DNA of 64,000 nucleotides from Alistipes sp. (GTDB lineage Bacteria; Bacteroidota; Bacteroidia; Bacteroidales; Rikenellaceae): NCBI GenBank assembly GCA_017555905.1, contig JAFZFP010000027.1, positions 57,243-121,242 of the forward strand, written 5' to 3'. The position numbers and the translations under genes are program-made. How positions within the stretch are numbered: position 1 is the stretch's first letter; every line of letters begins with the position of its first letter. Below the pieces are notes generated by a model. That model saw only the letters and a list, made by a program, of their open reading frames with translations, was not told the DNA's origin and searched no databases. Shown here piece by piece: positions 1 through 64,000 of the stretch.

Positions 1-55
1 GTGCCACCAGTGATAGTATAAGACGTTGTAACTGCATACTCTTCGCTAAGAAATA

Positions 56-86
56 AGGGGCCAATCCCGAGGTGGAATTGGTCCCT
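56..86 (-). terminator. Terminator-like hairpin after prfA
   Basis: A 10-bp stem (56-65 with 77-86, one G-T pair) lies just past the prfA stop. Read on the minus strand it is followed by a T-rich stretch. The remaining bases 1-55 show no gene I can recognise. Confidence 0.6.
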
Positions 87-115
87 ATGAAACTATTGTG
101 GTACCTATCCACCCA

Positions 116-1201
116 CTACAACTCGCTCTCCTTCAAACGCTCAGCGTTCTCGGCAACGATGAGTTGGTCGATAACATCCTGAATGTCACCGTCCATAATG
201 GCTGAAAGGTTGTAGATTGTGTAGTTGATACGGTGGTCGGTGATACGTCCCTGAGGATAGTTGTAGGTACGAATCTTTGCTGAACGGTCACCAGTAGAGA
301 CCATAGTCTTACGCTTCGACGCAATCTCGTCGAGGTACTTAGAGTACTCGAGGTTGAATACACGTGTACGCAACTCCTCAAAGGCCTTGTCGAAGTTCTT
401 AAGTTGGGACTTCTGATCCTGACACTGCACGACGATACCCGTAGGGATGTGGGTAAGGCGGATAGCAGAGTAGGTAGTATTTACCGACTGACCACCAGGA
501 CCTGATGCACAGAAGATATCCTTGCGGATATCGTTCATCGAAATCTCGATATCGAACTCCTCGGCCTCAGGAAGAACTGCTACGGATGCAGCAGAGGTGT
601 GAACACGACCCTGAGTCTCGGTCTGTGGTACTCGCTGGACACGGTGTACGCCCGACTCATACTTCAATGTGCCGTAGACGCTCTGACCAGTAACTTTAAG
701 CACAACCTCCTTGTAACCACCTGCAGCACCGTCAGAGGCAGAGGTGATCTCGTAGCGCCAACCCTTCGACTCGATATACTTGGTGTACATACGGAGCAAG
801 TCACCTGCGAAAATCGCAGCCTCGTCACCACCAGTACCACCACGAATCTCGACGATGGCGTTCTTGTCATCCTGTGGGTCTTTAGGGATAAGAAGCAACT
901 TGATCTCCTCCTCCATCTTCTCGATAGCAGGCTCCAAGGTAGCAATCTCCTCACGTGCAATCTCTCTGAACTCCTCATCCTTCTCGTTAGCCAATACATC
1001 CTTTGCCTCGGCAAGGTTTGCAAGGGCTGTGCGGAAGCGGTCAGAGGTCTCGATGATAGGCTCCAACTCCTTGAACTCCTTGGTGAGTTGCACGAACTGC
1101 TTTACGTCGGCGATAACCTCGGGGTCGGTAAGTTTCTGACCTATCTCCTCGTATTTTAACTTAAGGCCATCAAGGCGAATAAGTATCGAATTGTCTGCCA
1201 T
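116..1201 (-). CDS. prfA: Peptide chain release factor 1
   Basis: This class I release factor recognises UAA and UAG stop codons in the ribosomal A site and triggers hydrolysis of peptidyl-tRNA. The 361-residue length is normal for RF1. The catalytic GGQ is visible in the segment SGPGGQSVNTTYSA, and the downstream IRTYNYPQGRITDHR block is characteristic of the family. The stop-codon reading tripeptide lies in RVPQTETQGR, so it is P-Q-T where E. coli RF1 has P-A-T. This still fits the P-x-T class and separates it from RF2 (SPF). The ATG is followed by MADNSILIRLDGL, a normal N-terminus. It is transcribed alone, away from the phage-type operon that starts on the other strand. Confidence 0.97.
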   Translation of the reverse strand: MADNSILIRLDGLKLKYEEIGQKLTDPEVIADVKQFVQLTKEFKELEPIIETSDRFRTALANLAEAKDVLANEKDEEFREIAREEIATLEPAIEKMEEEIKLLLIPKDPQDDKNAIVEIRGGTGGDEAAIFAGDLLRMYTKYIESKGWRYEITSASDGAAGGYKEVVLKVTGQSVYGTLKYESGVHRVQRVPQTETQGRVHTSAASVAVLPEAEEFDIEISMNDIRKDIFCASGPGGQSVNTTYSAIRLTHIPTGIVVQCQDQKSQLKNFDKAFEELRTRVFNLEYSKYLDEIASKRKTMVSTGDRSAKIRTYNYPQGRITDHRINYTIYNLSAIMDGDIQDVIDQLIVAENAERLKESEL

Positions 1202-1229
1202 ATTATATGCTTTAGTTTATTTAATTGCG

Positions 1230-1262
1230 CAAATATACAATTTTTTTTCGAAGAATCTACAA
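1230..1262 (-). promoter_or_regulatory. Probable prfA promoter
   Basis: On the minus strand a TATATTTG -7 element (1237-1230) has a TTG about 22 bases upstream (1262-1260). This is the usual Bacteroidota arrangement and sits about 30 bases before the prfA start. Confidence 0.55.
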
Positions 1263-1335
1263 TCGTTAAGTCACTATATGTTAAATAATTGTATTTACAA
1301 CTCAAAAATAATGTAAAAAAATTTAACAAAAAGAC

Positions 1336-1366
1336 TTGACAAACGCATTTTCACGTTGTATATTTG
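1336..1366 (+). promoter_or_regulatory. Strong promoter of the phage-type operon
   Basis: TTGACA at 1336-1341 and TATATTTG at 1359-1366 are 17 bases apart. The site fits both the Bacteroidota -33/-7 pattern (TTG, TAnnTTTG) and the classical sigma-70 consensus. It is the only strong promoter I see upstream of the eight-gene cluster. Confidence 0.75.
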
Positions 1367-1611
1367 CACTGTCAAACGGATGCTAACGAGAGTTGAAACG
1401 TAGGACTAAGGTCGAGGTGTGTGGCCGTGGTCGAAAAGTTGTAAACATTCGTAAAAAGCATATATACAGCGGATAAGGCTGGATTATTAATACCAATTAA
1501 CATCTAATAAACATAGTTATTAACAGGCGCTAACAGTCTCTGTAAAAGGAGTGTTCACGAGTGCTTGCAAGGACGAGTACACTATTTACTAACGTATTAA
1601 AATATTTGACT
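1367..1611 (+). other. Long untranslated leader of the phage-type operon
   Basis: About 240 bases separate the promoter from the first credible ATG. An open frame from GTG at 1561 would add 17 residues, but they do not resemble the protein that follows. The last part contains a loose inverted repeat (AGTGT near 1548, ACACT near 1577). I recognise no riboswitch or known RNA family. The length suggests room for post-transcriptional control. Confidence 0.4.
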
Positions 1612-2571
1612 ATGAAATTTACATCTATCCCCTCAAATGGCGCAGATTGGAACAAGCCACTGCTCTATACCATTGAGACAGACGAGTCTGACTCGGAGAG
1701 TGTTGCTGTAGATATTGTCGATGTAAACACCAGGCAATCAATAGGGTCATTTACGATTTACACCTCCACGACAAAGAGTTTCGACATTGCACCCTACCTG
1801 CGAAGCCAAGCGAGTATCGACCCTGTAGTACAGCAGAGTGGAATTGCGATATCGCCCTCGGCATTCAATGTCAGGGTGGTGGCGAATGGCATAGGGTCGG
1901 CACCTTGTCTATTTTACAGAGCGCCAATCGATTACACCATATCATCCATCTTGAGTGATGCCGTGGAGAGTGACGAGGTCTCGGTGGGTGATGTATTCAA
2001 ACTGACAATCTTTGCAGCCAAGAAGGTGATGGTGAAGGTTACTCGCTATTGGTTGTCGCCGAAAGTGTATGAGTATTCGATTGATACGCAGTGCAAACCA
2101 GTGGAGTTCTCCTACCTCTTCACCTCCACGACGACCCAAGATAAGTTCACAATTGAGGTGTTCTGTGATGGCACGCTAATTAAAACATACTCACGCAGTT
2201 ATGTGCAATCCGCAGGCACTCAGACACTGCTTTGGTACAACCCTCGCGGAGGTATTGAGACCTACCCATTCCCTAAGCAGACGAGACTCTGTTGTCGGGC
2301 GGAGATAGAGAATCTGCAGGATGGTATGGGGGCATATACAAGGTTGAGTGGAGCGACAACCCGAAGCGTGCTATGCTCGGCATACGAGAGTGAGGAGCGC
2401 ATAAAGCACTTAGCTGAGATAATCCTTTCGCCAAGAGTCTATACGTGGCGAGGTGGTGAGTGTCAGGAGGTTAGACTCGCCAAACGAGAGATAGAGTTCA
2501 ATAATCGGGGCCAACTCCTAAGCCTTGACATAGAGATTGAAGAGAAGTGGAAAGGGGGTAGACTATGGTAA
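1612..2571 (+). CDS. Phage tail-tip-like structural protein
   Basis: The product is a 319-residue, beta-rich soluble protein without signal peptide or membrane segment. The motif LLWYNPRGGIETYPFP near residue 210 resembles a W-Y-N-x-x-G-G-I/W stretch that I associate with tail-tip proteins of Bacteroidetes tailed phages. I give this from memory, not from a search. It is the first gene of the cluster, and its end overlaps the next start in ATGGTAA, which suggests translational coupling to the 777-residue protein. In siphophages a distal-tail protein directly before a hub protein is a common order, which supports the call. ATG 1612 was preferred to GTG 1561 because the extra residues look random. 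The exact role is inferred. Confidence 0.5.
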   Translation: MKFTSIPSNGADWNKPLLYTIETDESDSESVAVDIVDVNTRQSIGSFTIYTSTTKSFDIAPYLRSQASIDPVVQQSGIAISPSAFNVRVVANGIGSAPCLFYRAPIDYTISSILSDAVESDEVSVGDVFKLTIFAAKKVMVKVTRYWLSPKVYEYSIDTQCKPVEFSYLFTSTTTQDKFTIEVFCDGTLIKTYSRSYVQSAGTQTLLWYNPRGGIETYPFPKQTRLCCRAEIENLQDGMGAYTRLSGATTRSVLCSAYESEERIKHLAEIILSPRVYTWRGGECQEVRLAKREIEFNNRGQLLSLDIEIEEKWKGGRLW

Positions 2572-4898
2572 CCTTGTTTATCGACGGTATCGATTGTCCA
2601 TTGGTTGAGGGACGAGTGGCGTTTCCGCTCTTCAATGCCAAGAAGTTGCGTAGCATAGAGGATTGGCGCAGTGGCGAGAGTGTGGTGTTGGAGGTGGAGG
2701 CCACACCTCAGATGGATTGGCTCTTTGGCTTTGCCAATGAGGCCAACCATATCGAGGAGTTTAACACCTCCTATCACCTTGGCGAGGTGAGGGTGGATGG
2801 CGTATTGCTCATTGCGGGTGTCGCCTCACTCGTCGGGGCAAGAGTCGGTAAGAGCCGTAGTTACAGGGTGGAGGTGCGTACGGGAGGTGCGGAGTGGGCT
2901 GATAATGTATCTACTACACGTCTGAGTGCTACAGACATTGATACTGAGCGAATTATGACCCTAACCTCCGTTAAGCAGTCGTGGCGAGATGATGGCGATG
3001 TAAGGTTGTTGCCGATTAAGCGAGACACTTATGTCAAGGAGGCGCATACGGGGCAGTATGTACCTCAGCAGACGATTCTTCCGCAGGACTACCACCCCTT
3101 CCTCTCGTTGCGTGCCATAGTCGAGAAGAGTATCTGTCGCGATGGCTACACCATCCAGAGCAACTTCCTCGACACGGAGTTCTTCAAGAGCCTGATGCTA
3201 AGTGGAGCATATAGTCAGCCCGAGATAGAGCAGGCCTATAGCACAATGGACTTTAAGGCTGTGCGCTCGAAATCCACTACCACGACATCGTCGCTGAGTG
3301 GTAGGGTAGATGTCTCTGCTCCAGAGGGTGGTTGGCGCTTAGGTCCATTGGTCGATACAATCTCGCCCTCGACGTTGGATGAGAATGGTGACGAGTGTTA
3401 CGAGGCCTTTTCACGAGGCGGTTGCTTCAAGATAGTGTCGGGCATCCCCACGTTTCGCCCAAGTCGAGAGGTGCGCGTGGCATTCGACCTCAGACTGCAC
3501 TACACCACCGACTACCGCATAATCTCCTCGACACGCCTTGAGGGCTACGACAAGATATATATAAGTAGCGATTGTTATGTCGATGTAGATCTTATAAACC
3601 CATATAAGGATAGGCGTGCGACGGCCCAGCCAGGCATACAATATACGCTCTTTATCTTCGACTACAATCCCGAGGCATCCTATAGGCTAAGTAGTTATGG
3701 CACTGTGGTTTCGGCGGTGTCGTCGATAGTTCTGCCTAAGAGTTATACGGGCCGATTGACGCTCTCGGTTATGCTTCCTGGCCAGACGATGTATGCCCCT
3801 TACGATGGTGATTGGGCGCTCTACGATGGCATCATCTCCGAGACGGGTCGAAGAGAGGTGGATATCACTCTGCGCACACCCTTCGAGGTGCTTACACCCT
3901 CCTCGCCCAAGGAGTTCCAGACTATCTACTTCTATGGTGCCTCAGCGGAGCAGAACCTCACCCTACATTCTGGGTGTAGCATAGTCCCCATATTTGGAGG
4001 TACGGCGGGCTATGGCGAGTTACTCTCGTTCAAGGATGTGGCGCATCACGACATCTCGCAGGCCTTGGCTATTGAGGCTGTGGCTCACCTCTTTAACCTT
4101 TGTATCTATACGCATATTCCGACCAAAAGGGTCTATATCGAGCCTTACGATGACTTCTTCAATGGCGAGGTTGTCGATTGGCGAGAGAGGCAACGGCGTG
4201 AAGACGAGGTGATTAGCGAGGGAGCATCGGAGGGCTATATGGCTGAGACGCTGGGCTACCAGCAGTCGGATGGCGCTACGGCGCGTCTCACCTCGGGCTC
4301 CGAACCGCCCTTTGGACGATGGAATATAGCCTACCGTAACTACGCTGTCAAGGGTAGTGTTCGCAGTCGCCTGAATCCGATTCTGTTGGCTACGGCATCT
4401 ATGGATAATGCTACGACCCTTGCACCATCGGCAAAGTTCTTAGTGGTGGGTGACCGTGACCGCATTGCTAATCAGGAGTATATAGCGCCACGTATTGTAT
4501 CGTACCAGGGTGTGAAACAACTCCCCAATGGCGAGATGTGGCCCTTGTCGAGTGGCATAAACTACTATCCGTTAGTCACCTTCCACGATCCTGATAGTGG
4601 GGTGAGCCTCTGCTTCGAGGATAGGGATGGCTGTAGTGGCCTGCACAGATACTACGATAGGGAGTTGCAGGAGACCTACTTAGGTCAGACCCTCACAACG
4701 AATATAGCATTGGCGCCCGAGCAGTATATGAAACTCTTCGACCCTATGTCCGAGGAGGCCAACATACGGTCACGCTTTCTCCTTAATATAGGTAGTAGCA
4801 GTGCGCTCTTCCGTCTCGACGAGATAGTCTCGTATGATGCCGAGAAAAAGGTTGCCCGTTGCAGATTTCAGCGAGTCCTAAGCGGGCAAACAGAATAA
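2565..4898 (+). CDS. Phage tail hub/baseplate-like protein
   Basis: This large protein (777 residues) has no signal peptide and is rich in short beta-strand patterns and aromatic residues. Its C-terminal 250 residues (around SEEANIRSRFLLNI and RLDEIVSYDAEKKVARCRF) resemble the end of tail-hub or fibre-attachment proteins of Bacteroidales phages, in which a final domain records a value on an inner ring. This is pattern memory, not alignment. It overlaps the previous gene by 7 bases and is followed 21 bases later by the protease gene, so it belongs to the same transcript. No frameshift or internal stop is present over 2.3 kb, so the gene has been kept under selection or arrived recently. A surface adhesin is less likely because nothing would export it. 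Confidence 0.45.
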   Translation: MVTLFIDGIDCPLVEGRVAFPLFNAKKLRSIEDWRSGESVVLEVEATPQMDWLFGFANEANHIEEFNTSYHLGEVRVDGVLLIAGVASLVGARVGKSRSYRVEVRTGGAEWADNVSTTRLSATDIDTERIMTLTSVKQSWRDDGDVRLLPIKRDTYVKEAHTGQYVPQQTILPQDYHPFLSLRAIVEKSICRDGYTIQSNFLDTEFFKSLMLSGAYSQPEIEQAYSTMDFKAVRSKSTTTTSSLSGRVDVSAPEGGWRLGPLVDTISPSTLDENGDECYEAFSRGGCFKIVSGIPTFRPSREVRVAFDLRLHYTTDYRIISSTRLEGYDKIYISSDCYVDVDLINPYKDRRATAQPGIQYTLFIFDYNPEASYRLSSYGTVVSAVSSIVLPKSYTGRLTLSVMLPGQTMYAPYDGDWALYDGIISETGRREVDITLRTPFEVLTPSSPKEFQTIYFYGASAEQNLTLHSGCSIVPIFGGTAGYGELLSFKDVAHHDISQALAIEAVAHLFNLCIYTHIPTKRVYIEPYDDFFNGEVVDWRERQRREDEVISEGASEGYMAETLGYQQSDGATARLTSGSEPPFGRWNIAYRNYAVKGSVRSRLNPILLATASMDNATTLAPSAKFLVVGDRDRIANQEYIAPRIVSYQGVKQLPNGEMWPLSSGINYYPLVTFHDPDSGVSLCFEDRDGCSGLHRYYDRELQETYLGQTLTTNIALAPEQYMKLFDPMSEEANIRSRFLLNIGSSSALFRLDEIVSYDAEKKVARCRFQRVLSGQTE

Positions 4899-4919
4899 AT
4901 CTTTAATATCTAAAATTTT

Positions 4920-5822
4920 ATGAGTCAGTTAATTAAAATCAAGAACGAAGTAAGCCTCACGACCATCGACATTGAGGGTACTATCGGAATGGAGGAGGCG
5001 TGGCAGTTCGACAACCCCGACAGCCGTGTTGCTACTTACGAGCGCTTCCGCGAGAGTGTGTCGCAAATTGCCGACATCCAGAATAGCGAAATCAGGGTCA
5101 ATATCCGCTCCACGGGTGGCGATGTGAACGATGCCATTCTCATCTACGAGGCCCTGCGTGCTACGGGAGCAAAGGTTACCACCTGCTGCTATGGCTATAC
5201 TGCCTCGGCAGCGACCATTGTGGCACAGGCTGCAAGTGAGGGGTGTCGCCTCATAGCACCCTCCTCGCTCTACCTCATCCACAACTCCATCTGTGCCACG
5301 GAGGGTAATGCCGAGGAGTTGCAGGCCGAAGTGGAGATGTTGCACCAGACAGATATGCGTCTTGCCGATATCTATGCCACACGCTCGGGCCGAGATGTCG
5401 AGGAGATAAAGGCGCTTATGGCCGAGAATGGTGGCCGAGGTAAGTGGCTCTCGCCCGAGGAGGCTATTGCGATGGGGTTGGTGGATGCTGTGGAGGATGT
5501 GGTGACTCCGACGACAACCTTTACGGAGCGAACGAAGCAGGCTGTAGTGGCTTTGCTCAACCACCTGGGTATCACGACTGAGGCCTCGTCACCAGAGCCT
5601 CCGCACCCTGCCGACGATGTCAATATTGTGGTACGTAACAGCCAGAATGATAAGCCTTTGGTGTCGCCTAAGGAGATGTCGCTCATCGCTCTAAAGGAGG
5701 CACAGCGCAATGTCGAGGCCTCAAAGGTTAAGAGTGTGCAAGACCCCAATCCCGTGGATCTCGATAGCGACCCTCGCAAGTTGGCCTACGAGTCGGATGC
5801 ACGCAAAATGCGACTACGATAA
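4920..5822 (+). CDS. ClpP-like (S14) prohead protease
   Basis: The first 200 residues have the ClpP fold pattern. INIRSTGGDVND is the oxyanion-side GG(D/E)V loop, the nucleophile is Ser96 in GYTASAATIVA, and the histidine is His121 in YLIHNS. The RGKWLSPEEAIAMGLVD segment is typical of phage ClpP-type maturation proteases. Residues 200-300 are charged and low in structure and could act as a scaffold that is cut during assembly. The gene directly precedes the capsid gene, the usual place for a protease that trims the capsid or scaffold during prohead maturation. Host ClpP has about 200 residues, lacks such a tail and is rarely beside a capsid gene. Catalytic residues look intact. Confidence 0.85.
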   Translation: MSQLIKIKNEVSLTTIDIEGTIGMEEAWQFDNPDSRVATYERFRESVSQIADIQNSEIRVNIRSTGGDVNDAILIYEALRATGAKVTTCCYGYTASAATIVAQAASEGCRLIAPSSLYLIHNSICATEGNAEELQAEVEMLHQTDMRLADIYATRSGRDVEEIKALMAENGGRGKWLSPEEAIAMGLVDAVEDVVTPTTTFTERTKQAVVALLNHLGITTEASSPEPPHPADDVNIVVRNSQNDKPLVSPKEMSLIALKEAQRNVEASKVKSVQDPNPVDLDSDPRKLAYESDARKMRLR

Positions 5823-5884
5823 CGAAACATCGGGAGCAATCCCAAACAAACTTTTTTACTAACACTTAAACACATTTTAAAATT

Positions 5885-6853
5885 ATGGGACTTATTGAAA
5901 ATCCTAAGACCTACACAGGTCGTGATCTTGAGACTATCTTCTTTCGCCCTATGTTGGTAGGCCAGAATGCCGAGCAACTTGGTATCCGTGTGATGTACAA
6001 TATGCCGGTGCCGACAACTATCCAGTTGTGGAGCCCTCGTGCCGATGTGCTTACGGCCTATAGTTCGGGCTGGAGTGGTGGCGACTGCGCTACACGCGGA
6101 CAGAAGAGCATCGAACTAAGTAAAATCAAGGCCGAGGTTGGCTTCTCCGCTTCGGACTACTTCCAGCAGGTCTATGAACTTATCGTGGGTCGTGCGGATG
6201 TCAATCTCGATGATCTCACAGGCTCGGAGTTGGAGCAGGCAGAGACGGAACTCTTCCGTGCCTCTATCGCTGAGAGTCTGCGCGTTACGATGTGGATGGG
6301 AGATAAGCAGGCCTCGTCGTATAACCTCTTCGACGGCTTCTTGACCTTGGCCCACAGGTATAGCGCCAGCCCTGAGGTGGGCAAGGTAGATTTCCAGGGT
6401 AAGAGAGTGAGTCGTGAGACCATTATCGAACTCCTCTCCTCGATGTGGGACAATGCCTCGCCAGAACTCAAGTCGCTCAAGGCTGAAGGTAACCTCGCCT
6501 TCTTCGTGACTACGGATGTCTACGATGCCTACGAGCGCTACCTCGACAGTTGTGGTGCGGATGGCGCTTATACCGACCTTATCTCGGGACGCAGAGAGTT
6601 GTCCTACCACGGTATCAAGATTGTCGATATGGGTGTGTCGAAGTATCTCGATGCAGATGGCAATCTCACCCCTACGCAGTGCCTTCTCACGGATCGTCGC
6701 AACCTTGTCTTGGCGGTGAACACATCGGATTATCCAGGCTCGGAGGTGCGTATGTGGTATAACCCCGATGCTATGGAGAATCGCCAGCGTGCTGTCTTTA
6801 TGGCAGGTGCTGAGATCCTCGATGAGACAATCCTCGTGGTGGCTAATTTTTAG
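5885..6853 (+). CDS. HK97-fold major capsid protein
   Basis: This 322-residue protein lies between a prohead protease and a portal gene. Its C-terminal part, with LLTDRRNLVLAVNTSDYPG and then a mixed aromatic strand ending in ETILVVAN, has the pattern of HK97-type capsid subunits of Bacteroidales phages. The N-terminal arm (MGLIENPKTYTGRDLETIFF) is short, so the subunit probably is not made with a long delta domain, and scaffold function may lie in the protease tail. It would form the shell of an icosahedral particle. No stop or frameshift interrupts it. An encapsulin is the alternative, since encapsulins share this fold, but the neighbouring portal and connector genes favour a true phage-type capsid. 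Confidence 0.8.
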   Translation: MGLIENPKTYTGRDLETIFFRPMLVGQNAEQLGIRVMYNMPVPTTIQLWSPRADVLTAYSSGWSGGDCATRGQKSIELSKIKAEVGFSASDYFQQVYELIVGRADVNLDDLTGSELEQAETELFRASIAESLRVTMWMGDKQASSYNLFDGFLTLAHRYSASPEVGKVDFQGKRVSRETIIELLSSMWDNASPELKSLKAEGNLAFFVTTDVYDAYERYLDSCGADGAYTDLISGRRELSYHGIKIVDMGVSKYLDADGNLTPTQCLLTDRRNLVLAVNTSDYPGSEVRMWYNPDAMENRQRAVFMAGAEILDETILVVANF

Positions 6854-6884
6854 TCACACAAAACGTCTAACGTGTTAAATCTTA

Positions 6885-8114
6885 ATGACTATGAGTAAAA
6901 AGATTGCTACACGTGTCGTTGCAACCTCTAACCGCTCCGAGTCCCTCTTGGGTTCGGAGGGTGGGGGTGCTTCGCAGACGTGTGATAAGATATGGCGCTG
7001 GGGTAGCGATAATATGTTGCCCTATGCCCTTTCGCTCCTGGCTCGTCGTTCGGTTGCTCATCGCAGAATCATAAACGACAAGGCCGACTACGTGGCTGGC
7101 AAGGGGTTGGTATATGACGACAATCCGCTGTTGCACCATATAGCCACTTCGGCGAATGGTAGTGGTGAGTCGCTCCGTAGCGTGATTGCACGCTTGGCCT
7201 TGGATGAGGCGATGTTTGGTAATGCCTTCTTGGAGGTGGTGACTAACGAGCAGAAGAGTCTACTCTCGTTCTACCATATAGATGCCTCGAGATGTCGCAT
7301 TGCCAACGACTCTAAGCACGTAGTAATCCACCACGACTGGCGAAATTTTAGTGCTAAGGATGCTGCAACCCTCTCGCTATATCCCAACTTCGAGAGGTGC
7401 GATGATGGCACTCTCCGTGCGGTGGTACACTACAAAGATTATGAGCCGATGTTTTCGCACTATGGCGTAGCCCCATACGTGGCGGGTATGGATGCTGCGG
7501 CCATCGTCTATAAGACCGACAGGTGGAACATCTCGCGCATTGATAGTTCCTTTCAACTCTCGGGAGTGATGGTACTCGATAATAGTGTGGAGAACGAGGA
7601 GGAGGCCAGCCGTATAGTGCGTCTTGCCGAGGAGCGTTTTGCAGGAAACCCTGGCCAGGTACTTTTCGTATTGCGCGACCAGAACGAGGGTGACAACTCC
7701 CGATTCATCCCGATAAATACCTCCTCGGATGGTGACTGGCAACGCCTACACACTCAGGCTGAGTCGGACCTTGTGGTGGCACACTCCTGGTTTCGCTCGC
7801 TGAGTGGCTTGGACTACTCCTCGGGCTTCTCCACCGACCGCATCCTCAACGAGTATGAGGTGGCCTTGAATACTGTCATTCGCCCCGAACAGGTTCAGTT
7901 ATTGGAGCCTATACGCGCCATAATCGAGCAGGTGCTTGGTGTCGATGCCTCGTCACTGGATATTGTGAACTGCCCACCATCGCGCTCTAAGCCACTCTAT
8001 ATGAAGGTGTGGGAGGCTCGCAAAGCCGATGGTCTCGACTACGATGAGAGTGATGCCGACCAGCAACGCCTATTGGCTGAGATAACGAAGTATAACATAC
8101 GATCAATAGAGTAG
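6885..8114 (+). CDS. Phage portal protein
   Basis: The 409-residue protein fits the short portal family of siphophages. It starts with a polar N-terminus, then WRWGSDNMLPYALSLLARRS and the AHRRIINDKADYVAGKGL segment, in which a helix leads into the first domain. The C-terminal half has helices typical of the crown and stem (HSWFRSLSGLDYSSGF, NEYEVALNTVIRPEQV). A portal forms the 12-fold ring at one capsid vertex through which DNA enters and leaves, so its presence argues that the particle once packaged DNA. A second ATG at 6891 could be the start. The gene follows the capsid gene, the reverse of the usual portal-protease-capsid order. Confidence 0.85.
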   Translation: MTMSKKIATRVVATSNRSESLLGSEGGGASQTCDKIWRWGSDNMLPYALSLLARRSVAHRRIINDKADYVAGKGLVYDDNPLLHHIATSANGSGESLRSVIARLALDEAMFGNAFLEVVTNEQKSLLSFYHIDASRCRIANDSKHVVIHHDWRNFSAKDAATLSLYPNFERCDDGTLRAVVHYKDYEPMFSHYGVAPYVAGMDAAAIVYKTDRWNISRIDSSFQLSGVMVLDNSVENEEEASRIVRLAEERFAGNPGQVLFVLRDQNEGDNSRFIPINTSSDGDWQRLHTQAESDLVVAHSWFRSLSGLDYSSGFSTDRILNEYEVALNTVIRPEQVQLLEPIRAIIEQVLGVDASSLDIVNCPPSRSKPLYMKVWEARKADGLDYDESDADQQRLLAEITKYNIRSIE

Positions 8115-8118
8115 AGAG

Positions 8119-8565
8119 ATGGATACACTAATAAAATCAGATGATGTTTTGTCGCTCGCCTACACTGCAGATGGCCGTGTGACGAACCTAAAGATTACGA
8201 AGGTGGATATCGCAGCGGCTGAGGGCCAGTTCCTTCTGCCAATCATTGGCGAGGAGTTGTATAAGAGTCTTATGCAGGGTAAGTACCCGACACTACTTCA
8301 GGAGTACGTAGCACCTCAGGTGGCCGCCTGGACACGATATATTGTCGAGCCTATAATGGTCGAGCGATGTGGCTACGAGAGTAGTGCGGCCTATAACGAG
8401 GTGCGCAAGGTGATCTATCGTCGCCTGAGGGGCATTGCCCGAAGCCTCTCGCGCCAACTGAGCAACTACCTCAATGCTCACTGCGACGAATTTCCGGAGT
8501 ATAACCCTGCAGATAACCCATTAAACCACTGTAGTATAGATGGAGATGTTGTGCAAATATTTTAG
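8119..8565 (+). CDS. Head-tail connector-like protein
   Basis: A 148-residue, largely helical protein follows the portal after only 4 bases. The segment ITKVDIAAAEGQFLLPIIG and the later helices (EVRKVIYRRLRGIARSLSR) match the small head-completion proteins seen behind portal or capsid genes in Bacteroidetes phages. Such proteins form a ring under the portal and bridge to the tail. Identification rests mostly on position, size and general pattern. The end of the gene overlaps the holin start by 26 bases. Confidence 0.6.
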   Translation: MDTLIKSDDVLSLAYTADGRVTNLKITKVDIAAAEGQFLLPIIGEELYKSLMQGKYPTLLQEYVAPQVAAWTRYIVEPIMVERCGYESSAAYNEVRKVIYRRLRGIARSLSRQLSNYLNAHCDEFPEYNPADNPLNHCSIDGDVVQIF

Positions 8566-8965
8566 CGCCTTGCTGGCGTCGCTATGTGGTCTGCTCTGTC
8601 CTATAGCGCCTCTTATCAGTGCCGCGATGGCCTTCATCACCATCGACTTCATCACGGGTGTCGTAGCCTCGCGTGCTGTGGCAAAGCGAGAAGGGAGGGA
8701 GTGGTGGATAGAGAGTCGCAAGGCGTGGCGCACGGTGCTTAAGGGAGGCTTTGTCGCCATCGCGATTGTGATGATGTGGGTGATAGACCACGCCATATTG
8801 GAGTTTATGCACCTCAACCTCGCCAACCTCTTCACGGGCTTTGTCTGTGGCGTGGAGTTATGGTCTTTCTTGGAGAATGCTACAACCATCAGTGGCTCGC
8901 CACTCTTTGAGTGGTTGGGGCGCTGGGTGAAGCGACGTGTAGGGAAGGAGGTGGGAGATGAGTAG
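8540..8965 (+). CDS. Phage holin-like membrane protein
   Basis: This 141-residue protein has three hydrophobic stretches: about residues 6-32, which continue into FITIDFITGVVASRAV, 72-90 (GGFVAIAIVMMWVIDHAI) and 93-115. The ITIDFITGVVAS motif is typical of the Bacteroidetes members of the holin-4/toxin-secretion holin family. Holins make lesions in the inner membrane to release a lysis enzyme at a set time. The reading frame overlaps both neighbours, which suggests coupled translation. An ATG at 8546 is an alternative start and could give a slightly shorter second form, as known for some dual-start holins. Confidence 0.8.
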   Translation: MEMLCKYFSALLASLCGLLCPIAPLISAAMAFITIDFITGVVASRAVAKREGREWWIESRKAWRTVLKGGFVAIAIVMMWVIDHAILEFMHLNLANLFTGFVCGVELWSFLENATTISGSPLFEWLGRWVKRRVGKEVGDE

Positions 8966-9362
8966 AGGTTTAAGAAATTGCAACCCAGGCAATATCCGTC
9001 GTTCGAGGGTGAGGTATGTGGGAGAGGTTGTGCCGAGCAGAGATAGCGAGTTCAAGGAGTTTCAGTCGTTGGCCTATGGCTACCGTGCGATGTTCGTGTT
9101 GTTGGATAGTTACTGTCGTCGTTATGGTCTATCGACGATTCGCCAGATGCTCAACCGCTACGCTCCCCCTACGGAGAACTTCACCGAGGGCTACATTCGT
9201 TTTGTCGCCGAGCGCTCGGGAATCTCGCCCGACGAGGAGTTGGACACGCGCTCTCCACGAGATATGGTGCCTGTAGTCTCGGCAATGTCCGAGATTGAGA
9301 ATGGGGTCAAGGCCGTTGTTAAAGATGTGGAGGAGGGTTGGAGACTCTTTATATCCTCCTGA
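8958..9362 (+). CDS. Phage structural protein P5-like / lysis protein
   Basis: The N-terminus MSRGLRNCNPGNIRRSRVRY is the hallmark of a small protein family common at the end of lysis modules in Bacteroides and Alistipes prophages, often named structural protein P5. The R-G-x-R-N-x-N-P-G-N-I-R motif resembles the substrate-side loop of some lysozyme-like domains, and the family is generally assumed to cut peptidoglycan. It follows the holin with an 8-base overlap, the classical holin-lysin order. At 134 residues it is complete and ends just before the operon terminator. No signal peptide is present, consistent with holin-dependent release. Confidence 0.7.
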   Translation: MSRGLRNCNPGNIRRSRVRYVGEVVPSRDSEFKEFQSLAYGYRAMFVLLDSYCRRYGLSTIRQMLNRYAPPTENFTEGYIRFVAERSGISPDEELDTRSPRDMVPVVSAMSEIENGVKAVVKDVEEGWRLFISS

Positions 9363-9375
9363 TTATAAGTAAGAA

Positions 9376-9409
9376 GGGCGTGTCCAAATATCGGACACGC
9401 CCTCTTTTA
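9376..9409 (+). terminator. Terminator of the phage-type operon
   Basis: A perfect 10-bp stem (9376-9385 with 9393-9402) with a 7-base loop is followed by TCTTTTA. It lies between the last phage-type gene and the convergent fabG. The stem contains the GTGTCC/GGACAC core found in other terminators of this window. Confidence 0.85.
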
Positions 9410-9429
9410 TTGCTATTAGTAAGTTGCTC

Positions 9430-10176
9430 TTAGCAATTCATAGCACCACAGCAATGGAGTACCTGACCGCTGACATAAGATGAGAGGTCAGAAGCGAGGA
9501 ACAATGCTACGTTAGCAACATCCTCAGGTGTACCACCACGACGCAAAGGAATCTGTGCAGCCCACTGATCCTTCACCTCCTGTGAGAGCTGGTTAGTCAT
9601 ATCTGTAATGATGAAGCCTGGAGCGATGCAGTTAGCACGGATGCCACGAGGGCCCATCTCCTTAGCGATAGACTTAGCCAAACCAATCATACCTGCCTTT
9701 GAAGCAGAGTAGTTGCACTGGCCAGCGTTACCGCTAACACCCACAACAGATGACATATTGATAATAGAACCGCTACGCTGCTTAGCCATAACAGGAGTTA
9801 CAGCGTGGATGAAGTTGAACGCAGACTTGAGGTTTACGTTGATTACAGCATCCCACTGAGCCTCAGACATACGCATCATAAGACCATCCTTAGTGATACC
9901 AGCGTTATTAACCAATACGTCGATGCGACCGAAGTCCTCGACAATCTGCTTAACAACCTCGTGGCTCTCGTCGAAGTTCGCAGCATTTGAAGCGTATGCC
10001 TTAGCCTTAACGCCCATAGCCTCAATCTCCTTTACGGTCTCCTCTACAGCCTCGTTGATTGCCAAGTCGGTGAATGCTACGTTAGCACCCTCCTGAGCAA
10101 AACGCAAAGCGATAGCCTTACCAATACCACGACCTGCACCTGTTACAAGTGCTACCTTTCCTTCAAGAAGTTTCAT
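9430..10176 (-). CDS. fabG: 3-oxoacyl-ACP reductase
   Basis: FabG reduces beta-ketoacyl-ACP with NADPH in each cycle of fatty-acid elongation in the cytosol. The TGAGRGIGKAIA nucleotide-binding loop is at residues 13-24, NNAG near residue 90, and the catalytic Ser and Y-x-x-x-K (YSASK) near 150-155. The 248-residue length is normal. The last residues, HCCGAMNC, carry three cysteines where most FabG proteins end in a glycine/methionine-rich strand. This is odd but keeps the family length. It is the last gene of a fabH-fabF-fabG series, 33 bases after fabF. Confidence 0.95.
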   Translation of the reverse strand: MKLLEGKVALVTGAGRGIGKAIALRFAQEGANVAFTDLAINEAVEETVKEIEAMGVKAKAYASNAANFDESHEVVKQIVEDFGRIDVLVNNAGITKDGLMMRMSEAQWDAVINVNLKSAFNFIHAVTPVMAKQRSGSIINMSSVVGVSGNAGQCNYSASKAGMIGLAKSIAKEMGPRGIRANCIAPGFIITDMTNQLSQEVKDQWAAQIPLRRGGTPEDVANVALFLASDLSSYVSGQVLHCCGAMNC

Positions 10177-10209
10177 AATACTCTCTATTTCAGTGTTATT
10201 ACAATCAAA

Positions 10210-11463
10210 TTATTTGCTGTCCCACTTGCGGAGTGCTACGCAGGCGTTGTGACCACCGAAGCCCAAAGAGTTTGAGATAGCAACAGTGAGGTCGGCCTTG
10301 CGAGCCTTGAGTGGTGTGTAGTCGAGGTCGCACTCTGGATCTGGGTTTGAAAGACCGATGGTAGGAGTTACGATACCGTGGTGGAGTGAGAGTGCCGAAG
10401 CAACAAGCTCTACAGCGCCTGTAGCACCAAGCATATGGCCAGTGATAGACTTTGTAGAGGTGATGTGTGCCTTCTTAGCAGCCACCTCGCCCATCGCGAG
10501 CTTGATAGCCTTAGTCTCTGCAGCGTCGTTCAATGGAGTACCTGTACCGTGTGCGTTGATATAGAGGGTATCCTTCTCTGCATCGAAAGCAGCCTCATCC
10601 AAAGCCTGCTTGATAGCGCGTGATGCTGGGATACCGTCTGGACGTGGAGCGGTGAAGTGGTGAGCATCGCAACTGTTACCATAACCAACAACCTCAGCGT
10701 AGATCTTAGCGCCACGCTTCAATGCGTTCTCCAACTCCTCGAAGATGAGCATACCTGCACCCTCAGCGATTACGAAGCCGTGACGGTCGGCAGAGAATGG
10801 GAGTGATGCCTGGAGTGGATCCTCCGAGCGTGAGAGAGCCTTGCTGTTAGCGAAACCACCAATAGCGAGTGGGTGAACAGAGGCCTCAGCACCACCAGCG
10901 ATGATAGCGTCAGCGTAGCCGTGCTTGATAGCGCGGAAAGCCTCACCTGCAGCGTGAGTGCCTGTAGCACACGCTGTTACAACTGGCAAGCAGACGCCCT
11001 GAGCGTTGTGAGAGATCGCTACGTTACCCGATGCAATGTTCGAAATCATCATAGGCACGAAGAATGGAGAGATACGGCCTACGCCCTCCTCGAGCATTAC
11101 CTTAGTCTGGTTTACGAATGTATCCATACCGCCGATACCTGAGCCGATGTAGACACCGAGACGCTCTGGGTCGATATTCTCGCCACTCTTAAGGCCAGAA
11201 TCCTTCATAGCATCAGATGCAGCAGCCATTGCATATAGACAGAATTTGTCGCTACGGCGAGCCAAACCTGCGTTAAGTTCATACTCCGACTGGTCGAAAT
11301 TCTTGATCTGGCCAGCAACCTTTACAGGGAGGTTGTACTCATCGTAGCCCTTGATAAAATCGATACCGCAGTTTCCCTCTACGAGGTTCTTCCAAGTATC
11401 CTCTACGTGGTTACCCACTGGTGTAATTGCACCGATACCGGTGATAACTACTCTTCTTTCCAT
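10210..11463 (-). CDS. fabF: 3-oxoacyl-ACP synthase II
   Basis: FabF condenses malonyl-ACP with acyl-ACP to extend fatty acids. The nucleophilic cysteine is in VVTACATGTHAAGEA, the first histidine in NAHGTGTPLND and the second in SITGHMLGATGAVE, so the Cys-His-His triad is complete. The 417-residue length and the GFGGHNA C-terminus are as expected. In many bacteria acpP precedes fabF; here fabH is upstream and no carrier-protein gene lies in the gap. The start is the ATG at 11463, 68 bases after fabH. Confidence 0.96.
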   Translation of the reverse strand: MERRVVITGIGAITPVGNHVEDTWKNLVEGNCGIDFIKGYDEYNLPVKVAGQIKNFDQSEYELNAGLARRSDKFCLYAMAAASDAMKDSGLKSGENIDPERLGVYIGSGIGGMDTFVNQTKVMLEEGVGRISPFFVPMMISNIASGNVAISHNAQGVCLPVVTACATGTHAAGEAFRAIKHGYADAIIAGGAEASVHPLAIGGFANSKALSRSEDPLQASLPFSADRHGFVIAEGAGMLIFEELENALKRGAKIYAEVVGYGNSCDAHHFTAPRPDGIPASRAIKQALDEAAFDAEKDTLYINAHGTGTPLNDAAETKAIKLAMGEVAAKKAHITSTKSITGHMLGATGAVELVASALSLHHGIVTPTIGLSNPDPECDLDYTPLKARKADLTVAISNSLGFGGHNACVALRKWDSK

Positions 11464-11531
11464 TGTTTAATTCCTATTTTTTCTCGGGGTATCGCTACAC
11501 CCGATAATATTATCTTAATTAACTTAATCGA

Positions 11532-12485
11532 CTATTTAGCCCACTCAATGATGCAAGCGCCGGTGGTAAATCCTGCGCCAAATGCACTGAATACGAGTTT
11601 GTCGCCCTTCTGCAACTTACCCTCACGGTTCAACTCGTCGAGCAGAGCAGGAAGTGCCGCTGAAGAGATGTTACCGTAGCGCTCCACGTTGTGTGGTACG
11701 CACGCCTCATCTACGCCGAGGAAGTTGCGAATAGAGTCGATGATTCGACGGTTCGCCTGGTGAAGCACATAGTACTTAATATCCTCTGGCTTGAGGTTTG
11801 TCTGGTTGAGAAGTGTTCGGATGTCGCGGCAAGAACTTGTTACGGCGTGCTTAAATACCTCGCGACCCCTCATCACAAGAGGCTCGTAGTTCTCCTCCTT
11901 GTCGATGTATGGTGTAGGCTCGAGGGCGCGCTGGTAGTAGAGAACATCAGTGAGTGAAGAGGTAGTTAGGCGGATTGCCTTCATCTCGTCACCCTCGGTT
12001 ACTACGGCAGCGCCAGCACCATCACCGAAGAGTACACAGGTACTACGGTTCTTCCAACTTACCATACGTGATGGCTCCTCGGCACACACGATAAGAATAT
12101 TCTTGGCTTTCTTGCACTGGAGTTTATCCTCTGCCATATCGAGGGCGAAGATAAATCCGGCACAAGCAGCATTTATATCCACTGTAGGACAGGTAGCACC
12201 CAACTTACCCTGAATAATACAACTAAGCGCAGGTGTTACATACTCGTTTACGACATTCGAACAGATGATGAAGTCGATATCCTTTGCGGTGAGACCAGCA
12301 TTCTCCAGCGCCTTGTTAGCAGCCTCGGTAGCCAAGTCCTCTAATTTCTCTGACGAAATCACGCAACGCTCCTTGATGCCTGTTCGCTCGGTAATCCATT
12401 CATCCGTAGTCTCGAGAAATTTTTCGAGCATTTCGTTGCTCACTGAGCATTTAGGATGTACCGATCCTGTTCCAATAATTTTCAT
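11532..12485 (-). CDS. fabH: 3-oxoacyl-ACP synthase III
   Basis: FabH starts fatty-acid synthesis by joining a short or branched acyl-CoA primer to malonyl-ACP. The cysteine is in DINAACAGFIFALD, the histidine in VLHQANRRIIDSI and the asparagine in the RYGNISSAA segment, giving the Cys-His-Asn triad. The 317-residue length is typical, and the FGAGFTTGACIIEW ending matches the family. Branched-chain priming is common in Bacteroidota but cannot be read directly here. It is probably the first gene of a fabH-fabF-fabG unit, with a TATCTTTG element on the minus strand about 125 bases upstream. Confidence 0.93.
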   Translation of the reverse strand: MKIIGTGSVHPKCSVSNEMLEKFLETTDEWITERTGIKERCVISSEKLEDLATEAANKALENAGLTAKDIDFIICSNVVNEYVTPALSCIIQGKLGATCPTVDINAACAGFIFALDMAEDKLQCKKAKNILIVCAEEPSRMVSWKNRSTCVLFGDGAGAAVVTEGDEMKAIRLTTSSLTDVLYYQRALEPTPYIDKEENYEPLVMRGREVFKHAVTSSCRDIRTLLNQTNLKPEDIKYYVLHQANRRIIDSIRNFLGVDEACVPHNVERYGNISSAALPALLDELNREGKLQKGDKLVFSAFGAGFTTGACIIEWAK

Positions 12486-12609
12486 TCAGAAATATTTCAG
12501 TTAGTTTAACATTGTTTCTAAATCTCGTGCCAGCGAGTGACGATAATTTGGAGTAATGGCGCCCGTCGTTACGAGTTGCCAATTTTTCCATTCGCCTATC
12601 GAAGCGGTG

Positions 12610-12617
12610 CAAAGATA
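12610..12617 (-). promoter_or_regulatory. Probable fabH -7 element
   Basis: The sequence reads TATCTTTG on the minus strand, the consensus -7 element, about 125 bases before the fabH ATG. I could not assign a clear -33 partner. Confidence 0.45.
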
Positions 12618-12699
12618 CTCACTTGCATACATACGCGCATACGTTTTGTGGTGAAAAAGCCTATATAGTGGTGAAATTGCATATTTAGGGGTAAAATTA

Positions 12700-12729
12700 T
12701 TGTCAAAAATCAGAATTATTGTATATTTG
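12700..12729 (+). promoter_or_regulatory. Promoter of the LytTR gene
   Basis: TTG at 12700 and TATATTTG at 12722 are separated by 19 bases, and the ATG follows 29 bases later. Confidence 0.6.
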
Positions 12730-12758
12730 CAGCTGAAAGATATAAAAAAATCGCAGAA

Positions 12759-13727
12759 ATGAAGCAACGAGAGATACCAAAATACCTTATATCACGCCGA
12801 TATATCTCGGTGTTGATTGCACTAATTGTAATATTCTCGTCGCTCTATATGGTGCTTTATAAGCCCTTCTCTTTGGCGGTTTGGTTTAGTCTGGACAAGG
12901 TGCTGAATTTCTCCTTTACGTTACTCTTCTACATCTCGGCTATCGTTGTGCTTATCCTGAGTCGCTTGATAATGTACTCGCTACAGGATAGAATCGAACT
13001 TACGGTGGTGAACTACCTGTGGTGGATTATGGCCGAAAACCTAATCATATCGCTCATCTACACCCTTATCACCGTCAATTTCTTTCCGCTTGAAGGTGTC
13101 TCCACCCCTGAGTTAGCCACACGTGCGCTTATGTGTGTAACTTGTATACTTATGCTTCCGAATGGCTTAGTCTCGTTCTATGCTGCCTATAAGGCTAAGT
13201 GCGAGGAGCACGATGCTACATTGTATCAACTTCAGTGCCTAAGTGAAGAGAATCGAATGTTAAAGATGGAGAAGCAGAACGAACTTATTGTTGCTAAGAT
13301 AGTTAGCGACGATAATAAGAAGGAGAGTGCGCCTAAGATGATTAACTTTTACGACAATAGCGGTGTGCTACGCCTTACGATTAACGTCGATGCGCTCTAC
13401 TACTTGGAGTCGGAGGATAACTACATTACAATTTACTACAAGCATAACGAGAAGTTGCACTCCTATATGTTGCGTTGTCGTACCCGTAGTGTTGAGCGCA
13501 GTTTGGAGGGAACGTGTATGGTGCGTTGTCATCGCTCATTCATTGTGAATATCAACAAGATACGTGTTATGGGTGAGAATAGACGTATGCACTTCTTGAC
13601 TCTCGATGATGAGCAGGTCAGCCCTATTCCCGTGTCGAAGAGTTACTATCAGTCGTTGTTATCCTCGTTGAATACTTCCACAACTCCGCCGAAGGAGGAG
13701 GTGGCCGTTGCTGAAGATTCGCAATAG
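12759..13727 (+). CDS. Membrane-anchored LytTR transcription regulator
   Basis: The 322-residue protein has four hydrophobic helices (about residues 15-35, 42-70, 82-105 and 120-140). A coiled-coil-like linker rich in Glu and Lys (about 145-185) follows, then a C-terminal LytTR DNA-binding domain from about residue 205 (ALYYLESEDNYITIYYKHN, RSVERSLEG, MVRCHRSFIVNINKI). No receiver domain or kinase is present, so signal sensing would be by the membrane part. LytTR proteins of this layout are frequent in Bacteroidota, often with unknown signals. It converges on an AraC gene across a shared terminator. Confidence 0.85.
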   Translation: MKQREIPKYLISRRYISVLIALIVIFSSLYMVLYKPFSLAVWFSLDKVLNFSFTLLFYISAIVVLILSRLIMYSLQDRIELTVVNYLWWIMAENLIISLIYTLITVNFFPLEGVSTPELATRALMCVTCILMLPNGLVSFYAAYKAKCEEHDATLYQLQCLSEENRMLKMEKQNELIVAKIVSDDNKKESAPKMINFYDNSGVLRLTINVDALYYLESEDNYITIYYKHNEKLHSYMLRCRTRSVERSLEGTCMVRCHRSFIVNINKIRVMGENRRMHFLTLDDEQVSPIPVSKSYYQSLLSSLNTSTTPPKEEVAVAEDSQ

Positions 13728-13742
13728 TAGGTACTATATTAT

Positions 13743-13790
13743 AATAAGTAGAGGGTGTCCAGCATTTGTGGACACCCTCTACTTATTTTT
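13743..13790. terminator. Bidirectional terminator between LytTR and AraC genes
   Basis: An 18-bp perfect stem (13743-13760 with 13770-13787) with a 9-base loop is flanked by T-rich sequence on the plus side and A-rich sequence on the other, so it can stop both convergent genes. It contains the GTGTCC/GGACAC core. Confidence 0.85.
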
Positions 13791-13799
13791 AGGGGTTGG

Positions 13800-14666
13800 T
13801 TACTCCTCCTGGCCCTGAGACTCGCGCTTTGCACGGGCCTCCTTACGAATCTTGAGTGGAGTTCTGTCGAGATACTTACGGCAGAATAGCGCGAAGTGAC
13901 CGTGGTTGGTGAAGCCATACATCTTGATAATAGACTTTAGAGGTACGTTTGTCTCGGTCAAGAGGCGCTCGATCTCCACAATTCTCTGCTTCTGCATCCA
14001 ACTATATGGAGTGTCGTGGAACTCCTGCTTGAACATATTGTTGAAGTGCTGAATGCTGAAACCACAGATATCTGCCAACTCCTCTACGGTCTTCACACGA
14101 GGTGCGTTGTTGCGTACAAGCGATACGAACGACTGGTTGCGGTCGAAGAGGTTGAAGAATGTACGCAACTGTACCTGTGGTGTGTAGAAGAATTTGAAGA
14201 TGATGAACATCTCCTGAATCTTTGCACGCTGCAAGTGGTTACACTTCATATTATTATCCAGGTACATCTTAATCGATGTGAGCAATACGTTCATTGGCTC
14301 GTTCATCGCTACCTGGGTAAATTTGTAGTTTATCTTCTTGATCTTACCTACGATGCTGTTGAACGGAATCATATCGCAAGTAGCACCTGCGGTGATGAAG
14401 TGCGCTCTAACGATCTCCACATCGGTCAAGGCTGTAATCTCGTATTGGTAGGCGCGGAAGCAGAATACGAAATGGCCTTCGCGCACGGTATAGTCCTTAC
14501 GCTCCTCAGATGAGATCTCGAAATTTCCCGATGTAAGGAAGAGAAGGGAGTTGTAGTCACCTCGTTCGACAATTCTCTTTTCACCTGCCTTGAGTGTGAT
14601 GAGCGAGAAACCCGCTTCGGGTTCGAGGGTGTAGGAATGACAAGTTGCCGGACACTGATTTGACAT
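13800..14666 (-). CDS. AraC-family transcription regulator
   Basis: The C-terminal 100 residues hold two helix-turn-helix motifs of the AraC/XylS type. The first is TVEELADICGFSIQHFNNMF and the second NVPLKSIIKMYGFTNHGHFA, followed by RTPLKIRKEA. The N-terminal 180 residues have a cupin-like beta pattern (AGEKRIVERGDYNSLLFL), suggesting ligand binding. Target genes cannot be named. The gene stands alone between a bidirectional terminator and a 360-base non-coding region with its own promoter. The basic tail ARAKRESQGQEE is unusual in composition. Confidence 0.88.
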   Translation of the reverse strand: MSNQCPATCHSYTLEPEAGFSLITLKAGEKRIVERGDYNSLLFLTSGNFEISSEERKDYTVREGHFVFCFRAYQYEITALTDVEIVRAHFITAGATCDMIPFNSIVGKIKKINYKFTQVAMNEPMNVLLTSIKMYLDNNMKCNHLQRAKIQEMFIIFKFFYTPQVQLRTFFNLFDRNQSFVSLVRNNAPRVKTVEELADICGFSIQHFNNMFKQEFHDTPYSWMQKQRIVEIERLLTETNVPLKSIIKMYGFTNHGHFALFCRKYLDRTPLKIRKEARAKRESQGQEE

Positions 14667-14732
14667 ATTATTTAATTTTAGGTTATATTATTAATCAATT
14701 ATTTCTCTCTTTTCTTCACTTTTATAGTTATA

Positions 14733-14763
14733 CAAATATACGGACAATTATTTAATAAGCAAA
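14733..14763 (-). promoter_or_regulatory. Promoter of the AraC-family gene
   Basis: On the minus strand TTTG (14763-14760) is 19 bases from TATATTTG (14740-14733), a textbook Bacteroidota promoter. The rest of 14667-15029 holds only AT-rich sequence and the pth terminator. Confidence 0.7.
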
Positions 14764-14956
14764 TTTTTTCGCGCATAATATTAAAAAAATATGCAAAACA
14801 TAATGTTTTAGGGTCTTTTTTGGCGCTAAAAAGAATCAAAAACACATATTTATAGATATTTATGAAGAGAGAATCGAAGGCGATTTTATGAGTAAGAGGG
14901 TGTGACGAGAAGTGGTGTTATCGAGGAGGAGTGGGTAGTGTAATGAGAAAAAGTTA

Positions 14957-14985
14957 GGGGTCGTAGCATCTGTGCTTACGACCCC
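14957..14985 (-). terminator. Terminator after pth
   Basis: A 9-bp stem (14957-14965 with 14977-14985) has an 11-base loop. Read on the minus strand it is followed by CTTTTTCT. Confidence 0.7.
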
Positions 14986-15029
14986 CTCATAGAGTTTTGT
15001 GCTAATGGGCATTGCCTATTGCAAGTTGC

Positions 15030-15593
15030 CTATTTGCCATTGTATGAATTCATTGTGCGGTCTGCTCCGATAGATGCGAAGGATAGGATCGCGTCGCCAA
15101 ACAACTTTAGGCGCTCGGGCATACTCTTGTTCTCCTCGTCGGAGAAGTTGCCAAGAACGTAGTCCACCTGATGGCCCTTTGGGAAGTCGCCACCCACGCC
15201 AAAGCGGATGCGCACATACTGGTTATCTCCCAACATCTCGGTAATGTTCTTCAAGCCGTTATGACCACCCTCCGAGCCATTCTTTCGCATACGGAAAGTG
15301 CCGAAAGGAAGGGCGATGTCGTCGGAGATGACTATGAGGTTTTCGCGTGGTATGCGCTCCTGCTCCATCCAGTAGCGTACGGCCTTGCCCGAGAGGTTCA
15401 TATATGTTGAAGGCTTGAGCAAGAGCAGTGTACGACCACGGTGCTTCAGTGTCGCCATAGCGCCATAACGCACCGTCGTAAAAGAGATATTGGATGCCTC
15501 GGCTAAGGCATCCAACACTCTGAATCCGATGTTGTGGCGGGTGTTGGTGTACTCGGCACCAATGTTACCCAACCCGACAACAAGATATTTCAT
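15030..15593 (-). CDS. pth: Peptidyl-tRNA hydrolase
   Basis: Pth frees tRNA from peptidyl-tRNA that drops off the ribosome. The N-terminus KYLVVGLGNIGAEYTNTRHNIG carries the Asn and catalytic His of the family, and LIVISDDIALPFG carries the conserved Asp. The 187-residue length is normal. It follows rplY by 21 bases; the rplY-pth pair is widespread in bacteria, so the two are probably co-transcribed. Confidence 0.96.
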   Translation of the reverse strand: MKYLVVGLGNIGAEYTNTRHNIGFRVLDALAEASNISFTTVRYGAMATLKHRGRTLLLLKPSTYMNLSGKAVRYWMEQERIPRENLIVISDDIALPFGTFRMRKNGSEGGHNGLKNITEMLGDNQYVRIRFGVGGDFPKGHQVDYVLGNFSDEENKSMPERLKLFGDAILSFASIGADRTMNSYNGK

Positions 15594-15614
15594 TCGCGAT
15601 TCGGTTTTGTACTA

Positions 15615-16175
15615 CTACTGAGCAGCACGTGAAGCACGTGTTACACGAACAGCACAAACTGCAGTAGTTGCAGGAGTTACGAATGTAAGGTTCTCACGCT
15701 GGAGGTCACCAACGAAGATTGTCTGACCAACCTTCAATGGAGTAACATCAACAACGATCTCATCTGGAATGAACTCAACGAGACCCTTAACAGTGAGCTT
15801 ACGAGCAGAGAGCTGCAACTTACCACCGATCTTAACACCCTCAGCGTTACCTGTAAGGCGAACTGGTACGTTTACTGCTACTGGCTTACCCTCCTGAACA
15901 CGGTAGAAATCTACGTGAAGGATCTGCTCACGAACTGGGTGGTACTGAACCTCGCGCATAACTGCTGTCTCCTTACGGCCATCGATATCGAGCTCGATGA
16001 TGTATGAGTTAGGAGTGTAGATGAGCTGACCGAGCTCCTTAGCGTCGATAGTGAATGTTACCTCCTCGCCGCCACCGTAGATGATGCAAGGTACCTGACC
16101 CTCGCGACGTGCTGCCTTAGCGAACTTCTTACCGAACTCGTTACGTGCAGTACCTTTAATCTGAATTGTCTTCAT
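15615..16175 (-). CDS. rplY: 50S ribosomal protein L25/Ctc
   Basis: This is the long (186-residue) form with an N-terminal L25 domain that binds 5S rRNA (RNEFGKKFAKAARREGQVPC) and a C-terminal beta domain of the TL5/Ctc type (VNVPVRLTGNAEGVKIGG). It lacks any further extension. A TTG-N17-TATCTTTG promoter lies upstream on the minus strand. It is the first gene of the rplY-pth unit. Confidence 0.95.
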   Translation of the reverse strand: MKTIQIKGTARNEFGKKFAKAARREGQVPCIIYGGGEEVTFTIDAKELGQLIYTPNSYIIELDIDGRKETAVMREVQYHPVREQILHVDFYRVQEGKPVAVNVPVRLTGNAEGVKIGGKLQLSARKLTVKGLVEFIPDEIVVDVTPLKVGQTIFVGDLQRENLTFVTPATTAVCAVRVTRASRAAQ

Positions 16176-16259
16176 TAGTGTTTGAAAATAAATTATTTAA
16201 CTTCAGCACCACTCAATCATAGTCATTGCTATGACCCCATAGATGCCTGCTTGGGAGGG

Positions 16260-16287
16260 CAAAGATAGAAAAAAAATCGTTTCGCAA
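16260..16287 (-). promoter_or_regulatory. Promoter of rplY-pth
   Basis: On the minus strand TTG (16287-16285) and TATCTTTG (16267-16260) are spaced by 17 bases, about 85 bases before the rplY start. Confidence 0.6.
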
Positions 16288-16326
16288 TGCTTTGCACCCC
16301 AGTTTTTTTGCAAAAAACGCTGAAAA

Positions 16327-17157
16327 CTATGATATTGAGAAGTCGCGCAAGCAGTCGTTTAGGGAGGTCTTCTTGTCGGTAGACTCCTTTCTGCGACCGA
16401 TGATTAGGGCGCACTGCACACCATACTCACCTGCGGGGAACTTCTTGTTATAGGTACCCGAAACAACCACCGAGCGTGGAGGAACGTATCCCTTGTACTC
16501 TACGGGTTCGTCGCCCGTAACGTCGATGATATGTGTCGAGCCGGTGATTACGGTGTTTGATCCGAGTACGGCCTCACGGCAAACGTGAGCGCCCTCAACC
16601 ACGATTGAGCGAGAGCCGATGAAGCAGTTGTCCTCGATGATTACGGGTGAGGCCTGTACAGGCTCCAAGACACCACCGATACCTACGCCACCGCTGAGGT
16701 GTACGTTCTTGCCAATCTGTGCGCAGGAGCCTACTGTAGCCCAGGTGTCTACCATAGTGCCACTATCGACATACGCACCGATGTTTACGTACGACGGCAT
16801 AAGGATTGCGCCAGGTGCGATATATGCACCATAGCGAGCTACAGCGTGAGGTACAACACGTACGCCCAATTCCTCGTAGCCGCGCTTGAGTTCCATCTTG
16901 TCGTACCACTCCAATTCGCCAGCCTGCATAGTACGCATAGTCTGGATTGGGAAGTACATAATGATAGCCTTCTTCACCCACTCGTTCACCTGCCACTTGC
17001 TATTCTCCAAGTCCAATGGCTCGGCACAGCGCACCTCGCCCTTGTCCACGGCCTCGATGACGCGACGTATCGCCTCCTTGACCTCATCCTTCTGAAGGAG
17101 CGAGCGATCCTGCCACGCCTCCTCTATTATAATTCGCTCAGTATCAAACTTGTTCAT
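16327..17157 (-). CDS. dapD: Tetrahydrodipicolinate N-succinyltransferase
   Basis: DapD transfers succinyl from succinyl-CoA to tetrahydrodipicolinate in the pathway to meso-diaminopimelate and lysine. From about residue 110 the protein shows left-handed beta-helix hexapeptide repeats (GAYIAPGAILMPSYVNIGAY, then the SCAQIGKNVHLSGGVGIGG segment). The C-terminal part carries the CoA-binding region. The 276-residue length is normal. It lies 16 bases behind dxs and is likely co-transcribed with it. Presence of DapD indicates the succinylase branch, although many Bacteroidota use the aminotransferase (DapL) route. Confidence 0.95.
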   Translation of the reverse strand: MNKFDTERIIIEEAWQDRSLLQKDEVKEAIRRVIEAVDKGEVRCAEPLDLENSKWQVNEWVKKAIIMYFPIQTMRTMQAGELEWYDKMELKRGYEELGVRVVPHAVARYGAYIAPGAILMPSYVNIGAYVDSGTMVDTWATVGSCAQIGKNVHLSGGVGIGGVLEPVQASPVIIEDNCFIGSRSIVVEGAHVCREAVLGSNTVITGSTHIIDVTGDEPVEYKGYVPPRSVVVSGTYNKKFPAGEYGVQCALIIGRRKESTDKKTSLNDCLRDFSIS

Positions 17158-17173
17158 ACTATATTATCTTTTG

Positions 17174-19039
17174 TTAAATCTCTTCTATTGCCTTTAGGAT
17201 TCCCTCCTCATCGTAGCCACACTCGGCATACAATTGCTGTGGCTTACCGTGTTCTACGAAACGGTCATCGATGCCAAGGTTTATAATCTTTGCGTTGTAT
17301 CCGCTACGCAGCAGGTGGGCAGCGATAGCCTCGCCCACGCCGCCACGGATTACACCATCCTCCACGGTGATTATGCGTTTGAATCGCTTACCTATGGACT
17401 CTATGAGGTCGGTGTCTAATGGCTTTACATAGCCTATGTCGTAGAGGGCTACGCTACGCTTTGTGCGCTCGATGGCGCGCTGTGCTACGTTGCACATAGT
17501 GCCGATGCCGATAATTGCAACCTCTTCACCCTCAATAAGTTGCTCGCCACGACCCTCAGCGAGCAGAGTAAACGGAGTCTCCTTCCACTCTACGCCCTCG
17601 CCAATACCTCGTGGGTAACGAATGACGGTAGGGTGGTCGGCCAACGATGCGGTGTACATCATCTGGCGAAGCATCCACTCGTTACGTGGCGCTGCGATAG
17701 TTATATTGGGGACACATCCGAAGTATGCGAGGTCGAATGCGCCGTGGTGTGTTGCGCCATCCTCGCCTACGATGCCCGCACGGTCGAGACAGAGTACCAC
17801 GGGGAGTCGCTGTAGTGCCACATCGTGGATGACGTTGTCGTAGGCGCGTTGCATAAACGACGAGTAGATGTTGCAGAAAGGACGACTGCCACCTACGGCA
17901 AGACCTGCCGAGAAGGTCACGGCGTGTCCCTCGGCGATGCCCACGTCGAAACATCTGTCGGGCATCTGGCTCATTAATATATTCATCGAGCAACCTGAAG
18001 GCATTGCGGGTGTGATTCCCACTATGCGTTCGTCGTTACGAGCCAAGTCGAGGAGTGTCTGACCAAATACATCTTGATATCTATCTGCCTTATATTGAGC
18101 GCGTTCACGTTCTCCTGTTGTAGCATCGAAGCGTCCTGGAGCGTGCCATACTGCAGGGTCTTGCTCTGCTGGCACGTAACCCTTACCCTTCTTGGTCTTT
18201 ATGTGTAGGAGTTTTGGACCCTCTATCTCTTTGAGTGCCCTGAGTGTGCGTACCAACTCCTCGATGTTGTGTCCATCGACTTGGCCGAAGTAGCGGAAGT
18301 TGAGGCTCTCGAAGAGGTTGCTATTTTGGAGGAGACCCTGCTTCACAGCATTGCCAGCCTTGCGGATGAAGCGGTGAAGGGGAGGAATCACTGCCAAGCC
18401 CTTCCATAGTGTGCGCTTCAGGGAGTTGTACCAGCGAGAGGTGGACATATGTACGAGGTATCTGTCGAGTGCGCCTGAGGGCTTGTCGATAGACATCTCG
18501 TTGTCGTTAAGTACCACGAGGATATCGGTCTTAGGTGATGCGCCTGCGTTGTTGAGGCCCTCGAAGGCGAGGCCTCCCGTCAGTGCGCCGTCGCCAATTA
18601 TGGCTACTACGTGAGCTCTCTTCTCTTGCATCTCAAGCGACTTGGCTATGCCGAAGGCTGCCGAGATACTTACAGATGAGTGGCCAGCACCGAAGGAGTC
18701 GTACTCGCTCTCCTCCATACGTGGGAAACCGCTGATGCCGCCGTAGGTGCGATTCGAGGCGAAGGCATCACGACGCGAGGTGATAATCTTGTGGGCATAG
18801 GCCTGATGTCCTACGTCCCAAACGATACGGTCGTCGGGGGTGGCATAGACATAGTGTAGGGCTATGGTTAGTTCTATCGTTCCGAGACTCGAGCCGAGGT
18901 GTCCAGGGTTTTTGGCACAACTCGCCACGATGTAGTAGCGCAACTCCTCGGCATAGGCCTTGAGTTCAGCCATCGACATCTTTCGCAGGTCGGCTGGTGA
19001 GTCCACTCGATAGAGGTATTTGTACTCTTTTTCAGTCAT
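17174..19039 (-). CDS. dxs: 1-deoxy-D-xylulose-5-phosphate synthase
   Basis: Dxs condenses pyruvate and glyceraldehyde-3-phosphate with thiamine diphosphate to start the MEP isoprenoid pathway. Visible motifs are FGAGHSSVSIS, the TPP motif from GDGALTGG to the Asn in LNNAG, the catalytic Glu in GIAEGHAVTFSAG and PRGIGEG. I place the start at ATG 19039, which gives 621 residues; an upstream in-frame TTG would add only three. It is followed closely by dapD. Confidence 0.96.
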   Translation of the reverse strand: MTEKEYKYLYRVDSPADLRKMSMAELKAYAEELRYYIVASCAKNPGHLGSSLGTIELTIALHYVYATPDDRIVWDVGHQAYAHKIITSRRDAFASNRTYGGISGFPRMEESEYDSFGAGHSSVSISAAFGIAKSLEMQEKRAHVVAIIGDGALTGGLAFEGLNNAGASPKTDILVVLNDNEMSIDKPSGALDRYLVHMSTSRWYNSLKRTLWKGLAVIPPLHRFIRKAGNAVKQGLLQNSNLFESLNFRYFGQVDGHNIEELVRTLRALKEIEGPKLLHIKTKKGKGYVPAEQDPAVWHAPGRFDATTGERERAQYKADRYQDVFGQTLLDLARNDERIVGITPAMPSGCSMNILMSQMPDRCFDVGIAEGHAVTFSAGLAVGGSRPFCNIYSSFMQRAYDNVIHDVALQRLPVVLCLDRAGIVGEDGATHHGAFDLAYFGCVPNITIAAPRNEWMLRQMMYTASLADHPTVIRYPRGIGEGVEWKETPFTLLAEGRGEQLIEGEEVAIIGIGTMCNVAQRAIERTKRSVALYDIGYVKPLDTDLIESIGKRFKRIITVEDGVIRGGVGEAIAAHLLRSGYNAKIINLGIDDRFVEHGKPQQLYAECGYDEEGILKAIEEI

Positions 19040-19181
19040 TGTATCCAAAATCTATACGATTGCAATTGTGTCAGCACACAGCAATTAATCTACAAATATA
19101 AGAATTTTTTAATAGATAGCCTCTACATAATCTCAAAAACCATACATCGCTCATTAAAAATCAAAAACTATCGACGAAAGA

Positions 19182-19212
19182 TTGTATTTTTACCCAAAAA
19201 TTATTACCTTCG
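19182..19212 (+). promoter_or_regulatory. Promoter of pyrH
   Basis: TTG at 19182 and TACCTTCG at 19205 are separated by 20 bases. The -7 element differs from consensus by one base (TTCG for TTTG). The ATG follows after 26 bases. Confidence 0.5.
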
Positions 19213-19238
19213 CATAATCAAAAAATAGTAACAAAGAT

Positions 19239-19955
19239 ATGGCTACAGCAAAATATCGCAGAATACTGCTCAAACTCAGTGGTGAGTCGTTGCAGGGAAA
19301 ACAGAATTATGGTCACGATGTAGAGGTGCTAAACGCTTATGCCCAGGAGATTAAGCAGATTAAGGCGTTGGGTGTGGAGATAGGTATCGTCATTGGCGGA
19401 GGTAATATCTTCAGAGGTATCCAGGGTGCTGGCCGTGGTTTCGACCGTGTTAAGGGCGACCAGATGGGTATGCTTGCAACGATTATCAACTCGTTGGCTT
19501 TGCAGTCGGCGTTGGAGTCGCAGGGTGTTAAGACTAAGGTGCTTACCTCGATTCGTATGGAGCCTATCGGTGAGTTCTATTCTAAGGCTAAGGCACTTGA
19601 GTACCTCGAGGCTGGCTATGTTGTTATCATTGGTGGTGGTACCTCTAATCCATACTTCTCGACCGATACCGCCTCTGTATTGCGTGGTATAGAGATTGAA
19701 GCAGACGTTATGTTCAAGGGAACGCGCGTTGATGGTATCTACACTGCCGACCCAGAGAAGGATCCTACGGCGACGAAGTTCGACACTATAACCTTCGACG
19801 AGGTGCTTGCTCGCAGACTCAAGATTATGGATCAGACAGCCTTCACGTTGTGCCGTGAGAACCACCTCTCGTTGATTGTCTTCGATATGGATACTCAGGG
19901 TAACCTTCTTAAGGTGGTGGCTGGCGAGAATATCGGCACCGTAGTTACCGATTAG
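19239..19955 (+). CDS. pyrH: UMP kinase
   Basis: PyrH phosphorylates UMP to UDP with ATP and belongs to the amino-acid-kinase fold. Motifs KLSGESLQG, GGGNIFRG and GGGTSNPYFSTD are all present. At 238 residues it matches the bacterial hexameric enzyme. It is followed by a TlpA-like gene and frr; pyrH and frr are neighbours in many bacteria, so the thioredoxin-like gene appears inserted into a conserved pair. Confidence 0.96.
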   Translation: MATAKYRRILLKLSGESLQGKQNYGHDVEVLNAYAQEIKQIKALGVEIGIVIGGGNIFRGIQGAGRGFDRVKGDQMGMLATIINSLALQSALESQGVKTKVLTSIRMEPIGEFYSKAKALEYLEAGYVVIIGGGTSNPYFSTDTASVLRGIEIEADVMFKGTRVDGIYTADPEKDPTATKFDTITFDEVLARRLKIMDQTAFTLCRENHLSLIVFDMDTQGNLLKVVAGENIGTVVTD

Positions 19956-20007
19956 CGTGTTGTTCGTGTTGGACAACGGAATGGTTTAACTTAAAATTAA
20001 GGACATT

Positions 20008-20601
20008 ATGGCAAATAAGACTAAACACACTAAGCGTGGCTCTACTACTTCATTGGTTGCGATGCTTGTTCTACTCTTGGCGCTTGTTGCGGCAATCATC
20101 TTTTGGCCCGTTGAAGCGAGTGCAAATAGTGCTGTGCAACAACCTCAGGATATAGAGTCTACAACCCTCATTCACGCTGGCGATATAGCCCCTGACTTCA
20201 CCGTCGAGATGCTTGATGGTAAGAGGGTTACGTTGTCGTCGTTGCGTGGCAAGGTGGTGTTGGTAAGTTTCTGGGCTACGTGGTGTCCTCCTTGCCGTCA
20301 GGAGATGGCGCATATGCAGGAGGGTGTCATCGATCGCTTCGCAGGTAGCGATTTGGTGGTATTGCCTATCTCTCGTGGCGAGAAGCGCGAGACTGTCGAG
20401 AAGTTTATCGAGAAGATGGGTTACGGCTTCCCCGTAGGTTTGGATATCGACCAGTCTATCTACTCGAAGTATGCCTCAAACTATGTTCCACGCAGTGTCG
20501 TCATCAACCGTGAGGGCGAGGTTGTCTATGTGGCAGTGGGCTACGACGAGCAGATTGCTCAGGAGATTGGTGTAGCCATTGCTGAGTCGTTGCAGAAATA
20601 G
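20008..20601 (+). CDS. TlpA-like membrane-anchored thioredoxin
   Basis: The protein has an N-terminal transmembrane anchor (about residues 15-36) and a periplasmic thioredoxin domain with the redox motif WATWCPPC at about residues 90-97, and the fold ends in SVVINREGEVVYVAVG. The cis-proline region is NYVPRSV. It belongs to the TlpA/ResA group, which reduces disulfides in exported proteins or in cytochrome c maturation. No cytochrome assembly gene is nearby, so the substrate is unknown. It lies between pyrH (52 bases away) and frr (25 bases away). Confidence 0.87.
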   Translation: MANKTKHTKRGSTTSLVAMLVLLLALVAAIIFWPVEASANSAVQQPQDIESTTLIHAGDIAPDFTVEMLDGKRVTLSSLRGKVVLVSFWATWCPPCRQEMAHMQEGVIDRFAGSDLVVLPISRGEKRETVEKFIEKMGYGFPVGLDIDQSIYSKYASNYVPRSVVINREGEVVYVAVGYDEQIAQEIGVAIAESLQK

Positions 20602-20626
20602 AGAAATAACAAACAGAAAAGATACT

Positions 20627-21184
20627 ATGGATACTAAGACTATTATGACTGAGGTTGCGGACCGTATGCAGCGTGCCGTTGATCACCTCACTGAGGAACT
20701 CCTCAACATTCGTGCTGGTAAGGCGTCGGTAAATGTTCTTAATGGCGTTTTCGTTGATTACTATGGCTCACAGACCCCTGTGTCTGGTGTAGCGAGTGTC
20801 ACTGTGCCAGATGCTAAGACCATCCTCATCCAGCCTTGGGATAAGAATATGATTCGTCCTATCGAGAAGGCTATTATCGACTCTAATATCGGCTTGACAC
20901 CATCTAATAATGGTGAGCATATCCGCCTCTCTATTCCACCACTCACTGAGGATCGTCGTAAGGAGATCGTTAAGAAGGTGAAGGCTGAGGGCGAGACTGC
21001 ACGTATCAGCCTCCGTAACGCGCGTCGTGATGCTGTTGAGGCATTCAAGAAGGCTGTTAAGGAGGGTATGGCTGAGGACGAGCAGAAGGACGGCGAGGCA
21101 CAGGTACAGAAACTTCTTGAGAAGTACACCAAACTCCTCGACGTAGAACTTGAGAAGAAGGAGAAAGAGGTGATGACCGTGTAA
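20627..21184 (+). CDS. frr: Ribosome recycling factor
   Basis: RRF splits post-termination ribosomes together with EF-G. The 185-residue protein shows the conserved segments EELLNIRAGKASVNVLNGV, SVTVPDAKTILIQPWD and IRLSIPPLTEDRRKEIVKKV, and the charged C-terminal helix. I use ATG 20627; a longer frame from 20579 runs into the previous gene and adds unrelated residues. With prfA in the same window, two of the termination/recycling genes are close but in separate units. Confidence 0.96.
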   Translation: MDTKTIMTEVADRMQRAVDHLTEELLNIRAGKASVNVLNGVFVDYYGSQTPVSGVASVTVPDAKTILIQPWDKNMIRPIEKAIIDSNIGLTPSNNGEHIRLSIPPLTEDRRKEIVKKVKAEGETARISLRNARRDAVEAFKKAVKEGMAEDEQKDGEAQVQKLLEKYTKLLDVELEKKEKEVMTV

Positions 21185-21206
21185 GAGGTCTATCACACAC
21201 AACGAT

Positions 21207-21238
21207 AGGGGTTGTCCGAAAGGGGCAACCCCTTTATT
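21207..21238 (+). terminator. Terminator after frr
   Basis: An 8-bp stem (21207-21214 with 21226-21233) is followed by TTTATTG. Confidence 0.7.
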
Positions 21239-21290
21239 GTTTGGTGGAGTGGGCTTGGGTTGCTCTGCGCTTTTATGGGCTAAAGAGTGG

Positions 21291-21402
21291 TAGGGAATAT
21301 AGGGAGATTAGGGAATTTAGGGAGGATTGTAATGCTGTTGAGATACGATCCCGTGTTATGTTATCGAGTGGCGTAAGCCTATACCTAAATCCGTTAAATC
21401 CC
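21291..21402. repeat. 9-bp TAGGGA-type tandem repeat with inverted arm
   Basis: Four units of about 9 bases (TAGGGA plus three variable bases) start at 21291, 21300, 21309 and 21318. An inverted, degenerate arm with the same 9-base spacing (TACCTAAAT, CCGTTAAAT) lies near 21382-21400. Together they could fold into an imperfect hairpin. The element fills the gap between frr and the next gene and resembles a second copy near 29.5 kb. Confidence 0.65.
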
Positions 21403-21450
21403 ATATAGTGCTGTTGGCAAGACATCGCCTTGCAACCACAAAAAACAGAA

Positions 21451-21478
21451 GAAGGGGTGTCCAGTCGGACACCCCTTC
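21451..21478 (-). terminator. Terminator after the 751-residue lipoprotein gene
   Basis: A perfect 12-bp stem (21451-21462 with 21467-21478) with a 4-base loop is followed, on the minus strand, by a TTCTGTTTTTT run. It carries the GTGTCC/GGACAC core. Confidence 0.8.
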
Positions 21479-21507
21479 GTTCGTGGGCTTACAGCCACAC
21501 CTATATA

Positions 21508-23763
21508 TTACATATAGAATGGGCGGATGTAAGTTGCGTTGTATGATGGAGTGAACGCCTTAGTCTCAACGCTCATAGTCTCAGCCTTAGCCTCGAATAC
21601 AGGCATCTCAACGCTTGCGCTCTCGAAGTTCAAGGTGATACCTGTGTTCTTGCCAATAACTACAGACTCAGGCATATAGAATGACTTGCTTGACTTGCCA
21701 GATGCAGCATTCAACTCATCAACCAAAGCCTTCAACTCGTTGATGTCGCCCTTGTTCTCTGCAGTTGCACAAGAGTAAGCACGGCCGATACCACCAATAA
21801 GACCATTCTGGTCTATAGCGTATGCCAAGCCAGTCTGTACAGCATCCCACTCAGCAACATAGAAGTTATATGGCTGGCTAAGCTCAGTGCCCTTCCATAG
21901 GCCAGTAGCCAATCGCCACAACGCTGGGTCAGGGTACTCGTTAAGGTTTGTCACGTCGTCACCTACCATGGTGGTAAAGAGTGAACGAGCACCATCAAAG
22001 CCACTATACTTAACAACTGAGATAGCCTTACCCTTAGTTGCTGCTGGCGCGCCAAATACGCTACCATTCTCCTCGTCACCAGAGTAGTGACCTACGATCT
22101 CTACTGTAGGGGTGATAGAGCCGACCTCCTTAGTAGTGAAGAGATTCTCGAACTTGTGGAGCTTAACAACGTGACCAGTCTCGAATGAGAGAGCAGCTAC
22201 GAAGCCCATAAGAGTAGTGTTAGGGGTGAAGCCACTTCCGTTGATATTCTGGTTGCCACGGTAGTAGAGGAGGCTCATAATGTCGAGAGGAGTAGTGTTT
22301 GGATTGTCCATCTCTCTGTACATTGCGAGAGTCTCATCGAAGCCTGCGTCGAGAACCTCGATGATAGTCTCCTCGTCGAAGTCTGCTGGGTTGCAAACAT
22401 CTACAACGTAGAATGTAGAGGTGTCGCTTGTCTTGAGCTCGATATCAGCGCTATAAGGGGTGATATTCGAAGCCGTCATTGTGAATGTAGTATCCTCTGG
22501 GTTGCCAGCCTTTGCTGAGTGGAATGTAACCATCTCAGGCTCTGAAGTGATACCACCAGCGTAACCGAATGCGATAACGTAGTAGTCGGTATCAGGCGAT
22601 GGCAATGAGTACTTGTAGATGCTGCCAGGGCCACCAGTGAAGTCCTGAACGCCAGTGTAGAGCATCATGCCACTGTTCATCCAACCGCCCCATTGCGCAA
22701 CGATGCCGTTCATAATCTCCTCAGCAGTTTGCTGACCATCCCAAACGTCGCACATCCAGCAGAATGTATCCTTGTTGTTAGAAGGGGTAACCTTGATGGC
22801 TGCCTTAATCGCCTCGATGTCTGTAACAGAGATCTCGAAAGAGATGTTTTTAGCCTTAACCTCGCCAGTGGTGTAGGTTGTAGTGTAAGGCTCAGTAGCG
22901 ATAGTTACCTGACCTTCCTCAGTCACGAAGAAGCCAGAAACCATATTGATATACTCAGCGTTTGCAATAAGGTCCTTAGCCTCGAGGGTAAGAGTACCCT
23001 TGTGGAAGATGTTGTTCATAATTGCATTATCTGAGTATCCTGCTGAACGCCAGTTGTTGATGTCCATTTCGAGGCAGAAGAGCATAAACTCCTTCTTGCT
23101 CATTCTGTAACCGCCTTCTGGGTCGGTGTATGCGTCGAATGTAGCCTTAGGCAATGTGTAGAAGTACCAGATATCCTCGTCGTTCGAAGGAGTTACGGTG
23201 TAGGTAGCGCTGTTGCCATCTACGGCAGTCTCGATCTCGAAAGTAGTAGCGAGGGTAGCGGCCTCAGCAGTAGTAAACTTTGTCTTGAGCGCCTTTGTTG
23301 TAGCCTCGTAGTTCTTTGCAGGGTCTACACCGAATACGATGATGTAGTAGTCGCTCTCTGGTGCGAGACGTGATACCTTAACGTCGGTAAGTACACCCTT
23401 GTCCACTACCTCAGGCATAAACTCAGCAAATGTCTTACCAGTTGTACGAGCCTCAGCCTCAAGCTCCTGGTAGAGAGTAGCGATGAGGTACTCATCCTTA
23501 GTGAAGTCGTCAGCGCTCTCCACGTCATAGATAACGCAGAGGTACTCAGCCTCAAGATCTGAAGGGGTTACGCTGTATGTAACCGAAGAAGAGGTGATCT
23601 CGCCAAGAGTTACCTCGAAAGTCAAGCCCTCAGGAGTGCCAGGCTGCTCGTTGCCACCAGGCTGCTCGTTGCCACCAGGCTGCTCCACATTAGGGTTCTC
23701 ACAAGCGACAAAAGCGAGTGTTACCACTGCCAACATCGCCATCAACCAATTGAATCTTTTCAT
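21508..23763 (-). CDS. Large surface lipoprotein with four Ig/FN3-like repeats
   Basis: The N-terminus MKRFNWLMAMLAVVTLAFVAC is a lipoprotein signal with the modified Cys at residue 21, followed by a flexible linker of GGNEQP repeats encoded by near-identical 18-base units (about 23640-23690). At least four related beta-sandwich units follow, each starting with a T/S-F-E/T-hydrophobic strand and a V/L-T/K-P/T-S motif, at about residues 47, 162, 302 and 425. The protein is acidic and extracellular in character. I recognise no enzyme motif. It probably sits on the cell surface or in the periplasm and binds a ligand. A TTTG-N20-TACTTTTG promoter precedes it on the minus strand. Confidence 0.7.
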   Translation of the reverse strand: MKRFNWLMAMLAVVTLAFVACENPNVEQPGGNEQPGGNEQPGTPEGLTFEVTLGEITSSSVTYSVTPSDLEAEYLCVIYDVESADDFTKDEYLIATLYQELEAEARTTGKTFAEFMPEVVDKGVLTDVKVSRLAPESDYYIIVFGVDPAKNYEATTKALKTKFTTAEAATLATTFEIETAVDGNSATYTVTPSNDEDIWYFYTLPKATFDAYTDPEGGYRMSKKEFMLFCLEMDINNWRSAGYSDNAIMNNIFHKGTLTLEAKDLIANAEYINMVSGFFVTEEGQVTIATEPYTTTYTTGEVKAKNISFEISVTDIEAIKAAIKVTPSNNKDTFCWMCDVWDGQQTAEEIMNGIVAQWGGWMNSGMMLYTGVQDFTGGPGSIYKYSLPSPDTDYYVIAFGYAGGITSEPEMVTFHSAKAGNPEDTTFTMTASNITPYSADIELKTSDTSTFYVVDVCNPADFDEETIIEVLDAGFDETLAMYREMDNPNTTPLDIMSLLYYRGNQNINGSGFTPNTTLMGFVAALSFETGHVVKLHKFENLFTTKEVGSITPTVEIVGHYSGDEENGSVFGAPAATKGKAISVVKYSGFDGARSLFTTMVGDDVTNLNEYPDPALWRLATGLWKGTELSQPYNFYVAEWDAVQTGLAYAIDQNGLIGGIGRAYSCATAENKGDINELKALVDELNAASGKSSKSFYMPESVVIGKNTGITLNFESASVEMPVFEAKAETMSVETKAFTPSYNATYIRPFYM

Positions 23764-23861
23764 AGTTAGTTTGTTTAATTAAGTTGTAAAGTATATTGTT
23801 ATTTTGCTTTTTGCACAAAGTGTTGAATCTTGCTATACTCGAACGCATACTTACCAATGTA

Positions 23862-23893
23862 CAAAAGTACATTATTTCTCTAAAAGCACCAAA
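23862..23893 (-). promoter_or_regulatory. Promoter of the 751-residue lipoprotein gene
   Basis: On the minus strand TTTG (23893-23890) and TACTTTTG (23869-23862) are 20 bases apart, about 100 bases before the ATG. The rest of the 296-base gap holds no gene I can support. Confidence 0.6.
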
Positions 23894-24013
23894 TTTTTCA
23901 GGGAGAAACTGTATAGCAAGGCTCCTTTGGCGTTACGCTCACTCTCAAAATGCTCATTTCATCCCAAATATACGCACCTATATCCTTCCCTCAGCAATAA
24001 GCCACCAACGACA

Positions 24014-24039
24014 AAGGGCTACCCCGAAAGATAGCCCTT
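24014..24039 (-). terminator. Hairpin after the BACON lipoprotein gene
   Basis: An 8-bp stem (24014-24021 with 24032-24039) lies about 20 bases past the stop. The T-run after it is weak, so termination efficiency is uncertain. Confidence 0.5.
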
Positions 24040-24059
24040 AATCTCTTTGATGGACTCGG

Positions 24060-25370
24060 TTAGAATAGTCTACCTGTCCAGTTGAGTGTTACCTTGTGTG
24101 CTGGGTCGGCATCGTCCTTGGCATCGATGACGATGGTGTAGTTGTTGTTGCCGTTGTCGGTGATTGTCATTGTGCCATCGAAAATTGGGGCTTGATCCAA
24201 GCCTACGCCATTAGCGTAATCAATTACCAATGAGCCCATTAGGAACTGACCGTCGTCGCTGATTGAGAAGCCAGGGATAAAGGTGTATGCCTTGAAGTCG
24301 GGCTTTGTCTCATCCTCTGCCGAGAAGCCTGTAGAGGTGTATGTTCCCGCGATTCCCGAAGCGCCATTGATAATGTCGTCGGTCAAGAAGTCGAGTACGA
24401 GGTATGTGCCATACTTTAGACCGTCGTCGCATACGAACTCAATCTGCCAGTTGCAGAAACCACACTCCCAGTAATCGCCGAAGCAATTGAGTGTTCCTGC
24501 GCAGTTTGTGAGGTCTATTTCGTAGTCGCTGTCGAGGGTAGAAACGTGGTCTGCCACCTCGTTGTATGTTAGTTCGTAGTCGCCCTTGAATGTCACGTAA
24601 TACTCTGTCGTAGTGCGCAATTCGTCGTTCTGCACCTCTGCTGTGAGGGTGAACTTGTTGCCCTCCACCACCAACTCGGCGTAGGTGAATGACGACGACC
24701 ACGCCTCGTTGTTGCCATCTACGAGTACATAGTCTGTATCGCCGATGTTGAGCATGGTGTAGATGTTGAAGTTATTTGCCGTGTCGAGGGTGTATGTGCC
24801 GTCGGGGACACGTGCGTTGTGAGGGTCCTCCGATAGTGGTCCAAGGATGTCGAGACGGAAGAACTCTGAGTTGCGCACGGTGCTACCATTAACGATGCCA
24901 CCGTCGGTGAGGATTACCCAGTAACGACCGATGCCCGAGAGTGAGGTGTCGTCGTACGAGCCGATAAGTGTGTCTGCCTCTACGGTCACTGTCGCAGCCT
25001 CCTGGGTCTTAGGCTCTTGGATGACCTCCACGCTGAAGCAGTGTTCCTTGAAACTTACCAAGACAGTAGCCTTGCGACTTGTCAGGGTTGTGTTTTCCGA
25101 AACGTGGATGCGCACGTAACCGCGCGACTCATAGTTCATTGCTGTTACTACCTCGGTGTTATCCGCTACTGCCCAGGCTGTTGCACCCTCCTCGGCTACG
25201 AGGTCGTAAGTGATTGTGAAGTTACCGCCCTGCTGTGGCACGTTGATTGTAGGCTCTGATGTCAGGGTGAGTGGTGAGTTGTTGTTTGGCTCGCTTGGGG
25301 CCACTGGCTTTTCGCACGCAACTGCCAACGCTACAATCATAGCGAGGAGTGCAAAAATAGACCTTTTCAT
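24060..25370 (-). CDS. BACON-domain surface lipoprotein
   Basis: The signal peptide ends in ALAVAC, with the lipid-modified Cys at residue 19. Residues about 36-115 form a BACON domain (EPTINVPQQGGNFTITYDL, later SENTTLTSRKATVLVSF and VEVIQEP), a carbohydrate- or mucin-associated Ig-like fold of Bacteroidota. The remaining 300 residues contain beta-rich repeats with Asp/Asn-rich loops and no motif I know. The protein is probably an outer-membrane surface lipoprotein. It is divergent from the 1246-residue lipoprotein gene, with which it shares a 300-base regulatory gap. Confidence 0.75.
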   Translation of the reverse strand: MKRSIFALLAMIVALAVACEKPVAPSEPNNNSPLTLTSEPTINVPQQGGNFTITYDLVAEEGATAWAVADNTEVVTAMNYESRGYVRIHVSENTTLTSRKATVLVSFKEHCFSVEVIQEPKTQEAATVTVEADTLIGSYDDTSLSGIGRYWVILTDGGIVNGSTVRNSEFFRLDILGPLSEDPHNARVPDGTYTLDTANNFNIYTMLNIGDTDYVLVDGNNEAWSSSFTYAELVVEGNKFTLTAEVQNDELRTTTEYYVTFKGDYELTYNEVADHVSTLDSDYEIDLTNCAGTLNCFGDYWECGFCNWQIEFVCDDGLKYGTYLVLDFLTDDIINGASGIAGTYTSTGFSAEDETKPDFKAYTFIPGFSISDDGQFLMGSLVIDYANGVGLDQAPIFDGTMTITDNGNNNYTIVIDAKDDADPAHKVTLNWTGRLF

Positions 25371-25440
25371 ACTTATTTATATAAATTTAAAATTAATTAA
25401 TCGCGATGTGATATTTTTTAATAAATTCTCATTCGAGCGA

Positions 25441-25448
25441 CAAAGTTA
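25441..25448 (-). promoter_or_regulatory. Probable -7 element of the BACON lipoprotein gene
   Basis: The minus strand reads TAACTTTG, 71 bases before the ATG. No clear -33 partner was found. Confidence 0.4.
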
Positions 25449-25557
25449 ATAAAAATATTGTAGTTGTGTATATGCTGAAATAAAAAACACTCTCCTATTT
25501 CCGAAAGAATATATTGGAATAAAATTGCGATTTGTGTGAAAAAATATTGCAAAGATG

Positions 25558-25589
25558 TTGCATAATTCAGAAATTTTTATTTAAATTTG
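25558..25589 (+). promoter_or_regulatory. Promoter of the 1246-residue lipoprotein gene
   Basis: TTG at 25558 and TAAATTTG at 25582 are 21 bases apart. A short GGGG/CCCC hairpin (about 25601-25616) lies in the 80-base leader. Confidence 0.6.
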
Positions 25590-25673
25590 CATTGATTATC
25601 GGGGGAATTGTCCCCTGTCGTGTAAACTTTGACACTATAACTAACTAATTTATTAACTAAAATCTTTAACACT

Positions 25674-28600
25674 ATGAGGAAATTTTTTACAACCCTCAAG
25701 TCAGTCGTAGCTACTGCTGTTATAGCATCTATGACATTGGCTGCATCGTGTTCTTATGACGATTCAGCTATAAAGGACAATCTCAACAAGGTTCAGCAGG
25801 AGGTTGACAAGGTTGAGAAGGACCTCGCAGCATTGACAGAGCGCGTTGCTGCATTGGAGGATCAGCTTGCACAGGAGGTTGATGCTTTGAAATCTCTTAT
25901 CAATGGCAAGACTGTTGTTACTAATGTTGAGACTGCAAACGGTGTAACTACTGTTACATTGTCTGACGGTACAACTTTCAAAGTTTACCCAGAGTGTGGT
26001 GTAGTTGATACTGACACTGACACCGACACTAACACTTACCTCTCAATTGCTGAGGATAACGGTGTTCTTTACTGGGCAGTTTACGAGATGGGTGAGTTCA
26101 AGGATTGGTTCCTCGTTAATGGCGAGAAGGTGCCTGTTTACGATGGTAACGATCAGGATGACGACGTATGTGACAATCCTTATCAGCCAGAGGAGCCTAT
26201 CGCACCACAGTTCCGCGTAAATACCGAGACTATGAAGATCGAGGTATCTATCGACGGTGGTAACACTTGGGTAGAGTCAGGTTTGGATGCTTCTTCAACA
26301 GGTGCACAGCTCTTCACAGGCGTTAAGGACAATGGTGACGGTACTGTAACTTTCACTTTGGCTGACGGTTCTGAGTTCGCAGTTGTTAAGGCTGAGGTTA
26401 TCGAGTTCAACTCTGCACGCGCACAGGTTTATGTTAAGGCAGGTGAGGTTAAGGAGGTTTACTTCACAATCAACGACGCTGTTGCTGACATCAACGTAAT
26501 GAACCAGCCACTCGGTTGGAAGGCAGAGGTTGCTCTTGCTCCAGTTGCTGAGGAGGATGAGGACAACGTAGATCCAGGTATGGGCGTTTTGGCTGCAGGT
26601 GGTACTGAGTTCGTTTTGAAGGTATCTGCTCCATCTAAGTCATTCCTCAAGAGCGGTTACGCTGAGAAGCACGGCTTCATCCAGGTACACTTCAACACTG
26701 AGGCTGGTGCTTGTAAGGTAGCTAAGTTGGCTGTTGATCTCGCTGAGATTACTTTGGATGTAGATAAGGCTGGTAACATCACTATCGAGAACTCTTGGGT
26801 TGATACATATATGCAGCAGGATTGGTGGACTGGTGAGACTACTGAGGTTACTGCATTCAACAACTACTATGTAGGTGTTATGCCATTGCTTGATTACTCA
26901 GGTGACTGGATGGCAGACTACGATAACTATGTTGATATGATTGCTGGTTATTTGAATAACCTTGGTTACTATTTCCAGAACTTTGTAGAGCCTGTATTTG
27001 AGGAGGGTGTTTGCGAGAAGCACGTATTCCAGGCATCTGTTGAGGAGTTCGTTAATTCTTCACTCAACTACTACGATATCGCTTACGAGGGTGAGTCATT
27101 CTTGGTATTCGTTATTCCTTGCGATATGAACAACAATGGCGAGTTTATGATGGATGAAGCACTCTTCGCAGAGTTCAAGCAGCTCAGTGTTAAGGTTGAT
27201 GTTGCAGAGTCAGTTTGGAACAATGTTTACTTCGACGTAACTATGCTTGGTGGTTCTGAGTACGGTGTTTACCCAGTTGCTAAGTCTACAGTTCTTTCAT
27301 ACTATGATTCTGCTGAGGCATACTTCGCTGATATGCTTAGCCAGGTTCTTGCATACCCAGAGTGGTATGACTTCGGTTACACTGTAACTAAGGATGTTGT
27401 TGATTCACACATCGCTCTTAACGACCTTATCGGTGGTTATTTCGAACTCTATCCATCAACTGAGTACTACTTGGCAATCTTCGCTCAGGAGGATGGTCGC
27501 GAGGATTACACTGCTGAGGATCTCGTTATCGTTGAGTTCGCTACTGCAGACCTCGTAGAGGCTGAGACTCCATCAGAGTACACTTTGGTTGAGGGTGAGA
27601 ACTTCGGTTACTACCAGCTCCATATGCAGCTTACCGTTCCTGAGACTACTGCTGCAGTATTCTCTAAGTGGTATGACCCAACTGACGAGGCACTCGAGAC
27701 AGAGGAGACTTTGAAGGCAAGCCTTATCGCTGACGGTTACTACAAGTATGAGTGGGGCTACACTGGTTACACTTACGACTTGAGTACAAATGTTGATCTT
27801 CCTGGTACTACTAAGAAACTTGCTCTTTTGATCATCGACGCTGCTGGTAACTCTACATTGGTAGTTGAGGAAATTACTTCACCAGTTCCAGTTTACACAA
27901 CTGCTGAGCTTGCTATCGAGTCTGTAGAGTTCACTACTACTGCTGCTACAATCAACGTATCAGGTCTTGAGGGTCTTGAGCTTAAGAAGGCTGTTGCTTA
28001 CTTGGCTTCAACCGACGCTAACTCATATTACTTGAAGAGCGAGGCTGATCTTAAGGATTTGGCACTCTCTACTAACTGGATGTATCGTCAGTTGGAGGAC
28101 TTCACTAACGGTATCGTTTACGATGCATCTGCTATCCAGACTGCTGACTACAAGACAGCGTTGGTTCCTGGTAAGACTTACCGCGTAGCTCTTGGTTTGG
28201 TATTCGCTGATGGTTCTATCGCTCAGACTCTCTATGGTGAGTTCACTTACCCAGCTGAGGAGCAGCCTGAGGAGCCAGAGGAGCCAGGTGATGAGGTAGT
28301 TTACACTTCTGCAGCTGCAGACGGTGATATATATTACAGCGATTACTATGTTTATCTCTACGGAAGCAATGGCGATACTGTTAGATTGAACTTCTACGGT
28401 ATCTCAGAGTACAACACTTACTTCATCCCTGCAGGTACTTATGACTTCGGTGGATGGTTTGGTGCAGTCTACACAGGCGGTTACTCATACATCGAGCACA
28501 GCGATGGATCAAGAGACAACATCAACAGTGGTACTGTAGCTGTAGCTGAGGTTGATGGTAAGTATCGTATCGAGGTAACTGCTCAGGTTGGTGACACCAA

Positions 28601-29414
28601 CGCAGCGTTCAGCGCAGTTTACGAGGGTGCTATCAATGGCCTTATCCTTCCAAGCCAGTATATTGCTCCAGAGCCAGAGCCAGAGCCAGAGCCAGTTGGT
28701 TTCGCTCCAGTTCGCGCTGAGTACGACCTCAAGTTCGATCTTTACGAGTACAACGGTGGTGACGGTGAGTACGCATTCTGGTTGTATGACGAGAACAACA
28801 ACTACATCGAGGTAATCTGCCGCGTAGGTCCTCACACTAACTGGGATTATACTTACTACGCTACTAAGGTTATCGATGGCGTAAGCGTTGAGGCTACTGA
28901 GGTTGCAACTCAGGCTCCAAGCGACTATGAGTGTGAGGCAGGTGAGAAGCACTTCCGTGTTACTGCTACATTCGCTGATGACACTGCAGTTCAGATCATC
29001 GTTTCTGTTCCAGCAGTTGAGGTTAACTACCTTGGCGAGGATTCTACCTACGCTCCAGGTTCTGATAACCCAGGCGTTGGCGGTGGTGACGAGTCTTCAG
29101 ATGTTTATCCTACAATTTACGGTGTAGATTTTAGATATGAGCCAGACTATGGTGAGACAGAGGCTTTCTTCTACATTGATGAGGAAGGTTCACAGTATCA
29201 TCGAGTATGCTTTACTGAGTATCCATTGACTGAGGGTGTTAAGACAAGCTACACCAAGAACTTCACTTCTATCGCAGGTAAGGGCGCTACTGTTGCCGCA
29301 ATCAATATTGAGGTATCGAAGAATGCAGATGGCAACTTCGTATTCATTGGTACTATTACAGGCGAGGATGGTACAGTTTACCATATTGACACTACAAACG
29401 CTGAGATGTGGTAG
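25674..29414 (+). CDS. Giant DUF4988-type surface lipoprotein
   Basis: This is the longest protein here (1246 residues). A lipoprotein signal (ASMTLAASC, Cys at about residue 27) is followed by a heptad-rich coiled coil (about 30-80), then an NGVTTVTLSDGTTF strand unit that matches the DUF4988 / PL29 N-terminal family. An Asp/Thr repeat (about 111-120), many beta-rich Ig-like units and a Pro-Glu linker near residue 1000 (five PE pairs) come after. I see no catalytic motif, so it is probably a structural or binding protein displayed on a trimeric stalk. Codons are strikingly uniform (GCT, GTT, ACT, AAC, CCA), unlike the neighbours, which suggests very high expression. Confidence 0.7.
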   Translation: MRKFFTTLKSVVATAVIASMTLAASCSYDDSAIKDNLNKVQQEVDKVEKDLAALTERVAALEDQLAQEVDALKSLINGKTVVTNVETANGVTTVTLSDGTTFKVYPECGVVDTDTDTDTNTYLSIAEDNGVLYWAVYEMGEFKDWFLVNGEKVPVYDGNDQDDDVCDNPYQPEEPIAPQFRVNTETMKIEVSIDGGNTWVESGLDASSTGAQLFTGVKDNGDGTVTFTLADGSEFAVVKAEVIEFNSARAQVYVKAGEVKEVYFTINDAVADINVMNQPLGWKAEVALAPVAEEDEDNVDPGMGVLAAGGTEFVLKVSAPSKSFLKSGYAEKHGFIQVHFNTEAGACKVAKLAVDLAEITLDVDKAGNITIENSWVDTYMQQDWWTGETTEVTAFNNYYVGVMPLLDYSGDWMADYDNYVDMIAGYLNNLGYYFQNFVEPVFEEGVCEKHVFQASVEEFVNSSLNYYDIAYEGESFLVFVIPCDMNNNGEFMMDEALFAEFKQLSVKVDVAESVWNNVYFDVTMLGGSEYGVYPVAKSTVLSYYDSAEAYFADMLSQVLAYPEWYDFGYTVTKDVVDSHIALNDLIGGYFELYPSTEYYLAIFAQEDGREDYTAEDLVIVEFATADLVEAETPSEYTLVEGENFGYYQLHMQLTVPETTAAVFSKWYDPTDEALETEETLKASLIADGYYKYEWGYTGYTYDLSTNVDLPGTTKKLALLIIDAAGNSTLVVEEITSPVPVYTTAELAIESVEFTTTAATINVSGLEGLELKKAVAYLASTDANSYYLKSEADLKDLALSTNWMYRQLEDFTNGIVYDASAIQTADYKTALVPGKTYRVALGLVFADGSIAQTLYGEFTYPAEEQPEEPEEPGDEVVYTSAAADGDIYYSDYYVYLYGSNGDTVRLNFYGISEYNTYFIPAGTYDFGGWFGAVYTGGYSYIEHSDGSRDNINSGTVAVAEVDGKYRIEVTAQVGDTNAAFSAVYEGAINGLILPSQYIAPEPEPEPEPVGFAPVRAEYDLKFDLYEYNGGDGEYAFWLYDENNNYIEVICRVGPHTNWDYTYYATKVIDGVSVEATEVATQAPSDYECEAGEKHFRVTATFADDTAVQIIVSVPAVEVNYLGEDSTYAPGSDNPGVGGGDESSDVYPTIYGVDFRYEPDYGETEAFFYIDEEGSQYHRVCFTEYPLTEGVKTSYTKNFTSIAGKGATVAAINIEVSKNADGNFVFIGTITGEDGTVYHIDTTNAEMW

Positions 29415-29437
29415 AATACTACAATTAGCAAACTTTT

Positions 29438-29472
29438 CGGAGCTTCCCAATCGGGAGGCTCCGATTTTTTTT
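29438..29472 (+). terminator. Terminator of the 1246-residue lipoprotein gene
   Basis: An 11-bp stem (29438-29448 with 29453-29463, one G-T pair) with a 4-base loop is followed by a run of nine T. Confidence 0.9.
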
Positions 29473-29533
29473 GCCCTTGGCTCTGTGGTGGGGTGTGGAG
29501 CAAGGCTTTGCCTTGCCTGCTATGCAGGAGGGG

Positions 29534-29726
29534 GTTTAGGGAGTTTAGGGAGTTTAGGGAGTTTAGGGAGTTTAGGGAGGTTAAAGAGTTTAGAGTGTTT
29601 AAGGGTAGCGCATATACAAGATGGGTTGCGCAAGCCTCCCTAACTTCCTTGTCGCCTCAAGGCGTCAAGGCAATGCTATGCCATACCCCCTCCTTAAACT
29701 CCCTAAACTCCCTAAATTCCCTATCG
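29534..29726. repeat. 9-bp GTTTAGGGA tandem repeat with inverted arm
   Basis: Five exact copies of GTTTAGGGA run from 29534 to 29578 and continue as degenerate copies to about 29607. The inverse unit TCCCTAAAC occurs about 3.5 times at 29691-29726. The arms could pair over roughly 35 bases around a 100-base centre that itself contains TCCCTAAC. Open frames through it read Glu-Phe-Arg repeats and look spurious. No gene lies in 29415-30163. Confidence 0.8.
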
Positions 29727-29755
29727 CTATGCTGTTGCTCGGCAAACAGCATAGC
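29726..29755. repeat. 11-bp hairpin beside the GTTTAGGGA repeat
   Basis: A perfect 11-bp stem (29726-29736 with 29745-29755) with an 8-base loop follows directly on the inverted arm. It has no T-run, so it is not a terminator. It may be part of the same intergenic element. Confidence 0.6.
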
Positions 29756-30163
29756 AGGCTGCGACAACTACAAAAAAAGTGAACTGCGTCAAACTCCTTT
29801 GCGGAGATTGCGCAGTCCACCGACACACTCAATCATTAACCAAATATCTTTCGTCGCGCCAAGTCTCTCGCCTTGGTGGTAGGGGAGCAAAACCTCGGAG
29901 GCCTAACCCAAAACTCCGTCGCAATACCCCTCTCCCAGCGACACTATATTTCGATCTTTAACACAGTGCAAAGGTAGGGGTTATTATATAAATCTCCAAT
30001 TTTTCGGCCCTAAAAGATTTCCCCGACAAAAATGTAAAACGCTGATTATCAGTGTATTGAAAAGTGGCTCTCCACTTTTTTTTCGCAACACTAATAATCA
30101 GCATTTTATGCCCATTTTGGGCTGTTTTAGCGAAATATGCCTATTTCGTTGAATCTCAGCGAT

Positions 30164-31831
30164 TTACTTCTCATTTAGGGCCGAAATGAAAATTTCGGCA
30201 TCTTGAGCGCCCGACTCCTTGATTTTGCTCTTGATGCGATACTTCATCTTCGACAGTGCAACCGTATTGCTATCGACAAAGATAGATATCGCGCGTGACG
30301 AGAAACCCGCAAAACTATAGAGTGCAACCTTCAACTCGCGCTCGTTGAGTTTCGGACATTGGCTACGCAACTTAGCCATAAGTTCCGAGCGACAATCGTT
30401 CACCAACGACTCCAACTCGGCAAGCGTCGCCTCGTCGCTCTTGATGGTGTTGATTGTATTGCGCACCTGGTCGAATACCTTGGTCGCCTGACGCGACGTG
30501 TCGCTATGGTCGTAGTAGGTCTCGCAGAGCGAATTCAATACCGTCAGGCGGTCGTTATAGAGCCTATCTACAGCCTTAGCGAGTGGCTCGCTATTGCTAT
30601 CCTTACGTGTTAGTTGCAACTCGGTGACCATATCCATATAGTGTTGCACGTCGGCCTGCCACTTCCTGCGTCGCCACACAGCATAGCCGATGCCCGCAGC
30701 AGCGAGGATAAGCGATATAGTGGCGATAGCGTAGATGCGGATGCGGATAACCTGCATCTCGCGCTCCTCCTGAATGATAGCGGATTTGAGGAGTGCTACC
30801 TGGTTGGTAAGCACGGGTTGCTCGGCAGCCGTGATGATGACATCCACTAAGCGACGGATGATGTGCTCAAGGTTCTCGGAGCCCTCGGCATCGTTGCCCG
30901 TATGGTGGTTGAAATAGTACTTAGCACGCTCCGTAGCCATAAAATCTATGTTCGGCTGGCTCTCGGCAGCGGCCAAGGCCTCCAAAGCCTCCTCGAACTC
31001 CCCCTTGAAGGTGTGGGCTATAGACTTCATAGAGTAGTAGTGGGAGAGCAACCACAAGGCGCAGTCGTAGGTCTCGAACATCTCGACGGTGGCGATGAAA
31101 TGCTCCTTATCCCCCCTGAAAAGGTAGAGTTCGCAGGTCTCGTGAAGCACCGTGCAGAGGAAGTCGAGGTTGTTGGTCTCTATGGCGTAGTCGCGAGCAT
31201 CGGCAAAGAGACTATCTGCAGTGGCGAAGTTCTGGGTCTTGATAGCCACCTGTCCCATATTATACATAGTATAGTGGGTGTGGTAGGGGAGGCCCAACTC
31301 CTCGAAGCACTCCAACGCCTTTTCGTATGAGGCGTAACTCGTGGGGTAGAGGTCATTCTGGCGGTAGATGTCGCCCTCGGCACGGTGGATAAGGCCCTCA
31401 AGGCGTCTATTCCTGGCTATGGCAAGCGACTCTTTGGCCTTAGAGAAGGAGAGGATAGCCTCGGGGTTCTCCTTGGCTAACGACTGAATAAGGCCGTGTT
31501 GGTAGTAGGCTCTGGCACGCTTGTCGTGGTCTGAAGAGCCCTCATAAAACGCTACGGCAATGCGGGTGAGCGAGTCGCTATTGACCAACATACGGTTGTA
31601 GTAGCACGCCTCGCTATAGACCAAGGCATAGTGTGCCAAGAGCGCCTCGTTGGGGATAGACCCCCTGTCGATGCTCTGCAACACCTCGATAGCCCTCGCA
31701 GGATGCTCCTCGGCAAGGGCCGAAGCCTTGTCGAGGGTGGTGGTGAGTGTGTGGTGGTCGCACGACACAAGGAGCAGGGTCGAGGCCAAGAGCGCTATGC
31801 AGACCCTTGCGGTGTCGATAAATCGTGCCAT
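30164..31831 (-). CDS. TPR membrane regulator of the Bacteroidota type
   Basis: The 555-residue protein begins with a lipoprotein-like signal (ASTLLLVSC). TPR-like helix pairs follow from about residue 30 to 330, then one transmembrane helix (about 366-385) and a coiled coil, and a C-terminal helical domain (KLNERELKVALYSFAGFSS, then SNTVALSKMKYRIKSKI) like the LuxR-type helix-turn-helix seen in related proteins. This layout is common in Bacteroidota as one-component membrane regulators. It follows the META lipoprotein gene by 41 bases, so the two may be one operon. The signal and target genes are unknown. Confidence 0.75.
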   Translation of the reverse strand: MARFIDTARVCIALLASTLLLVSCDHHTLTTTLDKASALAEEHPARAIEVLQSIDRGSIPNEALLAHYALVYSEACYYNRMLVNSDSLTRIAVAFYEGSSDHDKRARAYYQHGLIQSLAKENPEAILSFSKAKESLAIARNRRLEGLIHRAEGDIYRQNDLYPTSYASYEKALECFEELGLPYHTHYTMYNMGQVAIKTQNFATADSLFADARDYAIETNNLDFLCTVLHETCELYLFRGDKEHFIATVEMFETYDCALWLLSHYYSMKSIAHTFKGEFEEALEALAAAESQPNIDFMATERAKYYFNHHTGNDAEGSENLEHIIRRLVDVIITAAEQPVLTNQVALLKSAIIQEEREMQVIRIRIYAIATISLILAAAGIGYAVWRRRKWQADVQHYMDMVTELQLTRKDSNSEPLAKAVDRLYNDRLTVLNSLCETYYDHSDTSRQATKVFDQVRNTINTIKSDEATLAELESLVNDCRSELMAKLRSQCPKLNERELKVALYSFAGFSSRAISIFVDSNTVALSKMKYRIKSKIKESGAQDAEIFISALNEK

Positions 31832-31872
31832 AAGCGTTGGGTGTGGGTTAGTGGGTTAGTCGGACTGTCGCG

Positions 31873-32304
31873 TTACTCGATTGCCACGGCGTGCATAATG
31901 GCTACGAGGGTGCCATTGCTCAACAAAATCATATTGTCGGCATCCATCTCGTAGTGGGTGACGGTCTCGAGCATATCGTAGTAGGCGCTCTCCTGCTTGT
32001 GGTTGGGGCAGAGACGGCGCGTAGAGCCAAGGTTGGCGATGGTCAAGGCGCGTGACGAGGTCACAGAGTAGGTCGCCGAGAGGCGGTTGCAGTCGCCAAC
32101 ACCTGAGACGGTGCCGTTGTCGTGGAAGAGCAAAGTGTAGCTCTCTCCCTCGGCCTTAACCTCCTGGCCCATCATCTGAACCAACTGCCACTCGGTGCCA
32201 ACAAGCGGCTTCTCAAGTTTCGAGCGGTTGCGACAATCACAGCAACCCGAGGTGGCAATAACAGAAAAAAGTAGTGCCGACAAAAATAAAATCGTTCGTT
32301 TCAT
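31873..32304 (-). CDS. META-domain (HslJ-like) lipoprotein
   Basis: The 143-residue product has a lipoprotein signal ending in ATSGC and a META/HslJ domain (LVGTEWQLVQMMGQ, later DNGTVSGVGDCNRLSATY and the late TRRLCPN). I place the start at ATG 32304, because the longer frame from 32355 adds 17 residues that disturb the signal peptide. META proteins are envelope proteins tied to stress and motility in other bacteria; their exact function is poorly known. It precedes a TPR regulator on the same strand. Confidence 0.8.
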   Translation of the reverse strand: MKRTILFLSALLFSVIATSGCCDCRNRSKLEKPLVGTEWQLVQMMGQEVKAEGESYTLLFHDNGTVSGVGDCNRLSATYSVTSSRALTIANLGSTRRLCPNHKQESAYYDMLETVTHYEMDADNMILLSNGTLVAIMHAVAIE

Positions 32305-32324
32305 ACTATTTAGTAAATTATAAT

Positions 32325-32349
32325 TATCTTTGTAGTCGGAACAAAGATA
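32325..32349. promoter_or_regulatory. Overlapping divergent promoters
   Basis: TATCTTTG on the plus strand (32325-32332, towards ridA) and TATCTTTG on the minus strand (32349-32342, towards the META gene) lie only 9 bases apart. Predicted start points of the two transcripts would fall almost on top of each other, so one polymerase may exclude the other. Confidence 0.6.
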
Positions 32350-32377
32350 ATACAAATCAACTAAAACTGATACAAAA

Positions 32378-32752
32378 ATGAAAAAAGTTATCGCTTCTCC
32401 TTTGGCTCCTAAGGCCGTAGGTCCTTATTCACAGGCTATCGCACACGACGCAACTCTCTACATCTCTGGTCAGCTCCCTATCGACGGCGCTACAGGCAAG
32501 ATGGCTGAGGGCGTAGAGGCTCAGACTCGTCAGGCTCTCACAAACCTCGGTTACATCCTCGAGGAGGCTGGCTACACCTTCGATAACGTGGCTAAGACTA
32601 CTGTGTTGTTGGCCAATATCGCTGACTTCGGCGCTATGAACGCTATCTACGCCGAGTTCTTCACTGGCGACAAGCCTGCTCGTATCTGCTACCAGGTGGC
32701 TGCTTTGCCTATGGGCGCATTGGTAGAGATCGACGCTATCGCAATTAAGTAA
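32378..32752 (+). CDS. ridA: RidA family deaminase
   Basis: RidA hydrolyses reactive enamine/imine intermediates made by PLP enzymes such as threonine dehydratase. The signature RICYQVAALPMGALVEIDAIA holds the conserved Arg and the RidA C-terminal pattern, and GPYSQAIAHDATLYISGQLP is also present. The 124-residue length is exact for the trimeric family. It stands as a single gene with its own terminator. Confidence 0.93.
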   Translation: MKKVIASPLAPKAVGPYSQAIAHDATLYISGQLPIDGATGKMAEGVEAQTRQALTNLGYILEEAGYTFDNVAKTTVLLANIADFGAMNAIYAEFFTGDKPARICYQVAALPMGALVEIDAIAIK

Positions 32753-32776
32753 GTGCTATACTTGAGCGAATAAGTA

Positions 32777-32808
32777 GGGACCGCCCAATGACTCTATTGG
32801 GCTGTCCC
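32777..32808 (+). terminator. Terminator after ridA
   Basis: A 13-bp stem with one mismatch (32777-32789 with 32796-32808) and a 6-base loop; the following T-run is poor. Confidence 0.55.
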
Positions 32809-32836
32809 ATCTTGTAAATACCCCAATACGATAATT

Positions 32837-33463
32837 ATGAACACCCAGACCATATCAATAGGTGTATTCATTGATGGTGGATACTACGCAAAACTCAACG
32901 ATGACCTCAATACACGACTCTCAAAACGTCTAAACATCAAGAGTCTGCTCAACTACATCCGTGAGATCGTCGCTACCGACTGCGATAACGACATACGCTA
33001 TTGCCAAATCACCGAGAGCCACTACTACAGAGGTCGCTACCGCGCAAGTGTGGCAAGGGATAAGAATATGCTCTATGGCGAGCGTAGTTTCGAGGATGTC
33101 CTCATCGATAATGATATTATGTGCCACTACAAGCATCTGCGCGAGGATGGTAATGGCCAGGTCGTGGAGAAGGGTATAGATGTGTGGTTCGCGCTTGAGG
33201 CATACGAGTATGCCATGGTGCGCAAATTCGACTTCGTGGTGCTTATCACGGGCGATGCCGACCACGAAATGTTGGTGCGCAAGCTCAAGGCCTTGGATAC
33301 CAAAGTTATACTGCTTTCGGGTGATTTCGGTCGCTCGTCGATGATCTCCTATCTCTTGCGCGAGGAGGCAAATATCTACCTTAACCTCAGCAATGAGTTC
33401 AAGGAAAATCCTGAACTGGTCGATGTCTTGTGTCTTTCAAAACCCAAGATAAAGGAGGAGTAA
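32837..33463 (+). CDS. NYN domain protein (LabA/DUF88-like)
   Basis: The 208-residue protein fits the NYN (PIN-like) ribonuclease fold. GVFIDGGYYAKL carries the first Asp, KGIDVWFALEAYEYAM the second and LITGDADHEMLV the D-x-D that completes the acidic metal site. The C-terminal part (SYLLREEANIYLNLSNEF) ends the fold without a further OST-HTH domain. It is probably a single-strand RNA nuclease or a regulator of RNA; the target is unknown. It lies between ridA and kbl, each with its own terminator or promoter. Confidence 0.85.
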   Translation: MNTQTISIGVFIDGGYYAKLNDDLNTRLSKRLNIKSLLNYIREIVATDCDNDIRYCQITESHYYRGRYRASVARDKNMLYGERSFEDVLIDNDIMCHYKHLREDGNGQVVEKGIDVWFALEAYEYAMVRKFDFVVLITGDADHEMLVRKLKALDTKVILLSGDFGRSSMISYLLREEANIYLNLSNEFKENPELVDVLCLSKPKIKEE

Positions 33464-33483
33464 CCACCCTAAACAAAGCGTTT

Positions 33484-33512
33484 AAGGCGTACCTAATGGT
33501 GCGCCTTTTTCT
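33484..33512 (+). terminator. Terminator after the NYN gene
   Basis: A 10-bp stem (33484-33493 with 33498-33507, with G-T pairs) is followed by TTTTT. Confidence 0.75.
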
Positions 33513-33565
33513 ATATTAATACGGCTAATTAGGCGATAAATATATTCTAAAAGTGAGGCCGCATC

Positions 33566-33611
33566 GGGCGATAATTAGTGGTAAAAAAGAGCAATTATTG
33601 CCCCCGTTTTT
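33566..33611 (+). terminator. Second hairpin with T-run, purpose unknown
   Basis: An 11-bp stem (33566-33576 with 33593-33603, one G-T pair) and a 16-base loop is followed by CCGTTTTT. It lies 55 bases after the NYN terminator with no gene between. It could be a backup terminator or the 3' end of a very short RNA. Confidence 0.5.
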
Positions 33612-33676
33612 ATGGCTACGGCAGGCACAGAAAAGGTGGGAAGACGAACTTTTTGAAATATTATGCCGAAAACTGC

Positions 33677-33707
33677 TTGCTTTTTCGAGCGAAAAAATCT
33701 ATCTTTG
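33677..33707 (+). promoter_or_regulatory. Promoter of kbl
   Basis: TTG at 33677 and TATCTTTG at 33700 are separated by 20 bases; leader about 85 bases. Confidence 0.65.
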
Positions 33708-33800
33708 TATTTGATATGTGTGCATACCTCTATGGCACGTAGAGATTTTATCGACTAAATTAGGTTTAAATATATTTTCAACATTAAAACTATTAAGACA

Positions 33801-34988
33801 ATGTACGGAAAATTTCAGCAACATTTGCAGAATGAGTTGGCAGAGATTAAGGCTGCTGGCTTGTACAAGACTGAGCGTATTATCGAGTCGCCTCAGCGTG
33901 CAGAGATCGACGTGGCTAACCGTCCAGTATTGAACTTCTGCGCCAACAACTATCTTGGTCTATCTGATAACCAGCGCCTTATCGACGCAGCTAAGCGTGC
34001 TATGGATGAGCGTGGCTTCGGTATGTCATCAGTTCGCTTCATCTGCGGTTGCCAGGATATGCACAAGGAGCTTGAGAAGGCTATTGCAGACTACTTCGGC
34101 ACTGAGGATACTATCCTTTACGCTGCTTGCTTCGACGCTAATGGTGGTGTTTTCGAGCCTCTCTTCACTGCTGAGGACGCAATCATCTCTGACGCTTTGA
34201 ACCACGCATCTATCATCGACGGTGTTCGCCTTTGCAAGGCTCAGCGCTACCGCTATGCTAATGCCGATATGGCAGAGTTGGAGGAGTGCTTGAAGCAGGC
34301 TCAGGCACAGCGTTTCCGCATCATCGTTACTGACGGTGTATTCTCTATGGATGGTAACGCTGCTCCATTGGATAAGATTTGCGAGTTGGCAGAGAAGTAC
34401 GACGCTTTGGTGATGGTTGATGAGTGCCACTCAGCAGGTGTATTGGGTAAGACTGGTCGCGGTATCACTGAGTTGTATGACCTCCGTGGTAAGGTTGATA
34501 TCCTCACAGGTACCCTCGGTAAGGCTTTCGGTGGTGCAGTAGGTGGTTTCACTACTGGTCGCAAGGAGATTATCGATATGCTTCGTCAGCGTTCACGTCC
34601 ATACTTGTTCTCTAACTCATTGCCACCAGCAGTAGTTGGTGCATCTATCGAGATGTTCAAGATGTTGGAGGAGAGCGATGCTTTGCACGATCAGCTCGTA
34701 GCAAACGTCGAGCACTTCCGCTCAAAGATGGTTGCTGCAGGCTTCGATATCAAGCCTACACAGTCGGCTATCTGCGCAGTTATGCTTTACGACGCAAAAC
34801 TTTCACAGGACTTCGCTGCAGAGTTGCAGAAGGAGGGTGTATTCGTAACAGGTTTCTACTACCCAGTAGTACCAAAGGGTCAGGCTCGTATCCGCGTTCA
34901 GGTATCAGCAGGTCACACTGTTGAGCAGTTGGATCGTTGCGTTGAGGCCTTCGTTAAGGTGGGTAAGAACCTCGGCGTACTTAAGTAG
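33801..34988 (+). CDS. kbl: Glycine C-acetyltransferase (2-amino-3-ketobutyrate CoA ligase)
   Basis: This PLP enzyme of the alpha-oxoamine synthase family splits 2-amino-3-ketobutyrate with CoA to glycine and acetyl-CoA in threonine breakdown. NFCANNYLGLSDN, DECHSAGVLGKTGRG and the PLP lysine in TGTLGKAFGGAVGG are visible. The 395-residue length and the N-terminus MYGKFQQHLQNELAEIKAAG favour Kbl over the related BioF or serine palmitoyltransferase. No threonine dehydrogenase is in the window. Codon use is of the highly expressed type. Confidence 0.92.
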   Translation: MYGKFQQHLQNELAEIKAAGLYKTERIIESPQRAEIDVANRPVLNFCANNYLGLSDNQRLIDAAKRAMDERGFGMSSVRFICGCQDMHKELEKAIADYFGTEDTILYAACFDANGGVFEPLFTAEDAIISDALNHASIIDGVRLCKAQRYRYANADMAELEECLKQAQAQRFRIIVTDGVFSMDGNAAPLDKICELAEKYDALVMVDECHSAGVLGKTGRGITELYDLRGKVDILTGTLGKAFGGAVGGFTTGRKEIIDMLRQRSRPYLFSNSLPPAVVGASIEMFKMLEESDALHDQLVANVEHFRSKMVAAGFDIKPTQSAICAVMLYDAKLSQDFAAELQKEGVFVTGFYYPVVPKGQARIRVQVSAGHTVEQLDRCVEAFVKVGKNLGVLK

Positions 34989-35023
34989 TAGAGTAGGGCA
35001 TTGTCCCTTCAGATACTGTAGAT

Positions 35024-35060
35024 TCTTCGCAAGTGCTTCGGTGCTTGCGAAGATTTTTTA
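35024..35060 (+). terminator. Terminator after kbl
   Basis: A 10-bp perfect stem (35024-35033 with 35044-35053) with a 10-base loop is followed by TTTTTTAT. Confidence 0.85.
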
Positions 35061-35112
35061 TTTGAGGTGATAGGTAAATGGTCCACGCATAGTTTATATA
35101 GTGCCGAAATCC

Positions 35113-35142
35113 TTGGGATATCAGTTTTTTTTACTACATTTG
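35113..35142 (+). promoter_or_regulatory. Promoter of the small barrel protein gene
   Basis: TTG at 35113 and TACATTTG at 35135 are 19 bases apart, 33 bases before the ATG. Confidence 0.6.
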
Positions 35143-35175
35143 TATAATGTTTCAACAAACTCAAATGGTGTGACT

Positions 35176-35667
35176 ATGAAACGATTGATAACCTTTACAC
35201 TGGCGTTATGCCTGGTGCTTCTCTCCTTTAGCAAGGCTTCGGCTCAGGAGTCTGGCGACTTTAAGTTTGGTTTTCGTGCTGGCTACTATTTCCGCGCCAA
35301 TGCCTTTGGTGCGGGCATCTATGGTACCTATGGCCTAACCAATTGGCTTAATATTGAACCTGGTGTAAATATGATATTTAAGAGGGATTGCTCGGTGGAT
35401 GTCTATTGCGACTTCCAGGTTCCGTTGGAGATAGCCACCTACTGGACCGTGTATCCTATTGTGGGTGTTAGTGTCAATGATATAACCTCAACCTCGAAGG
35501 GTAAGATTATCGATGGTTGGGCTGGAGGACTTAATTTAGGTCTCGGTACGCGCTACGAACTCAATAGCCGATGGAGTGCCAATCTGCAAGTTAAATGGTT
35601 GGGGCGTCTGCCTCGCCAGCACCAAAGCGCTGTGGTTGCCACGGTGGGTATCGACTATAATTTCTAA
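35176..35667 (+). CDS. Small outer-membrane beta-barrel protein
   Basis: The 163-residue protein has a cleavable signal peptide (cut after SKASAQ, about residue 24) and alternating aromatic strands with glycines (GFRAGYYFRANAFGAGIYG) ending in a terminal aromatic (VGIDYNF). This is the pattern of an eight-stranded barrel of the OmpA/OmpX or porin-like family. I place the start at ATG 35176 because earlier codons do not form a signal peptide. Its cargo or partner is not known. Confidence 0.75.
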   Translation: MKRLITFTLALCLVLLSFSKASAQESGDFKFGFRAGYYFRANAFGAGIYGTYGLTNWLNIEPGVNMIFKRDCSVDVYCDFQVPLEIATYWTVYPIVGVSVNDITSTSKGKIIDGWAGGLNLGLGTRYELNSRWSANLQVKWLGRLPRQHQSAVVATVGIDYNF

Positions 35668-35725
35668 TTCGGCCACATAAAAAGCCAACAACAAGAGTTG
35701 TGGGGGCAAAAAAGTGGGTGGAAAA

Positions 35726-35757
35726 TTTGGAAATGGGTTGAAAACTTTCTAATTTTG
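35726..35757 (+). promoter_or_regulatory. Promoter of korAB
   Basis: TTTG at 35726 and TAATTTTG at 35750 are 20 bases apart, giving a leader of about 125 bases. Confidence 0.55.
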
Positions 35758-35891
35758 TAAGAAATTATGAGGTATCCTATATTGTTTGCTCTTCGGACTT
35801 CGGACGGGGAGTAGGTTATTATGGGGGCCTTATGCTCGTAGATGGTTAAGATATAAGCAATTAATAATATAAAACTACAAACTTCACTACA

Positions 35892-37733
35892 ATGGACAAT
35901 GTAAACGTACAACAGTTGCAGGATGTGGTTATCCGTTTTTCGGGTGACTCAGGTGATGGTATGCAGCTCACCGGCACACTCTTTTCGGATACATCAGCAC
36001 TGTTTGGTAATGGAATTTCTACATTCCCAGACTATCCTGCCGAGATTCGCGCACCTCAGGGAACTGTAGCAGGCGTATCAGGTTTCCAGGTACACTTTGG
36101 TTCAAGCCGTATTGATAACCCTGGTGACTACTGCGATGTACTCGTAGCGATGAACCCAGCGGCTCTTATCGCTAACCGTAAGTGGCTTAAGCCATCGGCT
36201 ACAGTCATCATCGATGGTGACACTATGACTGAGGACAACATCGTTAAGGCGGGCTTCAAGACTATGGATCCTATCGCTGAACTTGGTCTTGAGGGTTACA
36301 ATGTCGTTATCCCTGATATCACTACAATGACCAAGGAGGCGTTGAAGGATACAGGTATGGATAACAAGGCAATGGTAAAGTGCAAGAATATGTTTGCACT
36401 CGGTATCTGCTTCTGGATGTACAACCGTCCTGATGATTTCGCTAAGCAGTTCCTCGATTCAAAGTTTGCTAAGAAGAACCCATTGGTTGCTGAGGCAAAC
36501 AAGCGAGTTATCGAGGCTGGTTATAACTATGCGGCTAACACACACCAGTTTGCTAACAACTACACCGTTGCTCCTGCAAACTTGGAGAAGGGTGTTTACC
36601 GCTCTATCAACGGTAATACTGCTACTGCGTGGGGCTTCTGCGCAGCATCGGAGAAGTCGGGTCTTCCACTCTTCTGTGGTTCATACCCTATCACTCCTGC
36701 AACCGTAATCCTTGAGGAGTTGGCTAAGCGTAGAGATTTGGGCGTTAAGACCGTACAGGCAGAGGATGAGATCGCTGGTATCTGTACCTCTATCGGTGCT
36801 GCTTACGCTGGTAACTTCGCCGTTACTACCACTTCAGGTCCTGGTATTTCGCTTAAGAGCGAGGCTATGGGTTTGGCAGTTATGGCAGAGTTGCCATTGG
36901 TAGTTGTTGATGTTCAGCGTGGTGGTCCTTCAACAGGTCTTCCTACAAAGACTGAGCAGAGCGACTTGAACCAGGCACTCTATGGCCGTAACGGTGAGTG
37001 TCCTATGGTTGTTATCGCAGCATCTTCACCAAGCGACTGCTTCCACTACGCATTTATGGCTGGTAAGATCGCTATGGAGCATATGACACCTGTAATGTTG
37101 CTTACTGATGGTTTCATCGCTAACGGTTCTGAGCCTTGGAAGATTCCATCAATGAGCGATTACCCTGCTATCGTGCCACCTATTGTAGCACCACGTAGCG
37201 AGGGTGACTTTATGCCATACGAGCGTAACGAGAAACTTGCTCGTGGTTGGGCATTCCCTGGTAAGGAGGGTCTCGAGCATCGTATCGGTGGTTTGGAGAA
37301 GGACCGTATCAAGGGTAGCATCTCACACGATCCAAAGAACCACCAGGAGATGGTTACTACACGTCGTCGCAAGGTTGAACTTGTGGCTGATGAGTTGCCA
37401 GAGGTTGAGGTATTTGGTGCTAATGAGGCAGACGTATTGGTTGTTGGTTGGGGTGGTACACGTGGTCACCTTCACAGCGCTGTTAAGCAGTTGCAGGATG
37501 AGGGCAAGAGCGTAGCACATCTCCACTTCAACTATATCTACCCATTGCAGAAGGGCGTTGCTGAGACACTCAAGCGTTACAAGCGCATCGTAGTATGCGA
37601 GTTGAACGAGGGTCAGTTCGCAGGCTATCTCCGCCAGCAGTTCCAAGATGTTGTTATCGAGTCGTTTGGTAAGACCGAGGGTCAGCCATTCACCGTTATC
37701 GAGATCAAGGAGAAGGTTGAGTCAATGCTATAA
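35892..37733 (+). CDS. korA: 2-oxoglutarate/2-oxoacid:ferredoxin oxidoreductase, fused gamma-alpha subunit
   Basis: The 613-residue chain fuses a gamma domain (about 1-190, VVIRFSGDSGDGMQLTG) to the alpha domain (from about 225, FCGSYPITPATVILEELAK, then QAEDEIAGICTSIGAAYAG). The enzyme oxidatively decarboxylates a 2-oxo acid to acyl-CoA with ferredoxin as electron acceptor, and can run reductively in anaerobes. The fused form is usual in Bacteroidota. It is followed after 53 bases by the beta subunit. Whether the substrate is 2-oxoglutarate or another 2-oxo acid cannot be told from sequence alone. Confidence 0.9.
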   Translation: MDNVNVQQLQDVVIRFSGDSGDGMQLTGTLFSDTSALFGNGISTFPDYPAEIRAPQGTVAGVSGFQVHFGSSRIDNPGDYCDVLVAMNPAALIANRKWLKPSATVIIDGDTMTEDNIVKAGFKTMDPIAELGLEGYNVVIPDITTMTKEALKDTGMDNKAMVKCKNMFALGICFWMYNRPDDFAKQFLDSKFAKKNPLVAEANKRVIEAGYNYAANTHQFANNYTVAPANLEKGVYRSINGNTATAWGFCAASEKSGLPLFCGSYPITPATVILEELAKRRDLGVKTVQAEDEIAGICTSIGAAYAGNFAVTTTSGPGISLKSEAMGLAVMAELPLVVVDVQRGGPSTGLPTKTEQSDLNQALYGRNGECPMVVIAASSPSDCFHYAFMAGKIAMEHMTPVMLLTDGFIANGSEPWKIPSMSDYPAIVPPIVAPRSEGDFMPYERNEKLARGWAFPGKEGLEHRIGGLEKDRIKGSISHDPKNHQEMVTTRRRKVELVADELPEVEVFGANEADVLVVGWGGTRGHLHSAVKQLQDEGKSVAHLHFNYIYPLQKGVAETLKRYKRIVVCELNEGQFAGYLRQQFQDVVIESFGKTEGQPFTVIEIKEKVESML

Positions 37734-37786
37734 TTCGAAAACACCACATAACAATAGTAAGAAACTGTTTAAAAACGAAAAAGACT

Positions 37787-38818
37787 ATGGCAGATTTCAA
37801 ATATACACCCGCTGATTTCAAGAGCGATCAACAGGTAAAGTGGTGTCCGGGTTGCGGTGACCACGCCATTCTTAACGCAGTACAGCGTGCTATGCCAGAG
37901 GTTGCAGATGCCCTCGGCAAGCCACACAATATGTTTACCTTCGTATCAGGTATCGGTTGCTCATCACGCTTCATCTACTATATGAAGACCTTCGGCTTCC
38001 ACACCATCCACGGTCGTGCGAACGCTATTGCAACAGGTATCAAGACTGCAAACCCTGAGTTGTCAGTTTGGGTATGTACAGGTGACGGTGACTCTTTGGC
38101 TATCGGTGGTAACCACTTTATCCACGCTATTCGCCGTAACATCGACCTCAACGTAATCTTGTTCAACAACGAGATTTATGGTTTGACTAAGGGTCAGTAC
38201 TCTCCAACCACTAAGTTGGGTAAGGTTACTAAGACCTCTCCTTTCGGTACTGTGGAGAAGCCATTCACCCCAGGTGAGTTGGTAATCGGTGCTAAGGGTA
38301 CCTTCTTCGCTCGTACTATCGACCAGGAGGTTATGCTTACTAAGGAGTGCTTGTTGGCAGCCGCTAAGCATAAGGGTATGGCAGTTACTGAGGCATTGGT
38401 AAACTGTATGATCTTCAACGATAAGACTCACGCTTTGTTTGCTGGTGATAAGGCTACTCGCGAGGAGCACACTATCTTGTTGAAGCACGGTGAGAAGATG
38501 CTCTTCGGTAAGGATAAGAACAAGGGTTTGGTATTCGAGAATATGAAACTCAAGGTTGTTACAGTAGGTGAGGACGGTTACACTATCGACGACGTTCTTA
38601 CTCACGACGCTAAGACCGCAGATACTACTTTGCACACTATGTTGGCTGCAATGAAGTATCCTGAGTATCCTGTTGCAGTAGGTGTTATCCGCGATGTGGA
38701 TGACGAGAACGTCTACGACTTGCGCGTTCAGCAGCAGGTTGAGGAGGTTAAGACCGCTGCTAAGATCAAGTGTATGGACGACTTGTTGCGTTCAGGCCAG
38801 ACTTGGGAGATTAAGTAA
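37787..38818 (+). CDS. korB: 2-oxoglutarate/2-oxoacid:ferredoxin oxidoreductase, beta subunit
   Basis: The 343-residue beta subunit binds thiamine diphosphate and carries WCPGCGDHAILNAVQ near the N-terminus and the TPP motif GDGDSLAIGGNH with the Asn in ILFNNEIYGLTKGQ. The cysteine-poor form without a four-cluster Fe-S domain is consistent with a two-subunit Kor. The operon ends in a hairpin shared with the convergent channel gene. Confidence 0.93.
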   Translation: MADFKYTPADFKSDQQVKWCPGCGDHAILNAVQRAMPEVADALGKPHNMFTFVSGIGCSSRFIYYMKTFGFHTIHGRANAIATGIKTANPELSVWVCTGDGDSLAIGGNHFIHAIRRNIDLNVILFNNEIYGLTKGQYSPTTKLGKVTKTSPFGTVEKPFTPGELVIGAKGTFFARTIDQEVMLTKECLLAAAKHKGMAVTEALVNCMIFNDKTHALFAGDKATREEHTILLKHGEKMLFGKDKNKGLVFENMKLKVVTVGEDGYTIDDVLTHDAKTADTTLHTMLAAMKYPEYPVAVGVIRDVDDENVYDLRVQQQVEEVKTAAKIKCMDDLLRSGQTWEIK

Positions 38819-38842
38819 GAGGCGTAACAACTTCAAATGAAA

Positions 38843-38872
38843 ATGGGTGGCATCTTTAGGTGCCACCCATTC
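38843..38872. terminator. Terminator between korB and the channel gene
   Basis: A perfect 10-bp stem (38843-38852 with 38861-38870) with an 8-base loop sits between convergent genes. The flanks are only moderately T/A-rich. Confidence 0.65.
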
Positions 38873-38890
38873 TGTTTGGTATTATTCCGT

Positions 38891-41509
38891 TTAGGGTAAT
38901 CTCTTCTTATTGCCTGATAGGAAGTTACGATACTCTTCAGGCAACACCTCGAGTAACGCCTTGTCGAGGCCTACGACGTTGTGGTCAATATGCTGCAATC
39001 TATCGTTTGAGCAGATGTCGAGGTGAGCAAAGTCGCCCTTGAGGCTGTCTTTGAGTTTCGATGGGGCAAATTCTGTTGTCATCTTGACAAAGTCCTGCTC
39101 TTCGGGTAGTAGTGGGCGATAGCGCATAAGGAGTTGCTCTACAACCCATCTATTATGCTCCACCTTACCGAGGTAGTCCAATGCACTCATCCAGTATTCT
39201 TCCAGATTGTCGTTTGTTGGGTCGTATGTAGTGTTATCCTTCATCTCTATAGAGCGGAATTTAGACCACATCGAAAGGATGTTGTACTTGTTGGACCACA
39301 TCTTTGCCGCCTTGCTCTTACCCTTGTTGCTCTTATGCAACTGATTGAGTTTGGCTATAAAGTCGGGTCTTTCGAGCTTGAGTTCGGCAACGATGTACTT
39401 CTCAATACTCTCCCAGCGAGCGTTTCTGCTGGCCTCCCAGTCGAAATACGTAGTTATGTTTTGGTTCTCCTTGAACCACGTCTCCCATTGATCTTTGATA
39501 TAATCCTGTTTGTCGGAGTATTTCGGCTCATCAAAGAGGAAGGCAAGTTGTGGGGATAGTTTCTTTAAGGTATCCGTGCTAAGTGATTCTGTCGCCTCGT
39601 ACTCACGGGTAATACGAACTCTTGTATCGTCGAAGTATTTGTCGTACGCATCTCCAATTCCTTTGTCGATAGACTCTGTGAGTGCCGTTAGTTGAGCGTC
39701 GTAGCAATCTTGTGCCATACCGAAGGCCTTGAGTTTCTCCCTGAAACGAGGGTTGTTCTGGCTTAGTTGCTTGACCATTTCGTCGTTTAGGCGCTGATAG
39801 ATAAGCACCTGTTTGGTGTTTGCGCTGTGATAAACCTTATCCGAGAGGTATGTTGCAGCGGCTATTGCTCTATTGTTGTCGGGCAGGCAGATGGCAATAG
39901 TGAGTTTCGCCTCGTCATCTGCTGAGGCATCCACCAAGTAACGCTGGATGGCAGGGTGCTCTACGCTACCATTTATAAATTCCCACTCTATATCTATGAA
40001 GTCGTCGCCGAGGTAGTCACCACGATAGGGCGAGGTGCTATTTGGGTCGGTGAGGGGTGATATCCAGGGGTATAGGTCGTTGTTGTAGAGCGCGCTGTTC
40101 TCGCAGAAGTTCATCACATCGCGGCGACGTGCCAACAGGAACATATCCTTGAAACGCTCCATAAATTGGTGGCGCTCCTGCTTCATATTGCTATCGATAA
40201 ATGTTATGCGTGTGCGCTTGCGTTTGGTCTCGAAGTTGGGGTAGTGTGCCAAGTGTGCGGCCTCGATTGCCATAGCGATACCCATACGCGACATTCCCAC
40301 GATGACCAAATGAACGAAACTATTATCATCGCTCTTGATACCCTCGTAACCCTCCAGTGGAATGTAGAGACTCTTGTCTGTTGGCTCTGTAAGGTCTTGA
40401 CATACAAGCACCTTTTGCGCCCACATCTCATAGTAGTTGAAGGGGCGGAAGTTAATCTTTTTGTCGTTGATGTCGGTGGTCTGGAAGAGGTTGAATGAGG
40501 TTTGGTACTCAAACATCATACGACAAACGAGTCGATTGTCGCCCGTATCACTCTCCTGGAAACGTGCCACACTTTCTGCCTCTTTGTTTATTAGTCGCAG
40601 ACACTCCATATTCATTGTGTCGTGATAGGTCTCGATGCTGTCCGACAAACTATCCTCGCCCAAGATATAGACCTCCTCGGCCTTTCTTATGTACAACTCC
40701 TTAATCTCGTTCTCGGAGGTGCGTTCACCACTATATATTATCACACGCTTCTGCTGGGACTCCGAGATGTGTGAGTAGATGGTGTTGCGCACATCCTCTA
40801 CGTTGCTCGATGTGAGGATTACGATGTAGGTGCTATCTGTCTTCTCGAATATGCGTTTTACGACGCTGACAACTAAGTCGTTAGCGCCGATGATGACATA
40901 GTGCTTTCTCCATCTAAGGAAGTGGTATCTTACGCCACCAGTAAGCCACTTATTCTTGCGGTTGTCTATCGAGCCGATGAGCGAAGTCACTAGCAAGCCA
41001 TTGAGCAAGAAGATGCCGAGGATGGCAATTATTGCGCTCCACTGTCTGCCTCGAGGTGTTGTAGAGATGTGCTGATTTCCTGGGTCTATAAAGTGGTAAT
41101 ATACAGTCCAAAAGGTGGATGGCTCCCCTTGATATGCCTCAACCTCCTGTGCGTTCTTCTCTTGTTTGTATAGATTGTCGTCGCACACCAACTCCGTAGG
41201 GTCAATGTCTGGCGAGAGGCGATCGAGTGCTGAGGTGAGGAGCAAGGGGGTAAGAATTACTAGTGCCACCACCTTGTAGATGAATTTGCCGTAGACAAGT
41301 GTCCAGTCGAACCTTGCCTTGCGGAAGATGAAGAGCCACGCTCCTAACAGTATATAGATTAAGGCAATCAGTGCGCCAACGTCGATTATCCAATTCTGTG
41401 GGTGTGGGCAGAAGAATGCGTTGATTAGTGCAAAGAGACCATAGCCAACAGAGATAATGTCAAGGTACTGACCTATTAGGTGGATGTATCGAGTAAACAG
41501 TTGCTTCAT
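38891..41509 (-). CDS. CASTOR/POLLUX-like ion channel with two RCK-like modules and C-terminal RyR-like domain
   Basis: The 872-residue protein has hydrophobic helices at about 10-33, 40-63, 75-95 and 157-181. Between the last two lies a pore loop with IDPGNQ (141-146), which resembles the ADSGNH-type filter of plant CASTOR/POLLUX channels rather than the K+ filter TxGYGD. Rossmann-like nucleotide-binding segments follow: HYVIIGANDLVV at 203 and HLVIVGMSRMGIAMA at about 400. The C-terminus (about 768-860) has VEHNRWVVEQLL, the E-H-x-R-W start of a prokaryotic RyR domain. Likely role: ligand-gated cation flux at the inner membrane. Ion and ligand are unknown. It stands alone, divergent from nfo. 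Confidence 0.7.
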   Translation of the reverse strand: MKQLFTRYIHLIGQYLDIISVGYGLFALINAFFCPHPQNWIIDVGALIALIYILLGAWLFIFRKARFDWTLVYGKFIYKVVALVILTPLLLTSALDRLSPDIDPTELVCDDNLYKQEKNAQEVEAYQGEPSTFWTVYYHFIDPGNQHISTTPRGRQWSAIIAILGIFLLNGLLVTSLIGSIDNRKNKWLTGGVRYHFLRWRKHYVIIGANDLVVSVVKRIFEKTDSTYIVILTSSNVEDVRNTIYSHISESQQKRVIIYSGERTSENEIKELYIRKAEEVYILGEDSLSDSIETYHDTMNMECLRLINKEAESVARFQESDTGDNRLVCRMMFEYQTSFNLFQTTDINDKKINFRPFNYYEMWAQKVLVCQDLTEPTDKSLYIPLEGYEGIKSDDNSFVHLVIVGMSRMGIAMAIEAAHLAHYPNFETKRKRTRITFIDSNMKQERHQFMERFKDMFLLARRRDVMNFCENSALYNNDLYPWISPLTDPNSTSPYRGDYLGDDFIDIEWEFINGSVEHPAIQRYLVDASADDEAKLTIAICLPDNNRAIAAATYLSDKVYHSANTKQVLIYQRLNDEMVKQLSQNNPRFREKLKAFGMAQDCYDAQLTALTESIDKGIGDAYDKYFDDTRVRITREYEATESLSTDTLKKLSPQLAFLFDEPKYSDKQDYIKDQWETWFKENQNITTYFDWEASRNARWESIEKYIVAELKLERPDFIAKLNQLHKSNKGKSKAAKMWSNKYNILSMWSKFRSIEMKDNTTYDPTNDNLEEYWMSALDYLGKVEHNRWVVEQLLMRYRPLLPEEQDFVKMTTEFAPSKLKDSLKGDFAHLDICSNDRLQHIDHNVVGLDKALLEVLPEEYRNFLSGNKKRLP

Positions 41510-41617
41510 AATAGCATCGTTTTTGGGTTGGTGTTTGAGTAAAGTCGATATTATGATTATTGATAGTATTTTGTCACAGCATAGTTAATACCTATAATTC
41601 TATCAATAAATGCGATA

Positions 41618-41625
41618 CAAATATA
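41618..41625 (-). promoter_or_regulatory. -7 element of the channel gene
   Basis: The minus strand reads TATATTTG, about 110 bases before the ATG of the channel gene. It is back to back with the nfo promoter. Confidence 0.5.
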
Positions 41626-41648
41626 CGTATATTTTCTTAAATTTTTCC

Positions 41649-41656
41649 TATCTTTG
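41649..41656 (+). promoter_or_regulatory. -7 element of nfo
   Basis: TATCTTTG lies 45 bases before the nfo ATG. A clear -33 partner is not visible. Confidence 0.5.
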
Positions 41657-41700
41657 TCCTTGAAAAGCATAGTTATAGACAAAATAAAGATAGATATACA

Positions 41701-42549
41701 ATGAAATATATAGGAGCGCACGTAAGTGCATCGGGAGGCGTGGAGAACGCCATAAAGAACGCAAAGGAGATAGGTGCTACGGCATTTGCTCTATTTACCA
41801 AGAATCAGCGCCAGTGGATTGCGCCAGAACTCACCCCCTCGCAGATAACACTCTTTCGAGATTTGATGGCTAAGGAGGGCTTTAGCGCAGGTCAAATTCT
41901 TCCCCACGATAGTTATCTCATCAACCTCGGACACCCCGATAGTGATGGTCTTGAGAAGTCGCGTGACTCCTTCTTTGAGGAGATGCGCCGATGTGAACTC
42001 TTGGGTCTCGATCGCCTAAACTTCCACCCTGGTAGTCACCTCAAGCGTATCGACGAGGAGGGTTCGTTGCAACGTATTGCCGAGTCGATAAATATGGCGT
42101 TGGATAGGAGTAAGGGTGTTACTGCGGTATTGGAGAATACGGCAGGTCAGGGCTCGAACCTCGGCTATAAGTTCGAGCATTTGGCATATATCATTGATAG
42201 AGTGGAGGATAAGAGTCGTGTAGGTGTCTGCTTGGATACCTGCCACACCTTCGCTGCGGGTTACGACTTGCGTACTAAGGAGGCCTTGGATGCTACCTTC
42301 GCGGAGTTCGACCGTATTATTGGTTTTGGCTATTTGCGAGGTATGCACCTCAACGATGCTATGCGCCCATTGGGTAGCCGTATCGACCGCCACTCACCCC
42401 TTGGTGATGGTGAGATTGGCTGGGAGTGCTTCCGCTATATAGCCTCTGACCCTCGTTTCGACAATATTCCTCTTATCCTTGAGACTCCCGATGAGGCTCG
42501 TTGGGCAGAGGAGATTGCAAAATTGAAAGAGTTTGCAGCAGTGAAATAG
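41701..42549 (+). CDS. nfo: Endonuclease IV
   Basis: Nfo cleaves the DNA backbone at abasic sites in base excision repair with a three-zinc centre in a TIM barrel. Visible are [14 protein letters not shown] at the start, LNFHPGSHL, the Glu in [28 protein letters not shown] and [16 protein letters not shown]. The 282-residue length is exact. mntP follows 13 bases later, so the genes are probably co-transcribed. Confidence 0.96.
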
Positions 42550-42562
42550 TTTAGTATTGCGT

Positions 42563-43120
42563 ATGGGAGTTATAGAGTTGATACTTATCTCGGTGGGTCT
42601 GGCTATGGATGCCTTTGCTGTGTCGTTGGGCAAGGGTCTCTCAGCCCGCAATGTGCGCCCTCGCCACGCCCTTATCGTAGGCTGTTGGTTTGGAGGTTTT
42701 CAGGGACTTATGCCGATAGTGGGCTACTTGTTAGGTCGCAGTTTCTCGGATGTTGTGGTGAGCGTGGACCACTGGATTGCCTTCGTGTTGCTTAGCCTTA
42801 TAGGTCTAAATATGATACGTGAGGCTATTTGGGGCGACGAAGAGCAACATAATGCCGACTTTGGGCTACGTGCAATGTTCCTAATGGCCATTGCCACAAG
42901 CATAGATGCCTTGGCCGTGGGCGTTACAATGGCCTTCCTCGATGTCAATGTCTGGATAGCATCCTCGACCATTGGAGTTATCACCTTTATAATATCTGTC
43001 GTTGGACTCTATCTCGGCTCGCGTGTAGGTGCTAAATTGGGCGACAAAGCGGGTATCTTGGGCGGTCTGATACTGATTGCCATAGGCATAAAGATAGTAA
43101 TAGAGCATTTGTTCTTTTAG
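42563..43120 (+). CDS. mntP: Manganese efflux pump MntP
   Basis: MntP exports Mn2+ across the inner membrane. Six hydrophobic helices fit the family, with the conserved Asp residues in GLAMDAFAVSLGKGL and ATSIDALAVGVTMA, an internal duplication that is easy to see. ATG 42563 is used; a TTG two codons earlier is less likely. It follows nfo closely. A hairpin overlaps the stop codon. Confidence 0.93.
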   Translation: MGVIELILISVGLAMDAFAVSLGKGLSARNVRPRHALIVGCWFGGFQGLMPIVGYLLGRSFSDVVVSVDHWIAFVLLSLIGLNMIREAIWGDEEQHNADFGLRAMFLMAIATSIDALAVGVTMAFLDVNVWIASSTIGVITFIISVVGLYLGSRVGAKLGDKAGILGGLILIAIGIKIVIEHLFF

Positions 43121-43140
43121 ACAAATGCTCTATTTTTTTA
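43099..43140 (+). terminator. Terminator overlapping the mntP stop codon
   Basis: A 14-bp stem (43099-43112 with 43121-43134) includes the last codons of mntP in its left arm and is followed by a run of T. Ribosomes finishing mntP would cover the left arm. Confidence 0.75.
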
Positions 43141-43159
43141 TAACGTCGAGGAGGGGTTG

Positions 43160-44227
43160 CTATCTCTTGATAATAGCCTTAAGCGTTGCGCCTAACTCCG
43201 AGTTCTCCATTATGCCGTTAATCCTCTCGGCTCCCGCACCATATAGATATATAGGTATCATAGTACCCGAGTGTCCGTTTGTTGTCCAGCGATACTCTAC
43301 GCCCTGCTCCGAAAGGCAGAAGTCGGAGTCGCAACTAACCAACGAGAGACCTCCTGTTTCGTGGTCGCCAGTCACAACTACGAGTGTTCCAGGATTTTGC
43401 TTTGCGAACTCCACGGCAACCTCTATAGCACCCATAAATCCCATCATCTCAACCTGTTGAGCCTCAGCGTTGTTGCCGTGGCCACAGCCGTCTATGAGTG
43501 AACCCTCTACCATTAGCACGAAGCCCTCGTTCGAGGATTTGTTGTTGAGGATGCGTAGGGCCTCTTGTGTGGCATTGCCAAGGTAGGCACCAGCGTTGTT
43601 ATTCACCTCGTAGTCGCCAAGTAGGGCGATAACGCGGTCACTATCCTTTGTCTGCTTAACCTCATCCAACGATGTTGCCATTTTAAAGCCCTCGGTAGCG
43701 AGTCGCTCCGCTATGCCTTCGCCATATAACTCCTTGAAGTAGGCCATACCGCCACCGATAGCTACGTCGAGTGAGCTGCCGATAAGTTGCTCGGTAATAG
43801 TGAGATATTCGTGACGATTGGGGATGTGGGCGTAGAAGGCTGCTGGGGTGGCGTGCTGAAGGTAGGTGGTAACCACTACTCCCGTAGCCATTCCCTGGCC
43901 CTTGGCCAACTCCATTATCGACTCTACAACACTCTCATCGGCCGTAGTACCAAGGTAGGTGTTGTTAGTTTTAAAGCCCGTTGCTAAGGCCGTACCCGAG
44001 GCTGCCGAATCAGTGATGCGGTTATTTGCCGAGTATGTCTTCTGCAGGGCGATGTTTTCAGCCTGGTCAAATATCGTTGGGGCGTATCTGTTCTCGAGTT
44101 GCATCATCGATACTGAGGCTAAGCCCATACCGTCTCCAATAAGGAATATTATGTTCTTAACATCCTGAGCAACAGCGCTTGAGAGTGATAGCGCAAGAGA
44201 AGCTATAGTGATAAGTATGTAACGCAT
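43160..44227 (-). CDS. phoA: Alkaline phosphatase
   Basis: The 355-residue exported enzyme has a signal peptide (MRYILITIASLALSLSSAVA, cleaved near AQ) and the alkaline phosphatase metal sites: FLIGDGMG, the nucleophile serine in RITDSAASGTALATG, TYLQHATPAAFYAH, GSLIDGCGHGNNA and VTGDHETGG. It is much shorter than E. coli PhoA (about 470 residues) and lacks the crown domain, as do many marine and gut forms. I place the start at ATG 44227 rather than the longer frame, because this gives a clean signal peptide. It converges with mntP. Confidence 0.9.
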   Translation of the reverse strand: MRYILITIASLALSLSSAVAQDVKNIIFLIGDGMGLASVSMMQLENRYAPTIFDQAENIALQKTYSANNRITDSAASGTALATGFKTNNTYLGTTADESVVESIMELAKGQGMATGVVVTTYLQHATPAAFYAHIPNRHEYLTITEQLIGSSLDVAIGGGMAYFKELYGEGIAERLATEGFKMATSLDEVKQTKDSDRVIALLGDYEVNNNAGAYLGNATQEALRILNNKSSNEGFVLMVEGSLIDGCGHGNNAEAQQVEMMGFMGAIEVAVEFAKQNPGTLVVVTGDHETGGLSLVSCDSDFCLSEQGVEYRWTTNGHSGTMIPIYLYGAGAERINGIMENSELGATLKAIIKR

Positions 44228-44257
44228 AACTATAAATTTTGAAAAACCATTACGTTG

Positions 44258-44265
44258 CAAAAATA
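44258..44265 (-). promoter_or_regulatory. -7 element of the alkaline phosphatase gene
   Basis: The minus strand reads TATTTTTG, 31 bases before the ATG. No clear -33 or Pho-box-like repeat was seen. Confidence 0.4.
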
Positions 44266-44446
44266 GGAAAAAAAATTAATATATCTGTTGTGTGCAAGAA
44301 AAATATCAGTACAGATAGTTGTAGTGGGTATAGAATCTTAGATTGTAGCGCGATATAATATGAGCCTTCGATAATATCACGTGTATTTATAATCTTTTAA
44401 GATAATTCGATACAAGATATTTGTAATTTGAAAAATTAATCTTTAA

Positions 44447-44476
44447 TTTTGTACTAAAGAACATAATGTATATTTG
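44447..44476 (+). promoter_or_regulatory. Promoter without an adjacent gene
   Basis: TTTTG at 44447 and TATATTTG at 44469 are 17 bases apart, a close match to the Bacteroidota consensus. The next protein start is almost 290 bases downstream, so the transcript starts with either a very long leader or a separate small RNA. Confidence 0.65.
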
Positions 44477-44482
44477 CCTATG

Positions 44483-44640
44483 ATAATATAACAACTCAAA
44501 GACATATAATAATAAGGCGTTAAGTTTTTATTTCGGGATTCTGAAACTTCCACTTTTACTGAATGTCCCCAAGGAATAAAGTTTGACGCCCACGCTGTGT
44601 TTATCAGCGTGGGCTTTATTCCGTATATTGGGGGCAAAGG
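44483..44640 (+). ncRNA. Candidate small RNA or structured leader
   Basis: The predicted transcript contains a nested inverted repeat: CCCCAA (44567-44572) with TTGGGG (44628-44633), 8 bp (44573-44580 with 44615-44622), then after a 7-base bulge 10 bp (44588-44597 with 44605-44614) around a 7-base loop. The T-rich stretch is inside the repeat rather than after it, so termination is uncertain. I know no family that it matches. It may alternatively act as 5' leader of the 44766 gene. Confidence 0.4.
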
Positions 44641-44765
44641 TTGTGGAAGACCGCAGAATCCGATATGAAGTGAATGAGTCCGCGCTTTTTTATTGTCTAT
44701 ACCCGTAGTCTTTTTTCAGGACTCCAGTCAATTAAGTAATGGTAAAATGAAAGCCACAAACAATT

Positions 44766-45179
44766 ATGAAAAACTCAAAAATAATATTGGTGTTTGCCTT
44801 AGCCCTATTTCTAAGCTCTTGCTCACACCATAACTATTTACAGAAAACAGTTTGGGTTAATGTGTCGGAAACTAAAACAACTGAGACTCCTGCTACAATG
44901 ATCACCAGTTTGGAGTTCATCACTGACTCAGATGTAGATATCTACAAGGCAGTAATGGTTGATTCGGACGTATTAGTAAAAACCTTCAAATACGCTGAAG
45001 GAAAGTATCAGGTAAATGGTAATCCTAAGCGTGAAGCTGGGATTAACATAACCGCAACAACACTAAATAGTGATAGTCTTATCATGAACGGCGTTTTCCG
45101 TAAGGATGAGGCGATTATTTTTGGCCAAGGGGATGAGAATATTAAGGCCTATGGAAAAACAAATATTCATTTACCTTAA
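44766..45179 (+). CDS. Small lipoprotein of an envelope cassette
   Basis: The 137-residue product has a lipoprotein signal (LALFLSSCSH, Cys at about residue 19) and a compact beta-rich body. No domain is recognised. Its DNA is more AT-rich than the surrounding housekeeping genes. It is followed after 12 bases by an OmpA-like gene and then a small secreted protein, suggesting that the three function together at the envelope. Confidence 0.6.
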   Translation: MKNSKIILVFALALFLSSCSHHNYLQKTVWVNVSETKTTETPATMITSLEFITDSDVDIYKAVMVDSDVLVKTFKYAEGKYQVNGNPKREAGINITATTLNSDSLIMNGVFRKDEAIIFGQGDENIKAYGKTNIHLP

Positions 45180-45191
45180 AATTGTAGAAAT

Positions 45192-46373
45192 ATGAAAAGT
45201 AAAATAGCAATTATATTGGCTTGCCTATGTCTTGTTATGTCACCAGATGTTTCGTATGCCAAAGGTGGTAAATTTTGGAAGCAACTTGGTCGTTTGGTAG
45301 GTAAGGTAGCTGTAGCAACGTCGGCAGTAGTTGTGGATCGAGCTATTGAGAGTTGTGGTTATACCCAGGAAGAAGCTCGACAGTACACAAGGGATATTTA
45401 CGATGCGTTTGGTGCAGATGTGACGAATGTCGAAAGAGGATTGGCTATTGCGGACTCAGAGAATAAGTATGAACAGATGAATATAGCCAAAGACTATGTG
45501 TTCGATATGGCGAAGTCTATGTCAAAGAATCAGGATTTTATCAATGTGATGCAAGAGCTTACAGATGCGCAACTATCTCATTTGGGCGATAAGTCTCAAG
45601 CTACAACCGCAGAGGAGCGATATACGATTGATACGACCTATATACGTCGCTACTCAAACTTGATGTATGATACGTATCAGATGGGGAAAGATAAAAAATC
45701 AAAATATCTCGCCAAGAAATTAAAAATCAAGAAACAGTTAATTGATAAAGGTGAGAATCCGGAGTTTGCTGACGAATTGGCAGCCTCTATTCTTGCAGTT
45801 CAAGAGAGTGAGTCCTTCTCAGAACAGGAGAAACGGGATTATTATCGTGCGTATGGTTTTATTGAAACTCCAGAGCAAGTCGCAGAAATTGCAGATGAAG
45901 TCTTAAATACTGATGAAGAGCAATTGTTGGAGGATGAGAATGCACAAAAAGAACTTGATAGATTGGAGGAAGAGCGTAGACAGCAGGAGGAAGAGCGTAG
46001 ACAGCAAGAGATCGAAGCGAGAAATCGTGCTATAGCTCAAATCAACGAGACAATAGTTGGTAGCTATGTGTTTGATCAAGATGCGCTTGCTGATGAGCAG
46101 AAAGAGCAGTTGGATTATGTCGCCGAGTTGCTTAATAAGTACGAGGATCTTAATGTGGAGTTGATAGGCCATACTTGCAAGAAGGGTTATAAATCAGTAA
46201 ATAATCGCATTGGCCTCCGTCGTGCAGAGACTGCTAAAACCTACTTAGTTGAGAAGGGCATTAGCGAGGAGCGTATTGAGACAACTTCTAAGGGCGAGAG
46301 CGAACCAATTATTGCGAATCCTACTCTTGACGAACTGAAGCAGAATCGTCGTGTTGAATTCCAGATCAAATAG
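45192..46373 (+). CDS. OmpA-like peptidoglycan-associated protein
   Basis: The 393-residue protein has a signal peptide (cut after SYAKG, about residue 24), a helical, charged middle (to about residue 255) that ends in an E-E-R-R-Q-Q coiled coil (about 255-275), and a C-terminal OmpA domain (from about 285; VELIGHTCKKGYKSVNNRIGLRRA reads as the NX2LSX2RA-type peptidoglycan-binding block). Thus it could bridge the outer membrane or a surface complex to the cell wall. No beta barrel is seen in the N-terminal part, so it is not a classical OmpA. Codon use differs from neighbours. Confidence 0.75.
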   Translation: MKSKIAIILACLCLVMSPDVSYAKGGKFWKQLGRLVGKVAVATSAVVVDRAIESCGYTQEEARQYTRDIYDAFGADVTNVERGLAIADSENKYEQMNIAKDYVFDMAKSMSKNQDFINVMQELTDAQLSHLGDKSQATTAEERYTIDTTYIRRYSNLMYDTYQMGKDKKSKYLAKKLKIKKQLIDKGENPEFADELAASILAVQESESFSEQEKRDYYRAYGFIETPEQVAEIADEVLNTDEEQLLEDENAQKELDRLEEERRQQEEERRQQEIEARNRAIAQINETIVGSYVFDQDALADEQKEQLDYVAELLNKYEDLNVELIGHTCKKGYKSVNNRIGLRRAETAKTYLVEKGISEERIETTSKGESEPIIANPTLDELKQNRRVEFQIK

Positions 46374-46406
46374 TTAAAAAAAACATTAATACTAAAATCA
46401 GAAGTT

Positions 46407-46757
46407 ATGAAAAAGATTTTGTTAGCAGTAGTATTTTGCTTTGGCGTATGTTACGCACAGGCACAAGCATTAACAGCAGCGGCAATCGCTAAGGCTATTA
46501 CTTGGGCAGTTGGTACCAGTGCAACTGTTTATAAGTCAATACCAGATGCTGAATATACGGTGGAATTTAAAGGAAGTGATGGAGCTGCGTATGTTAAAGT
46601 GGATTCTGCGGATGAGGCAATTTTAGCAGCTATTACAGCATTGGAGAATGGTGCTGAATACGCGCACATCCGTTCGAAGTATCCGACAGTTCATCCATCT
46701 TGCCAAAACAAGAAATATACAAAAAAGGATATTGACTATCTGAGAAGTCGTCTATAG
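46407..46757 (+). CDS. Small secreted protein of the envelope cassette
   Basis: This 116-residue protein has a cleavable signal peptide (ALA-type end near residue 20) and a mature domain with a repeated Ala-rich stretch and a basic C-terminus (CQNKKYTKKDIDYLRSRL). No family is recognised. It lies 33 bases behind the OmpA-like gene and ends the cassette before a strong hairpin. Confidence 0.6.
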   Translation: MKKILLAVVFCFGVCYAQAQALTAAAIAKAITWAVGTSATVYKSIPDAEYTVEFKGSDGAAYVKVDSADEAILAAITALENGAEYAHIRSKYPTVHPSCQNKKYTKKDIDYLRSRL

Positions 46758-46779
46758 AGGGTGATTAATAAATAATCCC

Positions 46780-46822
46780 AACCGCAACATCGCAGATTAT
46801 AATTGGTGTTGCGGTTTTTTTG
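46780..46822 (+). terminator. Terminator of the envelope cassette
   Basis: A perfect 9-bp stem (46780-46788 with 46808-46816) with a 19-base loop is followed by TTTTTTG. Confidence 0.8.
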
Positions 46823-46970
46823 TCCATCACTGAATAATATCGTGGTGTTTGTCTATTTTTGTGGCAATATGACTCCTCTGCCATTCAATAAATAGAGGTT
46901 GTGAAATGACATTTAAGCGCGAAATTAACTATGTTTATAGTTGAGTAGAAGAATATTGTAATAAAATACG

Positions 46971-46978
46971 TATCTTTG
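46971..46978 (+). promoter_or_regulatory. -7 element of ung
   Basis: TATCTTTG lies 38 bases before the ung ATG. In addition AGGAGG at 47003-47008 is a rare Shine-Dalgarno sequence for this group and supports the start at 47017. Confidence 0.5.
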
Positions 46979-47016
46979 CAATAGTAAAAACGTAAAACTC
47001 AAGGAGGAAATTGTTT

Positions 47017-47682
47017 ATGGCAGAGGTGCGAATGGCCGAGGATTGGAAGGCGTTGCTTTGCGAGGAGTTTGATAAGCCCTACTTTAATGATCTTGTTAGG
47101 TTTGTTAAGGAGGAGTATGCTCAAGGTGTTGTCTATCCTTCGGGTGCAAACATCTTTAGGGCCTTCGACAAGTGTCCCTTCGAGCGCCTTAAGGTCGTTA
47201 TCATCGGTCAAGACCCCTACCACGGCCCAAATCAAGCCAATGGACTCTGCTTTTCGGTCAATGATGGCGTGGCCTTTCCTCCCTCGTTACAAAACATATT
47301 CAAGGAGGTGGCTAACGATATGGGTGTTACGATGCCAACTTCGGGAAATCTCGATCGCTGGGCAGAGCAGGGGGTGCTACTTCTAAATGCGGTGCTTACT
47401 GTAAGGGCGCACAATGCTGCCTCGCACGCAGGGCGTGGTTGGGAGCAGTTTACGGATGCCGTGGTGCGCACTGTGGCGGAGCGCAAGCAGGGCGTAGTCT
47501 ATATGTTGTGGGGAAGTTATGCGCAACGTAAGGGCGCAATCGTAGATAGTGCTAAGAATCTCATTCTGAAGAGTGTACACCCATCACCATTGTCGGCCTA
47601 CAGAGGCTTTTTTGGCTGTAAACACTTCTCTTCGGCAAACGCCTATCTCAGCAATTTAGGCAAGGAGCCTATCTGCTGGTAG
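47017..47682 (+). CDS. ung: Uracil-DNA glycosylase
   Basis: Ung removes uracil from DNA. Family 1 motifs are complete: the water-activating GQDPYHGPNQANGL, FPPSLQNIFKE, LLLNAVLTV and the leucine loop HPSPLSAYRGFFG. The 221-residue length is normal. ATG 47017 follows an AGGAGG sequence by 8 bases. The gene is convergent with an AraC-type regulator 5 bases away. Confidence 0.96.
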   Translation: MAEVRMAEDWKALLCEEFDKPYFNDLVRFVKEEYAQGVVYPSGANIFRAFDKCPFERLKVVIIGQDPYHGPNQANGLCFSVNDGVAFPPSLQNIFKEVANDMGVTMPTSGNLDRWAEQGVLLLNAVLTVRAHNAASHAGRGWEQFTDAVVRTVAERKQGVVYMLWGSYAQRKGAIVDSAKNLILKSVHPSPLSAYRGFFGCKHFSSANAYLSNLGKEPICW

Positions 47683-47687
47683 GGAGG

Positions 47688-48584
47688 CTATGCGTCTATG
47701 CCCTTACTCTTTCTATACTGCTTGGGCGAGAGGCCTGTGGCGCGCTTGAAGTATTTGCCGAAGAAGGATTGGTTCGGGAAGTTCAACTCCACGGCAATCT
47801 GCTGAATATTCATACTTGAGTTCTGGAGCAGGGCGCGTGCCTCAAGAATTACGTGGCTCTCGATCCAACTTGTCGCAGAACGGCCCGTATGGGTCTTTAT
47901 CAGTTTAGAGAGATACTTTGGCGTAAGGCAGAGTTTGTCGGCGTAGAAATTTATGAGCCTCTCCTCGCGGTAGTGTCTCTGTACCAAATCTATAAATCGC
48001 TCAACAATATTGCTCTTCGTGGGGTTATTCGTGCGCTCGCACTTGTTGAAATGCGATATTCCACCATAGTAGAACACACGTATAAGGTTTTCGATGGCCT
48101 GCAGGCGGAATGGATTTTCAGTATTCGATGCCGTGCGGTAGAGAATGGCGAAGAAGAGGTGAGCCGTAGAGAGGTTGTCGTCGTCGATGTCAGTAACGGG
48201 GTTGTTGTATAGGTCCATATACTGGCGTTGCCAACTTGGAAGGTTGAGCGTGTCGATGAATCGCTGCGACAAGGCGATGGCATATCCATCTAAGTCCTCG
48301 CTGTGTCCCATAGGCTCTAATATCTGGCCTGGAAGGAGGGTGATAAGTTGTGCGCTCTTTACGTCAAACTCCCTGAGATTAATCTTGAGACGACACTCTC
48401 CCGATGTGCATATCACGATAACGGCGTGCGCAAGTTTGCGAGGCTCGAAGGGGATATTCAATGAGGGGTTGTCCTTGAACGAGAATAGTATGAGGTCGTC
48501 ACCGATAGCGATAGTATCGGTAGGGGCCTGGTCAAACTCTATGTTATGAATAAAACGTCTCATCTCTTTATAGATTAGGCTCAT
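47688..48584 (-). CDS. AraC-family transcription regulator
   Basis: The C-terminal domain has two AraC helix-turn-helices (LINFYADKLCLTPKYLSKLI and the later MNIQQIAVELNFPNQSFFG) ending in YFKRATGLSPKQYR. The N-terminal 180 residues resemble a cupin-type sensor. I place the start at ATG 48584; TTG 48602 would add six residues and ATG 48563 would remove seven. The target is unknown. It lies between ung (convergent) and murA (divergent). Confidence 0.85.
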   Translation of the reverse strand: MSLIYKEMRRFIHNIEFDQAPTDTIAIGDDLILFSFKDNPSLNIPFEPRKLAHAVIVICTSGECRLKINLREFDVKSAQLITLLPGQILEPMGHSEDLDGYAIALSQRFIDTLNLPSWQRQYMDLYNNPVTDIDDDNLSTAHLFFAILYRTASNTENPFRLQAIENLIRVFYYGGISHFNKCERTNNPTKSNIVERFIDLVQRHYREERLINFYADKLCLTPKYLSKLIKTHTGRSATSWIESHVILEARALLQNSSMNIQQIAVELNFPNQSFFGKYFKRATGLSPKQYRKSKGIDA

Positions 48585-48776
48585 TGCTAATTCATTATGC
48601 AAAGTAACGAAAATATAAATAAGTTATGTTACTAATTCGACCTATTGACCAATATAGGGGCGTAAAAAGTATAAATTTTATTGAGTTAAAGATCTTCTTG
48701 GGGCGAAGTGGGGCCTTAATGACCCAATCTGTGGGCTTGAGAATATTACGATTGTTGATAACTTATCTCTATTAAA

Positions 48777-48809
48777 TTTGTAGTTGTTGTTGAAAATTTG
48801 CTATCTTTG
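48777..48809 (+). promoter_or_regulatory. Promoter of murA-tdk-tsaC-thioesterase
   Basis: TTTG at 48777 and TATCTTTG at 48802 are 21 bases apart. The ATG follows just 15 bases after the -7 element, so the leader is very short. Confidence 0.65.
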
Positions 48810-48824
48810 GAAAAAAATATCGCT

Positions 48825-50135
48825 ATGGCAAAATTTATTGTTGAGGGTGGTCATCGTCTTCGAGGTGAGATAGTGCCACAAGGAGCCAAGAATGAGGCAC
48901 TTCAGATTATATGTGCGACGCTTCTAACGAGTGAGCGTGTAGTTCTTCATAACGTACCTATCATTGCTGACGTTATGCAACTCATCGAGTTGTTGCGTAT
49001 GATGGGTGTGAAGGTTGAGCGCTTGTCGGATGACGATTTCGCTTTCCAGGCCGACAACATCGATTTGGAGTATTTGCGCTCGGCAGACTACCATAAGCGT
49101 TGCCGTCGCCTACGTGGTTCGGTGATGATGATTGGTCCATTGCTCACCCGCTTCGGCGTGGGTTATATGCCTAAGCCTGGTGGTGATAAGATTGGCCGTA
49201 GACGCCTCGATACCCACTTCCTCGGCTTCCAAAAACTTGGTGCCGACTTCAACTTTGACATTAGCGATGAGTTCTATACCGTGGAGGCAAAGCGTCTCAA
49301 GGGTACCTATATGCTCCTTGACGAGGCCTCTGTTACGGGAACAGCCAATATCGTGATGGCGGCAGTCTTGGCCGAGGGTCGCACAACGATATATAATGCT
49401 GCGTGCGAGCCATACCTTCAGCAGTTGTGCAAGATGTTGAACCGTATGGGTGCTAAGATTTCGGGTATCGCATCGAACCTCTTGGTTATTGATGGTGTTG
49501 AGTCGTTGGGTGGCACGGAACATACTATGCTTCCAGATATGATTGAGGTGGGTAGTTTTATCGGTATGGCGGCAATGACTCGCTCGGAACTCACCATCAA
49601 GAATGTGTCGTACGACAACCTCGGAATTATCCCACAGCAGTTCGCTCGTATGGGCATTACCTTCGAGCAGCGCGGTGACGATATCTATATTCCTGCTCAG
49701 GAGAACTATAGCATCGAGAGCTTTATCGATGGCTCAATTATGACCATTGCTGATGCTCCGTGGCCAGGCCTTACACCCGACCTGCTCTCTATCTTCTTGG
49801 TTGTAGCCACTCAGGCTAAGGGCTCGGTGCTTATCCACCAGAAGATGTTCGAGAGTCGCCTCTTCTTCGTGGACAAACTTATAGATATGGGTGCGCAGAT
49901 TATCCTTTGCGACCCACATCGTGCTACAGTTATTGGTCTCGACCACCGCTTGCCTTTGCGTGCCGCTAATATGACCTCGCCAGATATTCGTGCGGGTGTG
50001 GCATTGCTCATTGCGGCTATGAGTGCCGAGGGTACAAGTACCATCCAGAATGTCGAGCAGATCGACCGTGGTTATAGGGATATCGACAAGCGTTTGAATG
50101 CCCTCGGAGCAAAGATTATCCGTGTGGATGAGTAA
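48825..50135 (+). CDS. murA: UDP-N-acetylglucosamine 1-carboxyvinyltransferase with Asp at the catalytic Cys position
   Basis: MurA transfers enolpyruvate from PEP to UDP-GlcNAc, the first committed step of peptidoglycan synthesis. The 436-residue protein carries PQGAKNEALQ at the start and the usual two-domain EPT fold. In PKPGGDKIGRRRLD, residue 121 is Asp where E. coli has the catalytic Cys115. Such Asp forms are active and known to resist fosfomycin, which alkylates the Cys. I use ATG 48825; the longer frame from 48798 would begin upstream of the predicted transcript start. It opens a unit with tdk, tsaC and a thioesterase. Confidence 0.95.
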   Translation: MAKFIVEGGHRLRGEIVPQGAKNEALQIICATLLTSERVVLHNVPIIADVMQLIELLRMMGVKVERLSDDDFAFQADNIDLEYLRSADYHKRCRRLRGSVMMIGPLLTRFGVGYMPKPGGDKIGRRRLDTHFLGFQKLGADFNFDISDEFYTVEAKRLKGTYMLLDEASVTGTANIVMAAVLAEGRTTIYNAACEPYLQQLCKMLNRMGAKISGIASNLLVIDGVESLGGTEHTMLPDMIEVGSFIGMAAMTRSELTIKNVSYDNLGIIPQQFARMGITFEQRGDDIYIPAQENYSIESFIDGSIMTIADAPWPGLTPDLLSIFLVVATQAKGSVLIHQKMFESRLFFVDKLIDMGAQIILCDPHRATVIGLDHRLPLRAANMTSPDIRAGVALLIAAMSAEGTSTIQNVEQIDRGYRDIDKRLNALGAKIIRVDE

Positions 50136-50159
50136 CATTAAATAATATAGTAGGAAGAG

Positions 50160-50726
50160 ATGTTTTTAGAGAATAACAAGCATAAAGGATGGATTGAGGT
50201 TGTCTGTGGCTCGATGTTTTCGGGTAAGACAGAGGAACTTATCCGTCGTATGAAGCGTGCGCAGTTTGCCAACCTCAAGGTCGAGATTTTCAAGCCTTCG
50301 ATTGATGTTCGCTACTCGGAGCAGGAGGTTGTGTCACACGATGCTAATGCTATCCAATCGACCCCTGTGGAGTCGGCACAGAACATATTGTTGTTGGCTT
50401 CGGATGTTGATGTTGTAGGTATCGACGAGGCTCAGTTCTTCGATGACGGCATTATTGAGGTGTGTCGCAAGTTGGCTGATAGTGGTATTCGAGTTATTGT
50501 GGCAGGCTTGGATATGGACTATATGGGCGTGCCATTTGGCCCTATGCCAGCGCTTATGGCTACGGCGGAGTATGTGACTAAGGTACACGCCATTTGTGTT
50601 CGCTGTGGTGATTTGGCACACCACTCCCACCGCCTCACGGCCGATGATAAGCAGGTGCTCTTAGGTGCGCACGACACCTATCAGCCCATCTGTCGTCACT
50701 GTTTTAATGAACTTAGAAAGAAGTAA
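50160..50726 (+). CDS. tdk: Thymidine kinase
   Basis: Type II thymidine kinase salvages thymidine to dTMP. The P-loop [12 protein letters not shown], the [14 protein letters not shown] motif and a C-terminal zinc site with Cys pairs (ICVRCGD and ICRHCFNE) are visible. The 188-residue length is normal. It follows murA by 24 bases. Confidence 0.95.
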
Positions 50727-50734
50727 ATATACAT

Positions 50735-51298
50735 ATGCAAAAGGCTGTAGATAAGTGTGTTGAGGTACTTCGTGAGGGTGGTATTATTCTCTATCCTACG
50801 GATACCATTTGGGGCATCGGCTGTGATGCCACCAACGAGGAGGCTGTTGCTAAGGTCTATGCGCTGAAGCAGAGCGAGGATAAGCACTCTATGTTGTGCC
50901 TCTGTCGTGATGCCGATATGGTTGTGCGCTATGTCAATCGTGCGCCAGGCATCGCCTTCGAGGTTATGGAACTCTCGGATAAGCCCCTTACGGCTATTCT
51001 GCCTGGTGCTACGGGTGTGGCTAAGTCACTCATACCTGAGACAGGGACTTTGGGTGTGCGCATCCCTCAGCACGACTTCTGTCAGGCGCTGTTGCGTAAG
51101 TTCGGCAAGCCTATTGTATCTACCTCGGCAAATATCTCTGGCGAGGAGGCTGCCAAGCGTCTTAAGGATGTCGATGAGCGCATCATCAAGGGTGTGGACT
51201 ATGTTGTAAACCCACGTTTCGAGGGTAAGCCTACGCTCAAGCCAAGTTCTATTATCTCGTTCGGCGAGGGTGGCGAAGTGGAGATTATACGTAAATAG
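50735..51298 (+). CDS. tsaC: Threonylcarbamoyl-AMP synthase (Sua5/YrdC/TsaC family)
   Basis: The enzyme makes threonylcarbamoyl-AMP for t6A modification of ANN-decoding tRNAs. The YrdC fold is visible from YPTDTIWGIGCDATNEEAV through the RIPQHDFC and TSANISGEEAA segments, with the C-terminal motif KPSSIISF. It lacks the extra Sua5 domain, so it is the short TsaC type (187 residues). A proposed partner gene (tsaD) is not in the window. It follows tdk by 8 bases. Confidence 0.92.
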   Translation: MQKAVDKCVEVLREGGIILYPTDTIWGIGCDATNEEAVAKVYALKQSEDKHSMLCLCRDADMVVRYVNRAPGIAFEVMELSDKPLTAILPGATGVAKSLIPETGTLGVRIPQHDFCQALLRKFGKPIVSTSANISGEEAAKRLKDVDERIIKGVDYVVNPRFEGKPTLKPSSIISFGEGGEVEIIRK

Positions 51299-51308
51299 TT
51301 TTAGTCCT

Positions 51309-51722
51309 ATGGCAAAGCAATTGACAACCCCTATACAGAAGCGTTTTTCGGACGTGGACTCCTTTATGCACGTCAATAATATCTGGCAACAGAGTTACTT
51401 CGATATGGGTAAGACGGACTTCTATGTCAAGGTATTAGGCATCCCTGGCGTCTTCGATAGGTTGCGCATCATTACCGCCTCGACCCATACCGACTATTTC
51501 GGTCAGGTGCGCCTTATGGATGATATCGTTGTCACTACCGACATCAGCCGTTTGGGTAATAAGAGTATGACCCTCCACCAGCGTATTATGAGCGGTGATA
51601 AGTGCCTTACGGAGAGTAGTTCCGTGATGGTTGCTTTCGACTTTGAGCTGCAGCAGACCGTGACCATCCCCGACGAGTGGCGTACAAAGTTGGAGGAGTA
51701 TCTTGTCCATTCGGAGGGTTAA
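51309..51722 (+). CDS. Acyl-CoA thioesterase, 4HBT hotdog family
   Basis: The 137-residue protein shows the hotdog thioesterase signature QKRFSDVDSFMHVNNIWQ, in which the Asp and the H-V-N-N follow the 4-hydroxybenzoyl-CoA thioesterase pattern. The rest (DDIVVTTDISRLGNKSMTL) fits the central strand. I place the start at ATG 51309, 10 bases after tsaC; the longer frame overlaps that gene. The acyl substrate is unknown. Confidence 0.85.
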   Translation: MAKQLTTPIQKRFSDVDSFMHVNNIWQQSYFDMGKTDFYVKVLGIPGVFDRLRIITASTHTDYFGQVRLMDDIVVTTDISRLGNKSMTLHQRIMSGDKCLTESSSVMVAFDFELQQTVTIPDEWRTKLEEYLVHSEG

Positions 51723-51746
51723 AAGTTCCGTTCATACATAAAAAAT

Positions 51747-51780
51747 AGCCATCGGGTAAATTAATCCGATGGCTTTTCTT
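51747..51780 (+). terminator. Terminator of the murA unit
   Basis: A perfect 9-bp stem (51747-51755 with 51766-51774) is followed by TTTTCTT. Confidence 0.85.
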
Positions 51781-51801
51781 TTTATGTTCTAAGATTTTAC
51801 G

Positions 51802-51809
51802 TAACTTTG
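51802..51809 (+). promoter_or_regulatory. -7 element of the GH13 gene
   Basis: TAACTTTG lies 87 bases before the ATG of the amylase gene. A -33 partner is not clear. Confidence 0.4.
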
Positions 51810-51896
51810 TGCTTTGGTATGTGCGCGCGCCAACTCGCGTGTGTGGGCGTCGCCATAGCGTATTTGACACGAACAATTAACTAAAATACAACGCAA

Positions 51897-54881
51897 ATGA
51901 AAGCACTACGTTATTTTATGCTTGCCTTGATGGCGACGCTCTTCGTTGCAGGTTGTGGTGATGATCCACTCCGTACCCCTGCGACACCTCCAAGCACTGG
52001 AACCGAGACTCCAGGTGGTGGCAGTCAGAATGGTGGTGGCTTTGTCCTTGATGAGACCAAGGATTATCCATTCATCTCTACCTACCCTTCGTTTGTCTCT
52101 CCTGAGACTACCGAGACAGTAGTTGTTATTCTCAATGCTAAGGGTACTGCAATTGAGGGTTTTACAGGTGATTTGTATGCTCACACAGGTGTTATTACTA
52201 ACCTCAGCGGCGGTAATTCGGATTGGAAATATGTTAAGGCTGAGTGGACGGAGAATACCTCTGCTTGTAAGTTGGAGAAGCACGGCAATGACCTTTGGAC
52301 ACTCTATATCACAGGTGGTCCTCGTGCTTTCTATGGCGTTCCAGAGGGTGAGACAATCAAGAAACTCGCCTTTGTATTCCGCTCTGCTGATGGCACTAAG
52401 GAACTCAAGGACAACGGTAACGATATCTTTATCAATACCGTAGAGGAGGGTCTCTCTGTTATGATTGAGTCACCTAAGCACGGCTCAGTTCTCACTATCG
52501 GTCAGGAGTACACCGTTGTTGTTAAGCAGCAGGCAGCTACCTCTGTAACTCTCTATCGCAACGATGCTGAGGTGGCTACAACCGACCAGGAGAGCATCGA
52601 GTATGTGTTTACTCCTACAGTATGTGAGGATATCACCTTCAAGGCTGTTGCTACCAATGGCACTGAGACCGTTGAGCAGAGCATCAGCGTTGCTGTGTTG
52701 GGTACTACTCAGGATGAGCCACGCCCTGCAGGTGTAGGCAATGGTGTTACAGTAAATGGTGACGAGGCGACCTTCGTGTTGTTTGCTCCAGGCAAGGAGT
52801 CGGTTATCTTGTTGGGTGACTTCAACGACTATGCACCAACCAACGAGCATATGATGAAGCGTGACGGCGACTACTTCTGGATTACCGTTTCAGGTCTTCA
52901 GCCAGATGTAGAGTATGGCTACCAGTTCTTTGTCGATGGCTCTATAAAGGTGGGTGATCCATACGCTACCAAGATTCTTGACCCTTGGAACGATAAGTGG
53001 ATTGAGGCTTCGGTATATCCTAACTTGAAGCAGTACCCATCGGAGTACACAACAGATATCGTCTCTGTCTTCGAGCTCAACCCTGATGAGTATCAGTGGA
53101 CCGCTACCAACTACCAGCGTCCTGCCGAGAACTCGTTGGCAGTCTATGAGTTGCTTATTCGTGACTTCACCACCGAGGGCTCTATCGATGCTGTAACTGC
53201 GAAACTCGACTATATCGAGACTTTGGGTGTTAATGCTATCGAACTTATGCCTATCCAGGAGTTCGACGGTAACGACTCTTGGGGTTATAACCCTTGCTTC
53301 TACTTCGCTGCCGATAAGGCATACGGTACCGAGGAGGCATACAAGAGATTTATCGACGAGTGCCATAAGCGCGGTATCGCTGTAATCCTCGACGTAGTAT
53401 TCAACCACGCTACAGGTCAGTTCCCATACGCTAAGATGTGGTGGGACTCTTCGAAGAATTGCACCGCTGCAGATAACCCATTCTTCAACGTCTCTGCACC
53501 TCACAACTTCAGCGTTTACCACGACTTCAAACACTTGTACGAGCCTACACGTCAGTACTTTAAGGAGGTGCTTCAGTTCTGGTTGCGAGAGTACAATGTC
53601 GATGGTTTCCGCTTCGACCTCACTAAGGGTCTTGTTCAGAACCCTGGCAACTACGATGCTGGTGGCTACTCTGCTGAGCGTATCGAGATTTTGAGCGACT
53701 ACGCTAACGCTATCCGCGAGGTTGATCAGGATGCTTACGTTATATTTGAGCATTTCTGCGACCAGGGTGAAGAGACCGAGTTGTACAATAGCGTAGGTGG
53801 TCTCTGCTGGAACAATAACGCTTTGGGTGGTTATGCCGAGTCTGTTATGGGCTGGTACGATAATGGCTCTACCGATGGTGCTTATTGGAGTGTTATGGGT
53901 GACCTTCAGAATAATAACTGGAGTCAGGATATCGCTCTTAACGTCGTTAGCGGAACTATGTATGTAGCTCAGGATGTTATCTTTGCAGATGCCAATAAGG
54001 AGGGTTGTTGCTTCAAGATTCGTAAGAATCGCGATTGGAACACCTCTTACGGCGTAACAGACAAGAATAAGAAGCATAGTTTGGGTGCTGCAATCTCGCT
54101 CAATGGTAGCGCAAATGTTTTGATGGATGTTTCGGTTGGTGTTAAGTATGATATCTACTTCGACGCAGCCTCAATGACAGTGTATGTAATGCCTGATGGT
54201 CAGAAGCCAGCAGCCCTTGCAGCAATGCAGAGAATGATGTCTACACGTGCGGGTGAGAACAAGAGTAGTTTTGCCGACTTCAAGCGTGGCCGAATGAACA
54301 ATATCGAGACCCACGATGAGGAGCGTATCGGCTATAAGACAATCACTTGGGGTCAGGAGTACGTGAAGAACGATTGGGCTGTTGCCAGCAAGCGTATGCA
54401 GGCTGTCTACGCCTTCCACTTCCTCACTCCATATCCAAAGATGATGTGGCAGTTTGGTGAACTTGGCTACGACGTATCGATCAATGCTAACGATGCGGGT
54501 GTTGTAGGTACTGGTGATGAGTATCGTACCCACCGCAAGCCTGTTCGTTGGAACTACTTCGAGGATGTAAACCGTCGTGCTTTGTACGATGCTATGTCTA
54601 AGTTTGTCTCTTGGCGTACCGACCACGAGGACTACTACGGTCAGGACAATCTCCCAGTTCACACTTGGAATGTTGGTGACGTAAATATGTCGGGTAAGGT
54701 ACTTGTTATGGATAAGGTTATCGTTGTTGCTAACTTCACAAATGCGGAGGCAACTACCACAGTGTCAGTTCCTTCGGCTGGAGAGTGGACTAACCTTATG
54801 ACTGGTGGCTCGATGATGCTTGGCTCTACCCACGACTTTACGTTGGCAGGTAGCGACTACATCATCCTTGTACGCGAATAA
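51897..54881 (+). CDS. Surface GH13 alpha-amylase-type lipoprotein
   Basis: The 994-residue product is a lipoprotein (MLALMATLFVAGC, Cys near residue 20) with N-terminal beta domains (about 50-270). A CBM48-like early-set domain follows (about 280-360, FVLFAPGKESVILLGDFNDY), then the GH13 barrel. Conserved regions are DVVFNHATGQF, GFRFDLTKG (nucleophile Asp), VIFEHFCD (acid Glu) and IETHDEER (third Asp, with THD where most have NHD). A non-typical insert lies between the Glu and the last Asp. It probably cleaves alpha-glucans at the cell surface. No SusC/SusD pair is in the window. Confidence 0.88.
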   Translation: MKALRYFMLALMATLFVAGCGDDPLRTPATPPSTGTETPGGGSQNGGGFVLDETKDYPFISTYPSFVSPETTETVVVILNAKGTAIEGFTGDLYAHTGVITNLSGGNSDWKYVKAEWTENTSACKLEKHGNDLWTLYITGGPRAFYGVPEGETIKKLAFVFRSADGTKELKDNGNDIFINTVEEGLSVMIESPKHGSVLTIGQEYTVVVKQQAATSVTLYRNDAEVATTDQESIEYVFTPTVCEDITFKAVATNGTETVEQSISVAVLGTTQDEPRPAGVGNGVTVNGDEATFVLFAPGKESVILLGDFNDYAPTNEHMMKRDGDYFWITVSGLQPDVEYGYQFFVDGSIKVGDPYATKILDPWNDKWIEASVYPNLKQYPSEYTTDIVSVFELNPDEYQWTATNYQRPAENSLAVYELLIRDFTTEGSIDAVTAKLDYIETLGVNAIELMPIQEFDGNDSWGYNPCFYFAADKAYGTEEAYKRFIDECHKRGIAVILDVVFNHATGQFPYAKMWWDSSKNCTAADNPFFNVSAPHNFSVYHDFKHLYEPTRQYFKEVLQFWLREYNVDGFRFDLTKGLVQNPGNYDAGGYSAERIEILSDYANAIREVDQDAYVIFEHFCDQGEETELYNSVGGLCWNNNALGGYAESVMGWYDNGSTDGAYWSVMGDLQNNNWSQDIALNVVSGTMYVAQDVIFADANKEGCCFKIRKNRDWNTSYGVTDKNKKHSLGAAISLNGSANVLMDVSVGVKYDIYFDAASMTVYVMPDGQKPAALAAMQRMMSTRAGENKSSFADFKRGRMNNIETHDEERIGYKTITWGQEYVKNDWAVASKRMQAVYAFHFLTPYPKMMWQFGELGYDVSINANDAGVVGTGDEYRTHRKPVRWNYFEDVNRRALYDAMSKFVSWRTDHEDYYGQDNLPVHTWNVGDVNMSGKVLVMDKVIVVANFTNAEATTTVSVPSAGEWTNLMTGGSMMLGSTHDFTLAGSDYIILVRE

Positions 54882-55070
54882 TTCAAAGTAGTATAAGTCT
54901 TTAATGTTGAGGAGGGTTGTTTGATGGGCTTTGGTCTGTCGAACGACCCTCCTCTTTTTGTTGTTTACCTACTTGGCGAGTGCTGTTTTGGCGAATTGGG
55001 CCATATTGTATATTTATGCTCTATATGTCGGAATATTCGGGTAATATGCACGTTGTTAGAAAAAAAACAC

Positions 55071-55078
55071 TATCTTTG
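55071..55078 (+). promoter_or_regulatory. -7 element of the 910-residue lipoprotein gene
   Basis: TATCTTTG lies 62 bases before the ATG. A TTG at 55053 is 15 bases upstream, rather close. Confidence 0.5.
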
Positions 55079-55140
55079 CGCGGATATACTCTTAAATAGG
55101 TATTGACGAATACACACTAATAACCAAATATTTAACTTTT

Positions 55141-57873
55141 ATGAAAAACATTACAAAGAGACTATTTGCATTGGTTGCTGCTGTAGTGGCTATTGCAATT
55201 AGCGCTTGTACCCCTGACACCCCAACCAACGATGACCAGAAAGCGGTGGCTACCGTTGAGGTGAAGGTGGTAAATGTTACACCTAACGGTGCTGACATTG
55301 AGGTAACAACGCAGAACATCAAGGAGTTCGCTTATATGCAGCGTGAGGAAGCGTTGGATGTTACTGCAATTTTGCAGGCTGGTGAGAAGCGTACTATCGC
55401 TGAGCCAGCAACAACTACAACAACCCAGATTAAGATTCAGGGTCTTGAGAATTACACTAATTACAAGGTATTCTTTGCCTTCCGTAAGTCTGACAACTCA
55501 TTCTTTGAGGAGGTTAAGGTTGCCGAGTTCACCACTACAGGCTATGGTGACAAGGTACTTACCGTTACCGACCAGAAGTGGGATGGTTTCGCTGTACACG
55601 TACAGATCCCAGAGGAGGTTAAGGAGCGTGGTAATGCCCTTCGTTACGCAGTAACATCTTTGCCGATGTACAACTACAAACGCATAGTTTACCAGAACAT
55701 TGAGCCAGATATGCTTCTTTACAATGCTGGTCTGTATACTGCTGAGGATAAGGATATTATCTACGACGAGGAGCACAACTACGAGACGGATGAGAATGGT
55801 GAGATTATTGAGGGTGGTGCATCGTATAGCGACCCTATCGTTCCTGGTCAGCCAAACGTATTCCTCGTAGGTGAGTTTGCTTGGATGGACGATGAGGAGG
55901 ATCCTATGTATCCTTCCGGTTGGGAGCCAGGCTACTACGCTGCTTTGTTCGACTGGGCGAAGTGGTATGAAGAGAAAGATAATACAGATATTTACGACTG
56001 GACCAACAAGAGATACTGGACTGGTTACTTCGAGCGTTTGGATGTTATGTCTCTTGAGCCAGAGGTATTGGAGACTGGTGTTGAGATTAAGGTTACTGAT
56101 AAGACCCCTATCAACGCTTGCGTAACAATCACTCCAAAGGATGAGATTTTGAGCTACTGCGTAATCATCTGTACTGATAGTGAGCTTGAGCAGGATTACT
56201 TGCCTCTTATCAACAACGATGAGAAGCACCTCCGTTGGCTCACTGGCTCATACTTTGCTATGATGACTCTTGGTGCTCAGACTATGAGTGGTACTAATGA
56301 GATTTGGATTGGTGGCAATGGAGGTTGGTTCCTTGACACTAAGGGTATGGCAGGTATGACTCTCAATGTATTGGTTGCTGGTCTTGCTGACCGTGATGGT
56401 AAGATTCAGAGCTTCGACACTGTTAAGTTCACTTTGCCAGAGGTAACTCTTCCAAAGCCAGAGATCGAGGTTACTCCAGTTGATTCAGACGATCCTTTTG
56501 CTGTATCGTTCAACATCAAGAACCCTAACTGGAAGGAGAACCCTATCAGTGAGGCTAAGTTCGCTTGTAACTACGTTCGTGAGTACAACGCTATCCTTAA
56601 GGAGTACTCTTACTCATCACTTATCAAGAGTATGGGTTACCCATTCAATAAGGCAGATATCGAGCAGATCAACTCTGACGCTGGTTTCCTCTTCACAGTA
56701 TCAAGCCGCGATAACGAGACTACTCGTTTGGCTGTCTTGGCTTACAACTGGGAGGGTAGCAGCAACAACCCAGATGACGTTAATTCTAAGGCTGTTTGCG
56801 AGAACACTACTGCACACGCATACTTCCCAGCACGTGTAAACTCTTCATTGTTCACAGAGCTCCTTGGCGAGTGGGAGGCTACAGCACCTATGGTGAACTA
56901 CACTGCTGAGACTGATGCTGAGGGTAATGCTACTGGTGAGTATGTTGCTGAGGCTGTAGGTAACTACACTTCTGCAGTAACTATCGCTTCAGGCGTTGAG
57001 ATTCCTGCAACTTTGCCACAGGAGGTCTACGACTTGTATGGCTCTGCAGGTTACGACAAGGATGCAGTAGATGAGTTGTATGCTGAGTTCGTTGAGATCG
57101 CTACTTTGTACAACGCACGTACACGTGGTTTCAACCGTTTGCTCTGCCTTGGTTACAACTTCGCATCTCCTGACTACTTGCTCGATATGGTTGCTGAGCC
57201 ATACGATTTGTTCACCGCTAAGGATTACTCAGTAAGCCAGGTAAGTTATATGTTCTACGATTTCGGTCCAAAGTGGAACCTTGAGATCGACAAGGATGGC
57301 AATGTATGGTTGCCACTCGATATCGAGCGTGAGTTCCCATTGGAGGCATTTAACTTCGGTCTCGACTACACATTCTATATGTTGGCTGTAGGTCAGAAAT
57401 CTTACCTCGGTGGTGATGTTTACGACGACAAGGGCAAGCTCGTTATTGAGGCTCGTTTCCCAGTAGAGGTTTCTGAGGACAAGAACACTCTTACTATCAA
57501 GCCTATCGTTTACAAGAATGATAAGGGTGAGGTTATTGAGACCTACTATCCTTGCGTAGCACAGTTGCAGATGGGTATGGCTACTCCACTTAACCCACGT
57601 GTTGGTGGCGAGGTAGTTCTTACTCGTAAGGGCGTTTCTACTCAGTCTAAGGTGGCTAACAAGTCATTCGGTCAGACTACATCTAATGCCGTTGAGTCTA
57701 TGGGTGAGGCTCCAGTACCTATGAAGCGTTCATTCACTATGACTCCTATGAATCCTGATGCTCCTAAGGTTATCAACCGTTTCGTTGTTGAGAACCCTAT
57801 CGAGGCAGGTTCTGAGGCATTCCACAAGCGTGCGCGTGCATACGTTGAGAGCGTCTACGGTCCACTCAACTAA
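55141..57873 (+). CDS. Large surface lipoprotein with Ig-like repeats
   Basis: The 910-residue protein has a lipoprotein signal (AVVAIAISAC, Cys at about residue 22). Beta-sandwich units of the type seen in the 751-residue lipoprotein follow (NVTPNGADIEVTTQNI, then a similar unit with TPINACVTITP near residue 325). A long C-terminal part (about 570-910) contains a DxDGN-like loop (EIDKDGNVWLPL). No enzyme motif is recognised. Codon choice is of the highly expressed type, as in the 1246-residue lipoprotein. It follows the GH13 gene and could be a surface binding protein. Confidence 0.65.
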   Translation: MKNITKRLFALVAAVVAIAISACTPDTPTNDDQKAVATVEVKVVNVTPNGADIEVTTQNIKEFAYMQREEALDVTAILQAGEKRTIAEPATTTTTQIKIQGLENYTNYKVFFAFRKSDNSFFEEVKVAEFTTTGYGDKVLTVTDQKWDGFAVHVQIPEEVKERGNALRYAVTSLPMYNYKRIVYQNIEPDMLLYNAGLYTAEDKDIIYDEEHNYETDENGEIIEGGASYSDPIVPGQPNVFLVGEFAWMDDEEDPMYPSGWEPGYYAALFDWAKWYEEKDNTDIYDWTNKRYWTGYFERLDVMSLEPEVLETGVEIKVTDKTPINACVTITPKDEILSYCVIICTDSELEQDYLPLINNDEKHLRWLTGSYFAMMTLGAQTMSGTNEIWIGGNGGWFLDTKGMAGMTLNVLVAGLADRDGKIQSFDTVKFTLPEVTLPKPEIEVTPVDSDDPFAVSFNIKNPNWKENPISEAKFACNYVREYNAILKEYSYSSLIKSMGYPFNKADIEQINSDAGFLFTVSSRDNETTRLAVLAYNWEGSSNNPDDVNSKAVCENTTAHAYFPARVNSSLFTELLGEWEATAPMVNYTAETDAEGNATGEYVAEAVGNYTSAVTIASGVEIPATLPQEVYDLYGSAGYDKDAVDELYAEFVEIATLYNARTRGFNRLLCLGYNFASPDYLLDMVAEPYDLFTAKDYSVSQVSYMFYDFGPKWNLEIDKDGNVWLPLDIEREFPLEAFNFGLDYTFYMLAVGQKSYLGGDVYDDKGKLVIEARFPVEVSEDKNTLTIKPIVYKNDKGEVIETYYPCVAQLQMGMATPLNPRVGGEVVLTRKGVSTQSKVANKSFGQTTSNAVESMGEAPVPMKRSFTMTPMNPDAPKVINRFVVENPIEAGSEAFHKRARAYVESVYGPLN

Positions 57874-57892
57874 CGTAGACTAACATACATTT

Positions 57893-57932
57893 GCGGTGCG
57901 CCTACCTTCGAAGTAGGCGCATCGCTTTTTTT
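57893..57932 (+). terminator. Terminator of the 910-residue lipoprotein gene
   Basis: A 13-bp stem with one G-T pair (57893-57905 with 57913-57925) is followed by TTTTTTT. Confidence 0.9.
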
Positions 57933-57948
57933 ATTGGTAAATATTCGC

Positions 57949-57956
57949 TATATTTG
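57949..57956 (+). promoter_or_regulatory. -7 element of the nitroreductase-GH2 unit
   Basis: TATATTTG lies 22 bases before the ATG of the nitroreductase gene. Confidence 0.5.
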
Positions 57957-57978
57957 TATGACTAAACTCTATTGACCT

Positions 57979-58608
57979 ATGGCAGATAACTACCTCGAGA
58001 AAAAGATGGAGGACTACCGAGCCTCACAACCTACCAAGCGTCGCACGGCGACCCTGCGTAGACTCCTGCTCCATAATCGCAGTTACCGTGGCTACGATAA
58101 CTCCTTCGTGGTGCGCGAAGACCAGTTGCGACGTATTATCGAGGTCGCTACGCTATGCCCTTCGGCACGTAATCAGCAGGTGTTGCGCTTTAGGCCTGTG
58201 CTTAGCGATGAGTGCCATAAGGTGCTTAGCCATATACGTCTCGGAGGTGCTTTGCCCGAACTGCATCTGCCATTTCCGGGCAGCGAGCCTAATGCCTTTG
58301 TGGTGATATGCTCTACGGTCGAGGAGTCGAAATATGTCGATATGGACCTCGGCATCGTTGCGCAGTCGATGCTATTGCAGGCCACGGAGATTGGCTTAGG
58401 CGGTATCTGTATCGGTGCCTTCGACCACGAGCCTATCAAGGAGGCGTTGAATCTCCCCTACGAGCCGTTGTTGGTGTTGGCCATTGGTCGCCCAAAGGAG
58501 AGCATAGAGTTGGTGGAGTGTCACGAGGGCGACTCGCTGACCTACTATCGCACCAATAATATTCACTACGTACCAAAACTCTCGCTCGATGATCTAATAC
58601 TTAAATAG
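57979..58608 (+). CDS. Nitroreductase-family flavoprotein
   Basis: The 209-residue protein has the FMN-binding pattern of nitroreductases: RRSYRGYD-like start (HNRSYRGYDN), then CPSARNQQVLRF, which holds the FMN-phosphate loop, and the GLGGICIGAFDHEPIKEAL and LLVLAIGRPKE motifs. It probably reduces quinones or nitro compounds with NAD(P)H. The following GH2 gene starts 3 bases after its stop, so they share a transcript. Confidence 0.87.
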   Translation: MADNYLEKKMEDYRASQPTKRRTATLRRLLLHNRSYRGYDNSFVVREDQLRRIIEVATLCPSARNQQVLRFRPVLSDECHKVLSHIRLGGALPELHLPFPGSEPNAFVVICSTVEESKYVDMDLGIVAQSMLLQATEIGLGGICIGAFDHEPIKEALNLPYEPLLVLAIGRPKESIELVECHEGDSLTYYRTNNIHYVPKLSLDDLILK

Positions 58609-61704
<3,096 letters not shown>

Positions 61705-61737
61705 CGGGTAGCGTTTAGATGGTTGTAAATTATTGAG

Positions 61738-61745
61738 TAGCTTTG
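61738..61745 (+). promoter_or_regulatory. -7 element of the DUF4595-like gene
   Basis: TAGCTTTG lies 28 bases before the ATG at 61774. Confidence 0.4.
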
Positions 61746-61773
61746 AGTTAGAAAACATTTAAAATATTATACT

Positions 61774-62640
61774 ATGAAGAGTTTGAAAGGTTTATTTATG
61801 GTTGTGTCACTCGTGCTGTCGAGTGTAATGTTCTCTTGTACTACAACGAATGGTGTTGAGGATGGTGGTACAAACCCTCCTGCTGAGGAGCCAGAGAGCA
61901 ATCTAGTGTCAAAACTTACTATTAAGGATATTGACAATAACTATGATGTAATCCTCCAATTCAAGTATGAGGGTGACAAAATCGTAGAGGTCTACTACGC
62001 GGAGAACGATTTGGTGAACCCTGAAGACTCGGATTGGGAGAGGATTGGTGTTGAGTACACGGCAAAGGATAAGATTACGATTAAGTTGCTCGACTCAAGT
62101 GATGATGAGTCAGGTGAGGAGTTTCAACTATTTCTTGATAGCAATGGACTCGTTAAGGATGATGTTATGGGCGACGAGTATAAGTATAGTAATGGCTATC
62201 TGTCTCAGTATATATTTGAGGATGGCCAGACTTATGTCTATAACTACGAGTGGAAAGGTGGTAATATGACCAAAGTTAGTTGCGCGGCATCAGATGAGAC
62301 AACAGAGTGTAGTTTGTCATACAATGCCCAGAGCCAGAGTATGGTCAATATGAATCTAAATAACTTGGTGTGCTTCTACTGCGACTTAGATGTGATGCTT
62401 CCCACGCCACTTTGTGAGGCGTTAGGCCTGACAGGTATAAAATCTAATAACCTTGTAGCATCACTTGAGTCTACCATTGCCGAGAATGGTGGTAATCCTC
62501 GTAAATCTTCGGAGGTGGAGTTTGAGTGGAAGTACGATCAGAAGGGCCGCCCATCAAGTTGCGATGTTAATGAGTCGTGGTACTCCAGCGAGGGTGAGCG
62601 ATTTGTCTATCGTTATGATGTAGAGGTTGTGTATAAATAG
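61774..62640 (+). CDS. Lipoprotein with DUF4595-like repeats
   Basis: The 288-residue product has a lipoprotein signal (LVLSSVMFSC, Cys at about residue 22). Its body shows YD-like strand repeats (YKYSNGYLSQYIFEDG, VYNYEWKGGNMTKVSC), the pattern of Bacteroidota DUF4595-type lipoproteins. Its function is unknown. It follows the GH2 gene by 69 bases with a -7 element in the gap, so it may be a separate unit. Confidence 0.65.
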   Translation: MKSLKGLFMVVSLVLSSVMFSCTTTNGVEDGGTNPPAEEPESNLVSKLTIKDIDNNYDVILQFKYEGDKIVEVYYAENDLVNPEDSDWERIGVEYTAKDKITIKLLDSSDDESGEEFQLFLDSNGLVKDDVMGDEYKYSNGYLSQYIFEDGQTYVYNYEWKGGNMTKVSCAASDETTECSLSYNAQSQSMVNMNLNNLVCFYCDLDVMLPTPLCEALGLTGIKSNNLVASLESTIAENGGNPRKSSEVEFEWKYDQKGRPSSCDVNESWYSSEGERFVYRYDVEVVYK

Positions 62641-62669
62641 GACTATTGGTAACAAACTCTAAAAAGATA

Positions 62670-62695
62670 GGGCGTGTTCGATAGAGAACACGCCC
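62670..62695. terminator. Bidirectional terminator
   Basis: A perfect 10-bp stem (62670-62679 with 62686-62695) with a 6-base loop lies between convergent genes and is flanked by T-rich sequence on both outward sides. Confidence 0.8.
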
Positions 62696-62717
62696 TTCTT
62701 CTTTGATCGGGAGTCGA

Positions 62718-63272
62718 TTAGTTGCAACCGCCACAGTCGCAACCGTCACCACACTCGTGGTCGCCACAACTGCCACCGCAGTCGCCACAACCGCAACCAC
62801 CACCCATAATCTTTGAAAGATCCTCTGGAGTAGTGTCGCGTACCTCAACAACGGTAACGTCGAAGTTCAAGGTCTTACCAGCCATAGGAGAGTTGAAGTC
62901 CATAACTACGACCTCCTCCTTAACCTCCTTAACAACGCCCATCATAGGACGACCGTCAGAGGTAGACATAGGAATCTGGCTGCCTACGAAGAGGATGTCC
63001 TCAGCGATCTTGCCGTCGATCATAAATACAGTCTTAGGCAACTCTACGATAGCCTCCTGCATAATCTCGCCGTAGCCATCCTTTGGCTCGAGGGTGAATG
63101 ATACTGACTCACCTGGCTCCTTGCCCATAACTGCCTCCTCGAACTTTGGAAGCAACATACCCATACCGCAGATGTACTGCAATGGCTGTCCTGGCTGTGA
63201 CTGGTCTGCAATCTGACCATCTACTGTAAGTGTATAATCTACATATACGGTCTTACCCTGCTCTACTTTCAT
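62718..63272 (-). CDS. slyD: SlyD-like FKBP peptidyl-prolyl isomerase
   Basis: The 184-residue protein has an FKBP domain split by an insert-in-flap domain, as in SlyD: VYVDYTLTVDGQIADQSQ, then PLQYICGMGMLLPKFEEAVMG, and the flap region up to residue 145. A Cys/His/Asp/Gly-rich tail of about 28 residues follows, with nine Cys and one His, which resembles the nickel-binding tail of SlyD but in a different order. It may help folding and metal delivery to metalloenzymes. A TTTG-N20-TATCTTTG promoter precedes it on the minus strand. Confidence 0.88.
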   Translation of the reverse strand: MKVEQGKTVYVDYTLTVDGQIADQSQPGQPLQYICGMGMLLPKFEEAVMGKEPGESVSFTLEPKDGYGEIMQEAIVELPKTVFMIDGKIAEDILFVGSQIPMSTSDGRPMMGVVKEVKEEVVVMDFNSPMAGKTLNFDVTVVEVRDTTPEDLSKIMGGGCGCGDCGGSCGDHECGDGCDCGGCN

Positions 63273-63318
63273 ATCTCAGTTTTTTTAAGTTAATAACCCT
63301 TTTTTCTAAAAAGTGTTG

Positions 63319-63350
63319 CAAAGATAACTACTTGAGTTGTAGTTGCCAAA
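63319..63350 (-). promoter_or_regulatory. Promoter of the SlyD-like gene
   Basis: On the minus strand TTTG (63350-63347) and TATCTTTG (63326-63319) are 20 bases apart. The rest of 63351-63600 shows only AT-rich sequence; open frames there look accidental. Confidence 0.6.
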
Positions 63351-63610
63351 TTTCAGTGACACAAAATTTATAATTGTTTCCGATGAGACTATACGCAAAG
63401 CCTATATTATATATATAGGTATAGTGCTGAAAACTGGGGTGATACGAAAAAAAATGGGGTTATCACAAAAAAAAATGGCAATAGTGTTTCGTGTTTCACA
63501 AAATAGTTATATATTTGCACTCGATTTTCCGCTAAAGCGTAGCGACGTATGGCGGTTAGTTCTTTGAAAGGGCTTGTTTGAATATTTTTTTGAAAAAAGT
63601 TTGCAAAAAA

Positions 63611-63641
63611 TTTGCAAATATGAAAAATGTTCGTACCTTTG
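63611..63641 (+). promoter_or_regulatory. Promoter of the tRNA cluster
   Basis: TTTG at 63611 and TACCTTTG at 63634 are 19 bases apart, with the tRNA-Thr starting 19 bases later. Confidence 0.7.
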
Positions 63642-63660
63642 CAACCCGAAATGGTCATAT

Positions 63661-63734
63661 GCCGATGTAGCTCAGTTGGCCAGAGCAGCTGATTTGTAAT
63701 CAGCTGGTCGGGGGTTCGAATCCCTCCATCGGCT
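63661..63734 (+). tRNA. tRNA-Thr(UGU)
   Basis: The acceptor stem GCCGATG pairs with CATCGGC, and the T-loop TTCGAAT is present. The anticodon stem (63688-63692 with 63700-63704) encloses a 7-base loop with TGT at 63695-63697. CCA is not encoded. Confidence 0.95.
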
Positions 63735-63770
63735 CAGAACTTGAAACGTGTTTCGAAGTTCAGACATATT

Positions 63771-63853
63771 GGGAAGATACCAGAGTGGCCAAATGGGGCA
63801 GACTGTAAATCTGCTGGTTTTTACCTTCGGTGGTTCGAATCCATCTCTTCCCA
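63771..63853 (+). tRNA. tRNA-Tyr(GUA)
   Basis: The acceptor stem GGGAAGA pairs with TCTTCCC. The anticodon GTA is at 63805-63807 and a long variable arm follows, as usual for tRNA-Tyr. It lies 36 bases behind tRNA-Thr. Confidence 0.95.
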
Positions 63854-63926
63854 CGATGATAACCGGTCGGAGTTGTAGGTGCTTGCAAGTTGCGGGCGAT
63901 AGACAAGCTCTGAACGGTGTATTTTT

Positions 63927-63999
63927 GCGGAAGTAGCTCAGTTGATAGAGCAATAGCCTTCCAAGCTATGGGTCGCGAGTTTGAGCCTCGTCTTCCGCT
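63927..63999 (+). tRNA. tRNA-Gly(UCC)
   Basis: The acceptor stem GCGGAAG pairs with CTTCCGC. The anticodon loop has TCC at 63960-63962. In many Bacteroidota this Thr-Tyr-Gly cluster leads to tRNA-Thr and tuf, which would lie beyond the window end. Confidence 0.95.
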
Positions 64000-64000
64000 C

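Follow-up and report, generated by a model that had tools for sequence, protein, structure and literature searches.

A conserved phage-derived operon of Alistipes and its unlinked terminase locus: a probable gene-transfer-agent-like element

What is an operon of capsid, portal and lysis genes doing between two housekeeping genes of a gut bacterium? The window, which is the whole 64,000-nucleotide stretch of Alistipes sp. DNA analysed here, carries such an operon at 1612-9362, with eight intact and partly overlapping genes on one strand, next to the divergent prfA on the left (minus strand, 116-1201) and the convergent fabG on the right (minus strand, 9430-10176). An earlier note on this DNA had described eight same-strand, intact, overlapping genes between prfA and the fab genes under one promoter and one terminator, and the description was borne out by the reading frames of the window, by a promoter-like site with 11 of 12 matches and by a hairpin that is the longest terminator-like one in the scanned region. 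The genes flanking the operon on both sides are housekeeping genes, not the integrase, replication and early genes of an active prophage. The element to which the operon belongs, known from genes alone, is probably a domesticated, gene-transfer-agent (GTA)-like phage particle encoded at two loci, with the operon as its structural and lysis locus. The features of the operon are as follows.

1336..1366, plus strand: predicted operon promoter (TTGACA, 17 nt, TATATTTG; 11 of 12 matches)
1367..1611, plus strand: long 5' leader with the repeated sense-strand motif TTATYRACA
1612..2571, plus strand: g1, 319 aa, tail-tip-like by position alone, fast-evolving, without family match
2565..4898, plus strand: g2, 777 aa, tail hub-like by position alone, without family match
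4920..5822, plus strand: g3, ClpP-type head maturation protease (PF00574 9e-30; phrog_94 2.5e-38; PDB ClpP 2e-15)
5885..6853, plus strand: g4, major capsid protein (phrog_1623 virion structural protein 1.4e-5; position after the protease)
6885..8114, plus strand: g5, portal protein (phrog_11226 9e-22; PF04860 4e-9, just under the cut-off)
8119..8565, plus strand: g6, head-tail connector-like protein, DUF6712 (PF20459 1.4e-5, just over the cut-off)
8540..8965, plus strand: g7, phage holin (PF05105 1.8e-12)
8958..9362, plus strand: g8, endolysin (phrog_873 4e-41; PDB endolysin 7q47 1e-7)
9375..9403, plus strand: predicted terminator hairpin (11 pairs; 14 on the other strand), common to the convergent fabG

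The family search of all eight proteins, which the earlier note had called for, gave matches to phage families for five of them and to DUF6712 for g6, so that its labels for the protease, capsid, portal, holin, lysis gene (an endolysin) and connector were retained. Its "tail tip" pair, g1 and g2, yielded neither a Pfam match over the cut-off nor a PHROGs match of weight, and the two are called tail-like on the sole ground of their place, since a relative of g2 sits before the tape-measure gene in related prophages. For the capsid, 24 of 28 aligned sequences matched phrog_1623 (best 2e-15), and a capsid profile found no match among PDB sequences. The connector-like g6 follows the portal in 96 of 96 loci (duplicates included) and overlaps the holin gene by 14 to 23 bases in 78 of 85. 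The start of g1 is most likely ATG 1612 and not GTG 1561, because its homologues begin at the former position and seven of them have an in-frame stop just upstream.

Upstream of g1, the promoter-like arrangement TTGACA-17-TATATT lies within 1336-1364, and its core is conserved across 30 aligned upstream regions adjoining prfA. In the window and in 29 relatives the operon lies beside prfA; other species have it elsewhere. The leader carries a clear copy of TTATYRACA at 1517-1525 with degenerate copies nearby.

The earlier note had listed neither terminase nor repressor. This was right for the operon region, but a search of the host genome, as the note had proposed, located a large terminase and a repressor on another contig, unlinked to the operon; the description "without packaging genes" is therefore wrong at genome level. 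The second locus comprises three genes.

Contig 3 of the own genome, 22438-23889, minus strand: terminase large subunit, TerL (phrog_38 3e-94), intact
Contig 3 of the own genome, 23901-24188, minus strand: p95, 95 aa, between terminase and repressor
Contig 3 of the own genome, 24343-25023, plus strand: CI/LexA-like S24 repressor (PF00717 and HTH_19), facing p95 and terminase

The arrangement recurs across the genus, as the repressor (XRE helix-turn-helix plus S24 peptidase) was present in all 20 genus terminase loci fetched and p95 was detected in 19 of them. The Walker A GKS and the acidic nuclease residues, which we take to be the terminase ATPase and nuclease motifs, are nearly invariant in 32 terminases (30 from the family, two from prophages). 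Comparison of the terminase with PDB sequences returned only weak matches to repeat proteins, taken as meaningless, and no terminase small subunit was recognised in the two loci of the own genome.

Terminase and operon mostly occur together. A PF03237 search gave a match in 68 of 73 genus genomes and in one of 47 others, mostly one per genome; with the own-genome terminase as query, 169 of 180 genus genomes matched at 1e-20, including 68 of 70 high-quality ones. Both terminase and portal are present in 162 of the 180 and neither in a single genome, G201, as derived from the listed misses. All 30 portal-bearing genomes from 14 genera, chosen for the portal, hold a terminase as well, which lies on another contig or far from the operon in most genomes placed. 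Exceptions exist among high-quality genomes in both directions: G109 and G258 have the terminase and neither capsid nor portal, the terminase locus of G109 being whole, and G043 and G102 have capsid and portal with no terminase match at 1e-20. The earlier note had offered a GTA-like particle with its terminase elsewhere as one option, and a mostly single-copy, intact, same-lineage terminase at a second locus in most operon-bearing genomes is what that option predicts, and supports it. In two family members, G291 and G298, the terminase gene stands immediately before those for protease, capsid, portal and DUF6712, in a cluster with no recognised tail genes, and in one of the two a repressor gene stands beside this block; in G308 the terminase is found ~5 kb upstream of g1. 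The terminase on the same stretch as structural genes in these three members is counted in favour of the two-locus reading as an ancestral linkage.

The origin of the operon can be read from complete prophages. Two genomes of the genus, G006 and G108, carry a prophage of the same lineage (L139 with L118 and L142 with L119, respectively) besides the operon. Each prophage encodes a small (PF03592) and a large terminase together with several small genes, a relative of g2, a tape measure (893 or 770 aa), a protease, a capsid, a ~171-aa gene, a portal and a DUF6712 gene, as well as early-region genes, all in one stretch, and that of G006 also has an integrase (PF00589 3e-24). Their proteins are 25-52% identical to those of the operon depending on the gene (capsid 47-48%, portal 51-52%), and the terminase of the second locus is 57% identical to the prophage TerL; on comparison of the sequences, operon and full prophages of the same genus were shown to share descent. 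The order g2, (tape measure), protease, capsid, (tube-like), portal, DUF6712 is the same in both, whereas the small terminase, the tape measure, the early genes, the single stretch and, in G006, the integrase set the prophages apart. The order of the operon, with tail genes first and the portal after the capsid, had earlier been thought unusual; it is normal, because the related prophages have the same one.

Between these prophages and the eight-gene operon stand intermediate forms. In basal genera the operon is fuller: the three loci read also encode a small helical protein, one protein of ~250 aa, another of ~140 aa before g1, a short one at the place of the tape measure and one of ~170 aa between capsid and portal. 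Compared by eye, the short protein looks like the C-terminal end of a tape measure. Within the genus, a ~135-aa gene before g1 and a ~160-aa gene between capsid and portal are both present in 17 and both absent in 53 of 70 judgeable loci, never one alone; without seven duplicate pairs, 63 distinct loci divide into 16 with both and 47 with neither. A Fisher value for this co-loss ignores relatedness and was set aside, and on the portal tree two changes suffice for the distribution. Outside the 70, a terminator-like gene with no tube-like match is present in family loci L260 and L265, and genus locus L122 shows the reverse. A profile of the ~160-aa protein had no match anywhere in 19 of 22 genomes, the own genome included, and the other three have it in the operon. 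Position and co-loss allow the guess that the ~160-aa protein, which had no PHROGs match of weight, is tail tube-like and the ~135-aa protein tail-terminator-like, in which case the lineage of the window lost both genes, the pair mostly vanishing together. A tape-measure query against 141 loci matched only its two source prophages, and no relative of the prophage integrase was found in the window. The earlier statement that tape measure, tail tube and integrase are missing thus held in the window for the tape-measure query, the tube-like profile and the prophage-integrase comparison.

The persistence of head parts after the loss of tail parts, together with the two family members whose clusters have no recognised tail genes, could also fit a shell or defence device, in which capsid, portal and terminase interfere with phages of the same lineage or form a compartment, with lysis as an altruistic end point. 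Capsid and terminase parts common to both could poison the assembly of the complete related prophages found in the genus. G006 and G108 nevertheless hold both operon and such a prophage, so that the operon does not exclude its relatives, and a pure decoy would need neither intact packaging motifs nor lysis genes; the device is considered rather unlikely.

A second alternative, which the retained lysis genes favour, is a PBSX-like killing particle, which would pack host DNA without delivering it and act as a bacteriocin against neighbours that lack the cluster or differ in it. The tail-tip-like g1 evolves fastest (dN/dS 0.59), which would suit a protein that recognises targets. Killing of the PBSX type requires a complete tail with tube and tape measure, and in the lineage of the window no tape-measure, tube-like or terminator-like gene was found; nor was an immunity gene noticed. 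This explanation, too, is unlikely. PBSX itself packs random 13 kb pieces that are not transferred, and acts much as a bacteriocin does, according to part of one account (PMC7667829).

The operon is spread through most of the family. The portal was detected in 115 of 121 genus genomes (own included) and in one of 79 others of the order, and across Rikenellaceae in 243 of 268 genomes, 106 of 110 high-quality genomes and 17 of 22 genera. An order-wide draw of 393 genomes produced 16 portal matches, five from the family and 11 others at 20-42% identity. A pattern search of a further collection matched 219 stretches, 206 of them relatives, of which 80 were kept, from Alistipes, Rikenellaceae and two Bacteroidales genomes. 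The cultured species A. montrealensis has the operon too (L074). The gene order is constant among the 96 loci compared, in which g1 was detected in 75, the holin in 85, the endolysin in 86, g2 in 88, the protease in 90, the capsid in 95, and the portal and g6 in 96; some of the gaps are contig ends. The sets of 96 operon loci, 74 leaders and 70 co-loss loci contain duplicates, the same genome having come from two collections. Two outcomes that the earlier note had named as fatal to its idea did not come true: the cluster is found in most relatives, not absent from all close ones, and no locus read has a full prophage at this site with decay here. Four IMG/VR contigs and one "Bacteriophage sp." record carry pieces of the operon or close homologues, for which reason virome catalogues probably count it as virus. 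The record, MT838736, is a 7.4 kb unannotated sequence from human stool with homologues of g2 and capsid and, by eye, g1-like and protease genes.

Median pairwise dN/dS (0.05 < dS < 1.2) is well below 1 for most genes, at odds with the value near 1 that the earlier note had thought would tell against it. In the operon the medians are 0.20 for the portal, 0.27 for the holin, 0.29 for both protease and endolysin, 0.32 for the capsid, 0.350 for g2, 0.44 for g6 and 0.587 for g1, with g1 and g6 evolving fast; at the second locus they are 0.10 for the repressor, 0.19 for TerL and 0.43 for p95. Purifying selection acts on both loci, although the constraint on the element genes is much weaker than on prfA (0.02).

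A few copies are broken. None of the 86-96 matched copies each of g2, g3, g4, g6, g7 and g8 has an internal stop. Among 71 copies of g1, 10 were flagged for a stop. In seven the stop precedes the first Met, no more than 13 residues from where the match begins, and in the other three it is at the penultimate residue; given these positions, none is internal to the gene. The flagged portal L068 and terminases L186 and L194 have the stop within a few residues of the end, and portal stops flagged in G271, G289 and G298 were absent inside the tblastn match. A real internal stop is found in the portal of G287, whose KorA is broken too; the terminase of G289 has stops and is split, and that of G265 matches in two pieces and is probably broken. 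The count left out copies with a match to less than 60% of the query, with N or out of frame, and may therefore be too low for frameshifted copies.

Inheritance was followed with trees of portal, TerL and the host marker KorA from 26 genomes, leaving out G047, G259, G261 and G287, where KorA is missing, divergent or split. Of 23 splits, 12 are common to the portal and TerL trees, whereas 1000 label permutations never gave more than 3; each of the two trees has nine of 23 in common with the KorA tree, where permuted labels gave no more than two. Distances correlate at 0.77 for portal and TerL, and at 0.63 and 0.77 for the pairs with KorA, with permuted maxima of 0.62, 0.33 and 0.37; within the genus, the portal-TerL value is 0.76 versus 0.70 for permuted labels. 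As permuted labels reached 0.62, the agreement of portal and TerL distances is weaker evidence than the shared splits. Both loci are co-inherited with the host and have diversified along with it.

Two further explanations can be judged on this ground. A decaying, functionless prophage remnant would account for the missing phage parts, the constraint far below that of prfA and the single genomes with a broken or missing gene. The presence in most of the family, the mostly open frames, the dN/dS below 1 at both loci, the gene order unchanged in 96 loci and the co-inheritance all stand against it, and it is very improbable. A satellite or mobile island that forms capsids and moves with a helper phage would resemble the element in having genes for heads and packaging but few or none for tails, a composition also seen in capsid-forming phage-inducible islands (cf-PICIs). 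A cf-PICI is one mobile unit with its own integrase, whereas here most of the genomes placed have the terminase on a different contig or at a great distance, which rules out movement as a single unit; the window has no relative of the prophage integrase, a weak integrase-like match lies beside five of 136 other loci, and the trees follow the host. Such a satellite is accordingly highly unlikely.

The domesticated GTA-like element, independently arisen in Bacteroidota, remains as the best reading and is favoured with some confidence. Among the six features by which GTAs are recognised, as given in part of PMC9662315, three were found. The proteins derive from a caudoviricete ancestor, as shown by phage-family matches of protease, capsid, portal, holin, endolysin and terminase and by homologous full prophages; the genes are endogenised at several loci, here two on different contigs, repeated across the genus; and inheritance is vertical, with co-diversification. 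The other three features concern the particle itself, namely that it packs mostly random host DNA, that its head is too small for the whole of its own genome, and that it delivers its load to other cells.

Regulation offers hints of a link between the two loci and of a control step at the RNA level. In 74 leaders (window and duplicates included) the motif TTATYRACA occurs 101 times on the sense strand and never on the antisense strand, with a shuffle mean of 1.1, and its density of 3.0 per kb in leaders compares with 0.05 per kb elsewhere, about sixty times less. This strand bias downstream of the promoter suggests an RNA-level step. DnaA boxes were considered for the leader and discarded, as TTWTNCACA is not clearly enriched (7 sense, 6 antisense, shuffle 3.9), and an Rfam search of the leader found nothing. 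A putative repressor operator, TTCAA-N3-TTGAA, is present in 21 of 25 repressor intergenic regions; upstream of the operon just 8 of 75 regions have it (shuffle 3.1), so that the palindrome does not convincingly tie the two loci together.

The own genome matches the pattern CTTGACAAA-N12-16-TAnnTTTG at exactly two places, before the operon and, at the second locus, before p95 and terminase. A private promoter shared by the two loci was rejected, because the counts vary in relatives (five in G040, three in G056, two in G059, one each in G041 and G022) and extra matches precede unrelated genes: two of the three extra ones in G040 were read, and both lie upstream of such genes, which are related to each other, one of them AAA-ATPase-like, and perhaps belong to a mobile element. 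For the same reason the pattern is read as a strong promoter class rather than a private signal, which leaves it suggestive only of a link between the loci. Ribosomal RNA promoters were also considered for the extra G040 matches, where Rfam found no RNA.

From gene content, conservation and co-inheritance we infer how the element might act. Locus 1 (1336-9403) would supply capsid, maturation protease, portal, connector, two tail-tip-like proteins, holin and endolysin, and locus 2 the packaging motor and, on the facing strand, the CI/LexA-like S24 repressor. S24 repressors are typically inactivated through RecA after DNA damage; inactivation here would allow p95 and terminase to be made, while the structural operon would be driven by its own promoter, with a control step in the leader RNA. 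Proheads would mature and be filled by the terminase non-specifically with pieces of the host chromosome, there being no phage genome to pack, and holin and endolysin would burst a minority of cells and release the particles, which would deliver the packaged DNA. In the lineage of the window the particle may be tailless or very short-tailed, since the tape measure, tube-like and tail-terminator-like proteins are gone and the two tip-like ones are kept. That two loci so distant would be packed as one small fragment seems unlikely. The full account, in which an ancient, independently exapted GTA of Bacteroidota with two unlinked loci in most of the family discarded its tail tube at least twice, kept tip proteins and packaging motor, and moves host DNA in particles with a very short tail or none, controlled by a phage-type repressor and a switch in the leader RNA, is favoured only tentatively, as a possibility rather than the expected outcome.

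Known systems resemble the element in part. RcGTA has a full tail, whereas the Alistipes element in the lineage of the window has neither tube nor tape-measure genes; PBSX of Bacillus subtilis forms one long cluster with a complete tail. FpGTA of Faecalibacterium places the terminase with head genes and lysis with baseplate and fibre genes, in contrast to the Alistipes element, where head and lysis genes are together and the terminase is apart with the repressor. FpGTA particles were seen, whereas the evidence here is genetic. With PBSX the element shares the character of a domesticated defective phage packing host DNA, as part of PMC7667829 describes it. Part of PMC9662315 defines GTAs as genes of phage origin that have become fixed in a bacterial lineage, in many cases at more than one locus, and are inherited with the host, a description that fits RcGTA, CcGTA and the Alistipes element alike. 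RcGTA and CcGTA belong to alphaproteobacterial hosts, of an unrelated phylum, and differ from the Alistipes element with its phage-type S24 repressor beside the terminase. The Caulobacter GTA (CcGTA) is controlled by activators and antitermination (PMC11150451, in part), whereas in Alistipes only the leader motif hints at RNA-level control.

In searches of the open-licence PMC literature, no publication on such an element in Alistipes, Rikenellaceae or Bacteroidota was found. GTAs are described mainly in Alphaproteobacteria, Brachyspira and lately Faecalibacterium, to judge from parts of PMC9662315 and PMC12946183, and in part of PMC7667829 neither "Alistipes" nor "Rikenell" appears. Packaged DNA in human stool was the subject of a 2026 study (PMC12946183), which lists Rikenellaceae among the most abundant families in total DNA; its main text has "Rikenellaceae" once and "Alistipes" never. 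Of its 25 GTA-like events, 23 are linked by name to other families in that part of the study, an argument against high activity of the element in its three donors.

Among gut Bacteroidota, Alistipes and its relatives are common. If the reading of a domesticated GTA-like element is true, a family-wide particle would give a major gut lineage a means of exchanging genes, or of killing, that can be tested in cultured species. The series of losses, which runs from the full prophage over the fuller operon down to eight genes, offers a natural experiment on which phage parts a host needs to retain.

At two loci inside the Rikenellaceae (L257 and L258), the proposed two-locus, gene-transfer-agent-like system is found in one piece, with no recognised tail genes. 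In both, the DUF6712 gene product is larger, and the p95-like gene is separated from the terminase gene by a small gene, for which no family match was found and which could encode a terminase small subunit.

L257:8373-16018, one-piece version
L258:8162-14702, one-piece version

The terminase locus lies close to korAB in several Alistipes species (L157, L158, L163 and L164). In the window's genome, korAB is located on the window's contig (35892-38818) and the terminase off that contig, a separation suggesting that the surroundings of a conserved locus have been rearranged.

The operon or a close homologue is also carried by contigs catalogued as viral (L002-L005 from IMG/VR, and L138, MT838736), which are probably chromosomal. 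Elsewhere in the window, large secreted lipoprotein-like genes, judged by eye, occur in runs at 21508-25370 and 51897-57873.

The 9-nt motif TTATYRACA recurs in the operon leader (1367-1611) and 73 related leaders on the sense strand only (101 occurrences versus 0 on the opposite strand), and in the operon leader these repeats possibly act as an RNA-level switch. Three promoters almost identical to that of the operon (L277, L278 and L279) are held by one relative's genome, G040. Related genes, one of them AAA-ATPase-like, follow the two that were read (L277 and L279), and perhaps belong to a mobile element.

Compact head-and-packaging clusters were present in four genomes from other Bacteroidales families.

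L316:9350-16159, head-and-packaging cluster
L317:8817-16371, head-and-packaging cluster
L318:5351-11073, head-and-packaging cluster
L319, head-and-packaging cluster

Each contains a portal relative (34-37% identical) alongside DUF6712-like and capsid-like genes, faced by a large terminase of a different family from the system's, namely Terminase_3 (PF04466) in the two tested, L316 and L317. Neither a tail gene nor an integrase was apparent in the ORF lists of three of the four clusters. These clusters may represent a second, independent domestication.
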